Source: Hericium rajendrae
Taxonomy: Eukaryota; Basidiomycota; Agaricomycetes; Russulales; Hericiaceae
Assembly: GCA_033439255.1 (NCBI GenBank)
Contig: JAVRDV010000016.1
Location: 1 to 64,000, forward strand
Reading direction: 5' to 3'
DNA: 64,000 nucleotides
The notes beneath the pieces were generated by a model, which was given only the letters and a program-made list of their open reading frames with translations, ran no database searches and was not told the DNA's origin. Every line of letters starts with the position of its first letter. The first letter of the stretch is position 1. Below, in pieces: positions 1 to 64,000 of the stretch. The translations under genes and the position numbers were made by a program.

Positions 1-1076
1 CCTGCAGGGTGTGATTCAAATGTCTGCAAAAACATTCAACGAAAAGCGTGCTTACGCTTTGAACGGCCACCACGTTGTTCATAGTTTTCAAGCGCCCCGA
101 ACGATCGCTCGGAGCACAAAGCATGACGCACACACGCGGAGGCTCAATCTGCATTGCCTGCCAGGATTGTTGCTGCTTGCAGCGTCGATCGACACACGAG
201 GGCCGCGATTGCGTGGGGTTCATTTTGATGTCCAGGATGAAAAACTGTGAAAGGACCAAGTCGTTGACGAGAAACATACAAAGACACAGCGCTTACCTGC
301 GGCATGGATTTCTGGCCGGACACGTAGTTGAAGTGGGGGAGAACCATCTCAGAGAGGTGAGATGCGTCTGGTTCACTGGCATGCAGCGAAAGTATCAAGC
401 ATGGCTGTCGGACTGCAGGGAAATGGATCCACCACGGGGCCCCTACCGTGAAATACTGCAACGAGGTGGTGAGATGCTTTGCATAAGAAGGGGCAGGCGT
501 TCTCACTGGTGGGATCGTACGCTCCTCAGCCCAGCAGACTGGGCAGCGGAATACAGCCGGGCTTTGGGCCAGTTCGGGCAGGGTGATGCAGGCCGCGCCT
601 CGGTGCTCTGACGTGCAGAAGGGACGGTTGCATCGGATGCAGCAGTACAGGTTTGACATATCCCCACAAGAAACGCAGCACTGCAAAGAAATAAGAAAGC
701 CCCGCTGGATTGGGTGGGGTTGTACCACATGTGCAGGAGGCCGGAACGCACCATGCCAGGAGATTCATCCGCGGCACCGCCAGGGCCTGTGGGGGATGCC
801 AGCGCGGTCGAAGCAGGGGCTACATTTACAAAACGAGATTGGCAAATATTGAGAGCACCGCGCATAATGTGTTTGACTTACCTGATGCAGTGCTGGCTGA
901 CGAGGCCATGTGCCCTGTTGTGGAGGTGGGTTGGTCGTCGTCAGGCCAAAGGCCATCCTGCCCAGTTGCCATCGCTCTTGATCGCTTTTTTTTTTTGTTT
1001 TTATTTTTGCTCGTGTGTTTGAGGCGATCGCGGCGGCGGAGGCGGGATGGCGCTTGCGTGGACTTTCAATGTCCAT
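1..1076 (-). CDS. PHD-like cysteine-rich protein, 3' part beyond window
   Basis: A multi-exon minus-strand gene is likely to start at 1076 (Met-Asp-Ile-Glu-Ser) with a basic, disordered N-terminus. A clear donor (GTAAGT on the minus strand, near 884) ends the first exon. Near 690-520 lies a cysteine-rich domain with spacing CC-x2-C-G ... CC-x2-C ... C ... CITL ... F-x-CPVCW. This resembles the zinc-binding PHD-like fingers found in repeat-associated proteins of Agaricomycetes. More exons follow toward position 1, with possible introns near 440-400 and 300-250, and the gene probably continues outside the window. I could not join the second exon to the finger exon in a phase that satisfied me, so the boundaries are approximate. 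The finger suggests DNA or chromatin binding; the rest is unrecognised. It is transcribed away from the neighbour at 1273. Confidence 0.5.
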
Positions 1077-1272
1077 GATGGACGAGGATGGAGGTTTGAG
1101 AGAAGAGGCAGCGCCAAGCAGCGCTTGCGGTGGCAAAGGCTGGCGATGTCGGAGTTCCATTGGAGGCTAACATGAGGCTGCACCGCCACACGGCAAAAAC
1201 GAGGCTGTGCGTATATATAGTCGATGAAGCGTGATGAGTGTACGCTGCTAGCACTAGCCAACCCAACCCAGC
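1077..1272. promoter_or_regulatory. Divergent promoter with TATA element
   Basis: These 196 bp separate the starts of two divergent genes. A TATATATA run at 1212-1219 lies about 55 bp upstream of the plus-strand ATG at 1273 and is a credible TATA box for that gene. No equivalent is obvious for the minus-strand gene. The arrangement parallels the short shared promoter between the BAH-PHD and Ulp1-like genes at 6911-7075. Confidence 0.45.
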
Positions 1273-2179
1273 ATGGCATCATCTAAGAAGATCTACCTCC
1301 GACAAGAGAACATCGAAGCCCTCAAGGCATGTTTCCCAGTCCCAGAGGTGGACTGTGAGGATGTGCCCTGCAAGTGCTACGGGTTTGTGGTGCCTACGAC
1401 GCGAACTGGGATCGCGATCACGGAGAGCAAGTGGAGCATCGATTTCCAGTCAAAACAAGTCATCTATGAAGAGCCTACGACGATCGGGACGTGCAGCCCT
1501 GCGTACTTCCACATCATTCGCTTTGTTATAAAGATACTCAATGAGTGCGCCTGGCTTCGAGTAGCTCTGCTGGCCGAAATGGACAACAAATTGGACCACG
1601 GGATTGGCAACACATTCCTTGGCGCCACCAATGCCATCTTCAAATACCAGTATGAGGTAATGACGTTGGGGCTACGACAGTTGAAAACAAAAAAAAAACA
1701 AGGGAAGATCGGCACTGTTAGATACGTGGGCTTTGGTGCAGTATTGGGGGAGCACCGCTTGTGTCAATGATAGGAAATGGCCGGATTTGGCGGCGTTGTC
1801 AAAGCTCGGTGACCCCCTGTGCTTCGGTAAGAGTGGCACTTGATTCAGAATACTGCCTCTAATGCTTCTAGCAGACGACACGAAGAATAGCCACAACTGG
1901 CTGGCGTGGGTAGGGTTTGGCCAAGCCGAGGACAAGAGCTCCGCGAAACGCTTGGGGGTTTACACGGCAGGGAAGTTCAACAGCAAGGGTTGGGTGGTGA
2001 CAGCAAAAGATCAGAAAATGCTAGAAAGATGCGGGATCAGGGTGGGGCCATGCGATGTGGGAATGCTGAAGTCGACGAAAAAATGGTCAGCTTTTGTCAT
2101 GCTAACGCTGGAAGGAGCCAGGCATCCGAGCGACAGCCTGATGGCCATAAGAATGTCTCCTATATCCTGCAACACATAA
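1273..2179 (+). CDS. Unknown protein, three exons
   Basis: The reading frame starts at ATG 1273 (Met-Ala-Ser-Ser-Lys-Lys). Splicing 1273-1656, 1742-1826 and 1872-2179 uses GT..AG borders (GTAATG..GTGCAG and GTAAGA..TTCTAG) and leaves one open frame of 258 codons. That frame retention supports the model. The product is a globular-looking, moderately charged protein with a CKCYGF segment near residue 35. It has no signal peptide or membrane segment and I do not recognise the family. The last exon may use a donor before the stop and continue into serine-rich downstream exons, so the C-terminus is uncertain. It is transcribed divergently from the PHD-like gene. Confidence 0.5.
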
Positions 2180-3939
2180 AGCTCACAGCAGGGGTGTCTT
2201 GTTCCACTTAGATTGCAAAAGTACGTTACCAGTGAGGCTCGAGGTGTGAAGTTTATGCTCACCATCTGCTTAGGAAGAGGCACAATGGGTGAGGGAATCC
2301 GAAAAGGGCAATGACGGTGCGGAGACGATGGGAAGAAAGGGCAAGGAGAAAAAAGTGTACAGCACAGATGAAGATGGTAGCGAAGAGGGCCCGCCAGTCC
2401 TGAGGCGACGACCAGAGAGCAACAAGCACACCGAGAGGAAAGAAATTAAGGCAAATATCAGGCCAAAAATGAAAAAGGTCTGCGATATGCACTGTTTCCT
2501 GTATTTTGTTTGTTTCTGACGGGATCCAGTCCAAGTCATGGATCGAGGATTCAGACGAAGAAATCCAGGTGCGTTCTTATGTCACTCGCTGAGTAGATTA
2601 GTTTGAGATATCTGAGCATTACCCCAGGCCATGGACAAGGCAGCGTTAGAGATTACCTCTGCCACGGGGAGAGCGTGGAGAACGCTGTGTTGGCGATCAC
2701 CGCTGCCACGAGAGAGGATATGGAGGAGATATTTGCGCAGGTCAGTGCCACCACTCCTGCCACTGGGAAATGCTTATCATCACCAGCAGCAAAACGAAGC
2801 CAGGATGGTTAGCCAAGATGCCAACCCAGTGCCATTAGGGAATGAAATGGAAATAGACGAAGCCGAGGCTAGGTATAGCATGCCGGTGTGTTTTTTTCAT
2901 GCTATTTTGCCTCCACACCCACTGAGAGGTGCCATGTCGCGATAGATGTCAGACGCATCCGCTGCCAAAAAACATAAGCGGGAGGTAAGCGCATGGGATA
3001 TAAATCAACTCACAGCCAGCTGATGGTTTTCATTTGGTTCAGGGATCTGACACGAAGCACTTGGGTCAGGGTGCAGAGAGCAAACGATGCCGGATGGATG
3101 TAAGCCTCAATTTCTAGGACCACCTGGTCACAAGCTGATTTTTGAGGACAAAACATAAGTCACGTCAGTCGTCACCAAGAGGTTAGTTGAATGGTTTCAC
3201 ATGGCCCGGCTGTAGCGAAGGTCTTGTCGTACGACGGGCTGTATAATAAAATTAGCTCCAAGGAAACATGACATAGTGTTGACTTTGAGATGCAGATAAC
3301 GAGAGAAGCAGCGGAGAGCAACAACAACTGACGTGGGAGGCAACCAGGGTATTGGAGTCGAAAGACAAAGACACAACCACTCACGTATGTGGCCATGATC
3401 CTGGCATGGAGATGCCGTTGGCCTCCATATATTGATTGGTTTTGTTGACGTAGATGGGGCTGCTAAGCAGCCCTCGCACGGAAGAATGGGTGGCAAGACA
3501 TACCTTGTCTCTTGCTTTGGTAGCTCCGCCGATGCCAGACAGCAGTACGCATCAATCACATGCCACAGCAACGACACGATCTGACATTGCTGGCACATGT
3601 TTCAAAGGCACGCGATCTCCCTCTCTTGGCTCAGAAGACTACCAAGCTTCTGGGTCAGAATGGCCGCCGTCGGTATCGACACCAGCAGAGGACACAAGCA
3701 CAGACACAAAAAGCCAACGTCCTACCGTTGTATGGGCACAACAACAGCGATCTGATACAATCAAAGCCCCTAGGCCGGTTGTCAAAGAAAGGTAGGTCCC
3801 TATTCTGTCTCAACCATGCAAGCGTAGTGAGTTGAACCTGTGGCACAGCGGTGCTTTCACATTTTTTGGTCCACATAAGGAGAGAACCATCTCACCCTCA
3901 GCCAGGCAAAGCATACCAAACCCAACGGCTCTGGAAACC
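2180..3939 (+). other. Fragmentary coding-like stretch, no firm gene model
   Basis: Several short open stretches separated by plausible GT..AG introns occur on the plus strand: a lysine/glutamate-rich segment at about 2280-2480, another at 2620-2810 and a Ser/Thr-rich one at 3454-3791. They look like low-complexity exons, either of the gene starting at 1273 or of the AT-hook protein downstream. The 3454-3791 segment could be spliced to the frame at 3828 by a very short (36 nt) intron. I cannot place a start codon or a full chain of exons with confidence. Confidence 0.3.
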
Positions 3940-5118
3940 ATGTCGGGGCCAGGAAGCTTCTCACGAAGGGCTTACACTCCAGTAATGGAGAAGGACGAAC
4001 TCAGGCAGCAGCCGGAGAATGCATACAGTGACAATGGTCTGACAGAGGACAAGGAAAGCCACCCCATGGATGACACAGATCACCCACAGCCCAGCCTAAG
4101 CAGTGACATGAGTGATCTTCTACTGGCGAGCCTACAAACTGACATGGACCAAGACATCGATCTCCTCCAGCCAAGCATCCCACGTCTTGGGGGAAGGGAG
4201 GAAGGAGGGCTCCCAGTGGGCAGCCCTGGTGTCTTTGCGACGCCCGGTTCAGCAGACATGGATGGCCAGGAGGATGATGCTGAGTCACTGCAGCATGGAC
4301 CTGACGATTTTATAGAAGCAGCCGTGTCCTTGCCAGTGCGTCCTCGCGGAAGGCCTCTGGGTGCGCGCAAGCCGGCGTCAACTGGTCCTGTACGAATGTC
4401 TAGGCGTCTTTGTGGTGGCCCGGCTTCAACTAGTGGTCCAAGGGCCATGGGTTTGTCAATGCTGCCCCGAACTGGCAATGCAACCAATGACGCTATGGCA
4501 CCCACCTCTGCAAGCCAGGACATCTCACCTTTTTCTCCAAACCGTGCAGGCAGCTCGCGTCAGGCATCAGGTTCAAAGCCTTCGTGTCCGAGCAGACAGG
4601 CTTTGTCAGAGCAGTGTCGGTCCCGTCGCTCTGAGGAACTGTTGGTTTACAATGTCGATGATCCACAGACGATATCGATATCATTCAACACAACTGCTGT
4701 AGAGAAGAAGACACCGGCACCCGATGCGAAGGAAAAGCACAAGACTAATGTCAACAAGAAGCTAAAAGCTGATTCCAAGAGACTGGAGCATCAGGGCTCA
4801 GTGGTAACCTCGCGGCATGCTCAGAGTAGAAAGTCGTCAGCCACAAAACTGGACCAGCCAGAGCCCTCATCATTGGTGTCGCAGCGCTCTGAAAGAAAGT
4901 CATCTGCCCGCTCCCAAGAGTGGGCCACCAGAGAAGAGGCTGAGAAGGGTTCACAAGATCGCAGGGAAAGCAAGAGCTTTTGGGAGAACGTCATAGACAG
5001 CTTGGATGCCTTGGGCAAGAAATGCGACGAGGCAGAAGTGCGATTTCTATGTTCTGCGTCAACAAAGCACACGCTGACATCGGCTGATTATAGAAAGACA
5101 AGACGGAAGCAGGTGTAG
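3940..5118 (+). CDS. Ser-rich, disordered AT-hook-like protein
   Basis: The frame is open from before 3840. The first ATG is at 3940 (Met-Ser-Gly-Pro-Gly) and gives 392 residues, but upstream exons may be joined to it. The protein is rich in Ser, Pro, Arg and acidic residues and looks disordered. Near residue 135 it carries VRPRGRPLGARK, a match to the AT-hook core (Gly-Arg-Pro flanked by basic residues), a minor-groove binder of AT-rich DNA in other proteins. The C-terminal 80 residues are highly charged and may be helical (FWENVIDSLDALGKKCDE). It lies downstream of, and co-directional with, the gene at 1273. A chromatin-associated role is inferred from the AT-hook alone. Confidence 0.5.
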   Translation: MSGPGSFSRRAYTPVMEKDELRQQPENAYSDNGLTEDKESHPMDDTDHPQPSLSSDMSDLLLASLQTDMDQDIDLLQPSIPRLGGREEGGLPVGSPGVFATPGSADMDGQEDDAESLQHGPDDFIEAAVSLPVRPRGRPLGARKPASTGPVRMSRRLCGGPASTSGPRAMGLSMLPRTGNATNDAMAPTSASQDISPFSPNRAGSSRQASGSKPSCPSRQALSEQCRSRRSEELLVYNVDDPQTISISFNTTAVEKKTPAPDAKEKHKTNVNKKLKADSKRLEHQGSVVTSRHAQSRKSSATKLDQPEPSSLVSQRSERKSSARSQEWATREEAEKGSQDRRESKSFWENVIDSLDALGKKCDEAEVRFLCSASTKHTLTSADYRKTRRKQV

Positions 5119-5480
5119 AACAGACAGCCATTGTGTTGACAGCATTTTCTTGCAAGCTGGATGAGCATTGGAAGAGATCAGAGAAGGTTGGAAGAGAAAA
5201 GATCTTAAACAAGGCAAAGATGGACCCAAAAGCAACAGTGGGTGTCCTCTTGCTCGCATTTTAATTTGATGGTGTATAATTTTTGTTATCACTTTATAGA
5301 TGAGAGGGAAGCTAGGATGTATCTCCATGTGTGATTTTCTGATAGCCCACCAGCCGGTGCTGGAGAAAGAAGGTTTCTATTTTGTCACATGGGACATCTT
5401 CGTGCAGGTCGTCATTCCAAGAGCAGAAGATGGAGTAGAAGAGGAAGCAGAAGATGGAGTAGAAGATGCAGCAAAAGATA
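5119..5480. other. Intergenic, short GAAGATGGAGTA repeats
   Basis: No gene is seen. The end of this stretch (about 5425-5475) holds imperfect repeats of GAAGATGGAGTAGAAGA. It ends where identity to copy B of the large duplication begins (GGGCAAAAAAACATTC, 5481). Confidence 0.5.
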
Positions 5481-5495
5481 GGGCAAAAAAACATT

Positions 5496-6910
5496 CTATA
5501 TGATTCTCGTGCATTGTTGGCAGCGATAGTATGTATGTGATGTGGTTTTCAGCATGTCGCGTATGTGGTTCTCGACATCGGTGGCATGGTGGTGGAAATG
5601 GAGTGCATGGCTGAACTGGTTAGCCAAAGACTGTCTCCAAAACTCATCCAGGTTCCCTGTGTCTGCACGCGCTCGAAGCTCGACTACGAAGCACTCGTAG
5701 CTCAGTGGTACGGACCCGTTTGGCGTGCGTTGAATGGGCCACCGGAGGGCAGATGCCAGGCTATCTAGCTCCATGGATAGATGCGTATCTTCTGCGCCTT
5801 TGAGAGATTCAAAGTCATAGTCGAGCGGTTGACTTTGTTTGAGAGATTCCATGTCGTAGTCTAGTGGGTGACGCTGTGGCGTGGCCTGAGATGGGTCACC
5901 AACAGGAAGCTGGGTATCCAGTGGAAGTGGCGCCAAACACCGGACATGTTGCCAGGTTTGACAAGAAGGGCAGTGGCGCGTGGTGTGCTGCTCTGGATTC
6001 CAGCGTCGGTAGAGACGACACTTTTCGTGGCACATTTTCACCAAATCAGAGTCCTTCTGCAAAATCTGTGGTCAATGTTCCAAGCAAGGGAAACGAGTAC
6101 ATTGTGGAGAGAGGACGGACCAGCCACAGGGAACGTGAAAGGTGGGCATGGATCCTGCGGTAGTAGACGTCTTCCTTGCTCATGGGAAGGAGGTTGACCT
6201 TATGCTCATCAAAAGTGACCATGTCGGCAGGGCCTAGCGACGGGGGTGAATTTCCACCCGTAGAGATTTGCAGCGGACGTACCGACAATCATCGACATCT
6301 CAAGAATTTGCTTGTCAACGCTAAGAACCTGCTCGTTCTTCGCACCTATTTTGGATATCATGGTCTCACAGAGCTTTAGAGGAACAAGAGCTTTCTTGCT
6401 CCGCTTTGAACTGGCCATGTTGTCTAGGGCACAGTGGGCAGAACAATGCGACCATGCCTTCAGGTCTGCCTTGGAATAGTACCAGCAAACAGTGATCCAG
6501 GACTAGAGGGTGGGTTATTGAAAAAATGAATGACACAGAGAGTCGATATATACTTTTTCTTGCTCATGTCCAGGAGCCACGTGAAACTGAGTGATTCGCG
6601 CGCGCCACCACTGCGGCCATGGCAGGTTTTGACCTGGCGACACCCCATGAGGGAATAACAAAATCCTGAAAATGTTGTGTCAACACGGCCACGCAGGAAG
6701 GTGGTTGAAAACCCACTCGTCCCCCACTGTGAACAGGTGGTCATGGCCAGGATTTGACATGCCTGTTGCTATGCAAAGCCAACGGTTTCTGTGAGTCCGG
6801 GGAGAAGAAGAGAGCACACTCTCACCCATGATGCATTGCGGCGACAGAAGGGTAGCGAGGTGCTGGGGACTAGGATCTGCTGCCGTAGCACTAGACGTAG
6901 ATGCAGACAT
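5496..6910 (-). CDS. BAH-PHD protein, copy A
   Basis: A minus-strand, intron-rich gene starts at ATG 6910 (Met-Ser-Ala-Ser-Thr) and stops at 5496. Exons read from the N-terminus give VGDEWVF, then NLPWPQWWRARITQFHVAP, then WITVCWYYSKADLKAW. That order of Gly-Asp-x-Val, Trp-x-Ala-Arg-Ile and Trp-x-Tyr-Tyr blocks is the pattern of a BAH (bromo-adjacent homology) domain. The last exon (about 6050-5496) carries C-x3-C ... HCPSCQTWQHVRCL and ends with YRCQQC, a PHD-like zinc finger. BAH and PHD modules bind nucleosomes or histone tails in known proteins, so a chromatin-reader role is inferred. Copy B (26240-27653) keeps the same structure. It is divergent from the Ulp1-like gene across a promoter of about 165 bp. 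Confidence 0.6.
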
Positions 6911-7075
6911 GGCAGAAAGCGAAGAGGCAGGGCAAGACCAGCGTCGGATAGGCTTGAGCAGGACTGATGATAAATTGGGTTGTGAGGGGGCGTGATTCTG
7001 ATAGCCGACGAAATTTCATATTGACGGAGTGAAACATCGCTTATTCCACAGAAGATACACCTTTGGCGCAACATC
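6911..7075. promoter_or_regulatory. Divergent promoter, BAH-PHD / Ulp1-like (A)
   Basis: These 165 bp separate the two divergent start codons and must hold both promoters or a shared one. No clear TATA box is seen. The same interval in copy B (27654-27818) is nearly identical. Co-regulation of the two genes is inferred from this arrangement. Confidence 0.45.
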
Positions 7076-10000
7076 ATGGCATCGGCAAAGGAAGCATGGG
7101 CGAAACGGAGGGCAACATATGCAAGGTTGGCAGCGTCAGTACAAGCAGAGGTGGCAGCACAAGTCGAAGCGGCAGCCCACGTGGAAGAAGCAGTCACCCC
7201 AGCTTTAGTGAGCACTTGGTGTCTGACAAGGATGCTACGACGAGCTTACACACTTGTAGCTCTCCTCCTCACCTTCATCTGGTGATGAAGGCCCGCCTTT
7301 GTCCTCGTCTTCTGTGCTAGAAGACACTGATCATTCTGAATTGGACAGAAGTGCAGAACAAAGAATTGTGAGGGAGTACTGTCAGAAAAGGATGTACAGC
7401 ACTGTGGAGCTTATATCCGTCTAGGCATCTAGTAACCAAGGTCCTCTATGGGAGCTGCCAGAACAGAAAAGACGCTTGGACTTGTACAGGCGGGCAAAAA
7501 AATCAGTTGTGAGTACTGCCTCTGCAAAAAAAAATGTGTTTCTGCTACATTCTTCTAGTTTTCCCGAGCACTGCCGAGAGATCAAGACCAGCCTTCGCCG
7601 CTGTCTCTACCAGAAAGAAATACGGATAACAGGAAACATCGAGTGAATAGTCACGAGGTCACAAGGATATCGTTCTGTTGGCTTATGTTCTTCTAGTCCT
7701 CCTCCTCGTCCACATCATCATCAAAGTCGGGAAAAAAGACAGGCGGTGGGGATGACGATGACTACGAGGAAATAGAAGATCTTGCACTGGACAATGCAGA
7801 AACCTCTCCGAGGAGATCCCCTTCTCCAGAGCTCAACCCTTGGAACGAGCTGCAGCGCTTGGAGCATGCATGTGGGTAGTATTTTCGTAACTTGTTTGTC
7901 TGTGCTGCCACTTGGATGAAAAGCACTGAGACTCTTTTTCTAGGGCGCTACCTCTCCACGTTCAGCTTGTGGCACCCAGCATGGGAGGGGCGCAGGTCCC
8001 TTTTGCCACCGGAATGGGTGGATCACAGCATTCTGGAACTTTTCCTGCTGCAGTACTGGTTCAAGGACAGCAGCCGCCGCCTGATGCGGTATATTAGCCA
8101 AAGTTTAGCAGGAGCGTGGGACGTCGACATGGCTGCCGAAATGATTGCAACAGTTCCCCGTTTTCGTGAAATGTATTTTCTGCCCTGCACGACAGGTCCA
8201 GATGGGAAGTATCCTCCCTGCCCCTTCACTCCTGTCTGTTTCTTCATTCTGCGTGGAGGCCATTTTTTCTCCGTCATTTTTGACGCAGAAAATAGCGTGG
8301 TACACGTCCTCGGACGCACAAGTAAACTGGACACAAGAGACAGCTGGCGCAGCTGGAATGGGCCTCGGTACTACCAGCATATTTGTCGCATCCACGGCTG
8401 GCCTATGGGAGAAAAATCTTTGGTCTACATTGACCAGAATGTCGCCGTGCAAGAAGTGACCTGGGTTGGCGATGGGATCAACTGTGGACCCATGACGGCC
8501 ATGCTGTCGCACTTCATGTCCTACGGCCTCAACTACAAAGAGGACGGGCAGACTCTGGAGCATCCTCCTCTTCCTTGTGGGCATGCAGCCCGTCATAGCA
8601 TGTACACCGAGCTGATTGCACTGGCCAACATATGCTGTGCCCGGTATTCTGAGTACAGACAGAATCCACCCGTTGAGTGGCAAGCATTGGAAGTGACCTG
8701 GGCACCTCGGAGACAGACCTCTGATGACTACCCTGTTCTTGACAGGGCATTGGTGCAGGAGATCCGACACAGCAGCATGTCACGAGACAACGACATTTTG
8801 ATTGCTCTCGATGACTGTAAAAAAACATGCAAAACCTGTCGACCAGCTCATGGTCAAACCTTCTACGAGGACCAGGGCCCTACGAGGACTCAGACCAAAG
8901 ACCAGCTGCGTAGTCGGGTGCGCGGGGAGGCAGCCGAGCAGATAGGCCTGGGAGCAGATGACCAGGACCAAAGAGAGGAGAGCGACGGCAGCGAAGTCGC
9001 AGCAGGAGCACAGATACCTCGACGCATATTTGGTCGGAAAGCAAGAGGCAAACCTCCATCAGGACAGGTAGATCTCGAGCGTTTTGCCCGTCCAAAGTTG
9101 CCTGTGGAAATCCCACCTCGCCCACACCCTTTATGGAGGCAAAGGAATGATGACTACGACGACTACTGGAGTGGACCCACTCGTGAAGACTTTCCACCCA
9201 ACTGGATGGAAAACCAGATGCGAGACTTGAATGCGTACTACACCAATGCGCTGACAATGGTGTCTTATGAGACAAGCCCGTGGGCCAGGTTCACCGACTA
9301 TGGCTACCGACTGATGAATCGTTTCCATCAGATGTTCTACGAAGGCAGCCCGACCCACGTACTAGATCATGTTCTCCCTGTTGGGGTGCCACCTGACTAC
9401 AATCCTGGATTCTTTTGGCTGCATCGCCATGACCAACCCGGCGAGATCAACACAACCAGAGCTGGCATTCTGAAGGGCTACCAGCAGAGCATGGTGGAGG
9501 ACGTGCATCTCAGCAAACTCCTTCGCTACGCAGCAAAAGAGTCTGAACGAGATGTCCTGGTCCGCGGTGTGCTTGCCAATGGAAAATACGTCCGCGTCAA
9601 CCTGGAAGCAGATGGGATGACAGGCATGGAGGCCAACGGAACAGAGATTTCCGTGGACATTGATAGCATAGTCTGGGTGACTCGTGAGATCAAAGTCAAG
9701 ACATCGATTGGAGTAGCAACCACGCCGACTGTGTCCCGCAAGCCTCTGATCAGCAAAAACAACCACGTATACGTTGATATCTTACTGCCTCGCAAAGACG
9801 AAGACGTGGGACAGGGCAAACATCGAAGCTGGGACGAGGTCAAAACGCCACTGAGCGGAATCCCGCACACCTTGTTTGCTTCGGAGGGTACCTTGAATAT
9901 CTATATCTTCTTTCCTCGTATGATGCATCGCAGTGCCATCTCTGGTTACCGGCAATCGATCATACCCTTGGAGATACAGTCTTGTTTCTGGAGAGAGGTC

Positions 10001-12294
10001 CTCCTGCCTGCCCTCAAAGTAGCATCGAACAGGAGCACAGATGCATATCTCGATGTCACGCTGGAAGAGAGGCAGTATCGGTCTGCACAGGCTGGGAAGC
10101 GCACGGGAAACTTGAACAAAGCAAAACTGGTCTCTGTGAGTCCTAGCATGCTAGAAGTCATGCAGATGCACATGAAGCACATCTTGAACAACTCGCATAA
10201 CCCTGTTCTTGAGCGGTACAAGAGCTGCTTCTTTGTGCTTGAGGCAAAGGGGTCAAGCTCAGAACAGTAGAGCTGGATGGGGATGCAAGTGAGTTGTGGG
10301 ATACGTTTGAGGCTGAATTCTTTCAGCTGGATGTCGACTACATGCTGGACCGAGACAATGGAGAGTTCATAGTAGATCTTGGATTTGGCTTTCATCCGGT
10401 GCACGGCCGTCCCTTGGTGGGGCTCTGGAGATTGGATGCTTTGGAGGCTTCGATGGGCGCAGGAGGATACAAGAAAGGACATCTTCACACTGCTGACACC
10501 TTTGCAAATTACGGATCTATGCAGGCGGAGATGGGTGGTGAGCGATCAGCTCACACACAGGTGTTGTTTAGATCAGCATACAATCTGGAATATGAGACGC
10601 GTCGGGCAAAAGACAACATTCCTACTTATGCGGAGGACGCAGATGCTTACCACCTCAACGATACGTTTCTGGGTGAATGCTTCAAGGCAAACAAGATATT
10701 TACTGGCGAGGCTAAAAACCGTTCATATGGGGTGCGAGATGAGTATCGGCTCAGTGGGTTGGCGGCGAAGGAAGTGCTGGAGAACTTTAAGGAGTTGGTG
10801 AGGTGGCTGCTTCTGCAATGAAATGCACGTGCTGACTGTCTCATTGTTGCAGGCGACTCGATTCGTTAAATCAAAGCCTATCCTATGGATTCCGTCAAAA
10901 ACGTGGTTCGGATATCTTGCTGCACGGCTGGAAGCGCTAAAAATTACCCAGGTGGACATACATGGGATCGATGCTCCCAACGCGGGGACCATCTCTGGCG
11001 TGGTGAACTTTTTAATACGCTGCCTTTCTTCCACCCCCACCAAGGTCGCGTCATTTGTAACTGATTCTATGGCACGGCTGCATTTCAAGGCGACCAAGCA
11101 TCGCTTCGGAATGATGTTTTTGCATGACTTGAAACTTGAAAATGACAACCCCCTCGATGCGCTGTCGGACGAAGATGCAAACGATGTTCGGACCCTTCTC
11201 AAGACAAGGAAAAAGGCGCCATTGCTTCAAAAAGGGCCAGCAAACACCACTCCGACAGAAGACTATCCCATTGGCCAGCATCCAAGCTGGGCCATGCTGT
11301 CCAAAACAGTCCAGAGCCAGCCTGCTCTGATGATGCGCCCGCCGATGTACGAAGTACTATGGGAGTCATACGCTACCGCCGCACGTCTGTTTATAGAATT
11401 TAGTCAAGACACATGGCTGGTTCTGAACGAGGCATATCGCACCAAAACGCAGCAACCAAGCTCCGAGCCCTTGTCGTTGGAGGAGGCCATGGAGAAATGG
11501 CATGTGGAGACAGTTCTGGAGGAGATCAACGCAGTAGAGTCTCTCTGCATAGGAACTGGCCTAACAGGAGCTCCCCCAGCACAGCAAGTGACACCTACGT
11601 TTCGAGAGCGACGATCTCTGTTTTTCCCTGCTGTGAACACCCAGTTTCGGAAAACATCACATTGGTTTATTCTTGCTTGCCATGCAGGGTACATCCAGAG
11701 CTACTGGGAGACAGTGAGGATGTTGGATGGCAGTGATGGCAGCGTGGAGCAGCTTGATCTGGAGCTGGGCATCCTTTTTGACCACGTGCAGTGCCTGCCA
11801 GTGGCGACACTGGATCAAAAGTCACGGAATGGTACTATCTGGACCACAAAATCTGGGAAGATTCAAATGGTAATGAATCCACGCTTTTACCGTATCCAGA
11901 GTGTAGGAAACAATGGAGCAATCCAGAGGCAGCCAAGAAGGAGAGGCGCACCAGGAATGGAGCCAAAAGGTGCATTGTTGAAGAAGCTGCTGGACGTCGA
12001 AATTGGTCAGAGGAAAGTGCAGAGATGCAGCGGCGATTGGGACGGCAGCAGGCAAGACAAGCACGTCAGAAAAAATCCGTGCAGTCCAGGAACAAGAGAA
12101 AACCTCCAAAACAGAGTGAGAAGAAGGAAGATACAAGCAGCGAAGAGAGGAGTGAGTCATCTGAACCAGAGGATGAAGTTGGGCAAGACAGTGAGGATAG
12201 AGACACCGAAGCAGAGGAGGACGATGAGGACATGCCCAGCAACCAAAATTTTACTGATGAAGAAGAGGAGGAGGAGGAGGAGGAGGAAGAGTAG
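7076..12294 (+). pseudogene. Large Ulp1/C48-like protease-domain protein, copy A, frame disrupted
   Basis: The gene starts at ATG 7076 (Met-Ala-Ser-Ala-Lys-Glu) with an alanine-rich helix and Ser/Asp-rich exons separated by short introns. A long exon (about 7946-10797) follows, then a GTGAGG..TTGCAG intron (10798-10852) and a last exon ending in a poly-Glu tail. The long exon holds GGHFFSVIFD and, about 70 residues later, GDGINCGPMTA. These are the His, Asp and Cys blocks of a Ulp1/SENP-type (C48) cysteine protease. The remaining ~1,300 residues match nothing I know. Relative to copy B, this copy has a G run one base shorter near 10250 and is one base shorter near 11997, each shifting the frame. 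It also differs by an in-frame change just after the catalytic Cys block (8503-8510). These may be true decay or homopolymer assembly errors. Confidence 0.6.
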
Positions 12295-12555
12295 CTACCT
12301 TGTATTATTTGGTGCAAGTGGTGTAATTCACCCTTGAAAAAAGCCCGGTGGTGGAGACGAGTGCGAAAGCACATTTGGTGATTAGGCGTCGAGAAGGGGA
12401 CTACTGGCTGCAGTCCTTGTCATGATACATTTGCCACCAGACATGGACGTACAGAGAGCTCAAGACAGGCTTGTCCAAGAGGTCTGCAAGTCATATGTCG
12501 TCATTTCTCAGCGTTGGTATTTGTTACGACATAGAAATAATGCTAGGTACTTGCC
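12295..12555. other. Gap between convergent genes (A)
   Basis: This is the 3' flank of the Ulp1-like gene and of the minus-strand ORF that faces it. Nothing beyond presumed 3' UTRs is seen. Confidence 0.4.
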
Positions 12556-12954
12556 TTAAGTTGAATTCAGAAGCAAGGGTTGGCTGTCGACATACGGAGC
12601 AGGAGCGAGTGGGGTGGAGGTCAGAACAGGAGTTGGCTTGATAGTCACCATGTTCTCAGGGGTGGAGGGAGGAGGCATTGGTCTGAGAGGGAGGGTAAGG
12701 TGCTGACCATTCGAGAGGTTGATCAACTCAGTGAGGCAGCGATGGAGGTGGCGAAACTCCTTACTCTGGGCATTGAGAACCTGGTTCTTGGCCGAAGCGT
12801 AGATGCCTTCCTTCAGCGATTCAGACAATCTGTGGCTGTGCTGCCTCATTTTTGATGGGATATACCTCGCGTCTAGGGCGCAGGGTATAGGCCTTGCCAG
12901 CTGGATAGAAATACCCACCACTGAGACAGAAGTGCTTACAATGTAAGGCATCAT
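12556..12954 (-). CDS. Small Pro-rich unknown ORF, copy A
   Basis: A minus-strand frame of 132 codons ends at 12556. Its middle is amphipathic and helix-like (SESLKEGIYASAKNQVLNAQ) and its C-terminus is Pro-rich. The true start is unclear; an internal Met (Met-Arg-Gln-His-Ser-His) or an upstream exon with a GTAAGC donor near 12939 are both possible. Copy B carries one extra A in the run matching position ~12754, which splits the frame there, so only copy A has it open. No family is recognised. It converges on the Ulp1-like gene and lies tail-away from the small plus-strand gene at 13026. Confidence 0.35.
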   Translation of the reverse strand: MMPYIVSTSVSVVGISIQLARPIPCALDARYIPSKMRQHSHRLSESLKEGIYASAKNQVLNAQSKEFRHLHRCLTELINLSNGQHLTLPLRPMPPPSTPENMVTIKPTPVLTSTPLAPAPYVDSQPLLLNST

Positions 12955-13025
12955 TGTCCTCAGAGTTGTTAGTTTGGCTGACCCACATAAGGGATTGTGA
13001 CTTTGAGAATGTTTCAGCAGAAAAG

Positions 13026-13537
13026 ATGATGCAAAGAGCGTCGCAACCTGTCAAGGCTGTGAAAAAAAGGGAGAATAGCGGGAGAATAAGTGCTTCTCAG
13101 CCAGTGCGTGTCTGTGTCTTGCTTTTGCATCCTCTAACTCTCGAAAGAAGGTGCAAAAGAGCAAAAATCAGGATGTAAATGATCAAATACCTATGCCGAC
13201 AGTGCATGGGTCACAGCGGATGACGTCTGCCTTGATCGAATCCAGCAAAGCTCATGGCAACATGCCGGCAACGGTCGTTGCACCCATCGTTTCGGACGCA
13301 GACATGCTCCGGCTGGCTGCAGTGCCTGATGATCTCAGACTTGCCGTCAAGGAGAGCCTACAGGGTGTGCTTTGCCGCCTTGGAGAGGACCATTGGTTTA
13401 CTGGTGATGTTGCACGACAGCTATGGGAGTCATTGGGAAACTTGAAGGACACAGAATTGGCACTAGTGGCAATGCAGAAGGGAGCGCAGAAGGGACTGGA
13501 TGAGTGTTTCGATGAGCAAATGGACAGCGAATTGTAG
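13026..13537 (+). CDS. Small unknown protein (~155 aa), copy A
   Basis: ATG at 13026, exon 1 to 13103, a 44-nt intron (GTGCGT..GAAAG) and exon 2 from 13148 to the stop at 13537 give about 155 residues. The N-terminus is basic (KAVKKREN). The C-terminal half looks like a folded helical domain (LRLAVKESLQGVLCRLGEDH, DVARQLWESLGNLKDTELAL). No family is recognised. The same frame, intron and length are kept in copy B (33775-34286), and the A/B differences leave the frame intact, which supports real coding. It lies downstream of the Ulp1-like gene on the same strand. Confidence 0.55.
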
Positions 13538-14920
13538 GCTGTGCAAGACAGTAGATGATCTTGCTTGAAAGGGCCATTTATTGATTCCTCTATTCCTCTA
13601 CTATTGCTGAGTATGCTGCGCAGCAATTGTACATGTTTGGTTGTAGTCTCTTTCGCACGTCTCTTCCTGTTTGCTCAAAAAGTCTCACATGTGGTTGTAC
13701 ACTCTGCTGCGCAGTCTGTAGACTACTCCATCTTCCGAGAAGTGTCGTTGTGGATTGAACGTCATCCCGCACTCGGATATGACATATATTTTCCACTACT
13801 GAATATGCTTATTAATGCATGCATTGTGTGCCCGCATCGACTTTAAAATCACGGTAAGTCAGCAGTGCATTCTCTTCCATGACCATTATGCTGTCACACT
13901 TCCTACTATACAACCAGCGCGTGTTCCCATCGCCTGCTGGTGACGTCCGACCAGGCTGTGCGTGACACATAGCGCACGATCGTCGAGGGGCGCAGTGTGC
14001 TCTGAGCGGGCATCCTCTCCAAGAGGTCGTGTGAAGGGCGTCGTCGTGTTGTTTTTCTGTGCTGATTGGTTCGCTATGTGGGGCTGTAGGATCTCTGTAT
14101 TTCGAGACTGATTGCAGGTACCCATAACCTATCCTTGCATATAAGCGAAGCTCACATCTGCACGCAGGCAAGCATTCTGCCCGCCATCGTGATGAATGCA
14201 TAGAATCAGTGCCGATCTTGCATATGGCATGCACGTTATCATGCAGTGCAAGATCTGGCACTGCGTCCCGCATACCGCATCCTCGCTCGCGTTCATTGTT
14301 GACGAGACGAACGTGATAATGCCGTCGACGTGGTCCCGCAGCGCGACAATTCGTTCAGAGCATGACGGACGTCTTCACGCTTGACGCTTCGATCTCGCGG
14401 CTGTACCACATCAGCGCGTCCAGACACAAGATTCACTCTGTGTTGAGTACGGAGTACCTCGCCTTCCCACGCACGGGAAGGCGCAGAAGGATTAGTCACT
14501 GCGCCCGTTTATGCCCCTGGTTCGCTATGGACGAGGTGCGTGTATTTGTATCTGTATGCCTTTGAGACCTGAGTAGCCGCAGTACTATGCCGTGCATGGT
14601 GCTCCTGGTGTCGTGCGCGCGCTCAAGGTGGAACGACCGCGAGACGGCGAGCCATGTTGCAGAGGACTATTTGAGGATGCATTGTGTGTCTGACCATCTC
14701 CTTTTTCTCTCGTGCTTCTGACCGAGACGCACATTATGGTATAAATGCCCAGTTTGTTTCATACGGGCGATCGTGGAGGTCAAGAGTAAGTACAAGATCA
14801 CGATTTCTAAGATGACTACGATCGAAGGGGTGTTAGAAAATTGGAGAAACTTTTAAATTGGCCCCCCCCTAGAATTCTATATATTTTCGTACCAAATCGT
14901 GTAGATGTTGCTTCTGTAAT
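13538..14920. other. Gene-free stretch of the duplicated block (A)
   Basis: I see no supported gene. A TATAAAT at 14740-14746 sits upstream of nothing that looks coding and could be a promoter for a non-coding transcript or for the repeat array that follows. By hand, about 18 of 22 differences from copy B here are C/T or G/A changes at CpG dinucleotides. Confidence 0.5.
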
Positions 14921-15199
14921 ACGTTTCGTCCAAATGCGACTGAATATGCACATGAACCCTGCTCTTCCAAAACAGAATATGAATATCGACTCTAACCTTG
15001 ACCAAGACTGGCAGAGCGCCAGCTCTGTCACATCTTGTATGTTTTGTGCGTTGTTAGGTGAAAACATGGGCACTGCACATACAACTGCCCCTTCACACCA
15101 TGCACATACGAATGGTTACCTCGTGTGATGACAGCATCATATGTATGAAGGCTGGTAAAAAGAGAGACCTATTAGAGTTGGTCTGGATGATGAGCACTG

Positions 15200-16340
15200 C
15201 ATGAGCATGCATTCAATTCTGCCCCTGACATTGACTGTTCAAAGTGTGTACCCCCTTGAACAAGACCTTTCTCAAAGAATTTGAATATTGCTGATATGAC
15301 TCTGAGACTTTCCATGTCTGATCTAACATACGCAAAGCACATGTACGGTAAGTTTGAGTGCAATCGGACCACACATAAATGCGCGGCCAAAGCCACCTCC
15401 TTGAGGAGGTAGCAGAGGGCAATCAAAGTGAGAACATGTCATATTGTCTGGAAACTCTGTGAGGATGTATATTGAATGTAGATAAACACTATACATTGAC
15501 AAGTTATACAGAAAAAGTAATATCTGAATTATTTGAAGCTAATCGAAGTATGTATCCTCTGAAACAAGATGCAGCTCAAATAATTTGAATATTGTGGTTA
15601 TGACTTTGAAACTTTCCATGCCTCATCTAACATAGAAAAGCACATACCAAATAAGTTTGAGGATGATCGGACCACACACAAATACGTGGCAAAAGTCAGT
15701 CATGTTCTTGAGAAGGTAATAGAGGGCAGACAATTTGAAAATGTATGGTATGACCATGAAGCTTTGTGAGTATGTATATTGAATGTACACAAACATGATT
15801 CATTCATCAGTTATGCAGCAGAGAGAATATCTGAATTATTTGAAGCTAATCAACATATGTATCCCCTAAAAAAAGATGTAGCTCAAATAATTTGAATATT
15901 GCAGCTATGATTCTGAAACTTTTCACATCTCATCTAACAAATGCAAAGCACATATACTATAAGTTTGAGTGCGATCGAACCACACACAAATGTGCAGCAA
16001 AAGTTGCCTCCTCGAAGAGATGGTAGAGGGCAAACAATTTGAAAATATGTTGTATGATCATGAAACTTTGTGAGCATGTATATTTAATGTACATGAATAT
16101 GATTCATTTATCAGTTATGCAACAGAGAGAATATCTGAATTATTTGAAGCCAATCAAAGTATGTATCTCCTAAAACAAGATGCAGCTCAAATAATTTGAA
16201 TGTTGCAGCTATGATTCTGAAACTTTGCATGTACAGCACTGCATATACCATGCACATACCATGCATATTTGAGCAAGATTGGACCTTAGAATAATGAGTA
16301 GTAGAGGTCTTCTCCTGGAGGAGGTCAATTTTAGACAAAT
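15200..16340. repeat. ~300-bp tandem repeats, copy A (about 3.5 units)
   Basis: The phrase ATCTGAATTATTTGAAG recurs at about 15524, 15831 and 16133, giving a period of 302-307 bp. Each unit also holds AAGCACAT..AAGTTTGAG..GATCGGACCACACA and a variant of the palindrome ACCTCCTCGAGGAGGT. Units are diverged from one another. Copy B has more units (38740-39460 and 44100-45560). Confidence 0.85.
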
Positions 16341-16640
16341 GTGCTCCAAACAATTCAGGCATTGCTCTTGGCAGGTCTATATTGCTGCAGCATCATAATA
16401 CAGCATGTATGAACAATATGTATGCACCCAAATGACCCCAACATTGCTGCCTGAATTGTTTGGGCCATCTTCTCCTCCTCTCCCCCCTACAACAATGATT
16501 GCCTTGCCGAGAAAGAACGGGACCGCCGTTTTTGCTAAAATTTCACATACAAGGGCTTCATATATATAGCTACCCACATACAAAATTTCAGGGCAAAATT
16601 CCATGACAACAGTTGTTGAGATGCAGGAATGTGGGTACCA

Positions 16641-16687
16641 GTTGAGAATTTCCTTTTTTGGGACCTAGTAACATTGATGGCGCTGAC
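16641..16687. other. Left flank of the KDZ insertion
   Basis: A short unique stretch between the end of copy A and the KDZ transposon. Its last nine bases, GGCGCTGAC (16679-16687), recur directly after the transposon at 26002-26010 and are the target-site duplication. Confidence 0.8.
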
Positions 16688-17165
16688 ACCTGTGTGACAT
16701 GATATGTAAGCCCAACTAGCCTCACCATCTTACGTGTTGATGGAGGCTAATCGGCCTTGGATCTGTCTTAATCGCGTACTAAGCTGAAGACTACGCAGAG
16801 CGACCTCTTGTACGCTGCGTCCTGCTGCTCCTCGGAGGACGTCGGGGTTGCTCGGCCCGTGTTCCTCGTCATCAGGCACGGATCGCGGCATCGCTCGGCA
16901 ACGCTCGGCAACGTCTCCCGTCCCTTCCTCCCATCATCCGCCCCCCGCCGGCGCTTATTACGGGCGGCTGGTGCCCGCCGCTGTCCCGCCCATCAAGCGC
17001 CCGCCGTCGGCGCCGTCGCCAACGACGACGGCGATATCTCCCCTTCCCCGTACCGTACGTAGATGAATGTATATGTATTCCGAACCGCTTTCGCGCGTAG
17101 ATCACGATTCTGAATTCGGTTTCTCGCTCCGCTCACTGGATAGGCGGATATCTCATGATCTTTGT
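16688..17165. repeat. KDZ left terminal inverted repeat
   Basis: 478 bp, reverse complement of 25524-26001. The one difference I found is near 17113 (T here, C in the complement of the right copy). It holds a GC-rich core (about 16900-17040) and ends CATGATCTTTGT. Confidence 0.95.
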
Positions 17166-17758
17166 ACCCTCATCACCCTGGAGAAATGACACGAAGTTTG
17201 TGCTCTTTGCACCTAATAATAGAGCTTATACTCCTAGACAGTTGTTATGCACAATGGTACTTCAGTTTATGTCCGATTCTCGAGCAAATGGCATTGGTAT
17301 TCAGGAGCAAACAGCTAAACTAGTGTAGTGCCAACAGAGGCTTCGAAATAGAGATAAGTCGATGTCCTAATGCCGCGCACATGGTGACAGACGCGCCCGG
17401 GGATGAAACATTTGACGAAGGGCATCTGTTGGGTTATAAGCTCTGTAGGAGAGTGGAGGACAGCATGGCAAAGGGCGGCAAACATGATGAAGGGCGGCGG
17501 CAAATGCGGAGAAAGAGTGGAAGATATGGCGAAATGGTAAAATGTGAATACGAAGGATGGGAGTTTCAAGTAACAGGAAGGTACGAGGGACAAGGAGGTA
17601 TGGGGCATGGCAGACAGGAGGTAGGGAGTAGGGGCGCAACGAACGATGGCTGCACATGACAGAGGACAGTCAGTATTTATCGATCGCACAGAGTAACGTC
17701 TAGAAACGTACCGCGACCGTTTACCATGGTGATCACCTTGCCACGATCCCAAACGCCC
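17166..17758. other. KDZ subterminal non-coding sequence
   Basis: The region between the left TIR and the stop of the last accessory gene. I see no supported gene; open frames here lack splice sites or protein-like composition. Confidence 0.5.
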
Positions 17759-19247
17759 TTACTCAGTGTCATGCCCGTCGCTCGAAGACGAGGACACGTC
17801 GGAGTCCGAGATGATTGCTCTACTCTTCGGTCCTTTCATTCCTTTTCGAGAGCGGTCTTTGCCCTTTCGAGTCGTCCCTTTGTCCTTGCGCGTGGCTCTC
17901 GGCTTCACCTGTCCAGACTCGACTTTCTCCTTGTATGCGAGCTTCCGTGCCTTCCAGTCCTCATTGGAAAGGACCTCCCACCGGCATTCCCGGTCGTGCA
18001 AGGCCTTCAACATGCGCGAGAGGCGGAAACTGGAGTTGATGTCGGTGATGGGACCTACTTTTGCCTCGGGCCATCCAACGAGCTCTACACCAAGCTCGAC
18101 GACGAGTTTATCGTAGTGTACATACTGCATAGACTTGGGCCAAAGTTCCTCCGGCATTCCTTTCTGACTGAGCGCCTCGTCTAGAGTGGGATATCAGAGT
18201 AACAAACAGAAGGCATACATGGAATACTCACGAAGGCCCTTTGTGATCAACTCTCGGATCGCGCCTTGGGAATTCTCCCGGTTGTGATGCTCGAGATTGT
18301 GGATAGTACCTTCCAGAAGCAAGATATGATGCGGCATGTCGACAGCGTGTCAGTTGCTTCTGATCAATGTCACGATGACTGTGAGAACTTACCGGCCAAC
18401 CCGGACGTGCAGAAGTTCTCGATCTTCAATGCCAGTTCCTCGGGAGTCTGAGCGAAGAGAGATCCGCATGCCTCAGTAACTTTCGGTGATGCAACAATGT
18501 GAGTTTCATATGGACTCCTTGTCTTTCCCTTCAGAAATAAGACTAAGTACTCTGAGCCCGTGCGTTGACCAAGGCTTATGAGCTGCGGCCGAGTAAAAGT
18601 CAATGTGGGTCCATGTATGCCATTGTAGTGGCTTCCATTTGACGTAGTACGTACCTCAGGCTCGAGCTTCGCGAGCGTCCGATTGAAATCCCTCGTAATA
18701 ACCCCCGCTGACACCATGCGAGATTGCTCGGCTTCCTTCTCCTGTCGATCTTGCTCAAGCTCATCCATGAGGGCCTTCTGCTGCTCTTCAGGTAAGTTGC
18801 GCCAGTCTATCTGTGCAACATGGTGGGAGAGGTTCGGTAAGGTCTCTCTTCCATCACTATTGCCGCTGCCCTCCGCCGCTAATAAATTCAATTAGTTGGC
18901 ATGAGCGGAGATAGCATGCTGTCATACCGAGCTTCTTTGCTTCATGATGGATGACAGCATTATATAGAGTTGGAGCGCGCCGCGTTATCAGAGCACTAGC
19001 ACCGGCGTAGACTTGCGTAGCGATGTCTTTCTTGTCTCTACGGGAAGGTAATTAAGTAGATGGAAATGAGAATCGAGCGATAGAATAACTTGTCATGTTC
19101 AGCGGCTATTTTTTCTACAACGTCGCTCACGGCATGACGACCGGCGTGGACATCATGAAATAAAGCTTCTTTGCGGACGTGTGTTGCCTGCCTCTGCTGC
19201 CGAGCCTTCGCGGCTTTTTTCAGGTCGATAAAGCGTTCGGGGGGCAT
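17759..19247 (-). CDS. KDZ accessory gene 2, unknown function
   Basis: A multi-exon minus-strand gene starts at ATG 19247 (Met-Pro-Pro-Glu-Arg-Phe) and stops at 17759. Exons are separated by 50-60 nt introns with GTACGT, GTAAGT or GTATGA donors. Readable blocks include IDWRNLPEEQQKALMDELEQ, LISLGQRTGSEYLVLFLKG and MPEELWPKSMQYVHYDKL. The C-terminus is Lys/Arg-rich and ends in a Ser/Asp-rich tail with a nuclear-localisation-like stretch (RKDKGTTRKGKDRSRKG). No catalytic motif is recognised. It follows the other accessory gene on the same strand, inside the TIRs. A role as DNA-binding cofactor of the transposase or as self-regulator is only a guess from its basic tail. Confidence 0.55.
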
Positions 19248-19427
19248 TTTAGCATGGACAGGGAGGGGGAAAAAGAGTCCTAAGCCGGGTGAGTGCGGAG
19301 GTTGCCCGCTGCACTTCAGACTCAGAGGTACTAAACAAATGCACGTGATGAATAAGCTGCCCCTTGGCAGCACACTTGGAGATCTCATTACAACTACGAA
19401 CTACTGGTTCAAAGTGTCATGCAATAT

Positions 19428-21197
19428 CTAATCCTCAGGGCCAATGTCGAGGGAAGCCAGAATATACTCCCAGTCACCATTCTCCTCTTGCGACGCCACT
19501 TGTAAGACCTCGCGCAGGTCATCAGACATATCGCGCTCAATGATCGCGCGAAGTTCCCAAGCTAGTTGGCGTGCCAATCCAGCCTCCTGAAATAAACGCA
19601 CCCAATGCTGTGGTTCAAAGTGCAATGCATCGTGTACGCCCCGACAGGCCTCAAGGCTGATTCCCCGGTCCGACAAAAATTGCGCGACGGCCGGGGCAAA
19701 TCCAAGCTCCTCGAGGCCACTTTGACTTGGCGGCAGGCATTCGTATGCCGGCGGAGGTGGGAAGTCCGCCGCGCGACTGCGTTGATGACTAGAGGAGGGT
19801 TCGGGAATGGAGGATCGTGATGACGCAGCTGGCGCGGCCTCGGATCCTGCTGCAATGAGTAGTAATAAGGGACATAAGCAGCATGCCACATACCAGAACG
19901 GACTTGATGTTGCAGTTGCGCAGGCTCAGCAGTAGCAAATGAGGTAGACGAAGCATGAGTCTAGATGGACGGCACATCAGATGGTGCGCCAGCCTATTTC
20001 ATGATAAAAAGGACTTACTGTGTTCGAAGGCAATGCCGCGAGACGGATGGATGATGTCAGTGAGCTCTCTTGTCGACGTCCGGTGCGTATAGCGTCAATA
20101 TCGTCATCTGCGAAAGGCTGGTCTGGGTAAAGAGATAGGGACGGTGACACCTGTCCCATGATCGTGAGTGCGTAGTCCTCTGAGTTGAAAGTGAGACATA
20201 CCGAAGGAGCTGCAGAGCGTGTCGCGCTCTCGAGTGCAGCAGAACCTCCATCTTCAACAGGACCACGGTCTTGCTGCACTGTCTCAACATTTGTCGCTCC
20301 CGATGCTGGCGCCGGTGTTCTTTGGGCAGTTGTGCGAGCCCGAGCCGGTGATGGAATTGCACCTGCACATTGCTTAAGTAGGCTTAGAAGTAATAGGAAA
20401 ACAAAACATACCTTGTTGCTGCTGAACAGCTGTAGACTCCGGCACCAGTGGTATCGGAGCATCTCTATCGTCCGCGAGTGCTGTTCCGGAAGCAGGCCCG
20501 AAGTTTGGAAATGAACCTTGTGATCGTCGAAGTTCTAGAGGAGGGGGAAGAAATGCCGGGATAGATGGGATGCGTATATTATTGGCCATTGCGAGATGGG
20601 GCTCGACGATGCGTCTTGTAGTTGGCGAAAGCAGATATCCACGCCCCGGATCGATAGCGTGAACCCTTGCAGGAAATCCATAGACGTGAGGACCAGCCAG
20701 CTTATCTTGAATGATCTTCTGGAGTTTTGCGACCGTGTGTCGTAGGGCGGGATACTGAAAAAACTGTCGGGAAAGAACTGGTTGGACTTCGACTTGACTG
20801 GGGTCAAAGGGCTGTGATTGATTCCATTCTGGAGAGACCACGAAGCTGATTACCATTGCATCAGCCAGGCGATCCATCCCCGCGACCTGTTGATACGATC
20901 TCAGTAGATAGTTGACAGGAGATGCGGGCAAAATGGACTCACGACATCTCTGAGATCGCCGAGGGATTCTTGAAAAGCGAGTTCCCGATCTCTCTTCTTC
21001 AAAACGAAGTGCCGATGCAGCTCATTTTCGAGCTGCGCATTGTCGTCCTTGTGGACATCTAACCGTCGACACAGTCTTTCTCGTGCAATGTCCTGCCGGA
21101 GAGGGGGTGGTTGGGTGTTGCTCGCAAACTCAGCCAGGGCTTGCGGGCTGTACGATGCCCTGTTGATAGTCGAACGGAGGCCCTGAGAAGAATACAT
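19428..21197 (-). CDS. KDZ accessory gene 1, unknown function
   Basis: A minus-strand gene starts at ATG 21197 (Met-Tyr-Ser-Ser-Gln-Gly) and stops at 19428, with several short introns (acceptors such as TTTGCAG/CTAG-type, donors GTATGT). The N-terminal exon is charged and helical (RLCRRLDVHKDDNAQLENEL). The second exon carries an ordered region (GMDRLADAMVISFVVSPEWN; QFFQYPALRHTVAKLQKIIQ). A long Ala/Pro/Ser-rich linker follows. The C-terminus has GLEELGFAPAVAQFLSDRGI followed by HWVRLFQEAGLARQLAWELR, a helical layout that recalls SAM-like domains, though I cannot assign it. It lies between the transposase gene and the second accessory gene. Confidence 0.5.
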
Positions 21198-21655
21198 ATC
21201 TCGAATATAGAGTAGAAGCAACGGCGAGACGGATGGACGGCGGAGACAGGAATTCGATGAGCTACAAGACGATAGCACTATCAGCGGTTAGGCGCTCAGT
21301 ACGAGCAATGCATCGACGCGCGACTACGAAACTCCAGGTCATTTGTGCGTTTCAGTGTCCTTCTTGCACGTTTTATGAATGCCGCTCGAGCACTATTAGA
21401 ATAAACTTCTTTGAAAACTGCCAGGATGAACTGAATCCATTCGAATAATGATTTATGATAGCGAACATCTATCGCAAAGGCCTGCATTTTAAGTATCGAG
21501 TTAACTTAGTTGCATGGTGCACCGAGCCATGCCGCGACTCAAATCTTGTACAGACGTTCTTGCTCTCGACTTGTCCTATGGGCCTCTGCCCCTCAGAAAA
21601 AAATCGTACTATGAGACTGTACTAGATGATTGAATATTGTATGAGAGAGTACTAA

Positions 21656-24600
21656 TTACAGATGGAATTTCGAAAGCATATTTAACGGTATACCTTGTCG
21701 AGTGCGTGGTATGGCTATATCGTCCTCCGTATCATCTGGAACATCCTCGAGTGCAAGACTCTCCATGAACTCCCCCAGACTATTTAACGTGTCCTTCGTG
21801 CTATCGTCAAGTTCGAAATGCTCTGGATCTTCATCGGCGGATGTCATACCATCAAAAATGCCCACCTCTGGTGGCAGGACCTGCTCCTCAACGGCGCCAG
21901 CTGTACCGGCCTCGGAATCCTCACCACTGCCCTCATGTCGACCACGCTCTCGAGGGCCTTCGTAGCCTGGCAGATCCCAGGTCTCGCCAATGCGCTGGCG
22001 ATGCACTGAATTGACGCGACGTCTAGATTTGAGGATCGTACGGATCTCCGCTGCGAGAGTGGCATCACCTGCGTGCACCTCACATCCGGCTTCAACCCGC
22101 TGTGCCGTCTTCTCCAACAGTAGCTCTTCGTCATCCAGAGAGGTGTGGAGTCGCTGAAGCTCGATGTTGAGCCTCTTAATCTCTTCTCGAGCGCGCAGGA
22201 CCTTGAAATAACGACTGGTGACTTCACGATTGCCTTGGAGAGCCCATGGACGTGCTGTAATGTCCGATCGAGAGTACGAATGGCGAAGTATATCAAATTC
22301 AGAAACAAATGCATAGTTCACGATGTCTTTCCATTCGAGAACAGGTGCAGGCGGATTGAGCTGTTGAGCGAGAGTATTGTATCGTTTGAGGGCGTTGCGA
22401 ATGGCCGTGCCACGCTTCTTGAGAGCCTTCCATATGGATGTGCGCATTTTATAGCCTTTGATCACAAAATTAGTGCGAGTCGGAATAAGAGAGATTGTAC
22501 ACTTACCCATACCTGCAATGTTAGCTTTAGATAGTTCAAACAATCTCTGCACAACGAGATGTTCGACCCGATCAAGTGCGCGATGGAATTCACGGTGCCG
22601 AATGTACTGCAAAGTATCTTGATACTTCTTGTCGGAGGGACTCCACGGCCGGTCGCCAATATCGAGTTTGACCTCTAGATCACCGACTGCGCGAATGGCC
22701 ACCAGAAGTTCCTCCGTTGCGGCACTACGCCGCGCTTCAATGCGACGTGTAGCGCTTGCATCCTCGGCATAAGACCTCTGGCTGGCTTGGGATGAATTTA
22801 CGAAGGTTCCGCTGATCAAGTTACACTTGTCACTGTCGTTGGGAATTAATATGAAGGCGTAGATACAGTGTTACATAAATAACTCACTGCGCCTTTGCTC
22901 GAGTCTCGAGCGCCCGTACATATGCACACTCGAGCACCTGTTCTTCGGGCTCGTCCTTGAGATTACGGAGGAAATCACGCTCCTCTTTGATCCAGCGCTC
23001 GAAATCATCGTCTACAAGATTGTTTGCGACTTTGAGCTTGTTGATCTCGTACTCATTTTCGGTAATGATGTCGAGACACTGTCGATAGTTATTGAAAAGG
23101 AACTTGCCTTTGTAAACCATATCAGAAACACATCATAGATCAAAGAAGAAAGCACGTACTCAGCTCTGAGTACTTGTCATCATCCCATTGTTTGAAATGG
23201 AGGTCAAGCGCTTGGAGATAGTGATACCGGGTCGCATATCGAATGGTGCACGCCACCGCATTCGATGCAGAGAACACCCGTTCCATGCCTTCGAGGTCCT
23301 CAATGCCCCAGCCGGTGAGGTAGAGAGGATGATTGTCGAGCTGGCAGGTTCTCGAGTGCGCGTAGCCATGAAATGAGTTGACAGACATGCGAAAGTGATG
23401 CTCCTGAGCCTTAGGCCCCAGGAGTGTACTCTTCTTTATAGTAGACTTAAGTGAGCATCCATTGTCGAGACCGGCAGCCACGTCATCACCGCAATTATCG
23501 ATTATATGATTGCAGACAGCCAACGGATACTTAGCCCTGTTGGAACGGATGAGATAAAACTAATACTTGGAGGACACCGCACTTACAATTCGCCGCTCCG
23601 GACCATTTCGCACACGATAAGGATGAAACCGTGGCGGCACGCGCTGGCGAACATCCCGGTCGCATCGTGGATGTCGAGTGCACGTTTGTGATGCTCTGCG
23701 GCGCTGGCTTTCCAACGTTTCGTACACTTGCTATGGTCGCGTCCGTTGTCTTCTGTGTCTCCTGTATCGGCAGCCCGGGGCCGTGCATCTGGAACCCAGG
23801 GAGCATCTTCCTCACTTTCCTGGGAGGTGAGAACATGAGAACACACATAAGCTATCAAAGGAATATAGTACGTACTTCACCACTGCCGTCCGTCGCGGGT
23901 CGGGCTCGTTGATGATGTTTGACCTCATCTTTGAATATGTCGACCGTGTCTCGGGTCATGAAATATGTACTCTCCAATGTGCGCTCATCTTCGCGCCCCG
24001 CATTTTTGATACGCTTCACGGAATTATTGCCGTCCATAGCGACCAATTTCGCTGGTGACAGGGAGGGCTCGTTCTCCAACTACAAAGAAAGTATAAGTGG
24101 AATTCGAGTATGATCCGAGGGACGGTCGACATTACCTTGTAGTTGCAGCACACGCAAACGTTCTGTATTCGCCAATTCGCCGCGCCACGACCGAGCGCAT
24201 CATTCATCTTGGCTTCCACGGTACGTAATATCTCGAGATATGTATCGAACGCGTCAGAGATTTGTTCTCTGAAGGCTGTACGATAGTTCACCTAGCATCG
24301 CAACCGTTTGATAAGTCGGGTGCAATGTTCAAAATTCGATGACATGCAATACTTACATCCTGCATATCACATATCGCCCTCGCAAAGGCTTGAATACTAA
24401 GGCGCGGGTGTCGTCGTCGCAGGCGATGGTACAGCTCCAGGGTGCGGAGGCTAATGGCGATCGATGGGTGAACGGGCGCTGTTCCGAGCAACCCGCATCG
24501 AATGAGAGCAACATTCGCGAGTTCGCTATTATACTGATGTACAACCTTCGTCTGAAATTCTATTGAATAGAAGATGTCAGCAGAAGATATGTAGAGTAGA

Positions 24601-25252
24601 AATAAAAGATAATCGAACCGTGTGCGTCTATGGAAAGCACGCGCATCTCATGTCGGTCATCAGATTCAGGCGTCGAGGCCAACTTGTGCTTCCATTGTAG
24701 ATAGGCCGATGCCAGCGCCGGGATCTGTTCGGCCCAGTTGCGATATAGATTGCGCAGCCGGTTCCGCCGGTTTTGAGAAGCTGCGCTTGCGCCGGCAGTA
24801 CCACTATATGATAAGGCATGGTTAGTACAAGTCTGCACTGAAAAGAGAAGAAAAGGCTTTCGGGATGATGATATGTTCATGGGCTGCGCGCACAGCGTCG
24901 TCCCGTTCACCTCCACCTGCGGAGATCCCGACATCGTCATCGTCCACCCAATCCATAGCATCCGCGGTCGGATCATATGGGTAGTTGTTGCGGTCTTCCT
25001 CGATATCTGCCCCATGCTCGCGAGCCAAGTTGTTGACAGCAGACCGGGTTTCAGAGGGAAGTGCTAGAATGTGATCAGTACTCGGAGACTTTCTCCAGTG
25101 CAGATCCACCTACCCTGCATGAGCACACGACGAAGAGCAAGCATCTTCTCATGGTCCTTGGAAAGCTGAGCGAGCGATTTGCGCTTTGTGATGCCACCAG
25201 CACCATCGGTGTTGCTGTAGATGACCTTGCGCTTCCGTTTACTCTTGTTCAT
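21656..25252 (-). CDS. KDZ transposase
   Basis: A minus-strand gene of roughly ten exons starts at ATG 25252 (Met-Asn-Lys-Ser-Lys-Arg) and stops at 21656. Conserved blocks appear in family order: NWAEQIPALASAYLQWK; LIRCGLLGTAPVHPSIAISL; CVCCNYK followed by LVAMDGNNSVKR (Asp near 24034); KCTKRWKA and LDIHDATGMFASACRHGF (Asp near 23666); the SFHGYAHSRTCQLDNHPLYL block; and GIEDLEGMERVFSASN (Glu near 23283). These are hallmarks of KDZ transposases with an RNase H-like DDE core; my choice of the three acids is an inference. The C-terminal exons (22819-21656) form the usual long helical region and end in an acidic tail. Every exon read was open, so it may be functional. Confidence 0.88.
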
Positions 25253-25523
25253 GGTGGCGGTAGTGTGCTTGTGGTTGTAGGCGCGGGATTGGCGGCGTCC
25301 AGAGTTCTCATCAGGCGCGTCCGTTGATCAACGCGCCAAAGTCACGTGTATCGCGGCGAACACGTCGCCCTCATCTCCTGGACCTTCCGCCCCGCCGACA
25401 GCAGTCTACCGGGCTGTCCGTGCCATGCATCTTAACGTATCCCTGCATATATCGCTGTTGTTTACTCCGAGTAACTCGAAATACAATGCCTATATATTAC
25501 TGAGATATATCAGTCATGTAACC
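25253..25523 (-). promoter_or_regulatory. KDZ transposase upstream region
   Basis: These 271 bp separate the transposase start from the right TIR and presumably hold its promoter. AT-rich motifs (GCATATATCG near 25445, CTATATATTA near 25491) could serve as TATA elements on the minus strand; none is clearly preferred. Confidence 0.35.
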
Positions 25524-26001
25524 ACAAAGATCATGAGATATCCGCCTATCCAGTGAGCGGAGCGAGAAACCGAGTTCAGAATCGTGATCTACGCGCGAAA
25601 GCGGTTCGGAATACATATACATTCATCTACGTACGGTACGGGGAAGGGGAGATATCGCCGTCGTCGTTGGCGACGGCGCCGACGGCGGGCGCTTGATGGG
25701 CGGGACAGCGGCGGGCACCAGCCGCCCGTAATAAGCGCCGGCGGGGGGCGGATGATGGGAGGAAGGGACGGGAGACGTTGCCGAGCGTTGCCGAGCGATG
25801 CCGCGATCCGTGCCTGATGACGAGGAACACGGGCCGAGCAACCCCGACGTCCTCCGAGGAGCAGCAGGACGCAGCGTACAAGAGGTCGCTCTGCGTAGTC
25901 TTCAGCTTAGTACGCGATTAAGACAGATCCAAGGCCGATTAGCCTCCATCAACACGTAAGATGGTGAGGCTAGTTGGGCTTACATATCATGTCACACAGG
26001 T
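25524..26001. repeat. KDZ right terminal inverted repeat
   Basis: 478 bp, reverse complement of 16688-17165, ending CATGTCACACAGGT. It is followed directly by the target duplication GGCGCTGAC (26002-26010). Confidence 0.95.
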
Positions 26002-26224
26002 GGCGCTGACTAAGAGCTCAGTAACACTGCCCGATTGGGACAAGATCGAAGACGACAGCGCCGAGGAGCCAAAGGGTGGGAAACTTGGGTCCGCGTCGTG
26101 AGCGCTGAGGTTTTTGGACGTGCCGGACACGACGGCAAAGACGTCGTGGGAACAGGGCCCTCCAGGAAAAAGATGTGGAAAAAAGGTTACTAAACCCCCT
26201 TAGTAACTTAGTTCAATGGATTGT
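26002..26224. other. Right flank of KDZ, with hairpin
   Basis: The KDZ target duplication (26002-26010) is followed by about 210 bp of unassigned sequence. An inverted repeat, GTTACTAA/TTAGTAAC, lies near 26187-26210 around CCCCC. A similar CCTAGTAAC lies just left of the KDZ element near 16663, so both flanks may be remnants of one older element that KDZ entered. Confidence 0.5.
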
Positions 26225-26239
26225 GGGCAAAAAAACATT

Positions 26240-27653
26240 CTATATGATTCTCATGCATTGTTGGCAGCGATAGTATGTATGTGATGTGGTTTTCAGCATA
26301 TCGCGTATGTGGTTCTCGACATCGGTGGCATGGTGGTGGAAATGGAGTGCATGGCTGAACTGGTTAGCCAAAGACTGTCTCCAAAACTCATCCAGGTTCC
26401 CTGTGTCTGCACGCGCTCGAAGCTCGACTACGAAGCACTCGTAGCTCAGTGGTACGGACCCGTTTGGCGTGCGTTGAATGGGCCACCGGAGGGCAGATGC
26501 CAGGCTATCTAGCTCCATGGATAGATGCGTATCTTCTGCGCCTTTGAGAGATTCAAAGTCATAGTCGAGCGGTTGACTTTGTTTGAGAGATTCCATGTCG
26601 TAGTCTAGTGGGTGACGCTGTGGCGTGGCCTGAGATGGGTCACCAACAGGAAGCTGGGTATCCAGTGGAAGTGGCGCCAAACACCGGACATGTTGCCAGG
26701 TTTGACAAGAAGGGCAGTGGCGCATGGTGTGCTGCTCTGGATTCCAGCGTCGGTAGAGACGACACTTTTCGTGGCACATTTTCACCAAATCAGAGTCCTT
26801 CTGCAAAATCTGTGGTCAATGTTCCAAGCAAGGGAAACGAGTACATTGTGGAGAGAGGACGGACCAGCCACAGGGAACGTGAAAGGTGGGCATGGATCCT
26901 GCGGTAGTAGACGTCTTCCTTGCTCATGGGAAGGAGGTTGACCTTATGCTCATCAAAAGTGACCATGTCGGCAGGGCCTAGCGACGGGGGTGAATTTCCA
27001 CCCGTAGATTTGCAGCGGACGTACCGACAATCATCGACATCTCAAGAATTTGCTTGTCAACGCTAAGAACCCGCTCGTTCTTCGCACCTATTTTGGATAT
27101 CATGGTCTCACAGAGCTTTAGAGGAACAAGAGCTTTCTTGCTCCGCTTTGAACTGGCCATGTTGTCTAGGGCACAGTGGGCAGAACAATGCGACCATGCC
27201 TTCAGGTCTGCCTTGAAATAGTACCAGCAAACAGTGATCCAGGACTAGAGGGTGGGTTATTGAAAAAATGAATGACACAGAGAGTCGATATATACTTTTT
27301 CTTGCTCATGTCCAGGAGCCACGTGAAACTGAGTGATTCGCGCGCGCCACCACTGCGGCCATGGCAGGTTTTGACCTGGCGACACCCCATGAGGGAATAA
27401 CAAAATCCTGAAAATGTTGTGTCAACACGGCCACGCAGGAAGGTGGTTGAAAACCCACTCGTCCCCCACTGTGAACAGGTGGTCATGGCCAGGATTTGAC
27501 ATGCCTGTTGCTATGCAAAGCCAACGGTTTCTGTGAGTCCGGGGGAGAAGAAGAGAGCACACTCTCACCCATGATGCATTGCGGCGACAGAAGGGTAGCG
27601 AGGTGCTGGGGACTAGGATCTGCTGCCGTAGCACTAGACGTAGATGCAGACAT
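26240..27653 (-). CDS. BAH-PHD protein, copy B
   Basis: The second copy of the BAH-PHD gene starts at ATG 27653 and stops at 26240. The same exon blocks are present: VGDEWVF, WPQWWRARITQFHVAP, WYYSKADLKAW, and a C-terminal HCPSCQTWQHVRCL ... YRCQQC finger. Differences from copy A are few substitutions, mostly silent or at CpG sites, and a small deletion near 27006 at an exon/intron border. I saw no coding difference that clearly breaks it. The chromatin-reader role is inferred from the two domains, as for copy A. Confidence 0.6.
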
Positions 27654-27818
27654 GGCAGAAAGCGAAGAGGCAGGGCAAGACCAGCGTCGGATAGGCTTGA
27701 GCAGGACTGATGATAAATTGGGTTGTGAGGGGGCGTGATTCTGATAGCCGACGAAATTTCATATTGACGGAGTGAAACATCGCTTATTCCACAGAAGATA
27801 CACCTTTGGCGCAACATC
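27654..27818. promoter_or_regulatory. Divergent promoter, BAH-PHD / Ulp1-like (B)
   Basis: 165 bp between the divergent start codons, nearly identical to 6911-7075. Conservation of this interval between the copies fits a shared promoter. Confidence 0.45.
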
Positions 27819-30800
27819 ATGGCATCGGCAAAGGAAGCATGGGCGAAACGGAGGGCAACATATGCAAGGTTGGCAGCGTCAGTACAAGCAGAGGTGGCAG
27901 CACAAGTCGAAGCGGCAGCCCACGTGGAAGAAGCAGTCACCCCAGCTTTAGTGAGCACTTGGTGTCTGACAAGGATGCTACGACGAGCTTACACGCTTGT
28001 AGCTCTCCTCCTCACCTTCATCTGGTGATGAAGGCCCGCCTTTGTCCTCGTCTTCTGTGCTAGAAGACACTGATCATTCTGAATTGGACAGAAGTGCAGA
28101 ACAAAGAATTGTGAGGGAGTACTGTCAGAAAAGGATGTACAGCACTGTGGAGCTTATATCCGTCTAGGCATCTAGTAACCAAGGTCCTCTATGGGAGCTG
28201 CCAGAACAGAAAAGACGCTTGGACTTGTACAGGCGGGCAAAAAAATCAGTTGTGAGTACTGCCTCTGCAAAAAAAAATGTGTTTCTGCTACATTCTTCTA
28301 GTTTTCCCGAGCACTGCCGAGAGATCAAGACCAGCCTTCGCCGCTGTCTCTACCAGAAAGAAATACGGATAATAGGAAACATCGAGTGAATAGTCACAAG
28401 GTCACAAGGATATCGTTCTGTTGGCTTATGTTCTTCTAGTCCTCCTCCTCGTCCACATCATCATCAAAGTCGGGAAAAAAGACAGGCGGTGGGGATGACG
28501 ATGACTACGAGGAAATAGAAGATCTTGCACTGGACAATGCAGAAACCTCTCCGAGGAGATCCCCTTCTCCAGAGCTCAACCCTTGGAACGAGCTGCAGCG
28601 CTTGGAGCATGCATGTGGGTAATATTTTCGTAACTTGTTTGTCTGTGCTGCCACTTGGATGAAAAGCACTGAGACTCTTTTTCTAGGGCGCTACCTCTCC
28701 ACGTTCAGCTTGTGGCACCCAGCATGGGAGGGGCGCAGGTCCCTTTTGCCACCGGAATGGGTGGATCACAGCATTCTGGAACTTTTCCTGCTGCAGTACT
28801 GGTTCAAGGACAGCAGCCGCCGCCTGATGCGGTATATTAGCCAAAGTTTAGCAGGAGCGTGGGACATCGACATGGCTGCCGAAATGATTGCAACAGTTCC
28901 CCGTTTTCGTGAAATGTATTTTCTGCCCTGCACGACAGGTCCAGATGGGAAGTATCCTCCCTGCCCCTTCACTCCTGTCTGTTTCTTCATTCTGCGTGGA
29001 GGCCATTTTTTCTCTGTCATTTTTGACGCAGAAAATAGCGTGGTACACGTCCTCGGACGCACAAGTAAACTGGACACAAGAGACAGCTGGCGCAGCTGGA
29101 ATGGGCCTCGGTACTACCAGCATATTTGTCGCATCCACGGCTGGCCTATGGGAGAAAAATCTTTGGTCTACATTGACCAGAATGTCGCCGTGCAAGAAGT
29201 GACCTGGGTTGGCGATGGGATCAACTGTGGACCCATGACGGCCATGGCCCTATTGCACTTCATGTCCTACGGCCTCAACTACAAAGAGGACGGGCAGACT
29301 CTGGAGCATCCTCCTCTTCCTTGTGGGCATGCAGCCCGTCATAGCATGTACACCGAGCTGATTGCACTGGCCAACATATGCTGTGCCCGGTATTCTGAGT
29401 ACAGACAGAATCCACCCGTTGAGTGGCAAGCATTGGAAGTGACCTGGGCACCTCGGAGACAGACCTCTGATGACTACCCTGTTCTTGACAGGGCATTGGT
29501 GCAGGAGATCCGACACAGCAGCATGTCACGAGACAACGACATTTTGATTGCTCTCGATGACTGTAAAAAAACATGCAAAACCTGTCGACCAGCTCATGGT
29601 CAAACCTTCTACGAGGACCAGGGCCCTACGAGGACTCAGACCAAAGACCAGCTGCGTAGTCGGGTGCGCGGGGAGGCAGCCGAGCAGATAGGCCTGGGAG
29701 CAGATGACCAGGACCAAAGAGAGGAGAGCGACGGCAGCGAAGTCGCAGCAGGAGCACAGATACCTCGACGCATATTTGGTCGGAAAGCAAGAGGCAAACC
29801 TCCATCAGGACAGGTAGATCTCGAGCGTTTTGCTCGTCCAAAGTTGCCTGTGGAAATCCCACCTCGCCCACACCCTTTATGGAGGCAAAGGAATGATGAC
29901 TACGATGACTACTGGAGTGGACCCACTCGTGAAGACTTTCCACCCAACTGGATGGAAAACCAGATGCGAGACTTGAATGCGTACTACACCAATGCGCTGA
30001 CAATGGTGTCTTATGAGACAAGCCCGTGGGCCAGGTTCACCGACTATGGCTACCGACTGATGAATCGTTTCCATCAGATGTTCTACGAAGGCAGCCCGAC
30101 CCACGTACTAGATCATGTTCTCCCTGTTGGGGTGCCACCTGACTACAATCCTGGATTCTTTTGGCTGCATCGCCATGACCAACCCGGCAAGATCAACACA
30201 ACCAGAACTGGCATTCTGAAGGGCTACCAGCAGAGCATGGTGGAGGACATGCATCTCAGCAAACTCCTTCGCTACGCAGCAAAAGAGTCTGAACGAGATG
30301 TCCTGGTCCGCGGTGTGCTTGCCAATGGAAAATACGTCCGCGTCAACCTGGAAGCAGATGGGATGACAGGCATGGAGGCCAACGGAACAGAGATTTCCGT
30401 GGACATTGATAGCATAGTCTGGGTGACTCGTGAGATCAAAGTCAAGACATCGATTGGAGTAGCAACCACGCTGACTGTGTCCCGCAAGCCTCTGATCAGC
30501 AAAAACAACCACGTATACGTTGATATCTTACTGCCTCGCAAAGACGAAGATGTGGGACAGGGCAAACATCGAAGCTGGGACGAGGTCAAAACGCCACTGA
30601 GCGGAATCCCGCACACCTTGTTTGCTTCGGAGGGTACCTTGAATATCTATATCTTCTTTCCTCGTATGATGCATCGCAGTGCCATCTCTGGTTACCGGCA
30701 ATCGATCATACCCTTGGAGATACAGTCTTATTTCTGGAGAGAGGTCCTCCTGCCTGCCCTCAAAGTAGCATCGAACAGGAGCACAGATGCATATCTCGAT

Positions 30801-33042
30801 GTCACGCTGGAAGAGAGGCAGTATCAGTCTGCACAGGCTGGGAAGCGCACGGGAAACTTGAACAAAGCAAAACTGGTCTCTGTGAGTCCTAGCATGCTAG
30901 AAGTCATGCAGATGCACATGAAGCACATCTTGAACAACTCGCATAACCCTGTTCTTGAGCGGTACAAGAGCTGCTTCTTTGTGCTTGAGGCAAAGGGGGT
31001 CAAGCTCAGAACAGTAGAGCTGGATGGGGATGCAAGTGAGTTGTGGGATACGTTTGAGGCTGAATTCTTTCAGCTGGATGTCGACTACATGCTGGACCAA
31101 GACAATGGAGAGTTCATAGTAGATCTTGGATTTGGCTTTCATCCGGTGCACGGCCGTCCCTTGGTGGGGCTCTGGAGATTGGATGCTTTGGAGGCTTCGA
31201 TGGGCGCAGGAGGATACAAGAAAGGACATCTTCACACTGCTGACACCTTTGCAAATTACGGATCTATGCAGGCGGAGATGGGTGGTGAGCGATCAGCTCA
31301 CACACAGGTGTTGTTTAGATCAGCATACAATCTGGAATATGAGACGCGTCGGGCAAAAGACAACATTCCTACTTATGCGGAGGATGCAGATGCTTACCAC
31401 CTCAACGATACGTTTCTGGGTGAATGCTTCAAGGCAAACAAGATATTTACTGGCGAGGCTAAAAACCGTTCATATGGGGTGCGAGATGAGTATCGGCTCA
31501 GTGGGTTGGCAGCGAAGGAAGTGCTGGAGAACTTTAAGGAGTTGGTGAGGTGGCTGCTTCTGCAATGAAATGCACGTGCTGACTGTCTCATTGTTGCAGG
31601 CGACTCGATTCGTTAAATCAAAGCCTATCCTATGGATTCCGTCAAAAACGTGGTTCGGATATCTTGCTGCATGGCTGGAAGCGCTAAAAATTACCCAGGT
31701 GGACATACATGGGATTGATGCTCCCAACGCGGGGACCATCTCTGGCGTGGTGAACTTTTTAATACGCTGCCTTTCTACCACCCCCACCAAGGTCGCGTCA
31801 TTTGTAACTGATTCTATGGCACAGCTGCATTTCAAGGCGACCAAGCATCGCTTCGGAATGATGTTTTTGCATGACTTGAAACTTGAAAATGACAACCCCC
31901 TCGATGCGCTGTCGGACGAAGATGCAAACGATGTTCGGACCCTTCTCAAGACAAGGAAAAAGGCGCCATTGCTTCAAAAAGGGCCAGCAAACACCACTCC
32001 GACAGAAGACTATCCCATTGGCCAGCATCCAAGCTGGGCCATGCTGTCCAAAACAGTCCAGAGCCAGCCTGCTCTGATGATGCGCCCGCCGATGTACGAA
32101 GTACTATGGGAGTCATACGCTACCGCCACACGTCTGTTTATAGAATTTAGTCAAGACACATGGCTGGTTCTGAACGAGGCATATCGCACCAAAACGCAGC
32201 AACCAAGCTCCGAGCCCTTGTCGTTGGAGGAGGCCATGGAGAAATGGCATGTGGAGACAGTTCTGGAGGAGATCAACGCAGTAGAGTCTCTCTGCATAGG
32301 AACTGGCCTAACAGGAGCTCCCCCAGCACAGCAAGTGACACCTACGTTTCGAGAGCGACGATCTCTGTTTTTCCCTGCTGTGAACACCCAGTTTCGGAAA
32401 ACATCACATTGGTTTATTCTTGCTTGCCATGCAGGGTACATCCAGAGCTACTGGGAGACAGTGAGGATGTTGGATGGCAGTGATGGCAGCGTGGAGCAGC
32501 TTGATCTGGAGCTGGGCATCCTTTTTGACCACGTGCAGTGCCTGCCAGTAGCGACACTGGATCAAAAGTCACGGAATGGTACTATCTGGACCACAAAATC
32601 TGGGAAGATTCAAATGGTAATAAATCCACGCTTTTACCGTATCCAGAGTGTAGGAAACAATGGAGCAATCCAGAGGCAGCCAAGAAGGAGAGGCGCACCA
32701 GGAATGGAGCCAAAAGGTGCATTGTTGAAGAAGCTGCTGGACGTCCGAAATTGGTCAGAGGAAAGTGCAGAGATGCAGCGGCGATTGGGACGGCAGCAGG
32801 CAAGACAAGCACGTCAGAAAAAATCCGTGCAGTCCAGGAACAAGAGAAAACCTCCAAAACAGAGTGAGAAGAAGGAAGATACAAGCAGCGAAGAGAGGAG
32901 TGAGTCATCTGAACCAGAGGATGAAGTTGGGCAAGACAGTGAGGATAGAGACACCGAAGCAGAGGAGGACAATGAGGACATGCCCAGCAACCAAAATTCT
33001 ACTGATGAAGAAGAAGAGGAGGAGGAGGAGGAGGAAGAGTAG
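27819..33042 (+). CDS. Large Ulp1/C48-like protease-domain protein, copy B (open)
   Basis: The gene starts at ATG 27819 with small N-terminal exons (Ala-rich helix, then Ser/Asp/Glu-rich). The main exon starts near 28689 after a TTTTCTAG acceptor and ends at 31544. After a GTGAGG..TTGCAG intron the last exon (31600-33042) ends in poly-Glu. The C48-like core has catalytic-type His in GGHFFSVIFD (His codon 29004) and Cys in GDGINCGPMTA (Cys codon 29226). Such proteases remove SUMO or related modifiers in known proteins. Downstream lie about 750 residues of unknown fold (blocks RFTDYGYRLMNRFHQMFYEG, DLGFGFHPVHGRPLVGLWRL), then an extension and an acidic, Lys/Arg-rich tail. I estimate 1,600-1,700 residues in total, far above the ~200-residue protease core. 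I found no frame break in the two long exons. Confidence 0.65.
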
Positions 33043-33303
33043 CTACCTTGTATTATTTGGTGCAAGTGGTGTAATTCACCCTTGAAAAAAGCCCGGTGGT
33101 GGAGACGAGTGCGAAAGCACATTTGGTGATTAGGCGTCGAGAAGGGGACTACTGGCTGCAGTCCTTGTCATGATACATTTGCCACCAGACATGGACGTAC
33201 AGAGAGCTCAAGACAGGCTTGTCCAAGAGGTCTGCAAGTCATATGTCGTCATTTCTCAGCGTTGGTATTTGTTACGACATAGAAATAATGCTAGGTACTT
33301 GCC
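33043..33303. other. Gap between convergent genes (B)
   Basis: Matches 12295-12555. Presumed 3' UTRs only. Confidence 0.4.
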
Positions 33304-33703
33304 TTAAGTTGAATTCAGAAGCAAGGGTTGGCTGTCGACATACGGAGCAGGAGCGAGTGGGGTGGAGGTCAGAACAGGAGTTGGCTTGATAGTCACCATG
33401 TTCTCAGGGGTGGAGGGAGGAGGCATTGGTCTGAGAGGGAGGGTAAGGTGCTGACCATTCGAGAGGTTGATCAACTCAGTGAGGCAGCGATGGAGGTGGC
33501 GAAAACTCCTTACTCTGGGCATTGAGAACCTGGTTCTTGGCCGAAGCGTAGATGCCTTCCTTCAGCGATTCAGACAATCTGTGGCTGTGCTGCCTCATTT
33601 TTGATGGGATATACCTCGCGTCTAGGGCGCAGGGTATAGGCCTTGCCAGCTGGATAGAAATACCCACCACTGAGACAGAAGTGCTTACAATGTAAGGCAT
33701 CAT
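33304..33703 (-). pseudogene. Small Pro-rich unknown ORF, copy B, frame split
   Basis: The counterpart of 12556-12954. One extra A near 33504 splits the frame that is continuous in copy A. Either this copy is decaying or the base is an assembly error in a short A run. Function unknown. Confidence 0.35.
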
Positions 33704-33774
33704 TGTCCTCAGAGTTGTTAGTTTGGCTGACCCACATAAGGGATTGTGACTTTGAGAATGTTTCAGCAGAAAAG

Positions 33775-34286
33775 ATGATGCAAAGAGCGTCACAACCTGT
33801 CAAGGCTGTGAAAAAAAGGGAGAATAGTGGGAGAATAAGTGCTTCTCAGCCAGTGCGTGTCTGTGTCTTGCTTTTGCATCCTCTAACTCTCGAAAGAAGG
33901 CGCAAAAGAGCAAAAATCAGGATGTAAATGATCAAATACCTATGCTGACAGTGCATGGGTCACAGCGGATGACGTCTGCCTTGATCGAATCCAGCAAAGC
34001 TCATGGCAACATGCCGGCAACGGTCGTTGCACCCATCCTTTCGGACGCAGACATGCTCCGGCTGGTTGCAGTGCCTGATGATCTCAGACTTGCCGTCAAG
34101 GAGAGCCTACAGGGTGTGCTTTGCCGCCTTGGAGAGGATCATTGGTTTACTGGTGATGTTGCACGACAGCTATGGGAGTCATTGGGAAACTTGAAGGACA
34201 CAGAATTGGCACTAGTGGCAATGCAGAAGGGAGCGCAGAAGGGACTGGATGAGTGTTTCGATGAGCAAATGGACAGCGAATTGTAG
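33775..34286 (+). CDS. Small unknown protein (~155 aa), copy B
   Basis: ATG 33775, a short GTGCGT..GAAAG intron and the stop at 34286 reproduce the copy A gene (13026-13537). Substitutions relative to A change a few residues (for example Pro to Leu in the IPM/T region) without breaking the frame. The helical C-terminal half is kept. No family is recognised. Confidence 0.55.
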
Positions 34287-35669
34287 GCTGTGCAAGACAG
34301 TAGATGATCTTGCTTGAAAGGGCCATTTATTGATTCCTCTATTCCTCTACTATTGCTGAGTATGCTGCGCAGCAATTGTACATGTTTGGTTGTAGTCTCT
34401 TTCGCACGTCTCTTCCTGTTTGCTCAAAAAGTCTCACATGTGGTTGTACACTCTGCTGCGCAGTCTGTAGACTACTCCATCTTCCGAGAAGTGTCGTTGT
34501 GGATTGAACGTCATCCCGCACTCGGATATGACATATATTTTCCACTACTGAATATGCTTATTAACGCATGCATTGTGTGCCCGCATCGACTTTAAAATCA
34601 CGGTAAGTCAGCAGTGCATTCTCTTCCATGACCATTATGCTGTCACACTTCCTACTATACAACCAGCACGTGTTCCCATCGCCTGCTGGTGACGTCCGAC
34701 CAGGCTGTGCATGACACATAGCGCACGATCGTTGAGGGGCGCAGTGTGCTCTGAGCAGGCATCCTCTCCAAGAGGTCGTGTGAAGGGCATCGTCGTGTTG
34801 TTTTTCTGTGCTGATTGGTTCGCTATGTGGGGCTGTAGGATCTCTGTATTTCGAGACTGATTGCAGGTACCCATAACCTATCCTTGCATATAAGCGAAGC
34901 TCACATCTGCACGCAGGCAAGCATTCTGCCCGCCATCGTGATGAATGCATAGAATCAGTGCCGATCTTGCGTATGGCATGCACGTTATCATGCAGTGCAA
35001 GATCTGGCACTGCGTCCCGCATACCGCGTCCTCGCTCGCGTTCATTGTTGATGAGACGAACGTGATAATGCCGTCGACGTGGTCCCGCAGCGCGACAATT
35101 CGTTCAGAGCATGATGGACGTCTTCGCGCTTGACGCTTCGATCTCGCGGCTGTACCACATCAGCGCATCCAGACACAAGATTCACTCTGTGTTGAGTACG
35201 GAGTACCTTGCCTTCCCACGCACGGGAAGGTGCAGAAGGATTAGTCACTGCGCCCGTTTATGCCCCTGGTTCGCTCTGGACGAGGTGCGTGCATTTGTAT
35301 CTGTATGCCTTTGAGACCTGAGTAGCCGCAGTACTATGCCGTGCGTGGTGCTCCTGGTGTCGTGCACGCGCTCAAGGTGGAACGACCGCGAGACGGCGAG
35401 CCACGTTGCGGAGGACTATTTGAGGATGCATTGTGTATCTGGCCATCTCCTTTTTCTCTCGTGCTTCTGACCGAGACGCACATTATGGTATAAATGCCCA
35501 GTTTGTTTCATACGGGCGATCGTGGAGGTCAAGAGTAAGTACAAGATCACGATTTCTAAGATGACTACGATCGAAGGGGTGTTAGAAAATTGGAGAAACT
35601 TTTAAATTGGCCCCCCCCTAGAATTCTATATATTTTCGTACCAAATCGTGTAGATGTTGCTTCTGTAAT
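34287..35669. other. Gene-free stretch of the duplicated block (B)
   Basis: Matches 13538-14920. No supported gene. A TATAAAT near 35490 is conserved with copy A. It ends at the empty-site position where the 2.9-kb element is inserted. Confidence 0.5.
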
Positions 35670-36099
35670 ACCATCTGAAAAATCCCAAATTTATATAGCC
35701 ATCAGCCACAATTATCTAAGCTATGAGAAGCTATATATTCAACATATACAGATATATAGGTCTATATTAGCTATATAGACTATATAGCTATCTATGCCGT
35801 CTATGTAGGCCTATATAGCTAGCTAACACAGCTATGCCTTCTATGTAGACCTACATAGCTAGTTAGCACAGCTATGGAAGCTATAAACATGTTTCTAGTT
35901 GCTATAGAGCCTATGTAGCCTATGTCCACTATATCACCTTGTCAGTGTAAGCTATATGCTATGATATCTGTGAGATAGACAGCAACTATATACAATATCA
36001 TGAGTATACAACTGATATAAGTCACATGAAAAGTAAGCCAAATCCAATCATATTATTGAGTCATGACTAAGTACAAAGATTTAAAAAAAATCTAGTTAA

Positions 36100-37310
36100 G
36101 TTATCGAGTGCCCACGCCGGCGCCTGGTGAGCGCGCAGATGCAGAGGACGCGGAGGTGACACGCGAGTGGCCATATGTCCGGGGAGAGGGCGGGACGTGC
36201 GAGCGTGGAGATGGCGCGCGTGGGCGTGGCGCGGTGCGCGCATGCGGGGTGACACGCAGGCGCGGGGGTGCTGGGCTCAGACGCGGAACGTCGCGCAGGC
36301 GTGCGGGGCATTGCGCAGGCGCGCCGAAAATTGCGCGCGAAACGTTCTGCACATGCGCGGGGCGCCAAGCGGCGTGCAGGGTGTTGAGCGAGCAGTGCGC
36401 GCGTGTCGGGCGCGGCGCGCGCGTGCAAGGCATTGTGCACGAGAGCGGGGGGGGTTGCGCGCGGGCGCGGGGGGTTACTGCAGGGGTAAGGGCAGGACGT
36501 AGGGCAAGCACATGGATTGCGCGGAGCCATGCACGGCCTTGCACGCATCGTCGGAGCCGTGCAGGGCCATGCCTGGCGTCTCCACGCCGACGGGATGTTA
36601 CGCAGGCCGCGGGGTGTTGCTCGGGCGCGTGGGCATGAAGGCCCCACGCGATGACGTGGCCCGTGCACGGAGTCGTTCGAGCATGGGGCTTGGCGGGCGA
36701 CAGCGAGATGTGGCAGGCGAGAGTGGGGCGTTGTATGCGAGAGTGGTGCGTGGCATGCACGGACAGGTTGTGTGAGTGCGCGGGGCGTTGCGAGCACGCA
36801 CGGAGTGTTGTGTGCGTGCGCGGAGCATTGCGCGCGCAAACGGGGCATGAGGCAAGCGTGGAGGGCCGTGGGCCATGGGCACGAGCGACGCGAGAGTCCC
36901 ATTGCCGTGGCAACGGGACTCTACGACGCACACATGCGCGAACGTGGAGGGAACGGACAACGATGTGGCCTGTGTGCACACGTCGTTGATGGTGCGCAGA
37001 TGGCGTAGCATGGCGTACGCACGCGTGCGCGCGCACGCGCCATGGCCGTGTGCACACAGCTGCGCGCGAACGAGGGCGGGGGGCCGTGCGCGTTGTCGGA
37101 GCCGTGCGCGGGGGTCGAAGCCCGTTGGAGTCGGGCACGGGGTGTAGGAGCTGCGTGCGGGGCGGGGATGTGATGCAGACGGGGCGGGGAAGGAGCGGTG
37201 GGGATATAAGGAGGCGCCGGGGTCGTAGGACGATAGCGCGAGGATGTGCGGTCGACAGAACACAGGATATCGAGAGTGTCGCTCGGTTTCGAGCGACACT
37301 CTCTTGATTA
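36100..37310. other. GC-rich low-complexity core of the 2.9-kb element
   Basis: This stretch is dominated by GCGCG, GTGCGC and CACGCG words and stays open in several frames on both strands because of its composition, not because it codes. Two hairpins are present: 36894-36906 with 36909-36921 (13-bp arms, one mismatch) and a perfect one at 37272-37303. Confidence 0.6.
37272..37303. repeat. Perfect 14-bp-arm hairpin
   Basis: Arms GAGAGTGTCGCTCG (37272-37285) and CGAGCGACACTCTC (37290-37303) flank the loop GTTT. It marks the edge of the GC-rich block and may be the end of a nested element. Confidence 0.9.
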
Positions 37311-37649
37311 GCACGAGGAAATGATAAGAATGCTTTTATTACTCACCTGCAACCCTCTCTACCTGTTGTAAACCCACCCTAACCGTGTTGGTGTTGATAG
37401 AGAACGAGAGAAAGTAAGCAAGAGAGGAAATAGGGAGGAGTAGAAGGGAGAGTGGGTGAGAACGAGTGAGTCTCGACGCGTTAACTCGGTGCTTCAGCCA
37501 CCGAATGCGCGAAGAGACCCAACAAATCGAATAAACCAGCTAGAAATACGAAAAAAAGACATGAACTATAGATCATGCATCCGAATAAAATACATGAGCT
37601 ACTTCTGTAACACGCGTACGGTATACTACTAGGTAGCACGGTTAAGACA

Positions 37650-37900
37650 GCCAGATCTAATATTTAGCCTTTGACGCGGCACTCGGCAGCGCTCGGCAGC
37701 CACGATTCTCGGCTTCGTCCGGGATTCGTATATAAGGCTCGCGCGACGCGCATTGTCTCTTGCTCTTTAATCCTCACCATCTCTTGCCACGTCGACGCTT
37801 CGTCGTCGTTGCTTGTTCGCTCGTTGTCGTTACTCGCTCGCTCATCATCGTTGCTCACTCGCTCGTCGTTGCTATATTTATTAAGGTAAGTTTATATTCC
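37650..37900 (+). promoter_or_regulatory. Promoter-like segment inside the 2.9-kb element
   Basis: A TATATAAGG box near 37730 is followed by a pyrimidine-rich stretch with CGTCGTTGCT/CGCTCG repeats and a GTAAGT donor-like site near 37886. No open frame of note follows, so any transcript would be non-coding or the promoter is a captured fragment. Confidence 0.3.
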
Positions 37901-38739
37901 TAATCTCTTATGTCTTGTGCTAATGTCTTTATACTTGTAAGCTTTGTCTTGTCTTATACTAATGTCTTCAAATTGTCTTATAGATTTTCGCTTTTGTGTT
38001 AGTTTAGTAAGCTTTTATATGTTATCTTTGTTATCTTTTAATACTAATGTCTCTTTCCTTAGAAATTTTCGCATTTTTGTAGTACTGGCAAGTCTTATAA
38101 TGTTTTATATTAATCTTCACTAATGCTATATTATCTTAGAGGTTCCTAATATTTATTATCTTGTATTATATAATATAATGTTGTAGTATATTGTTATGTT
38201 GTAGTTAGTCAATAAAATATCTTGCTGTTCCTTATCTTTTGTGTGATTTTCATGAATTGTCTACTTAATCAATATGTAGATATGTGTAGAATTTTATTAA
38301 GTCTAGTATGACTATAAATTTATATTATAACATTGTAATCTATTATGAATATGTAGAGTACTCAGCTAATTGTAACCACCAGAGCATGTATAGTATCTGT
38401 AGTGAATATAATCTACATAGCTATTCTCATAACTCTATAGCTATGTCTTGTAGCTCTATAGTTATCATAGCACTCTATAGCTATCCTAAGTAACTCTATA
38501 GCACTCTATAGATGACCCCCTTCTATGGCCATCTATAGAATAGGTGACATAGCTATGGCCCTATGACATTTATATAATCTATATAGAGCTCTATAGCCAT
38601 GTGGATTTTCTCAGATGACGTTTCGTCCAAATGCGACTGAATATGCACATGAACCCTGCTCTTCCAAAACAGAATATGAATATTGACTCTAACCTTGACC
38701 AAGACTGGCAGAGCGCCAGCTCTGTCACGTCTTGTATGT

Positions 38740-39460
38740 TTTGTGCGTTGTTAGGTGAAAACATGGGCACTGCACATACAACTGCCCCTTCACACCATGC
38801 ACATATGAATGGTTACCCCGTGTGATGACAGCATCATATGTATGAAGGCTGGTAAAAAGAGAGACCTATTAGAGGTGGTCTGGATGATGAGCACTGCATG
38901 AGCATGCATTCAATTCTGCCCCTGACATTGACTGTTCAAAGTGTGTACCCCTTGAACAAAGACCTTTCTCAAAGAATTTGAATATTGCTGATATGACTCT
39001 GAGACTTTCCATGTCTGATCTAACATACGCAAAGCACATGTACGGTAAGTTTGAGTGCAATCGGACCACACATAAATGCGTGGCCAAAGCCACCTCCTTG
39101 AGGAGGTAGCAGAGGGCAATCAAAGTGAGAACATGTCATATTGTCTGGAAACTCTGTGAGGATGTATATTGAATGTAGATAAACACTGTGCATTGACTAG
39201 CCATAGAGGAGAAGCAATAAATGGATTATTTTCTGCTGTTCAAATTGCACCTCCCCTCTGAACAAGATCTCCTCCAAATAATTTGAATACTGCCACTGTA
39301 GCTCTGATATAAAGCACATGCATGGTATCTTTGTGTACGATCAGACCATACACAAATGATTTCGTGCGTTGTTAGGTGAAAGCATGCACACTGCACATAC
39401 AACTGCCTCTGTACACAATGCACATACCAATGGTTACCTTGTACGATGACAGCAGAGCAC
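38740..39460. repeat. Left part of the repeat array, copy B
   Basis: After the 2.9-kb insertion, sequence matching copy A (14921-15490) resumes. A segment starting GTGCGTTGTTAGGTGAAA (38745-38830) recurs diverged at 39366-39455. One ~300-bp unit ends near 39186, where copy A jumps to the equivalent of 44708. Confidence 0.75.
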
Positions 39461-39499
39461 TGCCTGGTATTATTCCTCTCGCACATTTCTATGGATTCG

Positions 39500-39890
39500 T
39501 GTGATGAGCTATGCTAAAATTCAAAAGAGAAAAAACTGGCCTTGAGGCATGTATCGGAATCAGAAGACACAGAAAGGATCATCGGCAGTATCAATTTTAG
39601 TGAAATTGAATTGTAACCCTCAATAAGTGGCCTTGACAGGTTCTCCTAGACTATTGACAGTCATATGAGTGAAGCGTGAGGAGATAACTTATATATAGAT
39701 GAGCATTGAACTGTGAAGCAGGCGTACATGCTATAATTGTACCCTGTAAGCTTTTTTGTCTCCGAAACATGAAGTTTTGAGGGAAAAAAACTGCCAATGG
39801 TTAGGTTGTAAGGTTTGTAATATTTGCAAGGTCTATCATGCTCGTTGACATGACAGATTTTGATCTTCACTGTGCCTAGCTGTGAGAGAT
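39500..39890. other. Unassigned spacer
   Basis: AT-rich sequence with no supported gene. It separates the left repeat units from the duplicated small gene. Confidence 0.4.
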
Positions 39891-39897
39891 CATGATT

Positions 39898-40420
39898 TCA
39901 GGATGCCTTTCCTTCTAGAGATGAATGTTGTAAACAGATTTTCACTAGCTGAAAGGCTAGCGGAGGTAGACTGGGCTGACCACGTGTGTGAACAGCAGCA
40001 AAAATAAATAGACACATGGTAGAACTGTCTTCTTTGCCCTTGGCCTCTGCAATGATGCTGTCTTCCAAACACTCAAGGTGAGTCTTGCAGTTGCCCGCGA
40101 GTGTTCCATCAATGGAAATGAAAACTTTTATATCTGACTGGTCAAACCCACCAGTTGTAAACTCAATTATAAAGGCCTGATCAGCAAAAGAATTGATATC
40201 CATGTACCTTTTCTGCCTCACTCAGGATATAACAGAAGATTGAATTGTCACCATCTTGCTTCACTTGAAACTGAGGAAGCTGTTTATCATTGCAGGATAT
40301 TGAAACTTGCAGACCACGAAGCTGGAGTGGCATGCCAGCCTCCCTGGTGCAAGCGTCCAGAAATCAGTACTTGATGCTTAAAGTGTCTAGCTGTATAAAA
40401 GGTAAGAATATAACACAGGT
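39898..40420 (-). pseudogene. Unknown small gene, diverged duplicate 1
   Basis: On the minus strand, an exon fragment after a TATACAG acceptor (near 40400), a block QVKQDGDNSIFCYILSEAEK, a short intron and a block AFIIEFTTGGFDQSDIKVFI...NCKTHLECLE are readable. The same blocks with the same splice position occur in duplicate 2 (42330-43440). Protein-level conservation (FDQSDI, NCKT-LECLE, IIAE) between diverged copies argues that the family was once coding. I do not recognise it, and I could not build a complete frame from a start codon. Confidence 0.35.
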
Positions 40421-40726
40421 CAACTTCCAAGCTAAGTCACGAAATTACAGGATTCTGCATAAAAACTTGCACCGAAGAACACTAGTATGGGAGAAGGAAG
40501 AGACATGATGTGAACGTGTTGTGTTCACTGTCACACATTTTTTGGATTTTGAGATACTGAGGTTATTGAATAGCAGATACCTCAGGACCAAAACACCAAG
40601 TGGGAGGGTGGATGAGAGAATTTGGGAGTGCTGAAGGAGACAAAGAGATTATCACCCAGAACAGGATGAACAGCAGCAAAAATATTATAATGGACACATG
40701 GTAGAACTATCTTCCTTGCCCTCAGC

Positions 40727-42197
40727 AGGCCCCGTGAAGCTCCTATGTACGTTTCCCGACAGAATAGCACTTTTTGAACCAGATTTTGCGATTTTCCTTC
40801 CCGAATATAGAACTTTTCTGGGCGGTCGACGGTCGATCTTTCCCGTTTAATAGCACTTTTGGGGCCGATTTTGGCAGGGATTGATCTTACTAGACCGGGC
40901 GCGGACATGATCAAAGGCGGCCCGTGGTCCACCTTCTTACGGTGCTGCTCAATGCAATTGTCAGCCCGTGAGGCATGCCGCATCATATTGTGTTCGTCTT
41001 GCTTAGGGCCTTGATCTGAGATGCACAAGCCGAAAGTTGACCATGAATTCCACTGACAGGAGGACAACAGCAAAGCCTGTTACGCTTCTCGTGGGCGAAG
41101 GTGCGCACTAGCTTTATACAATAAAGATCCTCACCCGATTATTGCCCACAATATTTCAGATCTTTTTCTGAATCTAGCAGAGGGAAATGTCTGCATGATC
41201 AACATACTTGGATGAGGCAGTTCTGTGGTGACGCGCAGCGAGACATACTAGGGCGGCCGCTGCTATATTGGCGCAAGGCTCGAATTTTACAAGCAAGGCG
41301 CAAGTCGTCAACACTGTTCAAAGATCGGTCGACGCTGTCGACTCGGCTGCAGGTCTATCGTATCTGTCTCCATCGCTACCTTCCCTTGATGCATGTATGT
41401 ACCATTCCCTCTCTGCCTTTCGAACCATAGTCACATGGATCATTGTGATGCGGAGTCGCAGCGAGTCCGCCTCTTGTGCGCTGGCCGCTCGCATTGTTGC
41501 GCTGCGCCCGCTCTCGCTCTGCATCGCTTGCGCGCTCACGCTCTATCGCGGCTGCGCGCTCATGCTCTATCGCAGCTGCGCGCTCGCTCTCTTGCCATGC
41601 ACGCGTGCCGGCTGAATGCAGAGGGCACGCGCTGCATGAGTCTTGTCCCCGATTCGAAATCAGTGTCGGACACTGATGCGTGCTCAAAGGGCGTCATGAA
41701 GACTCATCATCCATGCCTTTTTCTGCGTGGACGATAAATTTCTCCTGCTTATACATGCAAAAGCAGATCACGTTCTTTATAACTTAAGCACAAAAGCATC
41801 ACAAGTACTGACGAGCAGCTTCGCAATAGCAACTTCGTGCAGTTGAATCCGAATACGGCGTCACACGACTCGCAAGGGGGAGCCCTTGCACAGACGAAGT
41901 CCGCGCTATCTTGCAGGACTGATCATTTTGATACGAAATTGCTACAAACTAGAATATGTGTAATGGTAGTATATGTTCGTACATTGAATACATTGAATAC
42001 TGTTCAAGCTTCGAATTATAGTCCCTCTAGACCGGTGCTGAGGAGATGCTGTGACAATACATCACAGATACGAGAAAATCCCCAATGTGACAGATGGTTC
42101 CCGGTAGTAGCACTTTTTGGACTCCAAACATTGAACTTTTCTCGGCGGATTTCGACCTCTCTGACCGGGAAGCATACATAGGAGCTTCACGGGGCCT
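40727..42197. mobile_element. Non-autonomous TIR transposon, 1,471 bp, 7-bp TSD
   Basis: The element starts AGGCCCCGTGAAGCTCCTAT and ends with its reverse complement; TIRs are about 31 bp with two mismatches. The target duplication is CCTCAGC (40720-40726 and 42198-42204). The diverged duplicate at ~40025 shows the same sequence without the insert, confirming the borders. No transposase is encoded. A 7-8 bp duplication is nearest to hAT-type elements, but the termini do not settle the family. Confidence 0.8.
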
Positions 42198-42211
42198 CCT
42201 CAGCCTCTCCA

Positions 42212-42326
42212 TCAGCAAAGCAGTCGGGGTGCTTGACGCGTCTTGAGGCCTTGAGGTCTCTTGACACCTCTTGCAAAGTGCGCCAAGAGCCCCCAAGGCC
42301 TCAAGGACCCCGACTGTTTTGCTGAT
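42212..42326. repeat. 115-bp foldback element
   Basis: ATCAGCAAAGCAGTCGGGGT at 42212 is mirrored by ACCCCGACTGTTTTGCTGAT ending at about 42326, and the inner GGCCTTGAGG/CAAGGCCTCAAGG pairs too. Similar sequence lies on both sides (TTGCCCTCAGC..TCTCC and TTGCCCCTCAGTCTCTGC), so it may carry a long flanking direct repeat. It is absent from duplicate 1, so it is an insertion. Confidence 0.6.
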
Positions 42327-42329
42327 GTC

Positions 42330-43440
42330 TTCTTGCCCCTCAGTCTCTGCAATGATGTCTTCTTCCAAACACTCAAGGCAAGTCTTACAGTTGCTCGCGA
42401 GTCTTTCATTGATGGAAACGAAGATCCTTATATCTGATTGGTCAAACTCACAAGTTGTCGACTTAATCAGAAAGGCCTGATCAGAGATGTAATGAGGTAA
42501 ATTTCAAAAGGACCAAGGACTCAATATCCACGCACCTTTTCTGCTTCACTTGAGTTAAAGCAAGAGATTGACTCATCACGGTCTTGCTCCACCTGATACT
42601 GTACCATTTAAAACGGTTCATCAGTCACGCGTCACAAGGCCCTCTGACGAGACGAAATCTGACCCTCATCACAGGTCACAGGTTGGTCTGACGAAATGGT
42701 TTTTCGAGTGTCTGAAAGCACGAAAATGCCAAAAATCCCAAGAATTTGAGCCTCTCGCCGCCCGCAGTGCCAGAGCTTAAGCATGGTGCTTCGTGGCATC
42801 AGGAGGCATTGCCTCATTGGCCCTGTGCAGCCCCGCAACATTGACCTCGTATTTCTACGGGCCACCAAGCATGATTTTAAGGTGCTCGATACACCTCGGC
42901 AGTGGGCAGCGCTAGACCCGGACTTGGTGATTGCGCATATGTGCCACTGCTTGGGTTTGGTCTTGGGTGCGTGGTGCGGGAGGACAGCGGACTGGTGCCT
43001 GTTGAGAGGCCCGAGAGTAACACCGGCGGACAGGCAGCGTCAGCGTTGACATTAAGTGTGAACACACCACCTGCGATGCCACTGCAGGTATGGCCATTAC
43101 TTCAGTGCTGTACCTTGTACACACCCTGCTACATGTCGTACGTATGTGTGCTGCTCCTTCTCGGACGAAAAGTCATGTTGACGAAATTTTGTCTGAAGTC
43201 ACGGCAACATCCTTGTAATGACGAAATGACAATTTTGTCAGGTCCGTCACAGTCACAAGAGACTGACGATCCATTTTAAATGGTACAGTATATGGGAAGC
43301 TCATTGTTCTTGCAGGATATCCAGACTTGCAAACGGCAAAGATCCAGTGACATTCCGATACAGCTGTTGTAAGCATCCAGAAATCAGTGCTAAAAGCTTG
43401 GACCTCAGCATCGAGCTGTGCATACAAAAGGTAAAGAACA
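42330..43440 (-). pseudogene. Unknown small gene, diverged duplicate 2, interrupted
   Basis: Minus-strand blocks are LDAEVQAFSTDFWMLTTAVS (after a GTATGCACAG acceptor near 43425), QVEQDRDESISCFNSSEAEK, and, after a GTGCGT..GATCAG intron, AFLIKSTTCEFDQSDIRIFV...NCKTCLECLE. A TA-flanked transposon (42599-43288) sits inside it. A TATATAAG box near 43590 on the minus strand would suit its promoter. It is related to 39898-40420 and the function is unknown. Confidence 0.4.
42599..43288. mobile_element. Tc1/mariner-like non-autonomous element, 690 bp
   Basis: Termini CTGTACCATTTAAAA and TTTTAAATGGTACAG are inverted repeats, continuing imperfectly for about 30 bp. TA is present on both sides (42597-42598 and 43289-43290). 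The diverged duplicate near 40265 lacks the insert, which confirms the borders. No transposase is seen. The TA duplication points to the Tc1/mariner group. Confidence 0.75.
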
Positions 43441-44100
43441 CAGTCTGGCCTGAAGAAACACGACTTAGAGAGATGTTAGTCTATGCTACAAGTAGAGTGA
43501 GTAAAGGCAAAACTCATAAGTAATGCAAGATATGCTCACCTCAGTCTATTATGTGAAAGAGTGAGATATCTGAGCGAACGAGGGAGCCCTTATATAGTAC
43601 TGTGGGCTCTGCATATCTACCAATCAGAAATTGTACAGTAATTATAAGCATAGCATCATAGATTGCTCATTGTGTGAGAACAGCATCAGTCAGCTCACTA
43701 AGGTATCAGTAAGCGTGTGTCTAACTTGTACAGTAAGGCTATGTGAGTGTTCCATGTGATTCTACAATCACTAAAGTCCAGATCATTTTCGATCTTTTCA
43801 TACTTTGTTGTCATCGAGAGTAACATCATCAACCCAACCCAACATGGCCCACTTGGGTTACCAGATATAACAATAGATTGACTCATCTTCATGTTGTGCA
43901 GAGTGTATGTGAGCGTGAGTAAGGATGGCAAGAACCAACTGCTTATGCGAGTGCAGTGGCTGGTGTGGACAAACAGAAGTCACTACTTCATGATATATAT
44001 GTAGATGATGTGACTTGGTCTTCGAGCTATCCCTATGCTCATTAAAGTTCTGTGCAAACAATGTGAGAACATGTCCTAGCATGTCGAGACTCTGTGAGGA
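43441..44100. other. Spacer before the right repeat array
   Basis: No supported gene. It contains the presumed promoter (TATATAAG on the minus strand near 43590) of the interrupted small gene. Confidence 0.4.
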
Positions 44101-45560
44101 TGTAGAATGAGCAGAGATAAACAGTATGCATGGGCCAGCTGTACAGCAGAAGCACTATCTGAATTATTTGCCTCTAATCAAAGTGTGCCTCTCTTGTGAA
44201 ACAAATCTCTTCCAAATAATTGAAATATTGCTGCTGTAGCTCTGAACTGCTTCACGTCAGACCCAACGTATGCAAAGCACATGTATGATAAGTTTGAGCA
44301 TGATCAGACCAGACACAAATGCATAGCAAAAGTAACCTCCTCGAGGAGGTGGCAGAGAGCAAACAATGTGAGATTGTGTCCTATTGTCTCGAACCTCTGT
44401 GAGGATGTACAATGAGTATGAATGAGTATCATGTATAGACCAGCTGTACAACAAAAGCAGTATCTGAATTATTTAAAGCCAATGAAGGTACATATCCCCC
44501 AGAAGAAGATGTAGCTCAAATAATTCGAATATTGTAGCTATAACTCTGAATGCTTCCACATCTGACCTAACATATGCAAAGCACATGTATGGTAAGTTTG
44601 AGCATGATCGGACCACACACAAATGCACGGCAAAAGTTACCTCCTCAAGGAGGTGGCAAAGGGCAAACAATGTGAGATTACATCATATACTCTCAAAACT
44701 CTGTAAGGATGTATATTGAATGTAGATAAACACTATGCATTGACAAGTTATACAGAAAAAGTAATATCTGAATTATTTGAAGCTAATTGAAGTATGTATC
44801 CTCTGAAACAAGATGCAGCTCAAATAATTTGAATATTGTGGCTATGACTTTGAAACTTTTCATGCCTCATCTAACATATGAAAAACACATACCAAATAAG
44901 TTTGAGGATGATCGGACCACACACAAATACGTGGCAAAAGTCAGTCATGTTCTTGAGAAGATGACAGAGGGCAGACAATTTGAAAATGTATGGTATGACC
45001 ACGAAGCTTTGTGAGTATGTATATTGAATGTACACAAACATGATTCATTCATCAGTTATGCAGCAGAGAGAATATCTGAATTATTTGAAGCTAATCAACA
45101 TATGTATCCCCTAAAAAAAGATGTAGCTCAAATAATTTGAATATTGCAGCTATGATTCTGAAACTTTTCACATCTCATCTAACAAATGCAAAGCACATAT
45201 ACTATAAGTTTGAGTGCGATCGAACCACACACAAATGTGCAGCAAAAGTTGCCTCCTCGAAGAGATGGTAGAGGGCAAACAATTTGAAAATATGTTGTAT
45301 GATCATGAAACTTTGTGAGCATGTATATTTAATGTACATGAATATGATTCATTTATCAGTTATGCAACAGAGAGAATATCTGAATTATTTGAAGCCAATC
45401 AAAGTATGTATCTCCTAAAACAAGATGCAGCTCAAATAATTTGAATGTTGCAGCTATGATTCTGAAACTTTGCATGTACAGCACTGCATATACCATGCAT
45501 ATACCATGCATATTTGAGCAAGATTGGACCTTAGAATAATGAGTAGTAGAGATCTTCTCC
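44100..45560. repeat. ~300-bp tandem repeats, copy B (about 5 units)
   Basis: TATCTGAATTATTT recurs near 44158, 44461, 44766, 45073 and 45378, a period of 303-307 bp. A perfect palindrome, ACCTCCTCGAGGAGGT, lies at 44335-44350 and in degenerate form in other units. The last three units match copy A closely; the first ones are absent from A. Confidence 0.85.
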
Positions 45561-45887
45561 TGGAGGAGGTCAATTTTAGACAAATGTGCTCCAAACAATT
45601 CAGGCATTGCTCTTGGCAGGTCTATATTGCTGCAGCATCATAATACAGCATGTATGAACATTATGTATGCACCCAAATGACCCCAACATTGCTGCCTGAA
45701 TTGTTTGGGCCATCTTCTCCTCCTCTCCCCCCTACAACGATGATTGCCTTGCCGAGAAAGAACGGGACCGCTGTTTTTGCTAAAATTTCACATACAAGGG
45801 CTTCATATATATAGCTACCCACATACAAAATTTCAGGGCAAAATTCCATGACAACAGTTGTTGAGATGCAGGAATGTGGGTACCAAA

Positions 45888-46095
45888 TGCAGGGTGGCTA
45901 GGGTAGGCAGGGCAGGCAAGGTAAGCAGGACAGGTAAGGTAAGCAGGACAGGTAAGGTAAGCAGGGCGGGCAGGGTGGACAGGGTAAGCAGGGCAGGCAG
46001 GGTAGGCAGGGTAAGCAGGGCGGGCAGGGTAGGCAGGGTAAGCAGGGCAGGCAGGGTAAGCAGGGCGGGCAGGGCAGGTAGGGTGAGCAGATAGG
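45888..46095. repeat. G-rich minisatellite
   Basis: About 20 copies of a ~10-bp motif around GCAGGGTAGG / GTAAGCAGGG, slightly variable. It starts directly after the end of copy B. Confidence 0.9.
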
Positions 46096-47081
46096 ATCCA
46101 CCCTGTGTCCAACCTGGGGAGTCTCATAACGAGATCAGACGACACGCTGATGCGCCCTTTAGCACGCCTTGCAACGGCATTGCCCACTCCCTGCCTCCTT
46201 GCCCGTCTCGCTTCACTTCACCTCCGCCGCACCAAGTCCGCCCACCGCGACGTTGCTCCCCGCACAGGACAAGCACCCCCACGGGTTCAGGACCGACCGG
46301 GTCGAACTAAAGCCGGTGTCCCGTGGTCCGATGCACCGAACGGGCAGGAGATCAACCGGCCAGACGAGTCAGCGGCACAGGAACAGAAGCGCGCCCAGAG
46401 AACCAGCCGACTCAATCAACGCGCCCTCGGACGCCCACACGCCCCCGGATCACGAGCGGCGCCCGCGACAGTGCGTTACTGACATCATCCCAGCCATTCC
46501 AGCTCGACGTGCCCGCCGTTCCCGATGCACGCCCCGGGCGACGTTGTAAGGCGGCACCTTTGATTCGTTCGTACCACGCGCACGCCCTCTGCCCTGCACG
46601 GGCCGAGCCACAACGACTCCACTCGCCAAGGGACCCGGAGCAGGCAGGATCAGGAAGGAATTGGAGATTGGGTCGGTCAGCGGGAGGTTGTCGTAGGAAG
46701 TCGCGCCGGGCCGCCAGAGGCGGCCTTGCCCATTTGTACCATAGCTACTGACTTAGAGAATCAGAACGGAATCTGCCTTTTTCCCCTCAGTGGTCAGATC
46801 TCACAAAGCCCGCCGTTTGACGTTCTCACCCCAGTCTCTAAGCACGTCTCAGACGTAGCTCTTCTCACTTTCTCGTGTCGCTCATCATATTCGTCGTACT
46901 CGTCGCCGCGCCGTTATCTACAAGCTGTATCACCTAAGACCCGTGAGTCTTGTCGTACCGTCATCGTCCCTAGCAGAGCCGTGTCGGAAGTCGCCCACGC
47001 GCAGCAAGCTTGCCCTCTGCGGCCTTGCTCCCCTACCCATAGTACGATCACCCGTTAGCTACACGTCTCGGCGCTCCCCTC

Positions 47082-50000
47082 TTGAGATACTTGGTCCCCT
47101 CGCACCCCCCGGTACACTGTTGGTTTTGGTTTTGGCTGCCGCCTCCATTCCCAGGGTACACACATCATTTTGGAGCCCACCGCGAGGGTTCCATACTCAA
47201 AATAGAGCCGCATCATACTAGGAGTAGCGCACGGTCGAATCCAGATCGTACCCTCGAACAAGAAGTCCGTGTTGCGACTCAGGACCCTCAGCAAGTTTCC
47301 CCCGACCTACCGTCACCTTTCCCACCGGTTCCAACTCCCACTAGTCCCCTTACTCCCATCGACGAAGAGTTCGAAATTCCCGAGCTCGAGCGTTCCTTCA
47401 TCGTTCCTACTCCACCTGTATCGCCAACCCCGGCGCCGCGACCCCTTGCCAGCCCCTCTGCTACCGCGGGTCCTAGGACAACGCCACACCAGGCAACTTT
47501 GCCTGCTACCCCCCGTCCCCCTTCTCCTACTCAACAACACAGCCCGCTAGCCCCAGCACGTTTCCCCTTCCCCAGGCCACCAAGTATCCAACCAGTCATG
47601 CCGCCCCCCTCCATGCCTATGCGCGGCAAGAGCGGTGCTCCCAAGTTCGACACCAACTCCCCCCGCGAGCTGGGCCGTTACTTCCTCGATCTCGAATTTT
47701 GTTTTCAGCGTTCCTCCGTGGCAGATGACGTGGAGAAAAAGAGTCATGCGGTCCGTCTCCTCTCAGACGTTGACGCACAAGAGCTGTGGCGGTCCGAGGC
47801 CAAGTATGCCGCCGGCACTTGGGACGAATTCAAGAAAGCTACCCACGAACTCTACCCGGGCTCGGCTAAGGAGAATACCTTTTCGCATCAAGATTTGGAG
47901 TCACTCGTCCACCGAACTGCCGAGTCCACCCTCAGTTCCGTCGGTGAACTTGGTGCATTCTCGCGCGAGTTCACGGTCATCACGCGCTACCTGAAAGGCA
48001 AGAACCGCATCTCCGATATCGAGGAACAACGCTGGTTTTTGGCGGCGCTCCCCAAACGTCTTCACCTGCGGGTAGAGGACCGCCTTGCTCTTACCAAGCC
48101 TGATCACCATCCCGACGATCCGCACCCGATCAACGACGTCTATAGGGCCGCAGAGTGGTGCATGTATGGCACTGCCATCACCCCCGACCCGTACCTGCGT
48201 GGACCGTCGTCAACTCAAGCCACTGCGTCGTCATCAACCGCCGATGCAGGCTCAGGAACGACTATCCAGATTAAGAGTGAGCAGTTAGCGTCACTGGCCG
48301 ATATCCTCTTGAGGAGCGCGCAGCAGCCCTCGCGTCAACCGATGGTCTCCGGAGGTAATCAAGGCGCGCCAATGCGCGGGCGAATGGGGTCGGATCAGTG
48401 CAACTTCTGTGGGAACGTGGGGCATTTCGTGCGCGAATGCATGACAGCCCGGGAATACATGGCCGCCGGCAAGTGCAAGAAGGACGTCCAAGGCAAGATG
48501 GTCTTACCCTCTGGGGCTTGGCTCCCGCAAGGACCCCCAGGCGCGACTATGGCCGAACGGATCGACGAATACCACCGTATGAACCCCAATCAGCGAGCCA
48601 CGGGTCAGCTTATGATGGGTGTAGCCGGTACCCACCAGGCAAGTTCGCCGTGGGCGGGGCTCCCTCCCTACGGCTATCGCGTCGCGCCGGCATACGCTCA
48701 GACCACCGCGTCCCCCTATACCCAGGTCCAGGCAGGGTTGTACCAGCTCACCACAGACGCGCAGATCGAGAGCCTGGAGGGCGAGCTACGGCGGTTATAC
48801 CAGTTGAAGGACGCCTCGGTTGTGCCCCCACCCAATGCCGCGGCCAGCCGTGATAGAGCTAACCGGGCGTTGGAACGAGCTCGCAGGATGGAAGAGCCTG
48901 CCCGCCAACCAGCCCCTCCACAATTGCCCCGTGCGCCGCCGCGCCCGACCATCGAGGATGAACCAGAGCCGCCGCGGGCGTCCCTGCCCCCTCCGCAAGC
49001 TTCACCGGCCCCAGGCCCGGAACGAGACGTCCCCCCCCACCTTTTATCTCAACCTGCAGTACGCGACGACCTCCGCGACCCTGATGGTCCCGTCCACCCA
49101 TTTGCCAGAGCCCGCGACGGTGCAAGGCCCGCGCAAGTCCCAGTGATCGAAGTAGTCGAAGAGACGGGCCCAACCCGTCGTGCGCAAGACTCAGTCGGGC
49201 AAGACGTGCTGGACCGCGTGTTCGCGCGCGCCATGTCCCTCCCTATCGAGGTCACCCAGGGCGAGCTCTGGTCCCTGGCGCCTGCACTATGCGCGAAATA
49301 CAAGGAGGCAGTCTCACGGCGTCACACGCACCCGGTGGCGGGACAGAACCTGTTGGAAGTCCTTAACGAGACTGACCTGCTCTCCGAGCTGCCAGGTGAA
49401 GATGCAGTCGAGGAGCTGGCCTCGCCAGCGCATCAAGTAGAACTCGCTGCAGGTATCCAGTTCGCGAGCGAGCCCGCCGAAGGCGACCGTGTGCAGCACC
49501 CGGCCTCGCCCCCTCATCCACGGGTATCTATCCTTTCGCACCAGTGCGCCGAGCTGCCGGAAGGTGCTGTCGTCCTCCCGGATCCCTACGAACAGTATCT
49601 CAAGCAACTCCGCCCGGACGAAAAGCCTAAACCCCTGATCATCTCGCGCGAGTCTGCGGCGCTGCGTTCTATTGCAGCACTCATAGATCATCAAGAACCG
49701 GTCGAGTGCATCTTGGACCCAGGTTCTCAGGTCATCTCCATGTCAGAGAGCGTTTGCTACACCTTAGGCCTGTCGTATGACCCCACGATTATCCTCACTA
49801 TGCAATCTGCCAACGGCGAACTTGATGACTCGCTGGGCCTGTGCCGAAACGTGCCTGCAGTCTTCGGCAACATTGTTCTCTACCTCCAAATACACGTCCT
49901 CCGGTCGCCCGCCTATGATATCCTACTCAGACGCCCCTTCGATGTGCTTACCGAGTCAGTCGTGCGCAGCTACCGCAATGAAACACAGACCATCACCATC

Positions 50001-50105
50001 TTCGACCCAAACACCGGCGAAGCAGCCACGATCCCCACCCACCCGCGCACTGACATTCAGTATATGCTCGCGGCAAAGGAGGATTTTCGCGCTTCGATGA
50101 TTTGA
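47082..50105 (+). CDS. Ty3/Gypsy gag plus protease-like region
   Basis: This is a long open frame of the retrotransposon. A Pro-rich N-terminal part is followed by a gag-like region (about residues 190-360), a CCHC zinc knuckle near residue 440 (CNFCGNVGHFVREC), a long Pro-rich linker and a retropepsin-like region near residues 860-960. The primer-binding-site candidate lies inside the first part of the frame, so the true start is probably downstream of 47171. The frame ends just where pol opens in another frame. Confidence 0.7.
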   Translation: MRYLVPSHPPVHCWFWFWLPPPFPGYTHHFGAHREGSILKIEPHHTRSSARSNPDRTLEQEVRVATQDPQQVSPDLPSPFPPVPTPTSPLTPIDEEFEIPELERSFIVPTPPVSPTPAPRPLASPSATAGPRTTPHQATLPATPRPPSPTQQHSPLAPARFPFPRPPSIQPVMPPPSMPMRGKSGAPKFDTNSPRELGRYFLDLEFCFQRSSVADDVEKKSHAVRLLSDVDAQELWRSEAKYAAGTWDEFKKATHELYPGSAKENTFSHQDLESLVHRTAESTLSSVGELGAFSREFTVITRYLKGKNRISDIEEQRWFLAALPKRLHLRVEDRLALTKPDHHPDDPHPINDVYRAAEWCMYGTAITPDPYLRGPSSTQATASSSTADAGSGTTIQIKSEQLASLADILLRSAQQPSRQPMVSGGNQGAPMRGRMGSDQCNFCGNVGHFVRECMTAREYMAAGKCKKDVQGKMVLPSGAWLPQGPPGATMAERIDEYHRMNPNQRATGQLMMGVAGTHQASSPWAGLPPYGYRVAPAYAQTTASPYTQVQAGLYQLTTDAQIESLEGELRRLYQLKDASVVPPPNAAASRDRANRALERARRMEEPARQPAPPQLPRAPPRPTIEDEPEPPRASLPPPQASPAPGPERDVPPHLLSQPAVRDDLRDPDGPVHPFARARDGARPAQVPVIEVVEETGPTRRAQDSVGQDVLDRVFARAMSLPIEVTQGELWSLAPALCAKYKEAVSRRHTHPVAGQNLLEVLNETDLLSELPGEDAVEELASPAHQVELAAGIQFASEPAEGDRVQHPASPPHPRVSILSHQCAELPEGAVVLPDPYEQYLKQLRPDEKPKPLIISRESAALRSIAALIDHQEPVECILDPGSQVISMSESVCYTLGLSYDPTIILTMQSANGELDDSLGLCRNVPAVFGNIVLYLQIHVLRSPAYDILLRRPFDVLTESVVRSYRNETQTITIFDPNTGEAATIPTHPRTDIQYMLAAKEDFRASMI

Positions 50106-53100
50106 TCGAAGATCAAGGAGAGGTCGCCTTCATCGTTGATTTCGACTCGGAGACGCCGCAAATCACGGCTTATGCCGCTATACCCCTAGAATGTTCCGAA
50201 AACCCAGAAAAACGCCAAGATCATCTTCAATCTCTTTATCTCTATGCCTGTGATGCCTCGCTTCTCGACTCTAGTCCGGGGGGTCCTTCGCTTTTGGATG
50301 CCCCCGATAAATCTAATTTGTTGTCCGCCTTTCTCTCCGCTACAGCCTGCAAGTCCGCTCCCGCTTCCAAGCAAGGTCGCCCGGGTCCGCCGCCTCCTGG
50401 CGCGACGGATACTGGTCCTCCTGTCGCCTCTTACGCTGCAAAGAAATACAAGCCAGTTGCCCAAAAAGTCCGCCCAGTATTTACGGACCTCCCCGAGCGT
50501 TTTCGGGTTCTCCGTAACATCAAAGGCGACCCTCTCCAAGACCTGCCGGAGTTATCTCCCAATCTGCCCCCGTTCGCTCCCACCGCCTGCTATACCGAAG
50601 AAAGAAAAGCGGTTATCGATCGCGCCCATCCAGAAGGTTTCCTCTGGCCCTCCGAGCGCGACCTACTCCACCATTTCATGTGTCTCCACGATACCGCCTT
50701 CGCCTGGGACGATTCAGAGCGGGGACATTTCCGCGAAGACTTCTTCCCCTCAGTGGTTATGCCGGTGATACCGCACACCCCCTGGGTCTTGAAGAACCGT
50801 CCAATCCCGCCAGGCATCCATGACAAGGTCTGCGAGATTATCCGTACCAAGATCGCCGCCGGCGTATATGAGCCTTCGTCGTCGTCATATCGCTCACGCT
50901 GGTTCTGCGTCACCAAAAAGGATGGTACAAGCCTGCGCATTGTGCACAGTCTCGAACCACTCAACAAGGTCACCATCGCTCACTCGGGCGTCCCGCCTTT
51001 TACCGACCAGCTCGCCGAGCAGTTCGCCGGGCGTGCTTGCGGCGGCATCCTCGATCTCTACGTTGGTTACGACGAGCGACTCTTGGCGGAGGAGTCCCGC
51101 GACATGACCACGTTCCAAACTCCGTTCGGGCCCAAACGGCTCGTTACGCTGCCCATGGGGTGGACGAACTCCGTGCCTATCTTCCACGACGACATTACCG
51201 AAATCCTCCGGCCAGAAATCCCAGCTGTCACCATGCCCTATATCGATGATGTCCCCATTAAAGGCCCAGCTACCCGTTACGAGTTGCCCGGCGGAAATTT
51301 TGAAACTATACCCTGGAACCCAGGTATTCGTCGCTTTGTCTGGGAACACTTCCAGGGCGCGAACCATGTCGTCCAACGCATGAAATATTGCGGTGGTACC
51401 TTCTCAGGGAAAAAGACTGTCCTTTGCACGCCGGAAATCATCGTCGTCGGCCATAGATGCACGCCGGTGGGCTGTTTGCCAGAACTCAGCAACCTCGCCA
51501 AGGTCAGCAACTGGCAACCTTGTACCGACCTCTCGGACGTTCGCGCTTTCCTCGGGACCATTGGCGTGGCCCGCATCTTCATCAAGAACTTTGCAAAACG
51601 TGCTCACCATCTGGTACGGCTTACGCGCAAGGACACCCCATTCGAGTTCAGCCCAGACCAGTTGGCTGCGCAGGAAGACCTTAAGCAAGCGCTACTCGCA
51701 TCACCCGCCCTGCGCACGATAGATTACGAGTCTCCCGCCTCAGTGATCCTGGGCGTCGACACCTCCTATATTGCCATCGGTTACCTACTCTGTCAACAGG
51801 ATGTGGACGACCCCAAAGTTCGCCGGTATGCCCGCTTCGGCTCTATCGCCCTGAACGACCGTGAAGCGCGCTTCTCCCAACCAAAGCTGGAATTATATGG
51901 CCTATACCGGAGCCTTCGCGCACTCAAACTCTGGCTCATTGGTGTTCGCAACCTGATTATTGAAGTCGACGCCCGTTATATATCCAGCATGCTGAATAAT
52001 CCCGATCTCGCCCCTAGTGCGTCCATGAACCGGTGGATTGTCGGCATCCTCATGTTTCAATTTACCCTGGCCCACGTCCCTGGCGAGAAGCATGGGCCGG
52101 ATGGCCTCTCCCGGCGCCGCCCCCAGGACGATGATGCGCCCGAACCCGACGACGACTTCAACGACTGGGTCGACCGTGCTTATGGCTTTGTACACATAAT
52201 AAATGTGCCTCGGATCGGCCACGACCGCCCTCAGCTGGCCCAACAGCTCATCTCGACCAATGTCGCCGCCGGCGATTTTGTCGCGCCTCCTCCGCAAGAC
52301 CACTTGGTGTCCTACGCAGACGTTCCAAGGTCCGAAAAATCCCTCCTCACGGATGCCCGACTGCGCGCCGTCACTGACTTCCTGCTCCATCCGATCCGCC
52401 CTGACGGATTGACGGACCGGGAATACGCTCGCTTCCTGCGTTATTGCCGCGACTTCTTCATGAAAGGTGGCCGCCTCTGGAAGCGCGACAAGACAAATGC
52501 GCACAAACTAGTGCTCCCGCCGACCGGCCGCTGGGCTGCTCTCGTTGAGACTCACGAGTCCGCGGGACACCATGGCGTCGCCGCAACCGCCCTCCTGCTC
52601 GCGGTCCATTTCTGGTGGCCTTTTATGGGCTCGGATGTCGCTTGGTTCGTCCGTTCGTGCCATATTTGCCAAGCGTTCCAGATCCGCAAAGTTCTTATCC
52701 CGCCAACGGTTGCGGTGCCCGCGCCTTTATTTGCGAAAATGTACATGGATACCATGCACCTGCCGAAATCCAACAATATGCAATACCTGGTCCAAGGACG
52801 CTGCTCTGTGTCCCACTTTCCCAAATGGCACATGCTGCGCAAAGAACGCAGCGAGCACATTGCTGATTGGATTTACCAAGACATCTTGTGCCGCTGGGGT
52901 ATGCTCACCGAAATCGTGTCCGACAACGGCGGCCCGTTCGTTAAAGCCTTGACGCAGCTGGAAAAGAAGTACCACGTCCAGCATATCCGCATCTCGGGCT
53001 ATAACTCGAGAGCCAACGGCATCACTGAGCGTGCACACTTTGACATACGCCAAGCCCTGATCAAGGCCGCCGACGGCATGGAGAAGAATTGGAGCTACTC

Positions 53101-53785
53101 AGCCCACTCCGTGTTCTGGTCAGAACGTATCACCATCCGCCGGCGCATGGGCTGTTCCCCATACTTCGCGGTAACCGGTATGCACCCCCTGATGCCGCTC
53201 GATATCGCTGAAGCCACCTACCTGCTACCGCCGCCCGAGGCGATCTTGTCCTCTACCGACCTGATCGCCTCCCACGCTCTTGCCCTGCAGAAGCGTCAAA
53301 AGGACCTTCAGCGACTTCACAGCCGCGTCTACGAGGCCCGCCTCCAGGCAGCACGAAAATTCGAACTGGAACATGAATGCACGATCCGCGACTTTGACTT
53401 TCACCGCGGCGAACTGGTACTTGTCCGCAATTCCGCGTACAGCACCAGCCATTCCCGGAAGACCAAACCGTGCTACCTAGGCCCGTACCTCGTCCTCGGC
53501 CGCAACAAGGGGCGTGCTTACCTCTTGTGTGAGCTCGACGGTACGTTATTCGACCGGCCCACCGCAGCCTACTGCGTTGTCCCGTATTTCGCCCGTACCA
53601 TCCTCGATCACCCGCCATTGGAAGATTTCCTCGATGTCGGCATCGAGCAGTTTGAACGTTTACTCACCTCCACCGTCACAGACCCGGATGACAAAACTGC
53701 TGGCAGCGACCTCGGCGAATTCGACAGGTCCCGACCAAGTTCGCCCGCGGCGTCCTCTAACCACTCGACTAGCGAGGAGGACTGA
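50102..53785 (+). CDS. Ty3/Gypsy pol (RT, RNase H, integrase)
   Basis: This frame opens at the end of gag in the -1 frame. Programmed frameshifting between gag and pol is known in this family. Reverse transcriptase is marked by the MPYIDD block near residue 379, followed by an RNase H region (about residues 540-650). The integrase has the zinc-binding HH..CC region near residues 820-860 and a catalytic core with SDNGGPF. The C-terminus has the usual basic region. It appears whole. Confidence 0.8.
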   Translation: MIEDQGEVAFIVDFDSETPQITAYAAIPLECSENPEKRQDHLQSLYLYACDASLLDSSPGGPSLLDAPDKSNLLSAFLSATACKSAPASKQGRPGPPPPGATDTGPPVASYAAKKYKPVAQKVRPVFTDLPERFRVLRNIKGDPLQDLPELSPNLPPFAPTACYTEERKAVIDRAHPEGFLWPSERDLLHHFMCLHDTAFAWDDSERGHFREDFFPSVVMPVIPHTPWVLKNRPIPPGIHDKVCEIIRTKIAAGVYEPSSSSYRSRWFCVTKKDGTSLRIVHSLEPLNKVTIAHSGVPPFTDQLAEQFAGRACGGILDLYVGYDERLLAEESRDMTTFQTPFGPKRLVTLPMGWTNSVPIFHDDITEILRPEIPAVTMPYIDDVPIKGPATRYELPGGNFETIPWNPGIRRFVWEHFQGANHVVQRMKYCGGTFSGKKTVLCTPEIIVVGHRCTPVGCLPELSNLAKVSNWQPCTDLSDVRAFLGTIGVARIFIKNFAKRAHHLVRLTRKDTPFEFSPDQLAAQEDLKQALLASPALRTIDYESPASVILGVDTSYIAIGYLLCQQDVDDPKVRRYARFGSIALNDREARFSQPKLELYGLYRSLRALKLWLIGVRNLIIEVDARYISSMLNNPDLAPSASMNRWIVGILMFQFTLAHVPGEKHGPDGLSRRRPQDDDAPEPDDDFNDWVDRAYGFVHIINVPRIGHDRPQLAQQLISTNVAAGDFVAPPPQDHLVSYADVPRSEKSLLTDARLRAVTDFLLHPIRPDGLTDREYARFLRYCRDFFMKGGRLWKRDKTNAHKLVLPPTGRWAALVETHESAGHHGVAATALLLAVHFWWPFMGSDVAWFVRSCHICQAFQIRKVLIPPTVAVPAPLFAKMYMDTMHLPKSNNMQYLVQGRCSVSHFPKWHMLRKERSEHIADWIYQDILCRWGMLTEIVSDNGGPFVKALTQLEKKYHVQHIRISGYNSRANGITERAHFDIRQALIKAADGMEKNWSYSAHSVFWSERITIRRRMGCSPYFAVTGMHPLMPLDIAEATYLLPPPEAILSSTDLIASHALALQKRQKDLQRLHSRVYEARLQAARKFELEHECTIRDFDFHRGELVLVRNSAYSTSHSRKTKPCYLGPYLVLGRNKGRAYLLCELDGTLFDRPTAAYCVVPYFARTILDHPPLEDFLDVGIEQFERLLTSTVTDPDDKTAGSDLGEFDRSRPSSPAASSNHSTSEED

Positions 53786-54584
53786 GGGCAGTCCATTTTT
53801 CAGTTAGGGGGAGTAGAGGCCGTCAGTCAAGCGTGTCGACGACCTTGGACGCCCCACCAATACCCACACGCACGAAATAAATCTATTGTTACTTGCATTT
53901 CGACAAACTCGCCTTGGGCAATCTTCATACCATCCACCACTCAGATTTTACCTTCACCAATCGTATAGGCCCTGACAAGATCGCCTGGGGTGACTTTGTT
54001 TCTTTCTGGTTTTCCCCTTTAGATTCACACAGGTTCAGACTTCAAGATGGGCTCCCATTCAGCAGGAGCAACGATACAGTAGGACTCGGCGTCCCGATTA
54101 CGAGTGACCTATAGTAAAAAGCCGGGCCTAAGGCCCGGTGGACTAGGGAGCTGAGGGCTCCCTAGATCCGGAGTTTGCCGAGGCTTAGTCAGCATGTCCA
54201 TAGCTAGGCTCGCCTCATGTAGAGTAGCCATCATCTGCATTCCATCACCTTGGGCATAGCTGTCGCCCTAGGCCACTCCATCTTGGTGATGAGAGTGTGA
54301 TTCGACTCACTTCAGCTTCGAGTTGAGTCATCCGCTCTTTTTTCTGGCTTTTTCTGCTTTTTCGTGGCCTTTTTTTCGTCTCTCGCGCCTCGTGTCTCAT
54401 CTCCACGCCTCGTGTCGCGTCTTTGGAGCGTTTATTACCCGTGTTCAAGTGCCCCAAGCCCATCTTATCCTGTGCCCCGTGTCTCCCGCATCAAGTGCCC
54501 TCGTATTGCGCTCTCGCACACCATCCTCGTGCGTTCGCATTCGCCTTCGACGCTACAACACGAACCACGCGCCAATTACCCAAT
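53786..54584. other. Retrotransposon 3' flank and paired hairpins
   Basis: After the polypurine tract there is about 300 bp of non-coding sequence. Two adjacent perfect hairpins follow: CCGGGCC-TAA-GGCCCGG (54122-54138) and CTAGGGAGC-TGAGG-GCTCCCTAG (54143-54165). The rest, up to the next ORF, is unassigned. Confidence 0.55.
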
Positions 54585-55670
54585 ATGGGCAAGAGACGCT
54601 CAGCCGCGCGCCGAGCTGCAGCAACAGCAGCAATAGCACCAGCACCAGCTGCTACCACGAGCCCAGTACGTCCGCTCGACACACGCACCACCCCAGTCGA
54701 CACGACACCCGCATCCGACGCTGAGGAACTCCTCGCGAACCGCCCACCGCAACCGCGCGTTAGCCACGAGGCAGACGCAATTCGCGCGCCTCGTGCAGCA
54801 TCCCCCGCGCAGCCCACCCACAACACCTCGCTCGGTCTCGAGCCAGCAACCAGCCACGCACACGCAGCCACGCCCGTTGCCATAGCAACGCCACAAACGC
54901 ACGCAGCCCACGCGTGTTCCGAGCCCCGCGAGCCCGCACCCACGGTGAACACCCGCACCGTACCACGCACCCCCAACCCCGCGTTCTCCGCCCCAGGTAC
55001 CACAGCAGGAGCAGCCGCGGGTCTCGCGACCGTTATCGCGTGCATCGGCCCGCCGGCCTTGTACATTACCAGTCCCTCGCAGAATTTCGAACTCACGACC
55101 ATCTGCGACGACCACGACCGTTCGGCGCCCGCGCGATGGGCCACGTCGCTCGACGAAATCGACGACGAGCTCCTGGCGCAGATCGTGGAGCATGCCCGGA
55201 AGCTCGAGCGACGCAAGAGCCACCACGCAACGTCGCACGACGTTCAGTCGACGAGCACGCCCCCGCACCTGGCCAATTCGATCCACGAGATCGATGAGGC
55301 TCTAGTCGAAGAAATCCGCAAGGAAGGCCGGAAGGAAGCGAGACGAGAAGCGAGGAAGGAAGAGAGGGTGGAAGTGCAGCAGCGAGAATGGGCTTGGAAG
55401 GATGGGTACGAGCAGGGCCGATGGGAAGGCTACCGCGAAGGACTCGAAGTCGCGCGTACCGAGGTGAGTACGCAATCTCGCGTCGATGCGACCGTCCAGG
55501 CGGACGACGTTGTGCCTACCCCTCCCGTCGACATGACCAACGCGACCTCGCGCATCGACGCAAACGTCCAGACGGACAACTCCACCCCGACACTCTCTCC
55601 GCCCGCCTCCGCATGCAATACGACCCCGCGCATCGACGAGGTGTCCCAGTCACTGAAATACATTATATAG
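54585..55670 (+). CDS. Unknown protein with basic N-terminus and coiled coil
   Basis: ATG 54585 (Met-Gly-Lys-Arg-Arg-Ser) gives 361 residues; the frame is open further upstream. The N-terminal 20 residues are Arg/Ala-rich. A long Pro/Ala/Thr-rich disordered region follows. Residues ~190-310 contain charged helices (EEIRKEGRKEARREARKEER and GYEQGRWEGYREGLEVARTE) that should form a coiled coil. The tail has three spaced repeats of a Ser/Pro-rich segment with R(V/I)DA(T/N)VQ(A/T)D. No catalytic motif is seen. It is framed by hairpins on both sides (54122-54165 and 55701-55831), so it may belong to a small mobile element. Confidence 0.4.
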   Translation: MGKRRSAARRAAATAAIAPAPAATTSPVRPLDTRTTPVDTTPASDAEELLANRPPQPRVSHEADAIRAPRAASPAQPTHNTSLGLEPATSHAHAATPVAIATPQTHAAHACSEPREPAPTVNTRTVPRTPNPAFSAPGTTAGAAAGLATVIACIGPPALYITSPSQNFELTTICDDHDRSAPARWATSLDEIDDELLAQIVEHARKLERRKSHHATSHDVQSTSTPPHLANSIHEIDEALVEEIRKEGRKEARREARKEERVEVQQREWAWKDGYEQGRWEGYREGLEVARTEVSTQSRVDATVQADDVVPTPPVDMTNATSRIDANVQTDNSTPTLSPPASACNTTPRIDEVSQSLKYII

Positions 55671-55700
55671 GGCAACTTGCCTAAATCGTATTACAAAAAC

Positions 55701-55831
55701 CCCGGCAACTGCTGATCAGCCAGTCGCCGGGCACATTATAATTCACGCAGGTAAGGCGGCACCCAGGGTGCCGCGAAAACATATGATATTCATAAAAAAA
55801 CATATGGGCCGAGATCTTAAGGATCTCGGCC
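55701..55831. repeat. Three consecutive hairpins
   Basis: 55701-55731 is a 31-bp near-palindrome (CCCGGCAACTG..CAGTCGCCGGG). 55756-55774 has arms GCGGCACCC and GGGTGCCGC with a 1-nt loop. 55807-55831 has arms GGCCGAGATC and GATCTCGGCC with loop TTAAG. They follow the stop of the unknown ORF at 55670. Confidence 0.9.
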
Positions 55832-57220
55832 ATCGTCGCTACTGCTACGGCGGGCTCGGCTACGCCATTGCCGATGCCCGCGCTCATCGCTCGCTTACCG
55901 CAGATCCCGCCCCGCGCGCCTGCCGCTCCTCGCCGCGCGCTTACCGCTCCCCGCCACGCGCTTACCGCTCCCCGCCGCGCGCTTACCGCTCCCCGCCGCG
56001 CGCTTACCCGTCCTCGCCGCGCGCTTACCGCTCCCCGCTGCGCGCTCACCCTTCCCGCCGCTCCCCGCCGCGTACCGCTCGCTGGCATCCACCGCCGCGC
56101 GCCCGCCCCCTCGCAGCGGCTACGCGCGCGCAGCTGCAGAGCCCGCCGCCGCTCCTGTTCCCGCTCCCGCCACTAGCCCGCATCGCTCCCGCCGCGCGCT
56201 TAGCGCGCCTGTCCGCTCTCGCTCCCGCCGTGCACCTGGCCCGCGTCCGTAGCTTCGGCCACGCACGCACGCACTGCATGCGTACCGCGCGTGCTACTGG
56301 CCGTACGCTCGATGTAGAGCGCGCCTGCCGCGCCACAGCACGGCATGCCCACATGCTCGGGCCATGCGCTGGCCCGCACGCTACGCGCCCGCACGCGCAT
56401 GAGCACAGAATGCTCATATTGCACAGGGCGGGATCGTGGGCTATGGGCGCAGCGCGCGAGGGGCGGGTGCTCCGGTGTTGCGCGTGGCGTGGGGTCTGTG
56501 CGCGGAACCGGCGGGCTGGCAGCTGTTGCGGGGAGGACGGGCAGAGGAAGCGGGCGGGATGCCGACATGCACGCGCCGGCGTTGTCGGTCTGTGCACGCT
56601 GGTACGTGCATGGAGATGGCTGACGGCGCGCGGAACGGGCTGCCATGCGCGCGGGCTCGTACGAGCGGTGGCCGATCGAGCGCGTACACACGGCGTCTAA
56701 CCTGCGTGCCGCCGGCGCTGGTCGGTGCGTGCAGCGTGCTAGTACGTGCGCACGGGGGGGAAGACGGCGCGTTGACGCGCAAACGGTCGGGTGGGGGGTG
56801 GGGTGTGTGGCAATCGCGCATCCGGAGGCTTGAACGGCGCGCATTTGCAAGCGCGGGACCCTGCGTGACGTGCGATCGTCGCGCAGGGGGCTGAGGGAGG
56901 TCGAACGCGCGTTTGCAAGCGCGAGGGAGATGGTGGTTCGAGGTAGGGGCCCTGGCGCGAACGCGCGGTCGCTAGGGCACATAGAGGTTGTCGAACGGGC
57001 ACCGTGTCGTCTTGCGCGAGTGCGCGAGTGCGCAGGCGGTGACGGACGCGCATTTGCGAATGCGGGGGAGGGGAAATGGGAGGGGACGCGCGGCGTCGTT
57101 GTGTGGCCTGTGGTGCCACGTCATCGCGCTCGGAGACTAAAACAAGAAAGATATAGTCAGTATATCGTATAGATACAAAGCACAAACGAAAAACTTACAG
57201 ACTTGAGGGCTATTGAGCCC
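55832..57220. other. GC-rich simple sequence, no gene
   Basis: A GC-rich block similar in style to 36100-37310. A minisatellite of about 20-bp units (CGCGCGCTTACCGCTCCCCGC, cut to its core) occupies roughly 55926-56050. Open frames occur on both strands because of composition. A small hairpin, AGGGCT-ATTG-AGCCCT, lies at 57206-57221. Confidence 0.6.
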
Positions 57221-58526
57221 TAGATCATCCCCGATTGACGGGAGGATAAGGAGGAGGAAGAGAGGACAGGCTCAGCCACGGGCCTTGTGGCACCGACCGG
57301 CAATTGCCGAACAGTGCACCGAACGAGGCTGGGAACATTCGAAGACGACCTTCAAAGCCAATAAATTGTATTAAACTCTACGAATAATACAGTAGCTATA
57401 GAGACAGTGGAGCAATGTATATACAACGTTTTGTACGAATCGAATGGACTGAAAGCGTTCTGTGTGCGAAATAGTGATAAGCGTGTCTAAAATGGACGGC
57501 GCTTGTCAACGCGTCGAGCTCGAATCGACGTCTCGGGCATGCCGGACATACGATTCGAGTAGCGGTTTCCTAGCATATCTGCCTACTACCATCTATCGAT
57601 GTACTGTAGTGCATTGTAGCACACTATACCTATGTTAATTTAATTTATGAGATTTTGTTATGCCCCAGATCTATAGGATCTGGGCAAGATTGATATTTTT
57701 CGGTTGTCTGAGGCCGGATTCTATACGTTTTTCGAGTCTCTAAGTCTCGAATCTTCACCAAAATATTTAAGCGTTGAGATATGAGTGGTCTATAGCTGCT
57801 CAAAACGTCTCGCACAACTCGTTTGTCCGATTTCGAAGAATTGAAGCCTCCACTACACGAACTATGCATTGAGGTTACCTCAGGTTACAGTATTCTTGCC
57901 CTCTTGACTTCAATATTGCCAGAAATCGCTCGTAATTTCTACTATGCATTGTGCTATTGTAGGTAAGTATCTACGCTTCAATTTCTGTCTTGTGAGATAC
58001 AGAAATCGCCGCCCAAGACTGCATCCCTCCTCCTCCCTCGGGCTTCTCGGGCTGCTGCCGCTGCTCGGCGATTTCCGAGCCGCGCTAGTCTGCTTTCTGA
58101 TGTGGGTTTCTTAACGGGACCCCCCCTTATCAGACGGGGTTCGAATCCAACGAGGGGGCGGAGTTCTACGTTAAGCTAGGAAAATTATCTAATTTACTGA
58201 CCCAAAGCGTGCAGGCCTCCCCTCTCCGTAGCCGTCATGATTATGCTATAATATAAGTTATCATAGTCACTTTGGCTTAGTGGTTGTGTGTTCACCTTCG
58301 CGTTTCTCATGGTTCGAATCTGGCGTTTTGATACTTTTGCTTCCCTTTTGCTTTTTAACCTTGCCGCCACTGTTATCACCTCCGATCGATACTCGCTGCC
58401 CTTGTTCTCTTGACATCTGATACCATACTTTATAACAAATTGTTACACTATGTCACATGTCCATGTAGATATTGTCGATAATAATCAGTACATGACTTCG
58501 TCAACAAAACATCCTCATCCTCTACA
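57221..58526. other. Intergenic, with hairpin and tRNA-like motifs
   Basis: No supported protein gene. A hairpin CCCAGATC-TATAG-GATCTGGG lies at 57664-57684. GAAATCGCCG near 58009 is mirrored by CGGCGATTTC near 58067. A tRNA-type B box (GGTTCGAATCC, near 58138) stands without an A box. Confidence 0.5.
58266..58337 (+). ncRNA. tRNA-like segment, probably SINE head or degenerate tRNA
   Basis: An A-box match TGGCTTAGTGG (58273-58283) and a B-box match GGTTCGAATCT (58311-58321) lie at tRNA-like spacing. A T run follows near 58327. The acceptor and T stems do not pair well, so it is not a functional tRNA as far as I can fold it. A tRNA-derived SINE promoter is the better reading. Confidence 0.35.
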
Positions 58527-61500
58527 ATGCCTGTATGCAAAGATGCTTGGGACCCGGACCTCGATCCTCTTACTGTTGAAGGCCGAATCAAAGTCATGGA
58601 CGGAATCCTCGACCAGATTCTAAAGAATGGTTGGAGTTTGGGATCTTTCCTCGAAGATCTCTTCACAGATGCACAGCGAGGTGACCCTCGCAACAAGGTT
58701 CATCGGCGCAACAATATGATAACAACATTCCTAGGAGGAAGCGAGTCAGTAACAGCAGATTACATTGCAGAATTAATGTACTCACATCCGCTTGGACATC
58801 TGCGGCTGTCACGGAGCTCGGTAAATCGCACCGCTGAGGAAGCCGCTGCGGAGAAGAAGAGAAAGAAGGGCGACAATTTGAGATACATGTCGAGGAGCTG
58901 TTTGCAAGCATGGGCTATTGAGAAGGTCGAGGACATCATTGAGGAGGAAGGCGCTGCAGTATCATCAAAAGACGGGGGCTTCCATCTACCAAGCAAGCAA
59001 GCTTCATGGGACTTCATTCTCAATTTCTCAATGGCCAACGCACTCACCTTGATCGAAGACAAAGGCCCAGTACTGCTTCGACTGCTCGTTGCTGCTACTT
59101 ATTCTAAAGCGGAACGGCCGAAGCCTCAACTCGTTAGTGCGCCAGTCCCAAGCGCAGGTGCAATGGCCCCCAATGAAGGTACGATACCCTCGAGCGTAGG
59201 CCCAACATGCACGACCGAAGACCCAACAGGTGCGACCGAAGGCACGATAGATGTGATCGAAGGCGCAACAACACAGAGCGAAGGTCCACAAGATGGAAAT
59301 GGATCAGGAGGGGATGGCAGCACTCGCAGCGCTGCTCAGGTCCATGATGGTGAAAGCGACAATGGACATACGGCACCAGCACAATTCACATATGCTGCAC
59401 ATCTGTCAAATACAGCACCTAAAGGAACAGGAGAGAACCGTGCAAATCCCTTCATGGTGAGTTTCTCAACGTGTATGTGCATACGACAGGATGTGAAGCT
59501 TACCGACTCAAAGATAATCATGGCCGCATATCTCATGCTCATGAGCGCACGCAATCTACGGTTCACCCTCTTCCAGAAGATCGTCGCAGTCTGGCTCTTT
59601 GCGAACAATGCGGCGTACGAAATCTTTGTGATCCTTGCACGGCTCGGTCTTTCGGTGTCGTACACAACTCTTCTAGAGCTCTTGCGCTCGATCTCGAAGT
59701 CTGCGCAGGAGACAGTGCGTCGGAAGGCACGATTCCGAGCATTTCTGCTCATCTATGACAATATTAACCGTATGATACGGGCCTGGGATCCCGATCTCGG
59801 TCAGAAAGATATAATTCAAAATGGGACGGCCGCCACCTTTGTTGTCCTCGAAGATTGCGACGTGGAGGCAGCACTAGATGCAAAGATATTGCAAGATGCT
59901 CGTAGCGAAGGACGGCGGCGCGAACTGAATGTGGACGAGCTATACAAGCGGGTTGACTGGTCCGGTATGGACACTATCATGTCAATGCATTGCCTTGGCA
60001 TGTTGATTGATGCCGTCAAAAGCCTGGATGTGCAGAGCAAGTTTGTCAATCAGCAGTTGAGAGGCCCGCTAGCCAGACATCGCATGCGGGAGGGTCGGGT
60101 TACGGACATTCATCCACTGGCAACATCTGACTTCAATGAAGGCAACACTGCCGAAAATGCCAAGGTCCTCGATGACCTCCTTCTTCGCCAACTTGGCCTG
60201 CCAAAAGAAGAAGTCGACAGGTTGCTTGTCATCATTGGAGGTGATCAATCGACAGTCGAGAAGTTACGCACCCTTCGCAAATTTCTGGATTCGTGTCCTC
60301 ATGGATATTCTCGTTATGGCTGGGTATTGCCTCTCATCCAACTGTGGCATATGGGCTGGGCAGACCTCGAGCGCGTTCTGAGTACGCACTGGGGCACATC
60401 TCATGCTGATGATCTGTCATCACTCGGATCAGCAAATGTACTCCTCGGACGAAAAGTAAAGCAAACCAAACGCCCGGACTACTATCCTGCCTTACATCTA
60501 GTCTTCGACACCTTGACTGCAGACATTCTAGATTGTTGGAAGTGAGTTACAATGAGCAGCCAGAAGTAAAGCACTAACCAATGCATACCAACAGAATGTA
60601 TTTGGAAACCGATGATCTTGACGAGTATTTTGAGGAGCACCCGGCAACGATCGACGAGCTGCAGGTGATGGCACATACGATAACCACACGATATCTCACG
60701 ACGAAAGCATACAAACATGCAGTTGCCGGAGGGGAGTATGCTGAAGATTTCTTTCAATGTGGCAAAGCATGGAGCAGAACACGCGGTTCGAGCGAAGCGG
60801 ACGCACCAAGTAGTGGTGATCAAGTCCTCGCGAACACAGTTTTGCGTATGCGCGACTCCATGTGGCACTACGAGTTCCAGCACGCAATTGCGGATGGCAA
60901 TATCGGGCGCGCCATGAACATTATGACGGTAAGACTTTCATCTGTCAAATGAGCAAGTCTGCGTGTTAATGAGATAAACGTACATAGGTATGGTCATTCA
61001 CATTTACTGGCTGCGGCAAGAACAAGTACTCCAACGAGCTTCTAGAGATTGCCTGCAATTTTGAATATGAATACTCGTCAGAGCTGAAGAAGGCCGTATT
61101 AAACAACTGGCTATGCAACCTTACTGGATATCCCGGTTGTTGGTTTCCAATGGATCTCCTCCAAGAAAAAAACATTAAACAACTGAAGAAGATGTCACAA
61201 CGGCGCGACGCACGCTTTGGTGGAAACTTCTACAAGGAAATTATCGCTCTGAATATTCGGGGCTTCCTGTTATCAAAGCAGTCAATCAGATCCCTTGTGG
61301 GGCTTGGCGCGCGAGGAGGTTCACATCGACGTACATTGAAAGAAGCGGCGATGCGCAAACTCTCGTCGAAGATGCAAGAATGTGAACTCCATCGTTACCG
61401 AGCTGGGCGCAAACTGGCCCATGTGGCAAAGGACGATTTGACATCTGGTTATCGCATTCTCGCTGATACAAGTCGAATCAATGATTTCATCAATCGCACG

Positions 61501-61719
61501 ATACGCGATGCTGGTGACCTGCATGCTGCGGAGGATAATCCCGACGAGGGCGCAATCCCTGATGAAGACGACGAAGATCACCTTGATACCATTCTCCCAA
61601 ATATGATAGTGGATGGGCAACTTGTTCTCGGAGATGAATTGGAGCAGGAGGACGACGGGGGTTTTATTATATTCGGAAGTGCAACTGAGGATGGAAAGGG
61701 AGATGAAGATGGGGAATAA
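58527..61719 (+). CDS. DUF6589-like protein
   Basis: Exons 58527-60541, 60595-60928 and 60988-61719 are joined by introns with GTGAGT..ACAG and GTAAGA..ATAG borders. They give one frame of 1,026 residues. Blocks such as IGGDQSTVEKLRTLRKFLDS, VLPLIQLWHMGWADLERVLS, and later TFTGCGKNKYSNELLEIACN match a family I know from basidiomycete genomes as DUF6589, which has no known function. The middle (residues ~215-300) is a low-complexity Gly/Thr-rich insert and the C-terminus is acidic. Two acidic positions (GGDQS and the later Glu-Leu-Leu-Glu) invite comparison with nuclease-like folds, but that is a guess. It converges on the RecQ-like gene. Confidence 0.75.
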
Positions 61720-62135
61720 GCGAATAAATCTGTTATCTAGATAGTTACAAATGAAGTTAGCTATTAAACGCAAAGAATTAATGTTAGGTGCAAAGGCGGG
61801 CGGATCGGCGACGTCCAGCTGCAGCTGGCATCGCTTCCACTGCCGAGTTCTCTCCGAGACGTGTTGAACTCGTTTCCTGCATTGCAGATCCCTTCGTTTT
61901 GAAGGGGATCAGTATAAGTAATCAGTTTGACGAGGCAGGCGGACTCGCCTTTACGATATTTTGCCCGTCAATCCGACCCCTCTTGCGAGGTCGGATATCT
62001 GCCTGTTCTTGAGCCATGCGTTTCGATGTTGCACGCAGGGGCACAATCCCGTTCGCTGAATTTTGAGGTGGCGCATTCAATTCTGGTTGATAACGGATAT
62101 TAGCTTGAACTCTTGAGATACGAGAAGAATAAAGA
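61720..62135. other. Gap between convergent genes
   Basis: 3' flanks of the DUF6589-like and helicase genes. No gene is seen. Confidence 0.5.
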
Positions 62136-64000
62136 CTAGCCTTGATCATCCTGCTGCGAATTTGCTTTGCCTAGCACCAGCTTGACCTTCTTGATACCAT
62201 CTAGGCCCTTCTTCACGAGATCTTTATGGACAGCTGCAGCACGGCGCTTGTCCTGTCGTTGGTCGCGGCGTGTTTCCAACTTCTCATGTGTTGATTGCCG
62301 GATACGGTCCACGGCGTCCCATAGGACGTTGCCATATGTCGCCCAGTATCGCCAGCGTTGCGACTTCATTCGTTCTTCCAGCGAGGACTTCGATGTCAAG
62401 AGATGGAGTTCACGAGTGATGGCATTGAGATTGCCGTCGGTCACAATGCAGGTATCGTCGAGGAAGAGGGTATCAGGGTGAGTAGGCCCGGTCAAATAAA
62501 AATGGAGAATGGCCGTGCGCAACTGGGCAGCGGCCTCTGCTCTGTCGCTCTGTGTGAGCCGTTGCCACTGCGGTGTGTTGTCTGTAGATGAACTGTCGAC
62601 TACCAACTCGGGCACAGGGGGACGGGGACGAGGTTCAGGGATGGTGTCCCCGACACATGAGCTGCACCGACCGCAGTCACGGTCGATGACGGGGTTGCCA
62701 AAGACCATATTGGCTTGACGGACAATGCACCGATGGCGAGCGTGAGCGGCGATGAGGAGGAGCAACGACGAGTCCTTTGTTCCCACTTTGGAAGCCTTGC
62801 ACCGAAGCACCGGTGCATGCTTCGAATTCCTCTTCCCGCGGCCCTGCGCTCGCGTCGAAGGTTCTACTCCGGCACTAATACCTTTGTCTTTCTTGACTGC
62901 TGGCTCGTCCACGTCCATTGGCTCATCGATATCCACCTCGCCATGCTCCGTTGTTGGGTTGCGCATATCGCCTGTTGCACTTTGCTCACGATCGTGTCGG
63001 TCTTCAGCAAGCTCGGCTACGCCCATTTCAACGTCATCGTCCGCACTCTGGATTGTCCTGGTTTCATCGCTGACACCGACTGGTTAAAATGTGAGTATCT
63101 TTGCCTCAAGATCACATGCATGCACTTACTGCTGGACTCCCGAGCCTCACGGCTGTCTTTATGAGTCAACAGCCGAGCATCCCTTGGAACGGCATCCGCA
63201 TACGTCTTCGCCATCTCAATGTCAGCTTTTTTCACATATATAACTGCCTTTCCCCGCATTCCAGCTCGTCTTGCGGGGCGCCCTGCACGCTGAATTGTAG
63301 AAGATGCACTAGAAGGTGATGGGTAAATAATTATCTCGTCAATGTCTGGTGCGTCAATGCCAACATCCATAACGGCTGTGCTAACGAATAGCACAGTTGT
63401 GCGATCCCCTTCGGTAGCATAAAGTGCTGATAAGCTGTCCTTTTTGCATTCAGGACAGTTCATGGAGTGAAGATGTCGCACGACAGTGTGGGATTTGGCT
63501 CGAAGCCGATCAGGGAGAAGCGACCGGAGATAATTGGCAACGCGGTGTCCTAACTCTATCGTCTCACAATAGACAATGCGCTTGGTCATTCCTGATACCT
63601 GCTCCATATTGACTGTGATCAACCAATCCAGGTCACGAAATTCATACCCGGAGTACGGATACTCGACGTTGCGGAAGATCAAGTCGACATTGCGGCGCTC
63701 GCAGTCGCGCCGGTCCATGCGGTACGTCCCTTCTGTAAATCCTAGGTGTTGCAGAATACGACGGGTTTGAGCACCAGGTTCAACGCTCGCGGATAGCGCT
63801 ACCATCGTCAGATGTTCCGGACCCCGCGGTCGAATGGACCAAATATCTTCGTAGAGGGGCCGAAAGTCAGCGCCCCACTCGTCGGTCAGGTGGGCCTCGT
63901 CGACGGCCAACACTCGCCACGAAGCACGGAAATGTGGAGCGCTAATCATCGTCGAGAACTCCGGTGACCTGAGTGACTCCGGAGACAGGGTGATTATGCG
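62136..64000 (-). CDS. RecQ-like DNA helicase, N-terminal part beyond window
   Basis: The frame enters from the window edge at 64000 with ITLSPESLRSPEF, a RecQ-type motif Ib region. The DEAH box (VDEAHLTDEWG, near 63900), motif III (ALSAS) and motif VI (QRAGRPARRAG) follow, so both RecA-like domains are represented; motif I lies outside. A 50-nt intron (63129-63080, GTAAGT..CCAG) joins exon 2 in frame, giving GVSDETRTIQSADDDVEMGV and an acidic linker. A zinc-binding-like segment (NMVFGNPVIDRDCGRCSSC) follows, as in RecQ-like proteins of these fungi. It stops at 62136. About 605 codons are visible. Unwinding activity is inferred from the motifs. Related helicases occur near telomeres and in mobile elements; which applies here cannot be told. 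Confidence 0.8.

Follow-up and report, generated by a model that had tools for sequence, protein, structure and literature searches.

A large polar element carrying a giant gene in the subtelomeres of Hericium rajendrae, possibly attached to chromosome ends in a Terminon-like manner

Introduction

Chromosome ends are usually maintained by telomerase and rarely by retroelements. Among the described systems, the Terminons of bdelloid rotifer telomeres are giant Penelope-like elements which, according to the available part of their description, reach up to 40 kb, carry accessory genes and are attached by their 3' end at chromosome ends, most copies being 5'-truncated by short telomeric repeats and arranged in tandem or interspersed arrays (PMC6431247). 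For the FoTeRs, the accessible portion of the source likewise gives a chromosome-end location, truncated copies and purifying selection on intact copies (PMC12857005), and excerpts of two further accounts place at chromosome ends the MoTeRs, which are telomeric non-LTR retrotransposons of fungi (PMC8381367), and HeT-A/TART (PMC5537684). An element comparable to the one described below was not found in the open-licence literature searched under subtelomeric, Ulp1, BAH and TTGGG topics.

The DNA considered here is a window of 64,000 nucleotides at the start of a contig of H. rajendrae. An original prediction, made from the letters alone, had seen in it two copies of a candidate mobile or selfish system whose genes correspond to no named element. 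We have followed up this prediction across the genome assembly.

Results

The near identity of the two predicted copies (Table 1) is confirmed: 5481–14922 and 26225–35671 share 99.2% identity over 9,449 alignment columns (9.4 kb), and 15271–16640 matches 44515–45885 at 96%. Two inner stretches of copy B are absent from copy A, and of these 35672–38617 is an insertion in B. The tandem-repeat array assigned to the unit was recovered as a 304-bp array in both copies. A KDZ transposon takes up most of the DNA that separates A from B; its transposase domain, PF18758, is recognised with an E value of 7e-43. KDZ transposons make target duplications of 8–9 bp; a Mutator-like assignment of this insert, made from its 9-bp duplication, was overturned by the KDZ match. 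The second repeat family, a fragment of which makes up the spacer, has a common right edge and the same polarity as the element.

Table 1. Coordinates of the features in the window
Feature	Position	Strand	Remarks
Copy A, known part of element	1..16640	+	runs off contig start; right end 16640; inner deletion relative to B
Copy B	26225..45886	+	left side broken off at 26225; right end 45886 intact; later insertions
206-aa frame	144..764	-	Cys-rich finger-like pattern; DNA found in 6 copies
392-aa frame with RPRGRP	3940..5118	+	DNA found in 6 copies
PHD-type gene, copy A (claimed BAH-PHD)	5496..6910	-	5 exons, 399 aa, hand model
Space between divergent start codons	6911..7075	.	165 bp
Giant gene, copy A	7076..12294	+	two frame breaks
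Small reading frame	12556..13050	-	164 aa from stop to stop; splicing possible
Small reading frame	13079..13537	+	152 aa stop to stop
304-bp tandem array, copy A	15239..16232	+	
KDZ DNA transposon	16688..26001	-	inverted ends of ~480 bp; target duplication of 9 bp, GGCGCTGAC; outside the element
Spacer between A and B, together with 16641-16687	26011..26224	+	fragment of second repeat family
PHD-type gene, copy B	26240..27653	-	one-base insertion in exon 1
Giant gene, copy B	27819..33042	+	7 exons, 1,632 aa, open throughout; hand-built model
304-bp tandem array, copy B	44054..45471	+	
9-bp inverted repeat just before right terminus	45816-45824 / 45874-45882		
Right terminus CCAA	45883..45886	+	usually followed by T in other copies

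The left border had been placed at 5481/26225, and seven copies do match from exactly that base. This border was rejected on reading of the flanks: since the 100 bases to the left of 5481 are identical in six of the seven copies, 5481 is not a border of the unit, and what had been taken for one is the break point of copy B, beyond which the other six continue leftward unchanged. The same six copies contain window positions 1–5480 at 99–100% identity. The unit size implied by the prediction is not supported; what is repeated spans no less than 20 kb and probably 25 kb or more. When the left sides of 18 copies are considered, six pass through window base 1 and seven end at seven different points, while four are cut by contig ends and one was not read. 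One of the seven left-truncated copies clearly breaks at a telomere-like (CCCAA)n tract, represented by (CCCAA)3 on contig C8; another break lies at the start of contig C3, a contig whose first bases are CAACCCAACCCAA, a weaker case of a telomere repeat in which six of the bases are the element's own. For the C9 copy, a whole-genome search did not place the telomere-side half of the acceptor next to the element; for copy B and the C8 and C2-left copies this half was missing from the adjoining 26, 5.1 and 5.7 kb, respectively.

The right border, at 16640/45886, proved to be a true terminus. It is common to 18 copies (identities 94–100%), all of which end at most 4 bases from ...GAATGTGGGTACCAA, 16 of them at the same base and the other two 1 and 4 bases short of it. 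Each of the 17 readable right flanks represents a junction of its own; in three cases two flanks have a repeat in common, yet are joined to it at offset points. A T stands directly after the right end in 14 of the 17 (chance about 2e-6). Nine related unoccupied sites were compared with the end of the element: eight of them agree with it in one to three bases (AA at three sites, CAA at one, a single A at four), and the point of joining lies between A and T in six of the nine, between A and G in two and between C and A in one. No telomere repeats were present at the right junctions in the flanks read.

Fifteen of the 18 right ends are no farther than about 151 kb from the end of a contig. In this zone, which was picked after the data had been seen, the right end faces inward in 13 of 13 clear copies (two-sided chance 2e-4); the count covers contigs longer than 1 Mb and leaves out two copies on C19 and the three inside C2, one of which has the opposite polarity. 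The neighbours of the copies form a mosaic. The telomere of the host appears to be of the TTGGG type, judging from one contig end and short tracts, and a TTAGGG-type telomere was rejected, no run of four exact units being present. The terminal CCAA is compatible with a TTGGG telomere, with no longer stretch of telomere complement at the right end.

The divergent gene pair has the predicted spacing, and the two small genes were recovered as small reading frames. The RPRGRP motif of the 392-aa frame is AT-hook-like. The partner of the giant gene had been described as a chromatin reader combining BAH and PHD domains; the gene itself stands, but its PHD match in Pfam is weak, below the cut-off both for the exon (E 0.12) and for the protein (E 0.61), and Pfam gave no BAH match in its product.

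The predicted protein of more than 1,600 residues was borne out by the model of the giant gene, for which copy B was used because copy A contains frame breaks. Copy B reads through the first of these, and at the second A differs from both B and the C4 copy, which agree with each other; a reading of the breaks as introns of 38 and 35 bp was rejected on the strength of B's open frame and of this three-way comparison. Sense-strand introns are retained in the copies read. The large exon is open in six copies and is under purifying selection in them: pN/pS is mostly 0.2–0.34, and its variable codons comprise 20 non-synonymous and 18 synonymous ones (p 5e-4). The element thus has 18 right ends, different junctions at all the readable flanks and six open copies, which supports its mobile or selfish nature; dispersed copies retaining the divergent pair and a common outer border, the proposed test, were found in this genome, the border being the right one and both genes being present in seven copies.

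From the N-terminus, the giant protein has Ulp1-like motifs, a CxxC, a long part of about 1,300 residues without assignment and an acidic tail. The Ulp1/C48 protease core ascribed to it is not proven. When the protein is read against the order His, Asp, Gln, Cys of the C48 (Ulp1/SENP) catalytic motifs, GGHFF and GINCG are present and the usual Asp and Gln positions differ; one of the relatives on C1 carries QQNGYDCG and the other has lost the Cys. In Pfam neither the window protein nor the C1 relatives matched Ulp1, and hhalign against an approximate SENP1 domain sequence gave 1.2%. The evasion of silencing through SUMO removal that the prediction had suggested received no support. The protein has no KDZ match, and hhalign gave 0.1% against a frame of the KDZ transposon beside the element and 0.3% against the DUF6589 protein. 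No relatives were confirmed in IMG/VR (window protein and alignment A1) or in prokaryote genomes (alignment A2); PDB sequences gave none with the window protein and one chance match with the profile (E 0.58), and NCBIfam gave nothing meaningful for five proteins. An AlphaFold model of the large exon alone had a pLDDT of 31 and was set aside. The main genes of the element match no described family.

Among the 150 of 294 RVT_1 candidates that were scored, no reverse transcriptase (RT) lies inside the known copies. A weak RT frame at window position 50678 is missing from the RVT_1 candidate list. The known part of the element yielded neither a Helitron Rep nor any other transposase, and Rfam revealed no hammerhead ribozyme, either at the gathering cut-off over the window or at E<=5 over 43900–46100.

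Discussion

Our preferred reading, which we put forward tentatively, is that the module belongs to a giant, polar, end-attaching mobile element of subtelomeres that resembles the Terminons in behaviour. It draws on the common right end, the different junctions, the one-way orientation, the loss on the telomere side and the coding sequence under purifying selection. The element would be joined to chromosomal DNA by its fixed right terminus, with its left side toward the telomere, by addition to chromosome ends that have eroded or broken. The CAA at this terminus may pair with the one to three matching acceptor bases, and pairing with a TTGGG-type overhang is also conceivable. The mosaic ends seen here would then arise through erosion, healing by telomere repeats and renewed additions, and the giant and PHD-type proteins might, as a guess, provide functions of the element, perhaps end processing and chromatin targeting. 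An RNA intermediate is disfavoured because the giant gene keeps its sense-strand introns. Other observations speak against this reading: no RT among the candidates scored lies in the known copies, the right junctions lack telomere repeats, and three copies sit inside C2, one of them with the opposite polarity. A second flank may also exist beyond the known part on the telomere side.

With the Terminons, as far as the available part of their description goes, the element shares large size, accessory genes, the proposed end attachment, telomere-side truncation and arrays. It differs from them in having no hammerhead and no RT in the known copies, within the set of candidates scored, and in that its right end is joined to non-telomeric DNA, with only CCAA in common with the telomere complement; the gene set and the host are also different. 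The chromosome-end location, truncated copies and purifying selection on intact copies recall what the accessible portions of the sources give for FoTeR, MoTeR and HeT-A/TART. These, however, are RT elements, whereas the element described here has introns and several genes on both strands and no RT was seen in it; FoTeRs, moreover, are joined at telomere repeats. That it represents a new class, namely a giant gene-rich element free of RT and of described transposases that caps or extends fungal chromosome ends one way via a single fixed terminus, with the giant protein in the joining machinery, seems to us doubtful.

The main rival is Helitron-like insertion between A and T. On this view the element would be a rolling-circle element of the Helitron kind, very large and non-autonomous, with a 3' CCAA and a bias to subtelomeres; it would enter between A and T, duplicate no target bases and depend for its movement in trans on the Helitrons of the genome. 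We regard this as rather unlikely, if far from negligible. A Helitron-like cut explains the A/T join at six of the nine acceptor sites no less well than end attachment does, the T after most right ends points the same way, and the single-base matches at acceptor sites prove little. The genome contains 67 Helitron_like_N matches, several in frames of more than 2,000 aa. Judging from excerpts of the source, Pleurotus Helitrons integrate at A/T positions with no duplication of the target, have a 3' variant CTTG and carry cargo; HELPO1/HELPO2 resemble the element in the A/T preference, in cargo and in that no inverted ends are seen at the right end (PMC4289320), and the Helentrons of oyster carry satellite-like arrays according to part of another account (PMC7492417). 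The 3' end of the element is, however, CCAA and not CTRR or CTTG, without a clear hairpin, and nothing stands out in the predicted folding of its terminal region (z -1.15, 0.58 and 0.96). None of the 67 Rep matches falls inside the known copies, in a search that included the contigs of the telomere-side part, and in the stretches searched none of four copies had the left half of the target next to it. The one-way orientation would also be unexpected for Helitrons.

It is unlikely, in our estimate, that the element is a passive subtelomeric repeat, that is, an old host segment without mobility of its own spread by break-induced replication and end exchange. Such an origin would agree with the nearness of most right ends to contig ends, the high identities, the mosaic neighbours and the telomere healing scar, and subtelomeric gene families are known in mushrooms, with the RecQ helicases of Agaricus, in the part of the source available, forming a multi-copy family at chromosome ends as the element does (PMC7473861); the scanned frames of the element gave no helicase match. 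Homology-driven spread, however, should leave shared inner flanks or ends at varied points, whereas the inner end seen here is exact almost to the base, differs in what it is joined to at all 17 junctions and strongly prefers T. An integrated linear plasmid or mini-chromosome, one physical end of which was fused to broken chromosome ends, would account for the fixed single end, the one-way orientation, the large unit and the genes on both strands, but no DNA polymerase or plasmid gene occurs among the scanned frames of the known part, and we consider this origin highly improbable.

If the end-attaching reading is true, subtelomeres could be built by a novel route, through an element that adds itself in one orientation and in whose known part no copying enzyme is recognised. 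The nearly base-exact end and the conserved copies make this idea testable, and the many junctions of known polarity provide material for the study of how eroded chromosome ends are rescued in fungi.

Results

The element is represented in the window by two copies, A (1-16640, running off the contig start) and B (26225-45886). When the last 300 bases of its right end were used as a query against the genome assembly (46.8 Mb in 19 contigs, the window being bases 1-64000 of contig C16, which has 1,007,072 bases), 18 places were found, 16 of which stop at one and the same base; copy A ends one base earlier and one copy on contig C19 four bases earlier. In 17 of the 18 the sequence was read across the end as ...GGAATGTGGGTACCAA followed by other sequence, one copy having one base different, and the eighteenth right end (C2:4480847) was left out of the junction readings. 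When the 17 right flanks were compared on the same strand over up to 1.5 kb each, three pairs were seen in which both members derive from the same repeat, with joins 8, 146 and 933 bases apart; a further similarity, of 67 bp, was distant from the junctions, so the 17 junctions are different. This end is a genuine terminus. It is followed by T in 14 of the 17 copies, the flanks being 26% T (chance about 2 × 10−6).

A related unoccupied site was present among the loci read for nine junctions. Six of these sites read A|T at the join, the C10 one being weaker as the far end of an inverted repeat; the others read A|G (copy A and the C19 copy) and C|A (copy B). As AA is also the element's own ending, the A before the join may reflect either target choice or microhomology.

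Thirteen of the 18 right ends lie on contigs longer than 1 Mb within ~151 kb of the contig end, a zone that makes up at most 12% of the genome and was fixed after seeing the data (chance 7 × 10−9). All 13 point inward (two-sided chance 2 × 10−4), contig ends being assumed to be the telomere sides, so that an assembly error could upset the polarity. Two more are on C19, a contig of 191,581 bases with a less certain telomere side; (TTGGG)4 near its right end fits the inward rule. C2 carries the remaining three in its interior. A pair sits at 2.50-2.51 Mb; the third, at 4.48 Mb, has the opposite polarity, with 388 kb between it and the closer contig end. Between A and B lies a spacer (16641-16687 plus 26011-26224) that belongs to a second small repeat family, also seen at loci L018 (4433-4694) and L015 (7617-7870) and at C5:24010-24131. 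All four members share a right edge near CAATGGATTG and have a single polarity; a polar arrangement may be a general trait of this genome.

The duplication reported in the original prediction was confirmed by self-comparison, 5481-14922 matching 26225-35671 at 99.2%, with further collinear matches of 14921-15591 to 38618-39289 and of 15271-16640 to 44515-45885. From the order of these matches, A lacks two inner stretches of B (35672-38617 and ~39290-44514). The first of them (2.9 kb) is missing from every other copy read at that point (A, C4, C2, C12, C10 and C9), has inverted ends CATCTGA/TCAGATG around a GC-rich middle and is likely flanked by a 2-bp target duplication AC, and is for these reasons an insertion in B. 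A 690-bp insertion in B, with the ends CTGTACCATTTAAA...TTTAAATGGTACAG and a TA duplication, has no counterpart in most other copies, is present in two (L017, L023) and looks like a small DNA transposon. Diverged pieces (67-91%) of window ~12.4-15.0 kb occur on C10, C8, C11, C13, C12, C16 and C5. The KDZ, DUF6589 and Helitron matches in the genome are consistent with a mushroom-type fungus.

The left border placed at 5481/26225 and the unit size that it implied, in turn, had to be abandoned. Seven copies found with 25980-27300 all begin to match at base 26225, and the 100 bases to the left of that point are identical in six of them, including A, B alone being different. These six carry window 1-5480 at 99-100% identity, and the distance from the first base of the window to the right end ranges in them from 16.6 kb (A) to 22.2 kb. 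Five of the six have, 4.6-7.5 kb further left, a 300-bp relative (79-82%) of window 798-1095, and the shared unit is therefore probably at least 25 kb long.

On the telomere side, the sequence of six of the 18 copies extends beyond window base 1. Another seven are broken, each at a different point, contig ends truncate four (C4, C12, C7, C15) and one is unread. The break on C8 lies directly on (CCCAA)3, oriented as a former telomere. The one at the start of C3, which begins with CAACCCAACCCAA, is a weaker case because six of these bases are already in the element; the C2 left break has a single CCCAA, and the four others carry no such repeats at the break. The telomere-side half of the acceptor, the chromosomal site to which the right end is joined, was not found for B, C8, C2 left and C9 (searched genome-wide for C9 only) and could have been lost later.

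No stretch of four exact TTAGGG units exists in the whole assembly. Tracts of (TTGGG)n/(CCCAA)n in telomere orientation were found at the ends of C17 (L045) and C19 (L046), at the start of C3 (L028, 1-13) and in L025 (5126-5140), and further TTGGG tracts lie in the interior of C1 and 10 kb into C4. At the C17 end ~26 TTGGG units are followed by sequence that is presumably a nanopore barcode; this sequence and the start of C12 (L014, 1-39) are taken to be nanopore adapter or barcode remaining in the assembly. A lacewing is reported to have TTGGG as its telomere repeat (PMC12564400) and a basidiomycete TTGGA (PMC10100673), which makes TTGGG, although seen in few tracts, a plausible candidate for an unusual fungal telomere repeat.

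Other features of the window
Feature	Position	Details
KDZ transposon	16688-26001	9.3 kb, between A and B; ~480-bp inverted ends, 99.8% identical; 9-bp target duplication GGCGCTGAC; looks young
Small insertion in B	42599-43288	690 bp
LTR-type gag and pol frames	47598-53785	adjoin right end of B; zinc knuckle, aspartic protease, RT, RNase H, integrase zinc domain, part of them sub-threshold in Pfam
DUF6589 protein and DEAD/Helicase_C fragment (minus strand)	58527-63949	DUF6589 E 4e-54; helicase fragment possibly a subtelomeric relic

The divergent start codons of the two main genes are indeed 165 bp apart. With its predicted introns, the giant plus-strand gene of B is open throughout (7 exons, 1,632 residues); that of A has two frame breaks, B being open across the first, and B and the C4 copy agreeing against A at the second. 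For the minus-strand gene, a hand-built splice model with predicted introns yields 399 residues in A, and in B this gene is frame-shifted. Of its proposed BAH-PHD architecture only the PHD part was recovered, as a sub-threshold match and the sole Pfam match in this gene. Pfam found nothing in the large exon of the giant gene and only sub-threshold matches in the last one. The giant protein does possess the landmark order W-V/L-x-x-x-I-L, then H-F, then x-C-G, which we take to be that of Ulp1/SENP proteases, and keeps the His and Cys, but the usual Asp and Gln places differ and hhalign aligned the first landmark with a SENP1 domain at a probability of only 1.2%; the Ulp1-like assignment is thus a motif-level suggestion and protease activity is doubtful. 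A relative is located in the chromosome interior (C1:505592-511148, L037-L039), parts being 27-37% identical; its N-terminal part is in tandem, one copy having QQNGYDCG and the other having lost the catalytic Cys.

Six copies have an open large exon. In five of these the last exon is open as well; the C10 copy has one stop there. Variable codons of the large exon in the six copies comprise 20 non-synonymous and 18 synonymous ones against a neutral expectation of ~30 and 8 (p = 5 × 10−4). For 12 of the 15 pairs of copies pN/pS falls between 0.19 and 0.34; two of the other pairs have no non-synonymous differences and one no difference at all. Judging from these substitutions, the copies, or a line of copies ancestral to them, have been kept functional.

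Discussion

The observations comprise one-way orientation, telomere-side loss, conserved coding and a right end that recurs at different places almost to the base; in one clear case, telomere-like repeats lie at the scar of the loss. We suggest that the right end would be joined to eroded or broken chromosome ends, aided by 1-3 matching bases, that older copies would then be shortened by erosion and healing, and that new copies or other repeats would be added on the outside. The exact 3' end and the A|T context would equally be accounted for by Helitron-like insertion, which we nevertheless hold to be rather unlikely: it leaves the one-way orientation unexplained, the element ends in CCAA and not in CTRR, no clear hairpin was found at the right end, and no Rep match within the known copies. 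Passive exchange between chromosome ends would explain the location but not why 17 junctions share a single exact inner end, and is unlikely.

The proposed course of end attachment, erosion and outward addition is also that of Terminons (PMC6431247) and telomeric retroelements (PMC12857005). The element is at most a candidate Terminon: no reverse transcriptase was found among the 150 of 294 candidates scored, and no hammerhead. The sense-strand introns predicted in the giant gene would disfavour an RNA copy. The chromatin and SUMO function put forward in the original prediction is putative. The element is real, unusual and testable. The parallels in its behaviour place it among chromosome-end-associated mobile elements; its gene set is without parallel among them, and possibly its mechanism also.
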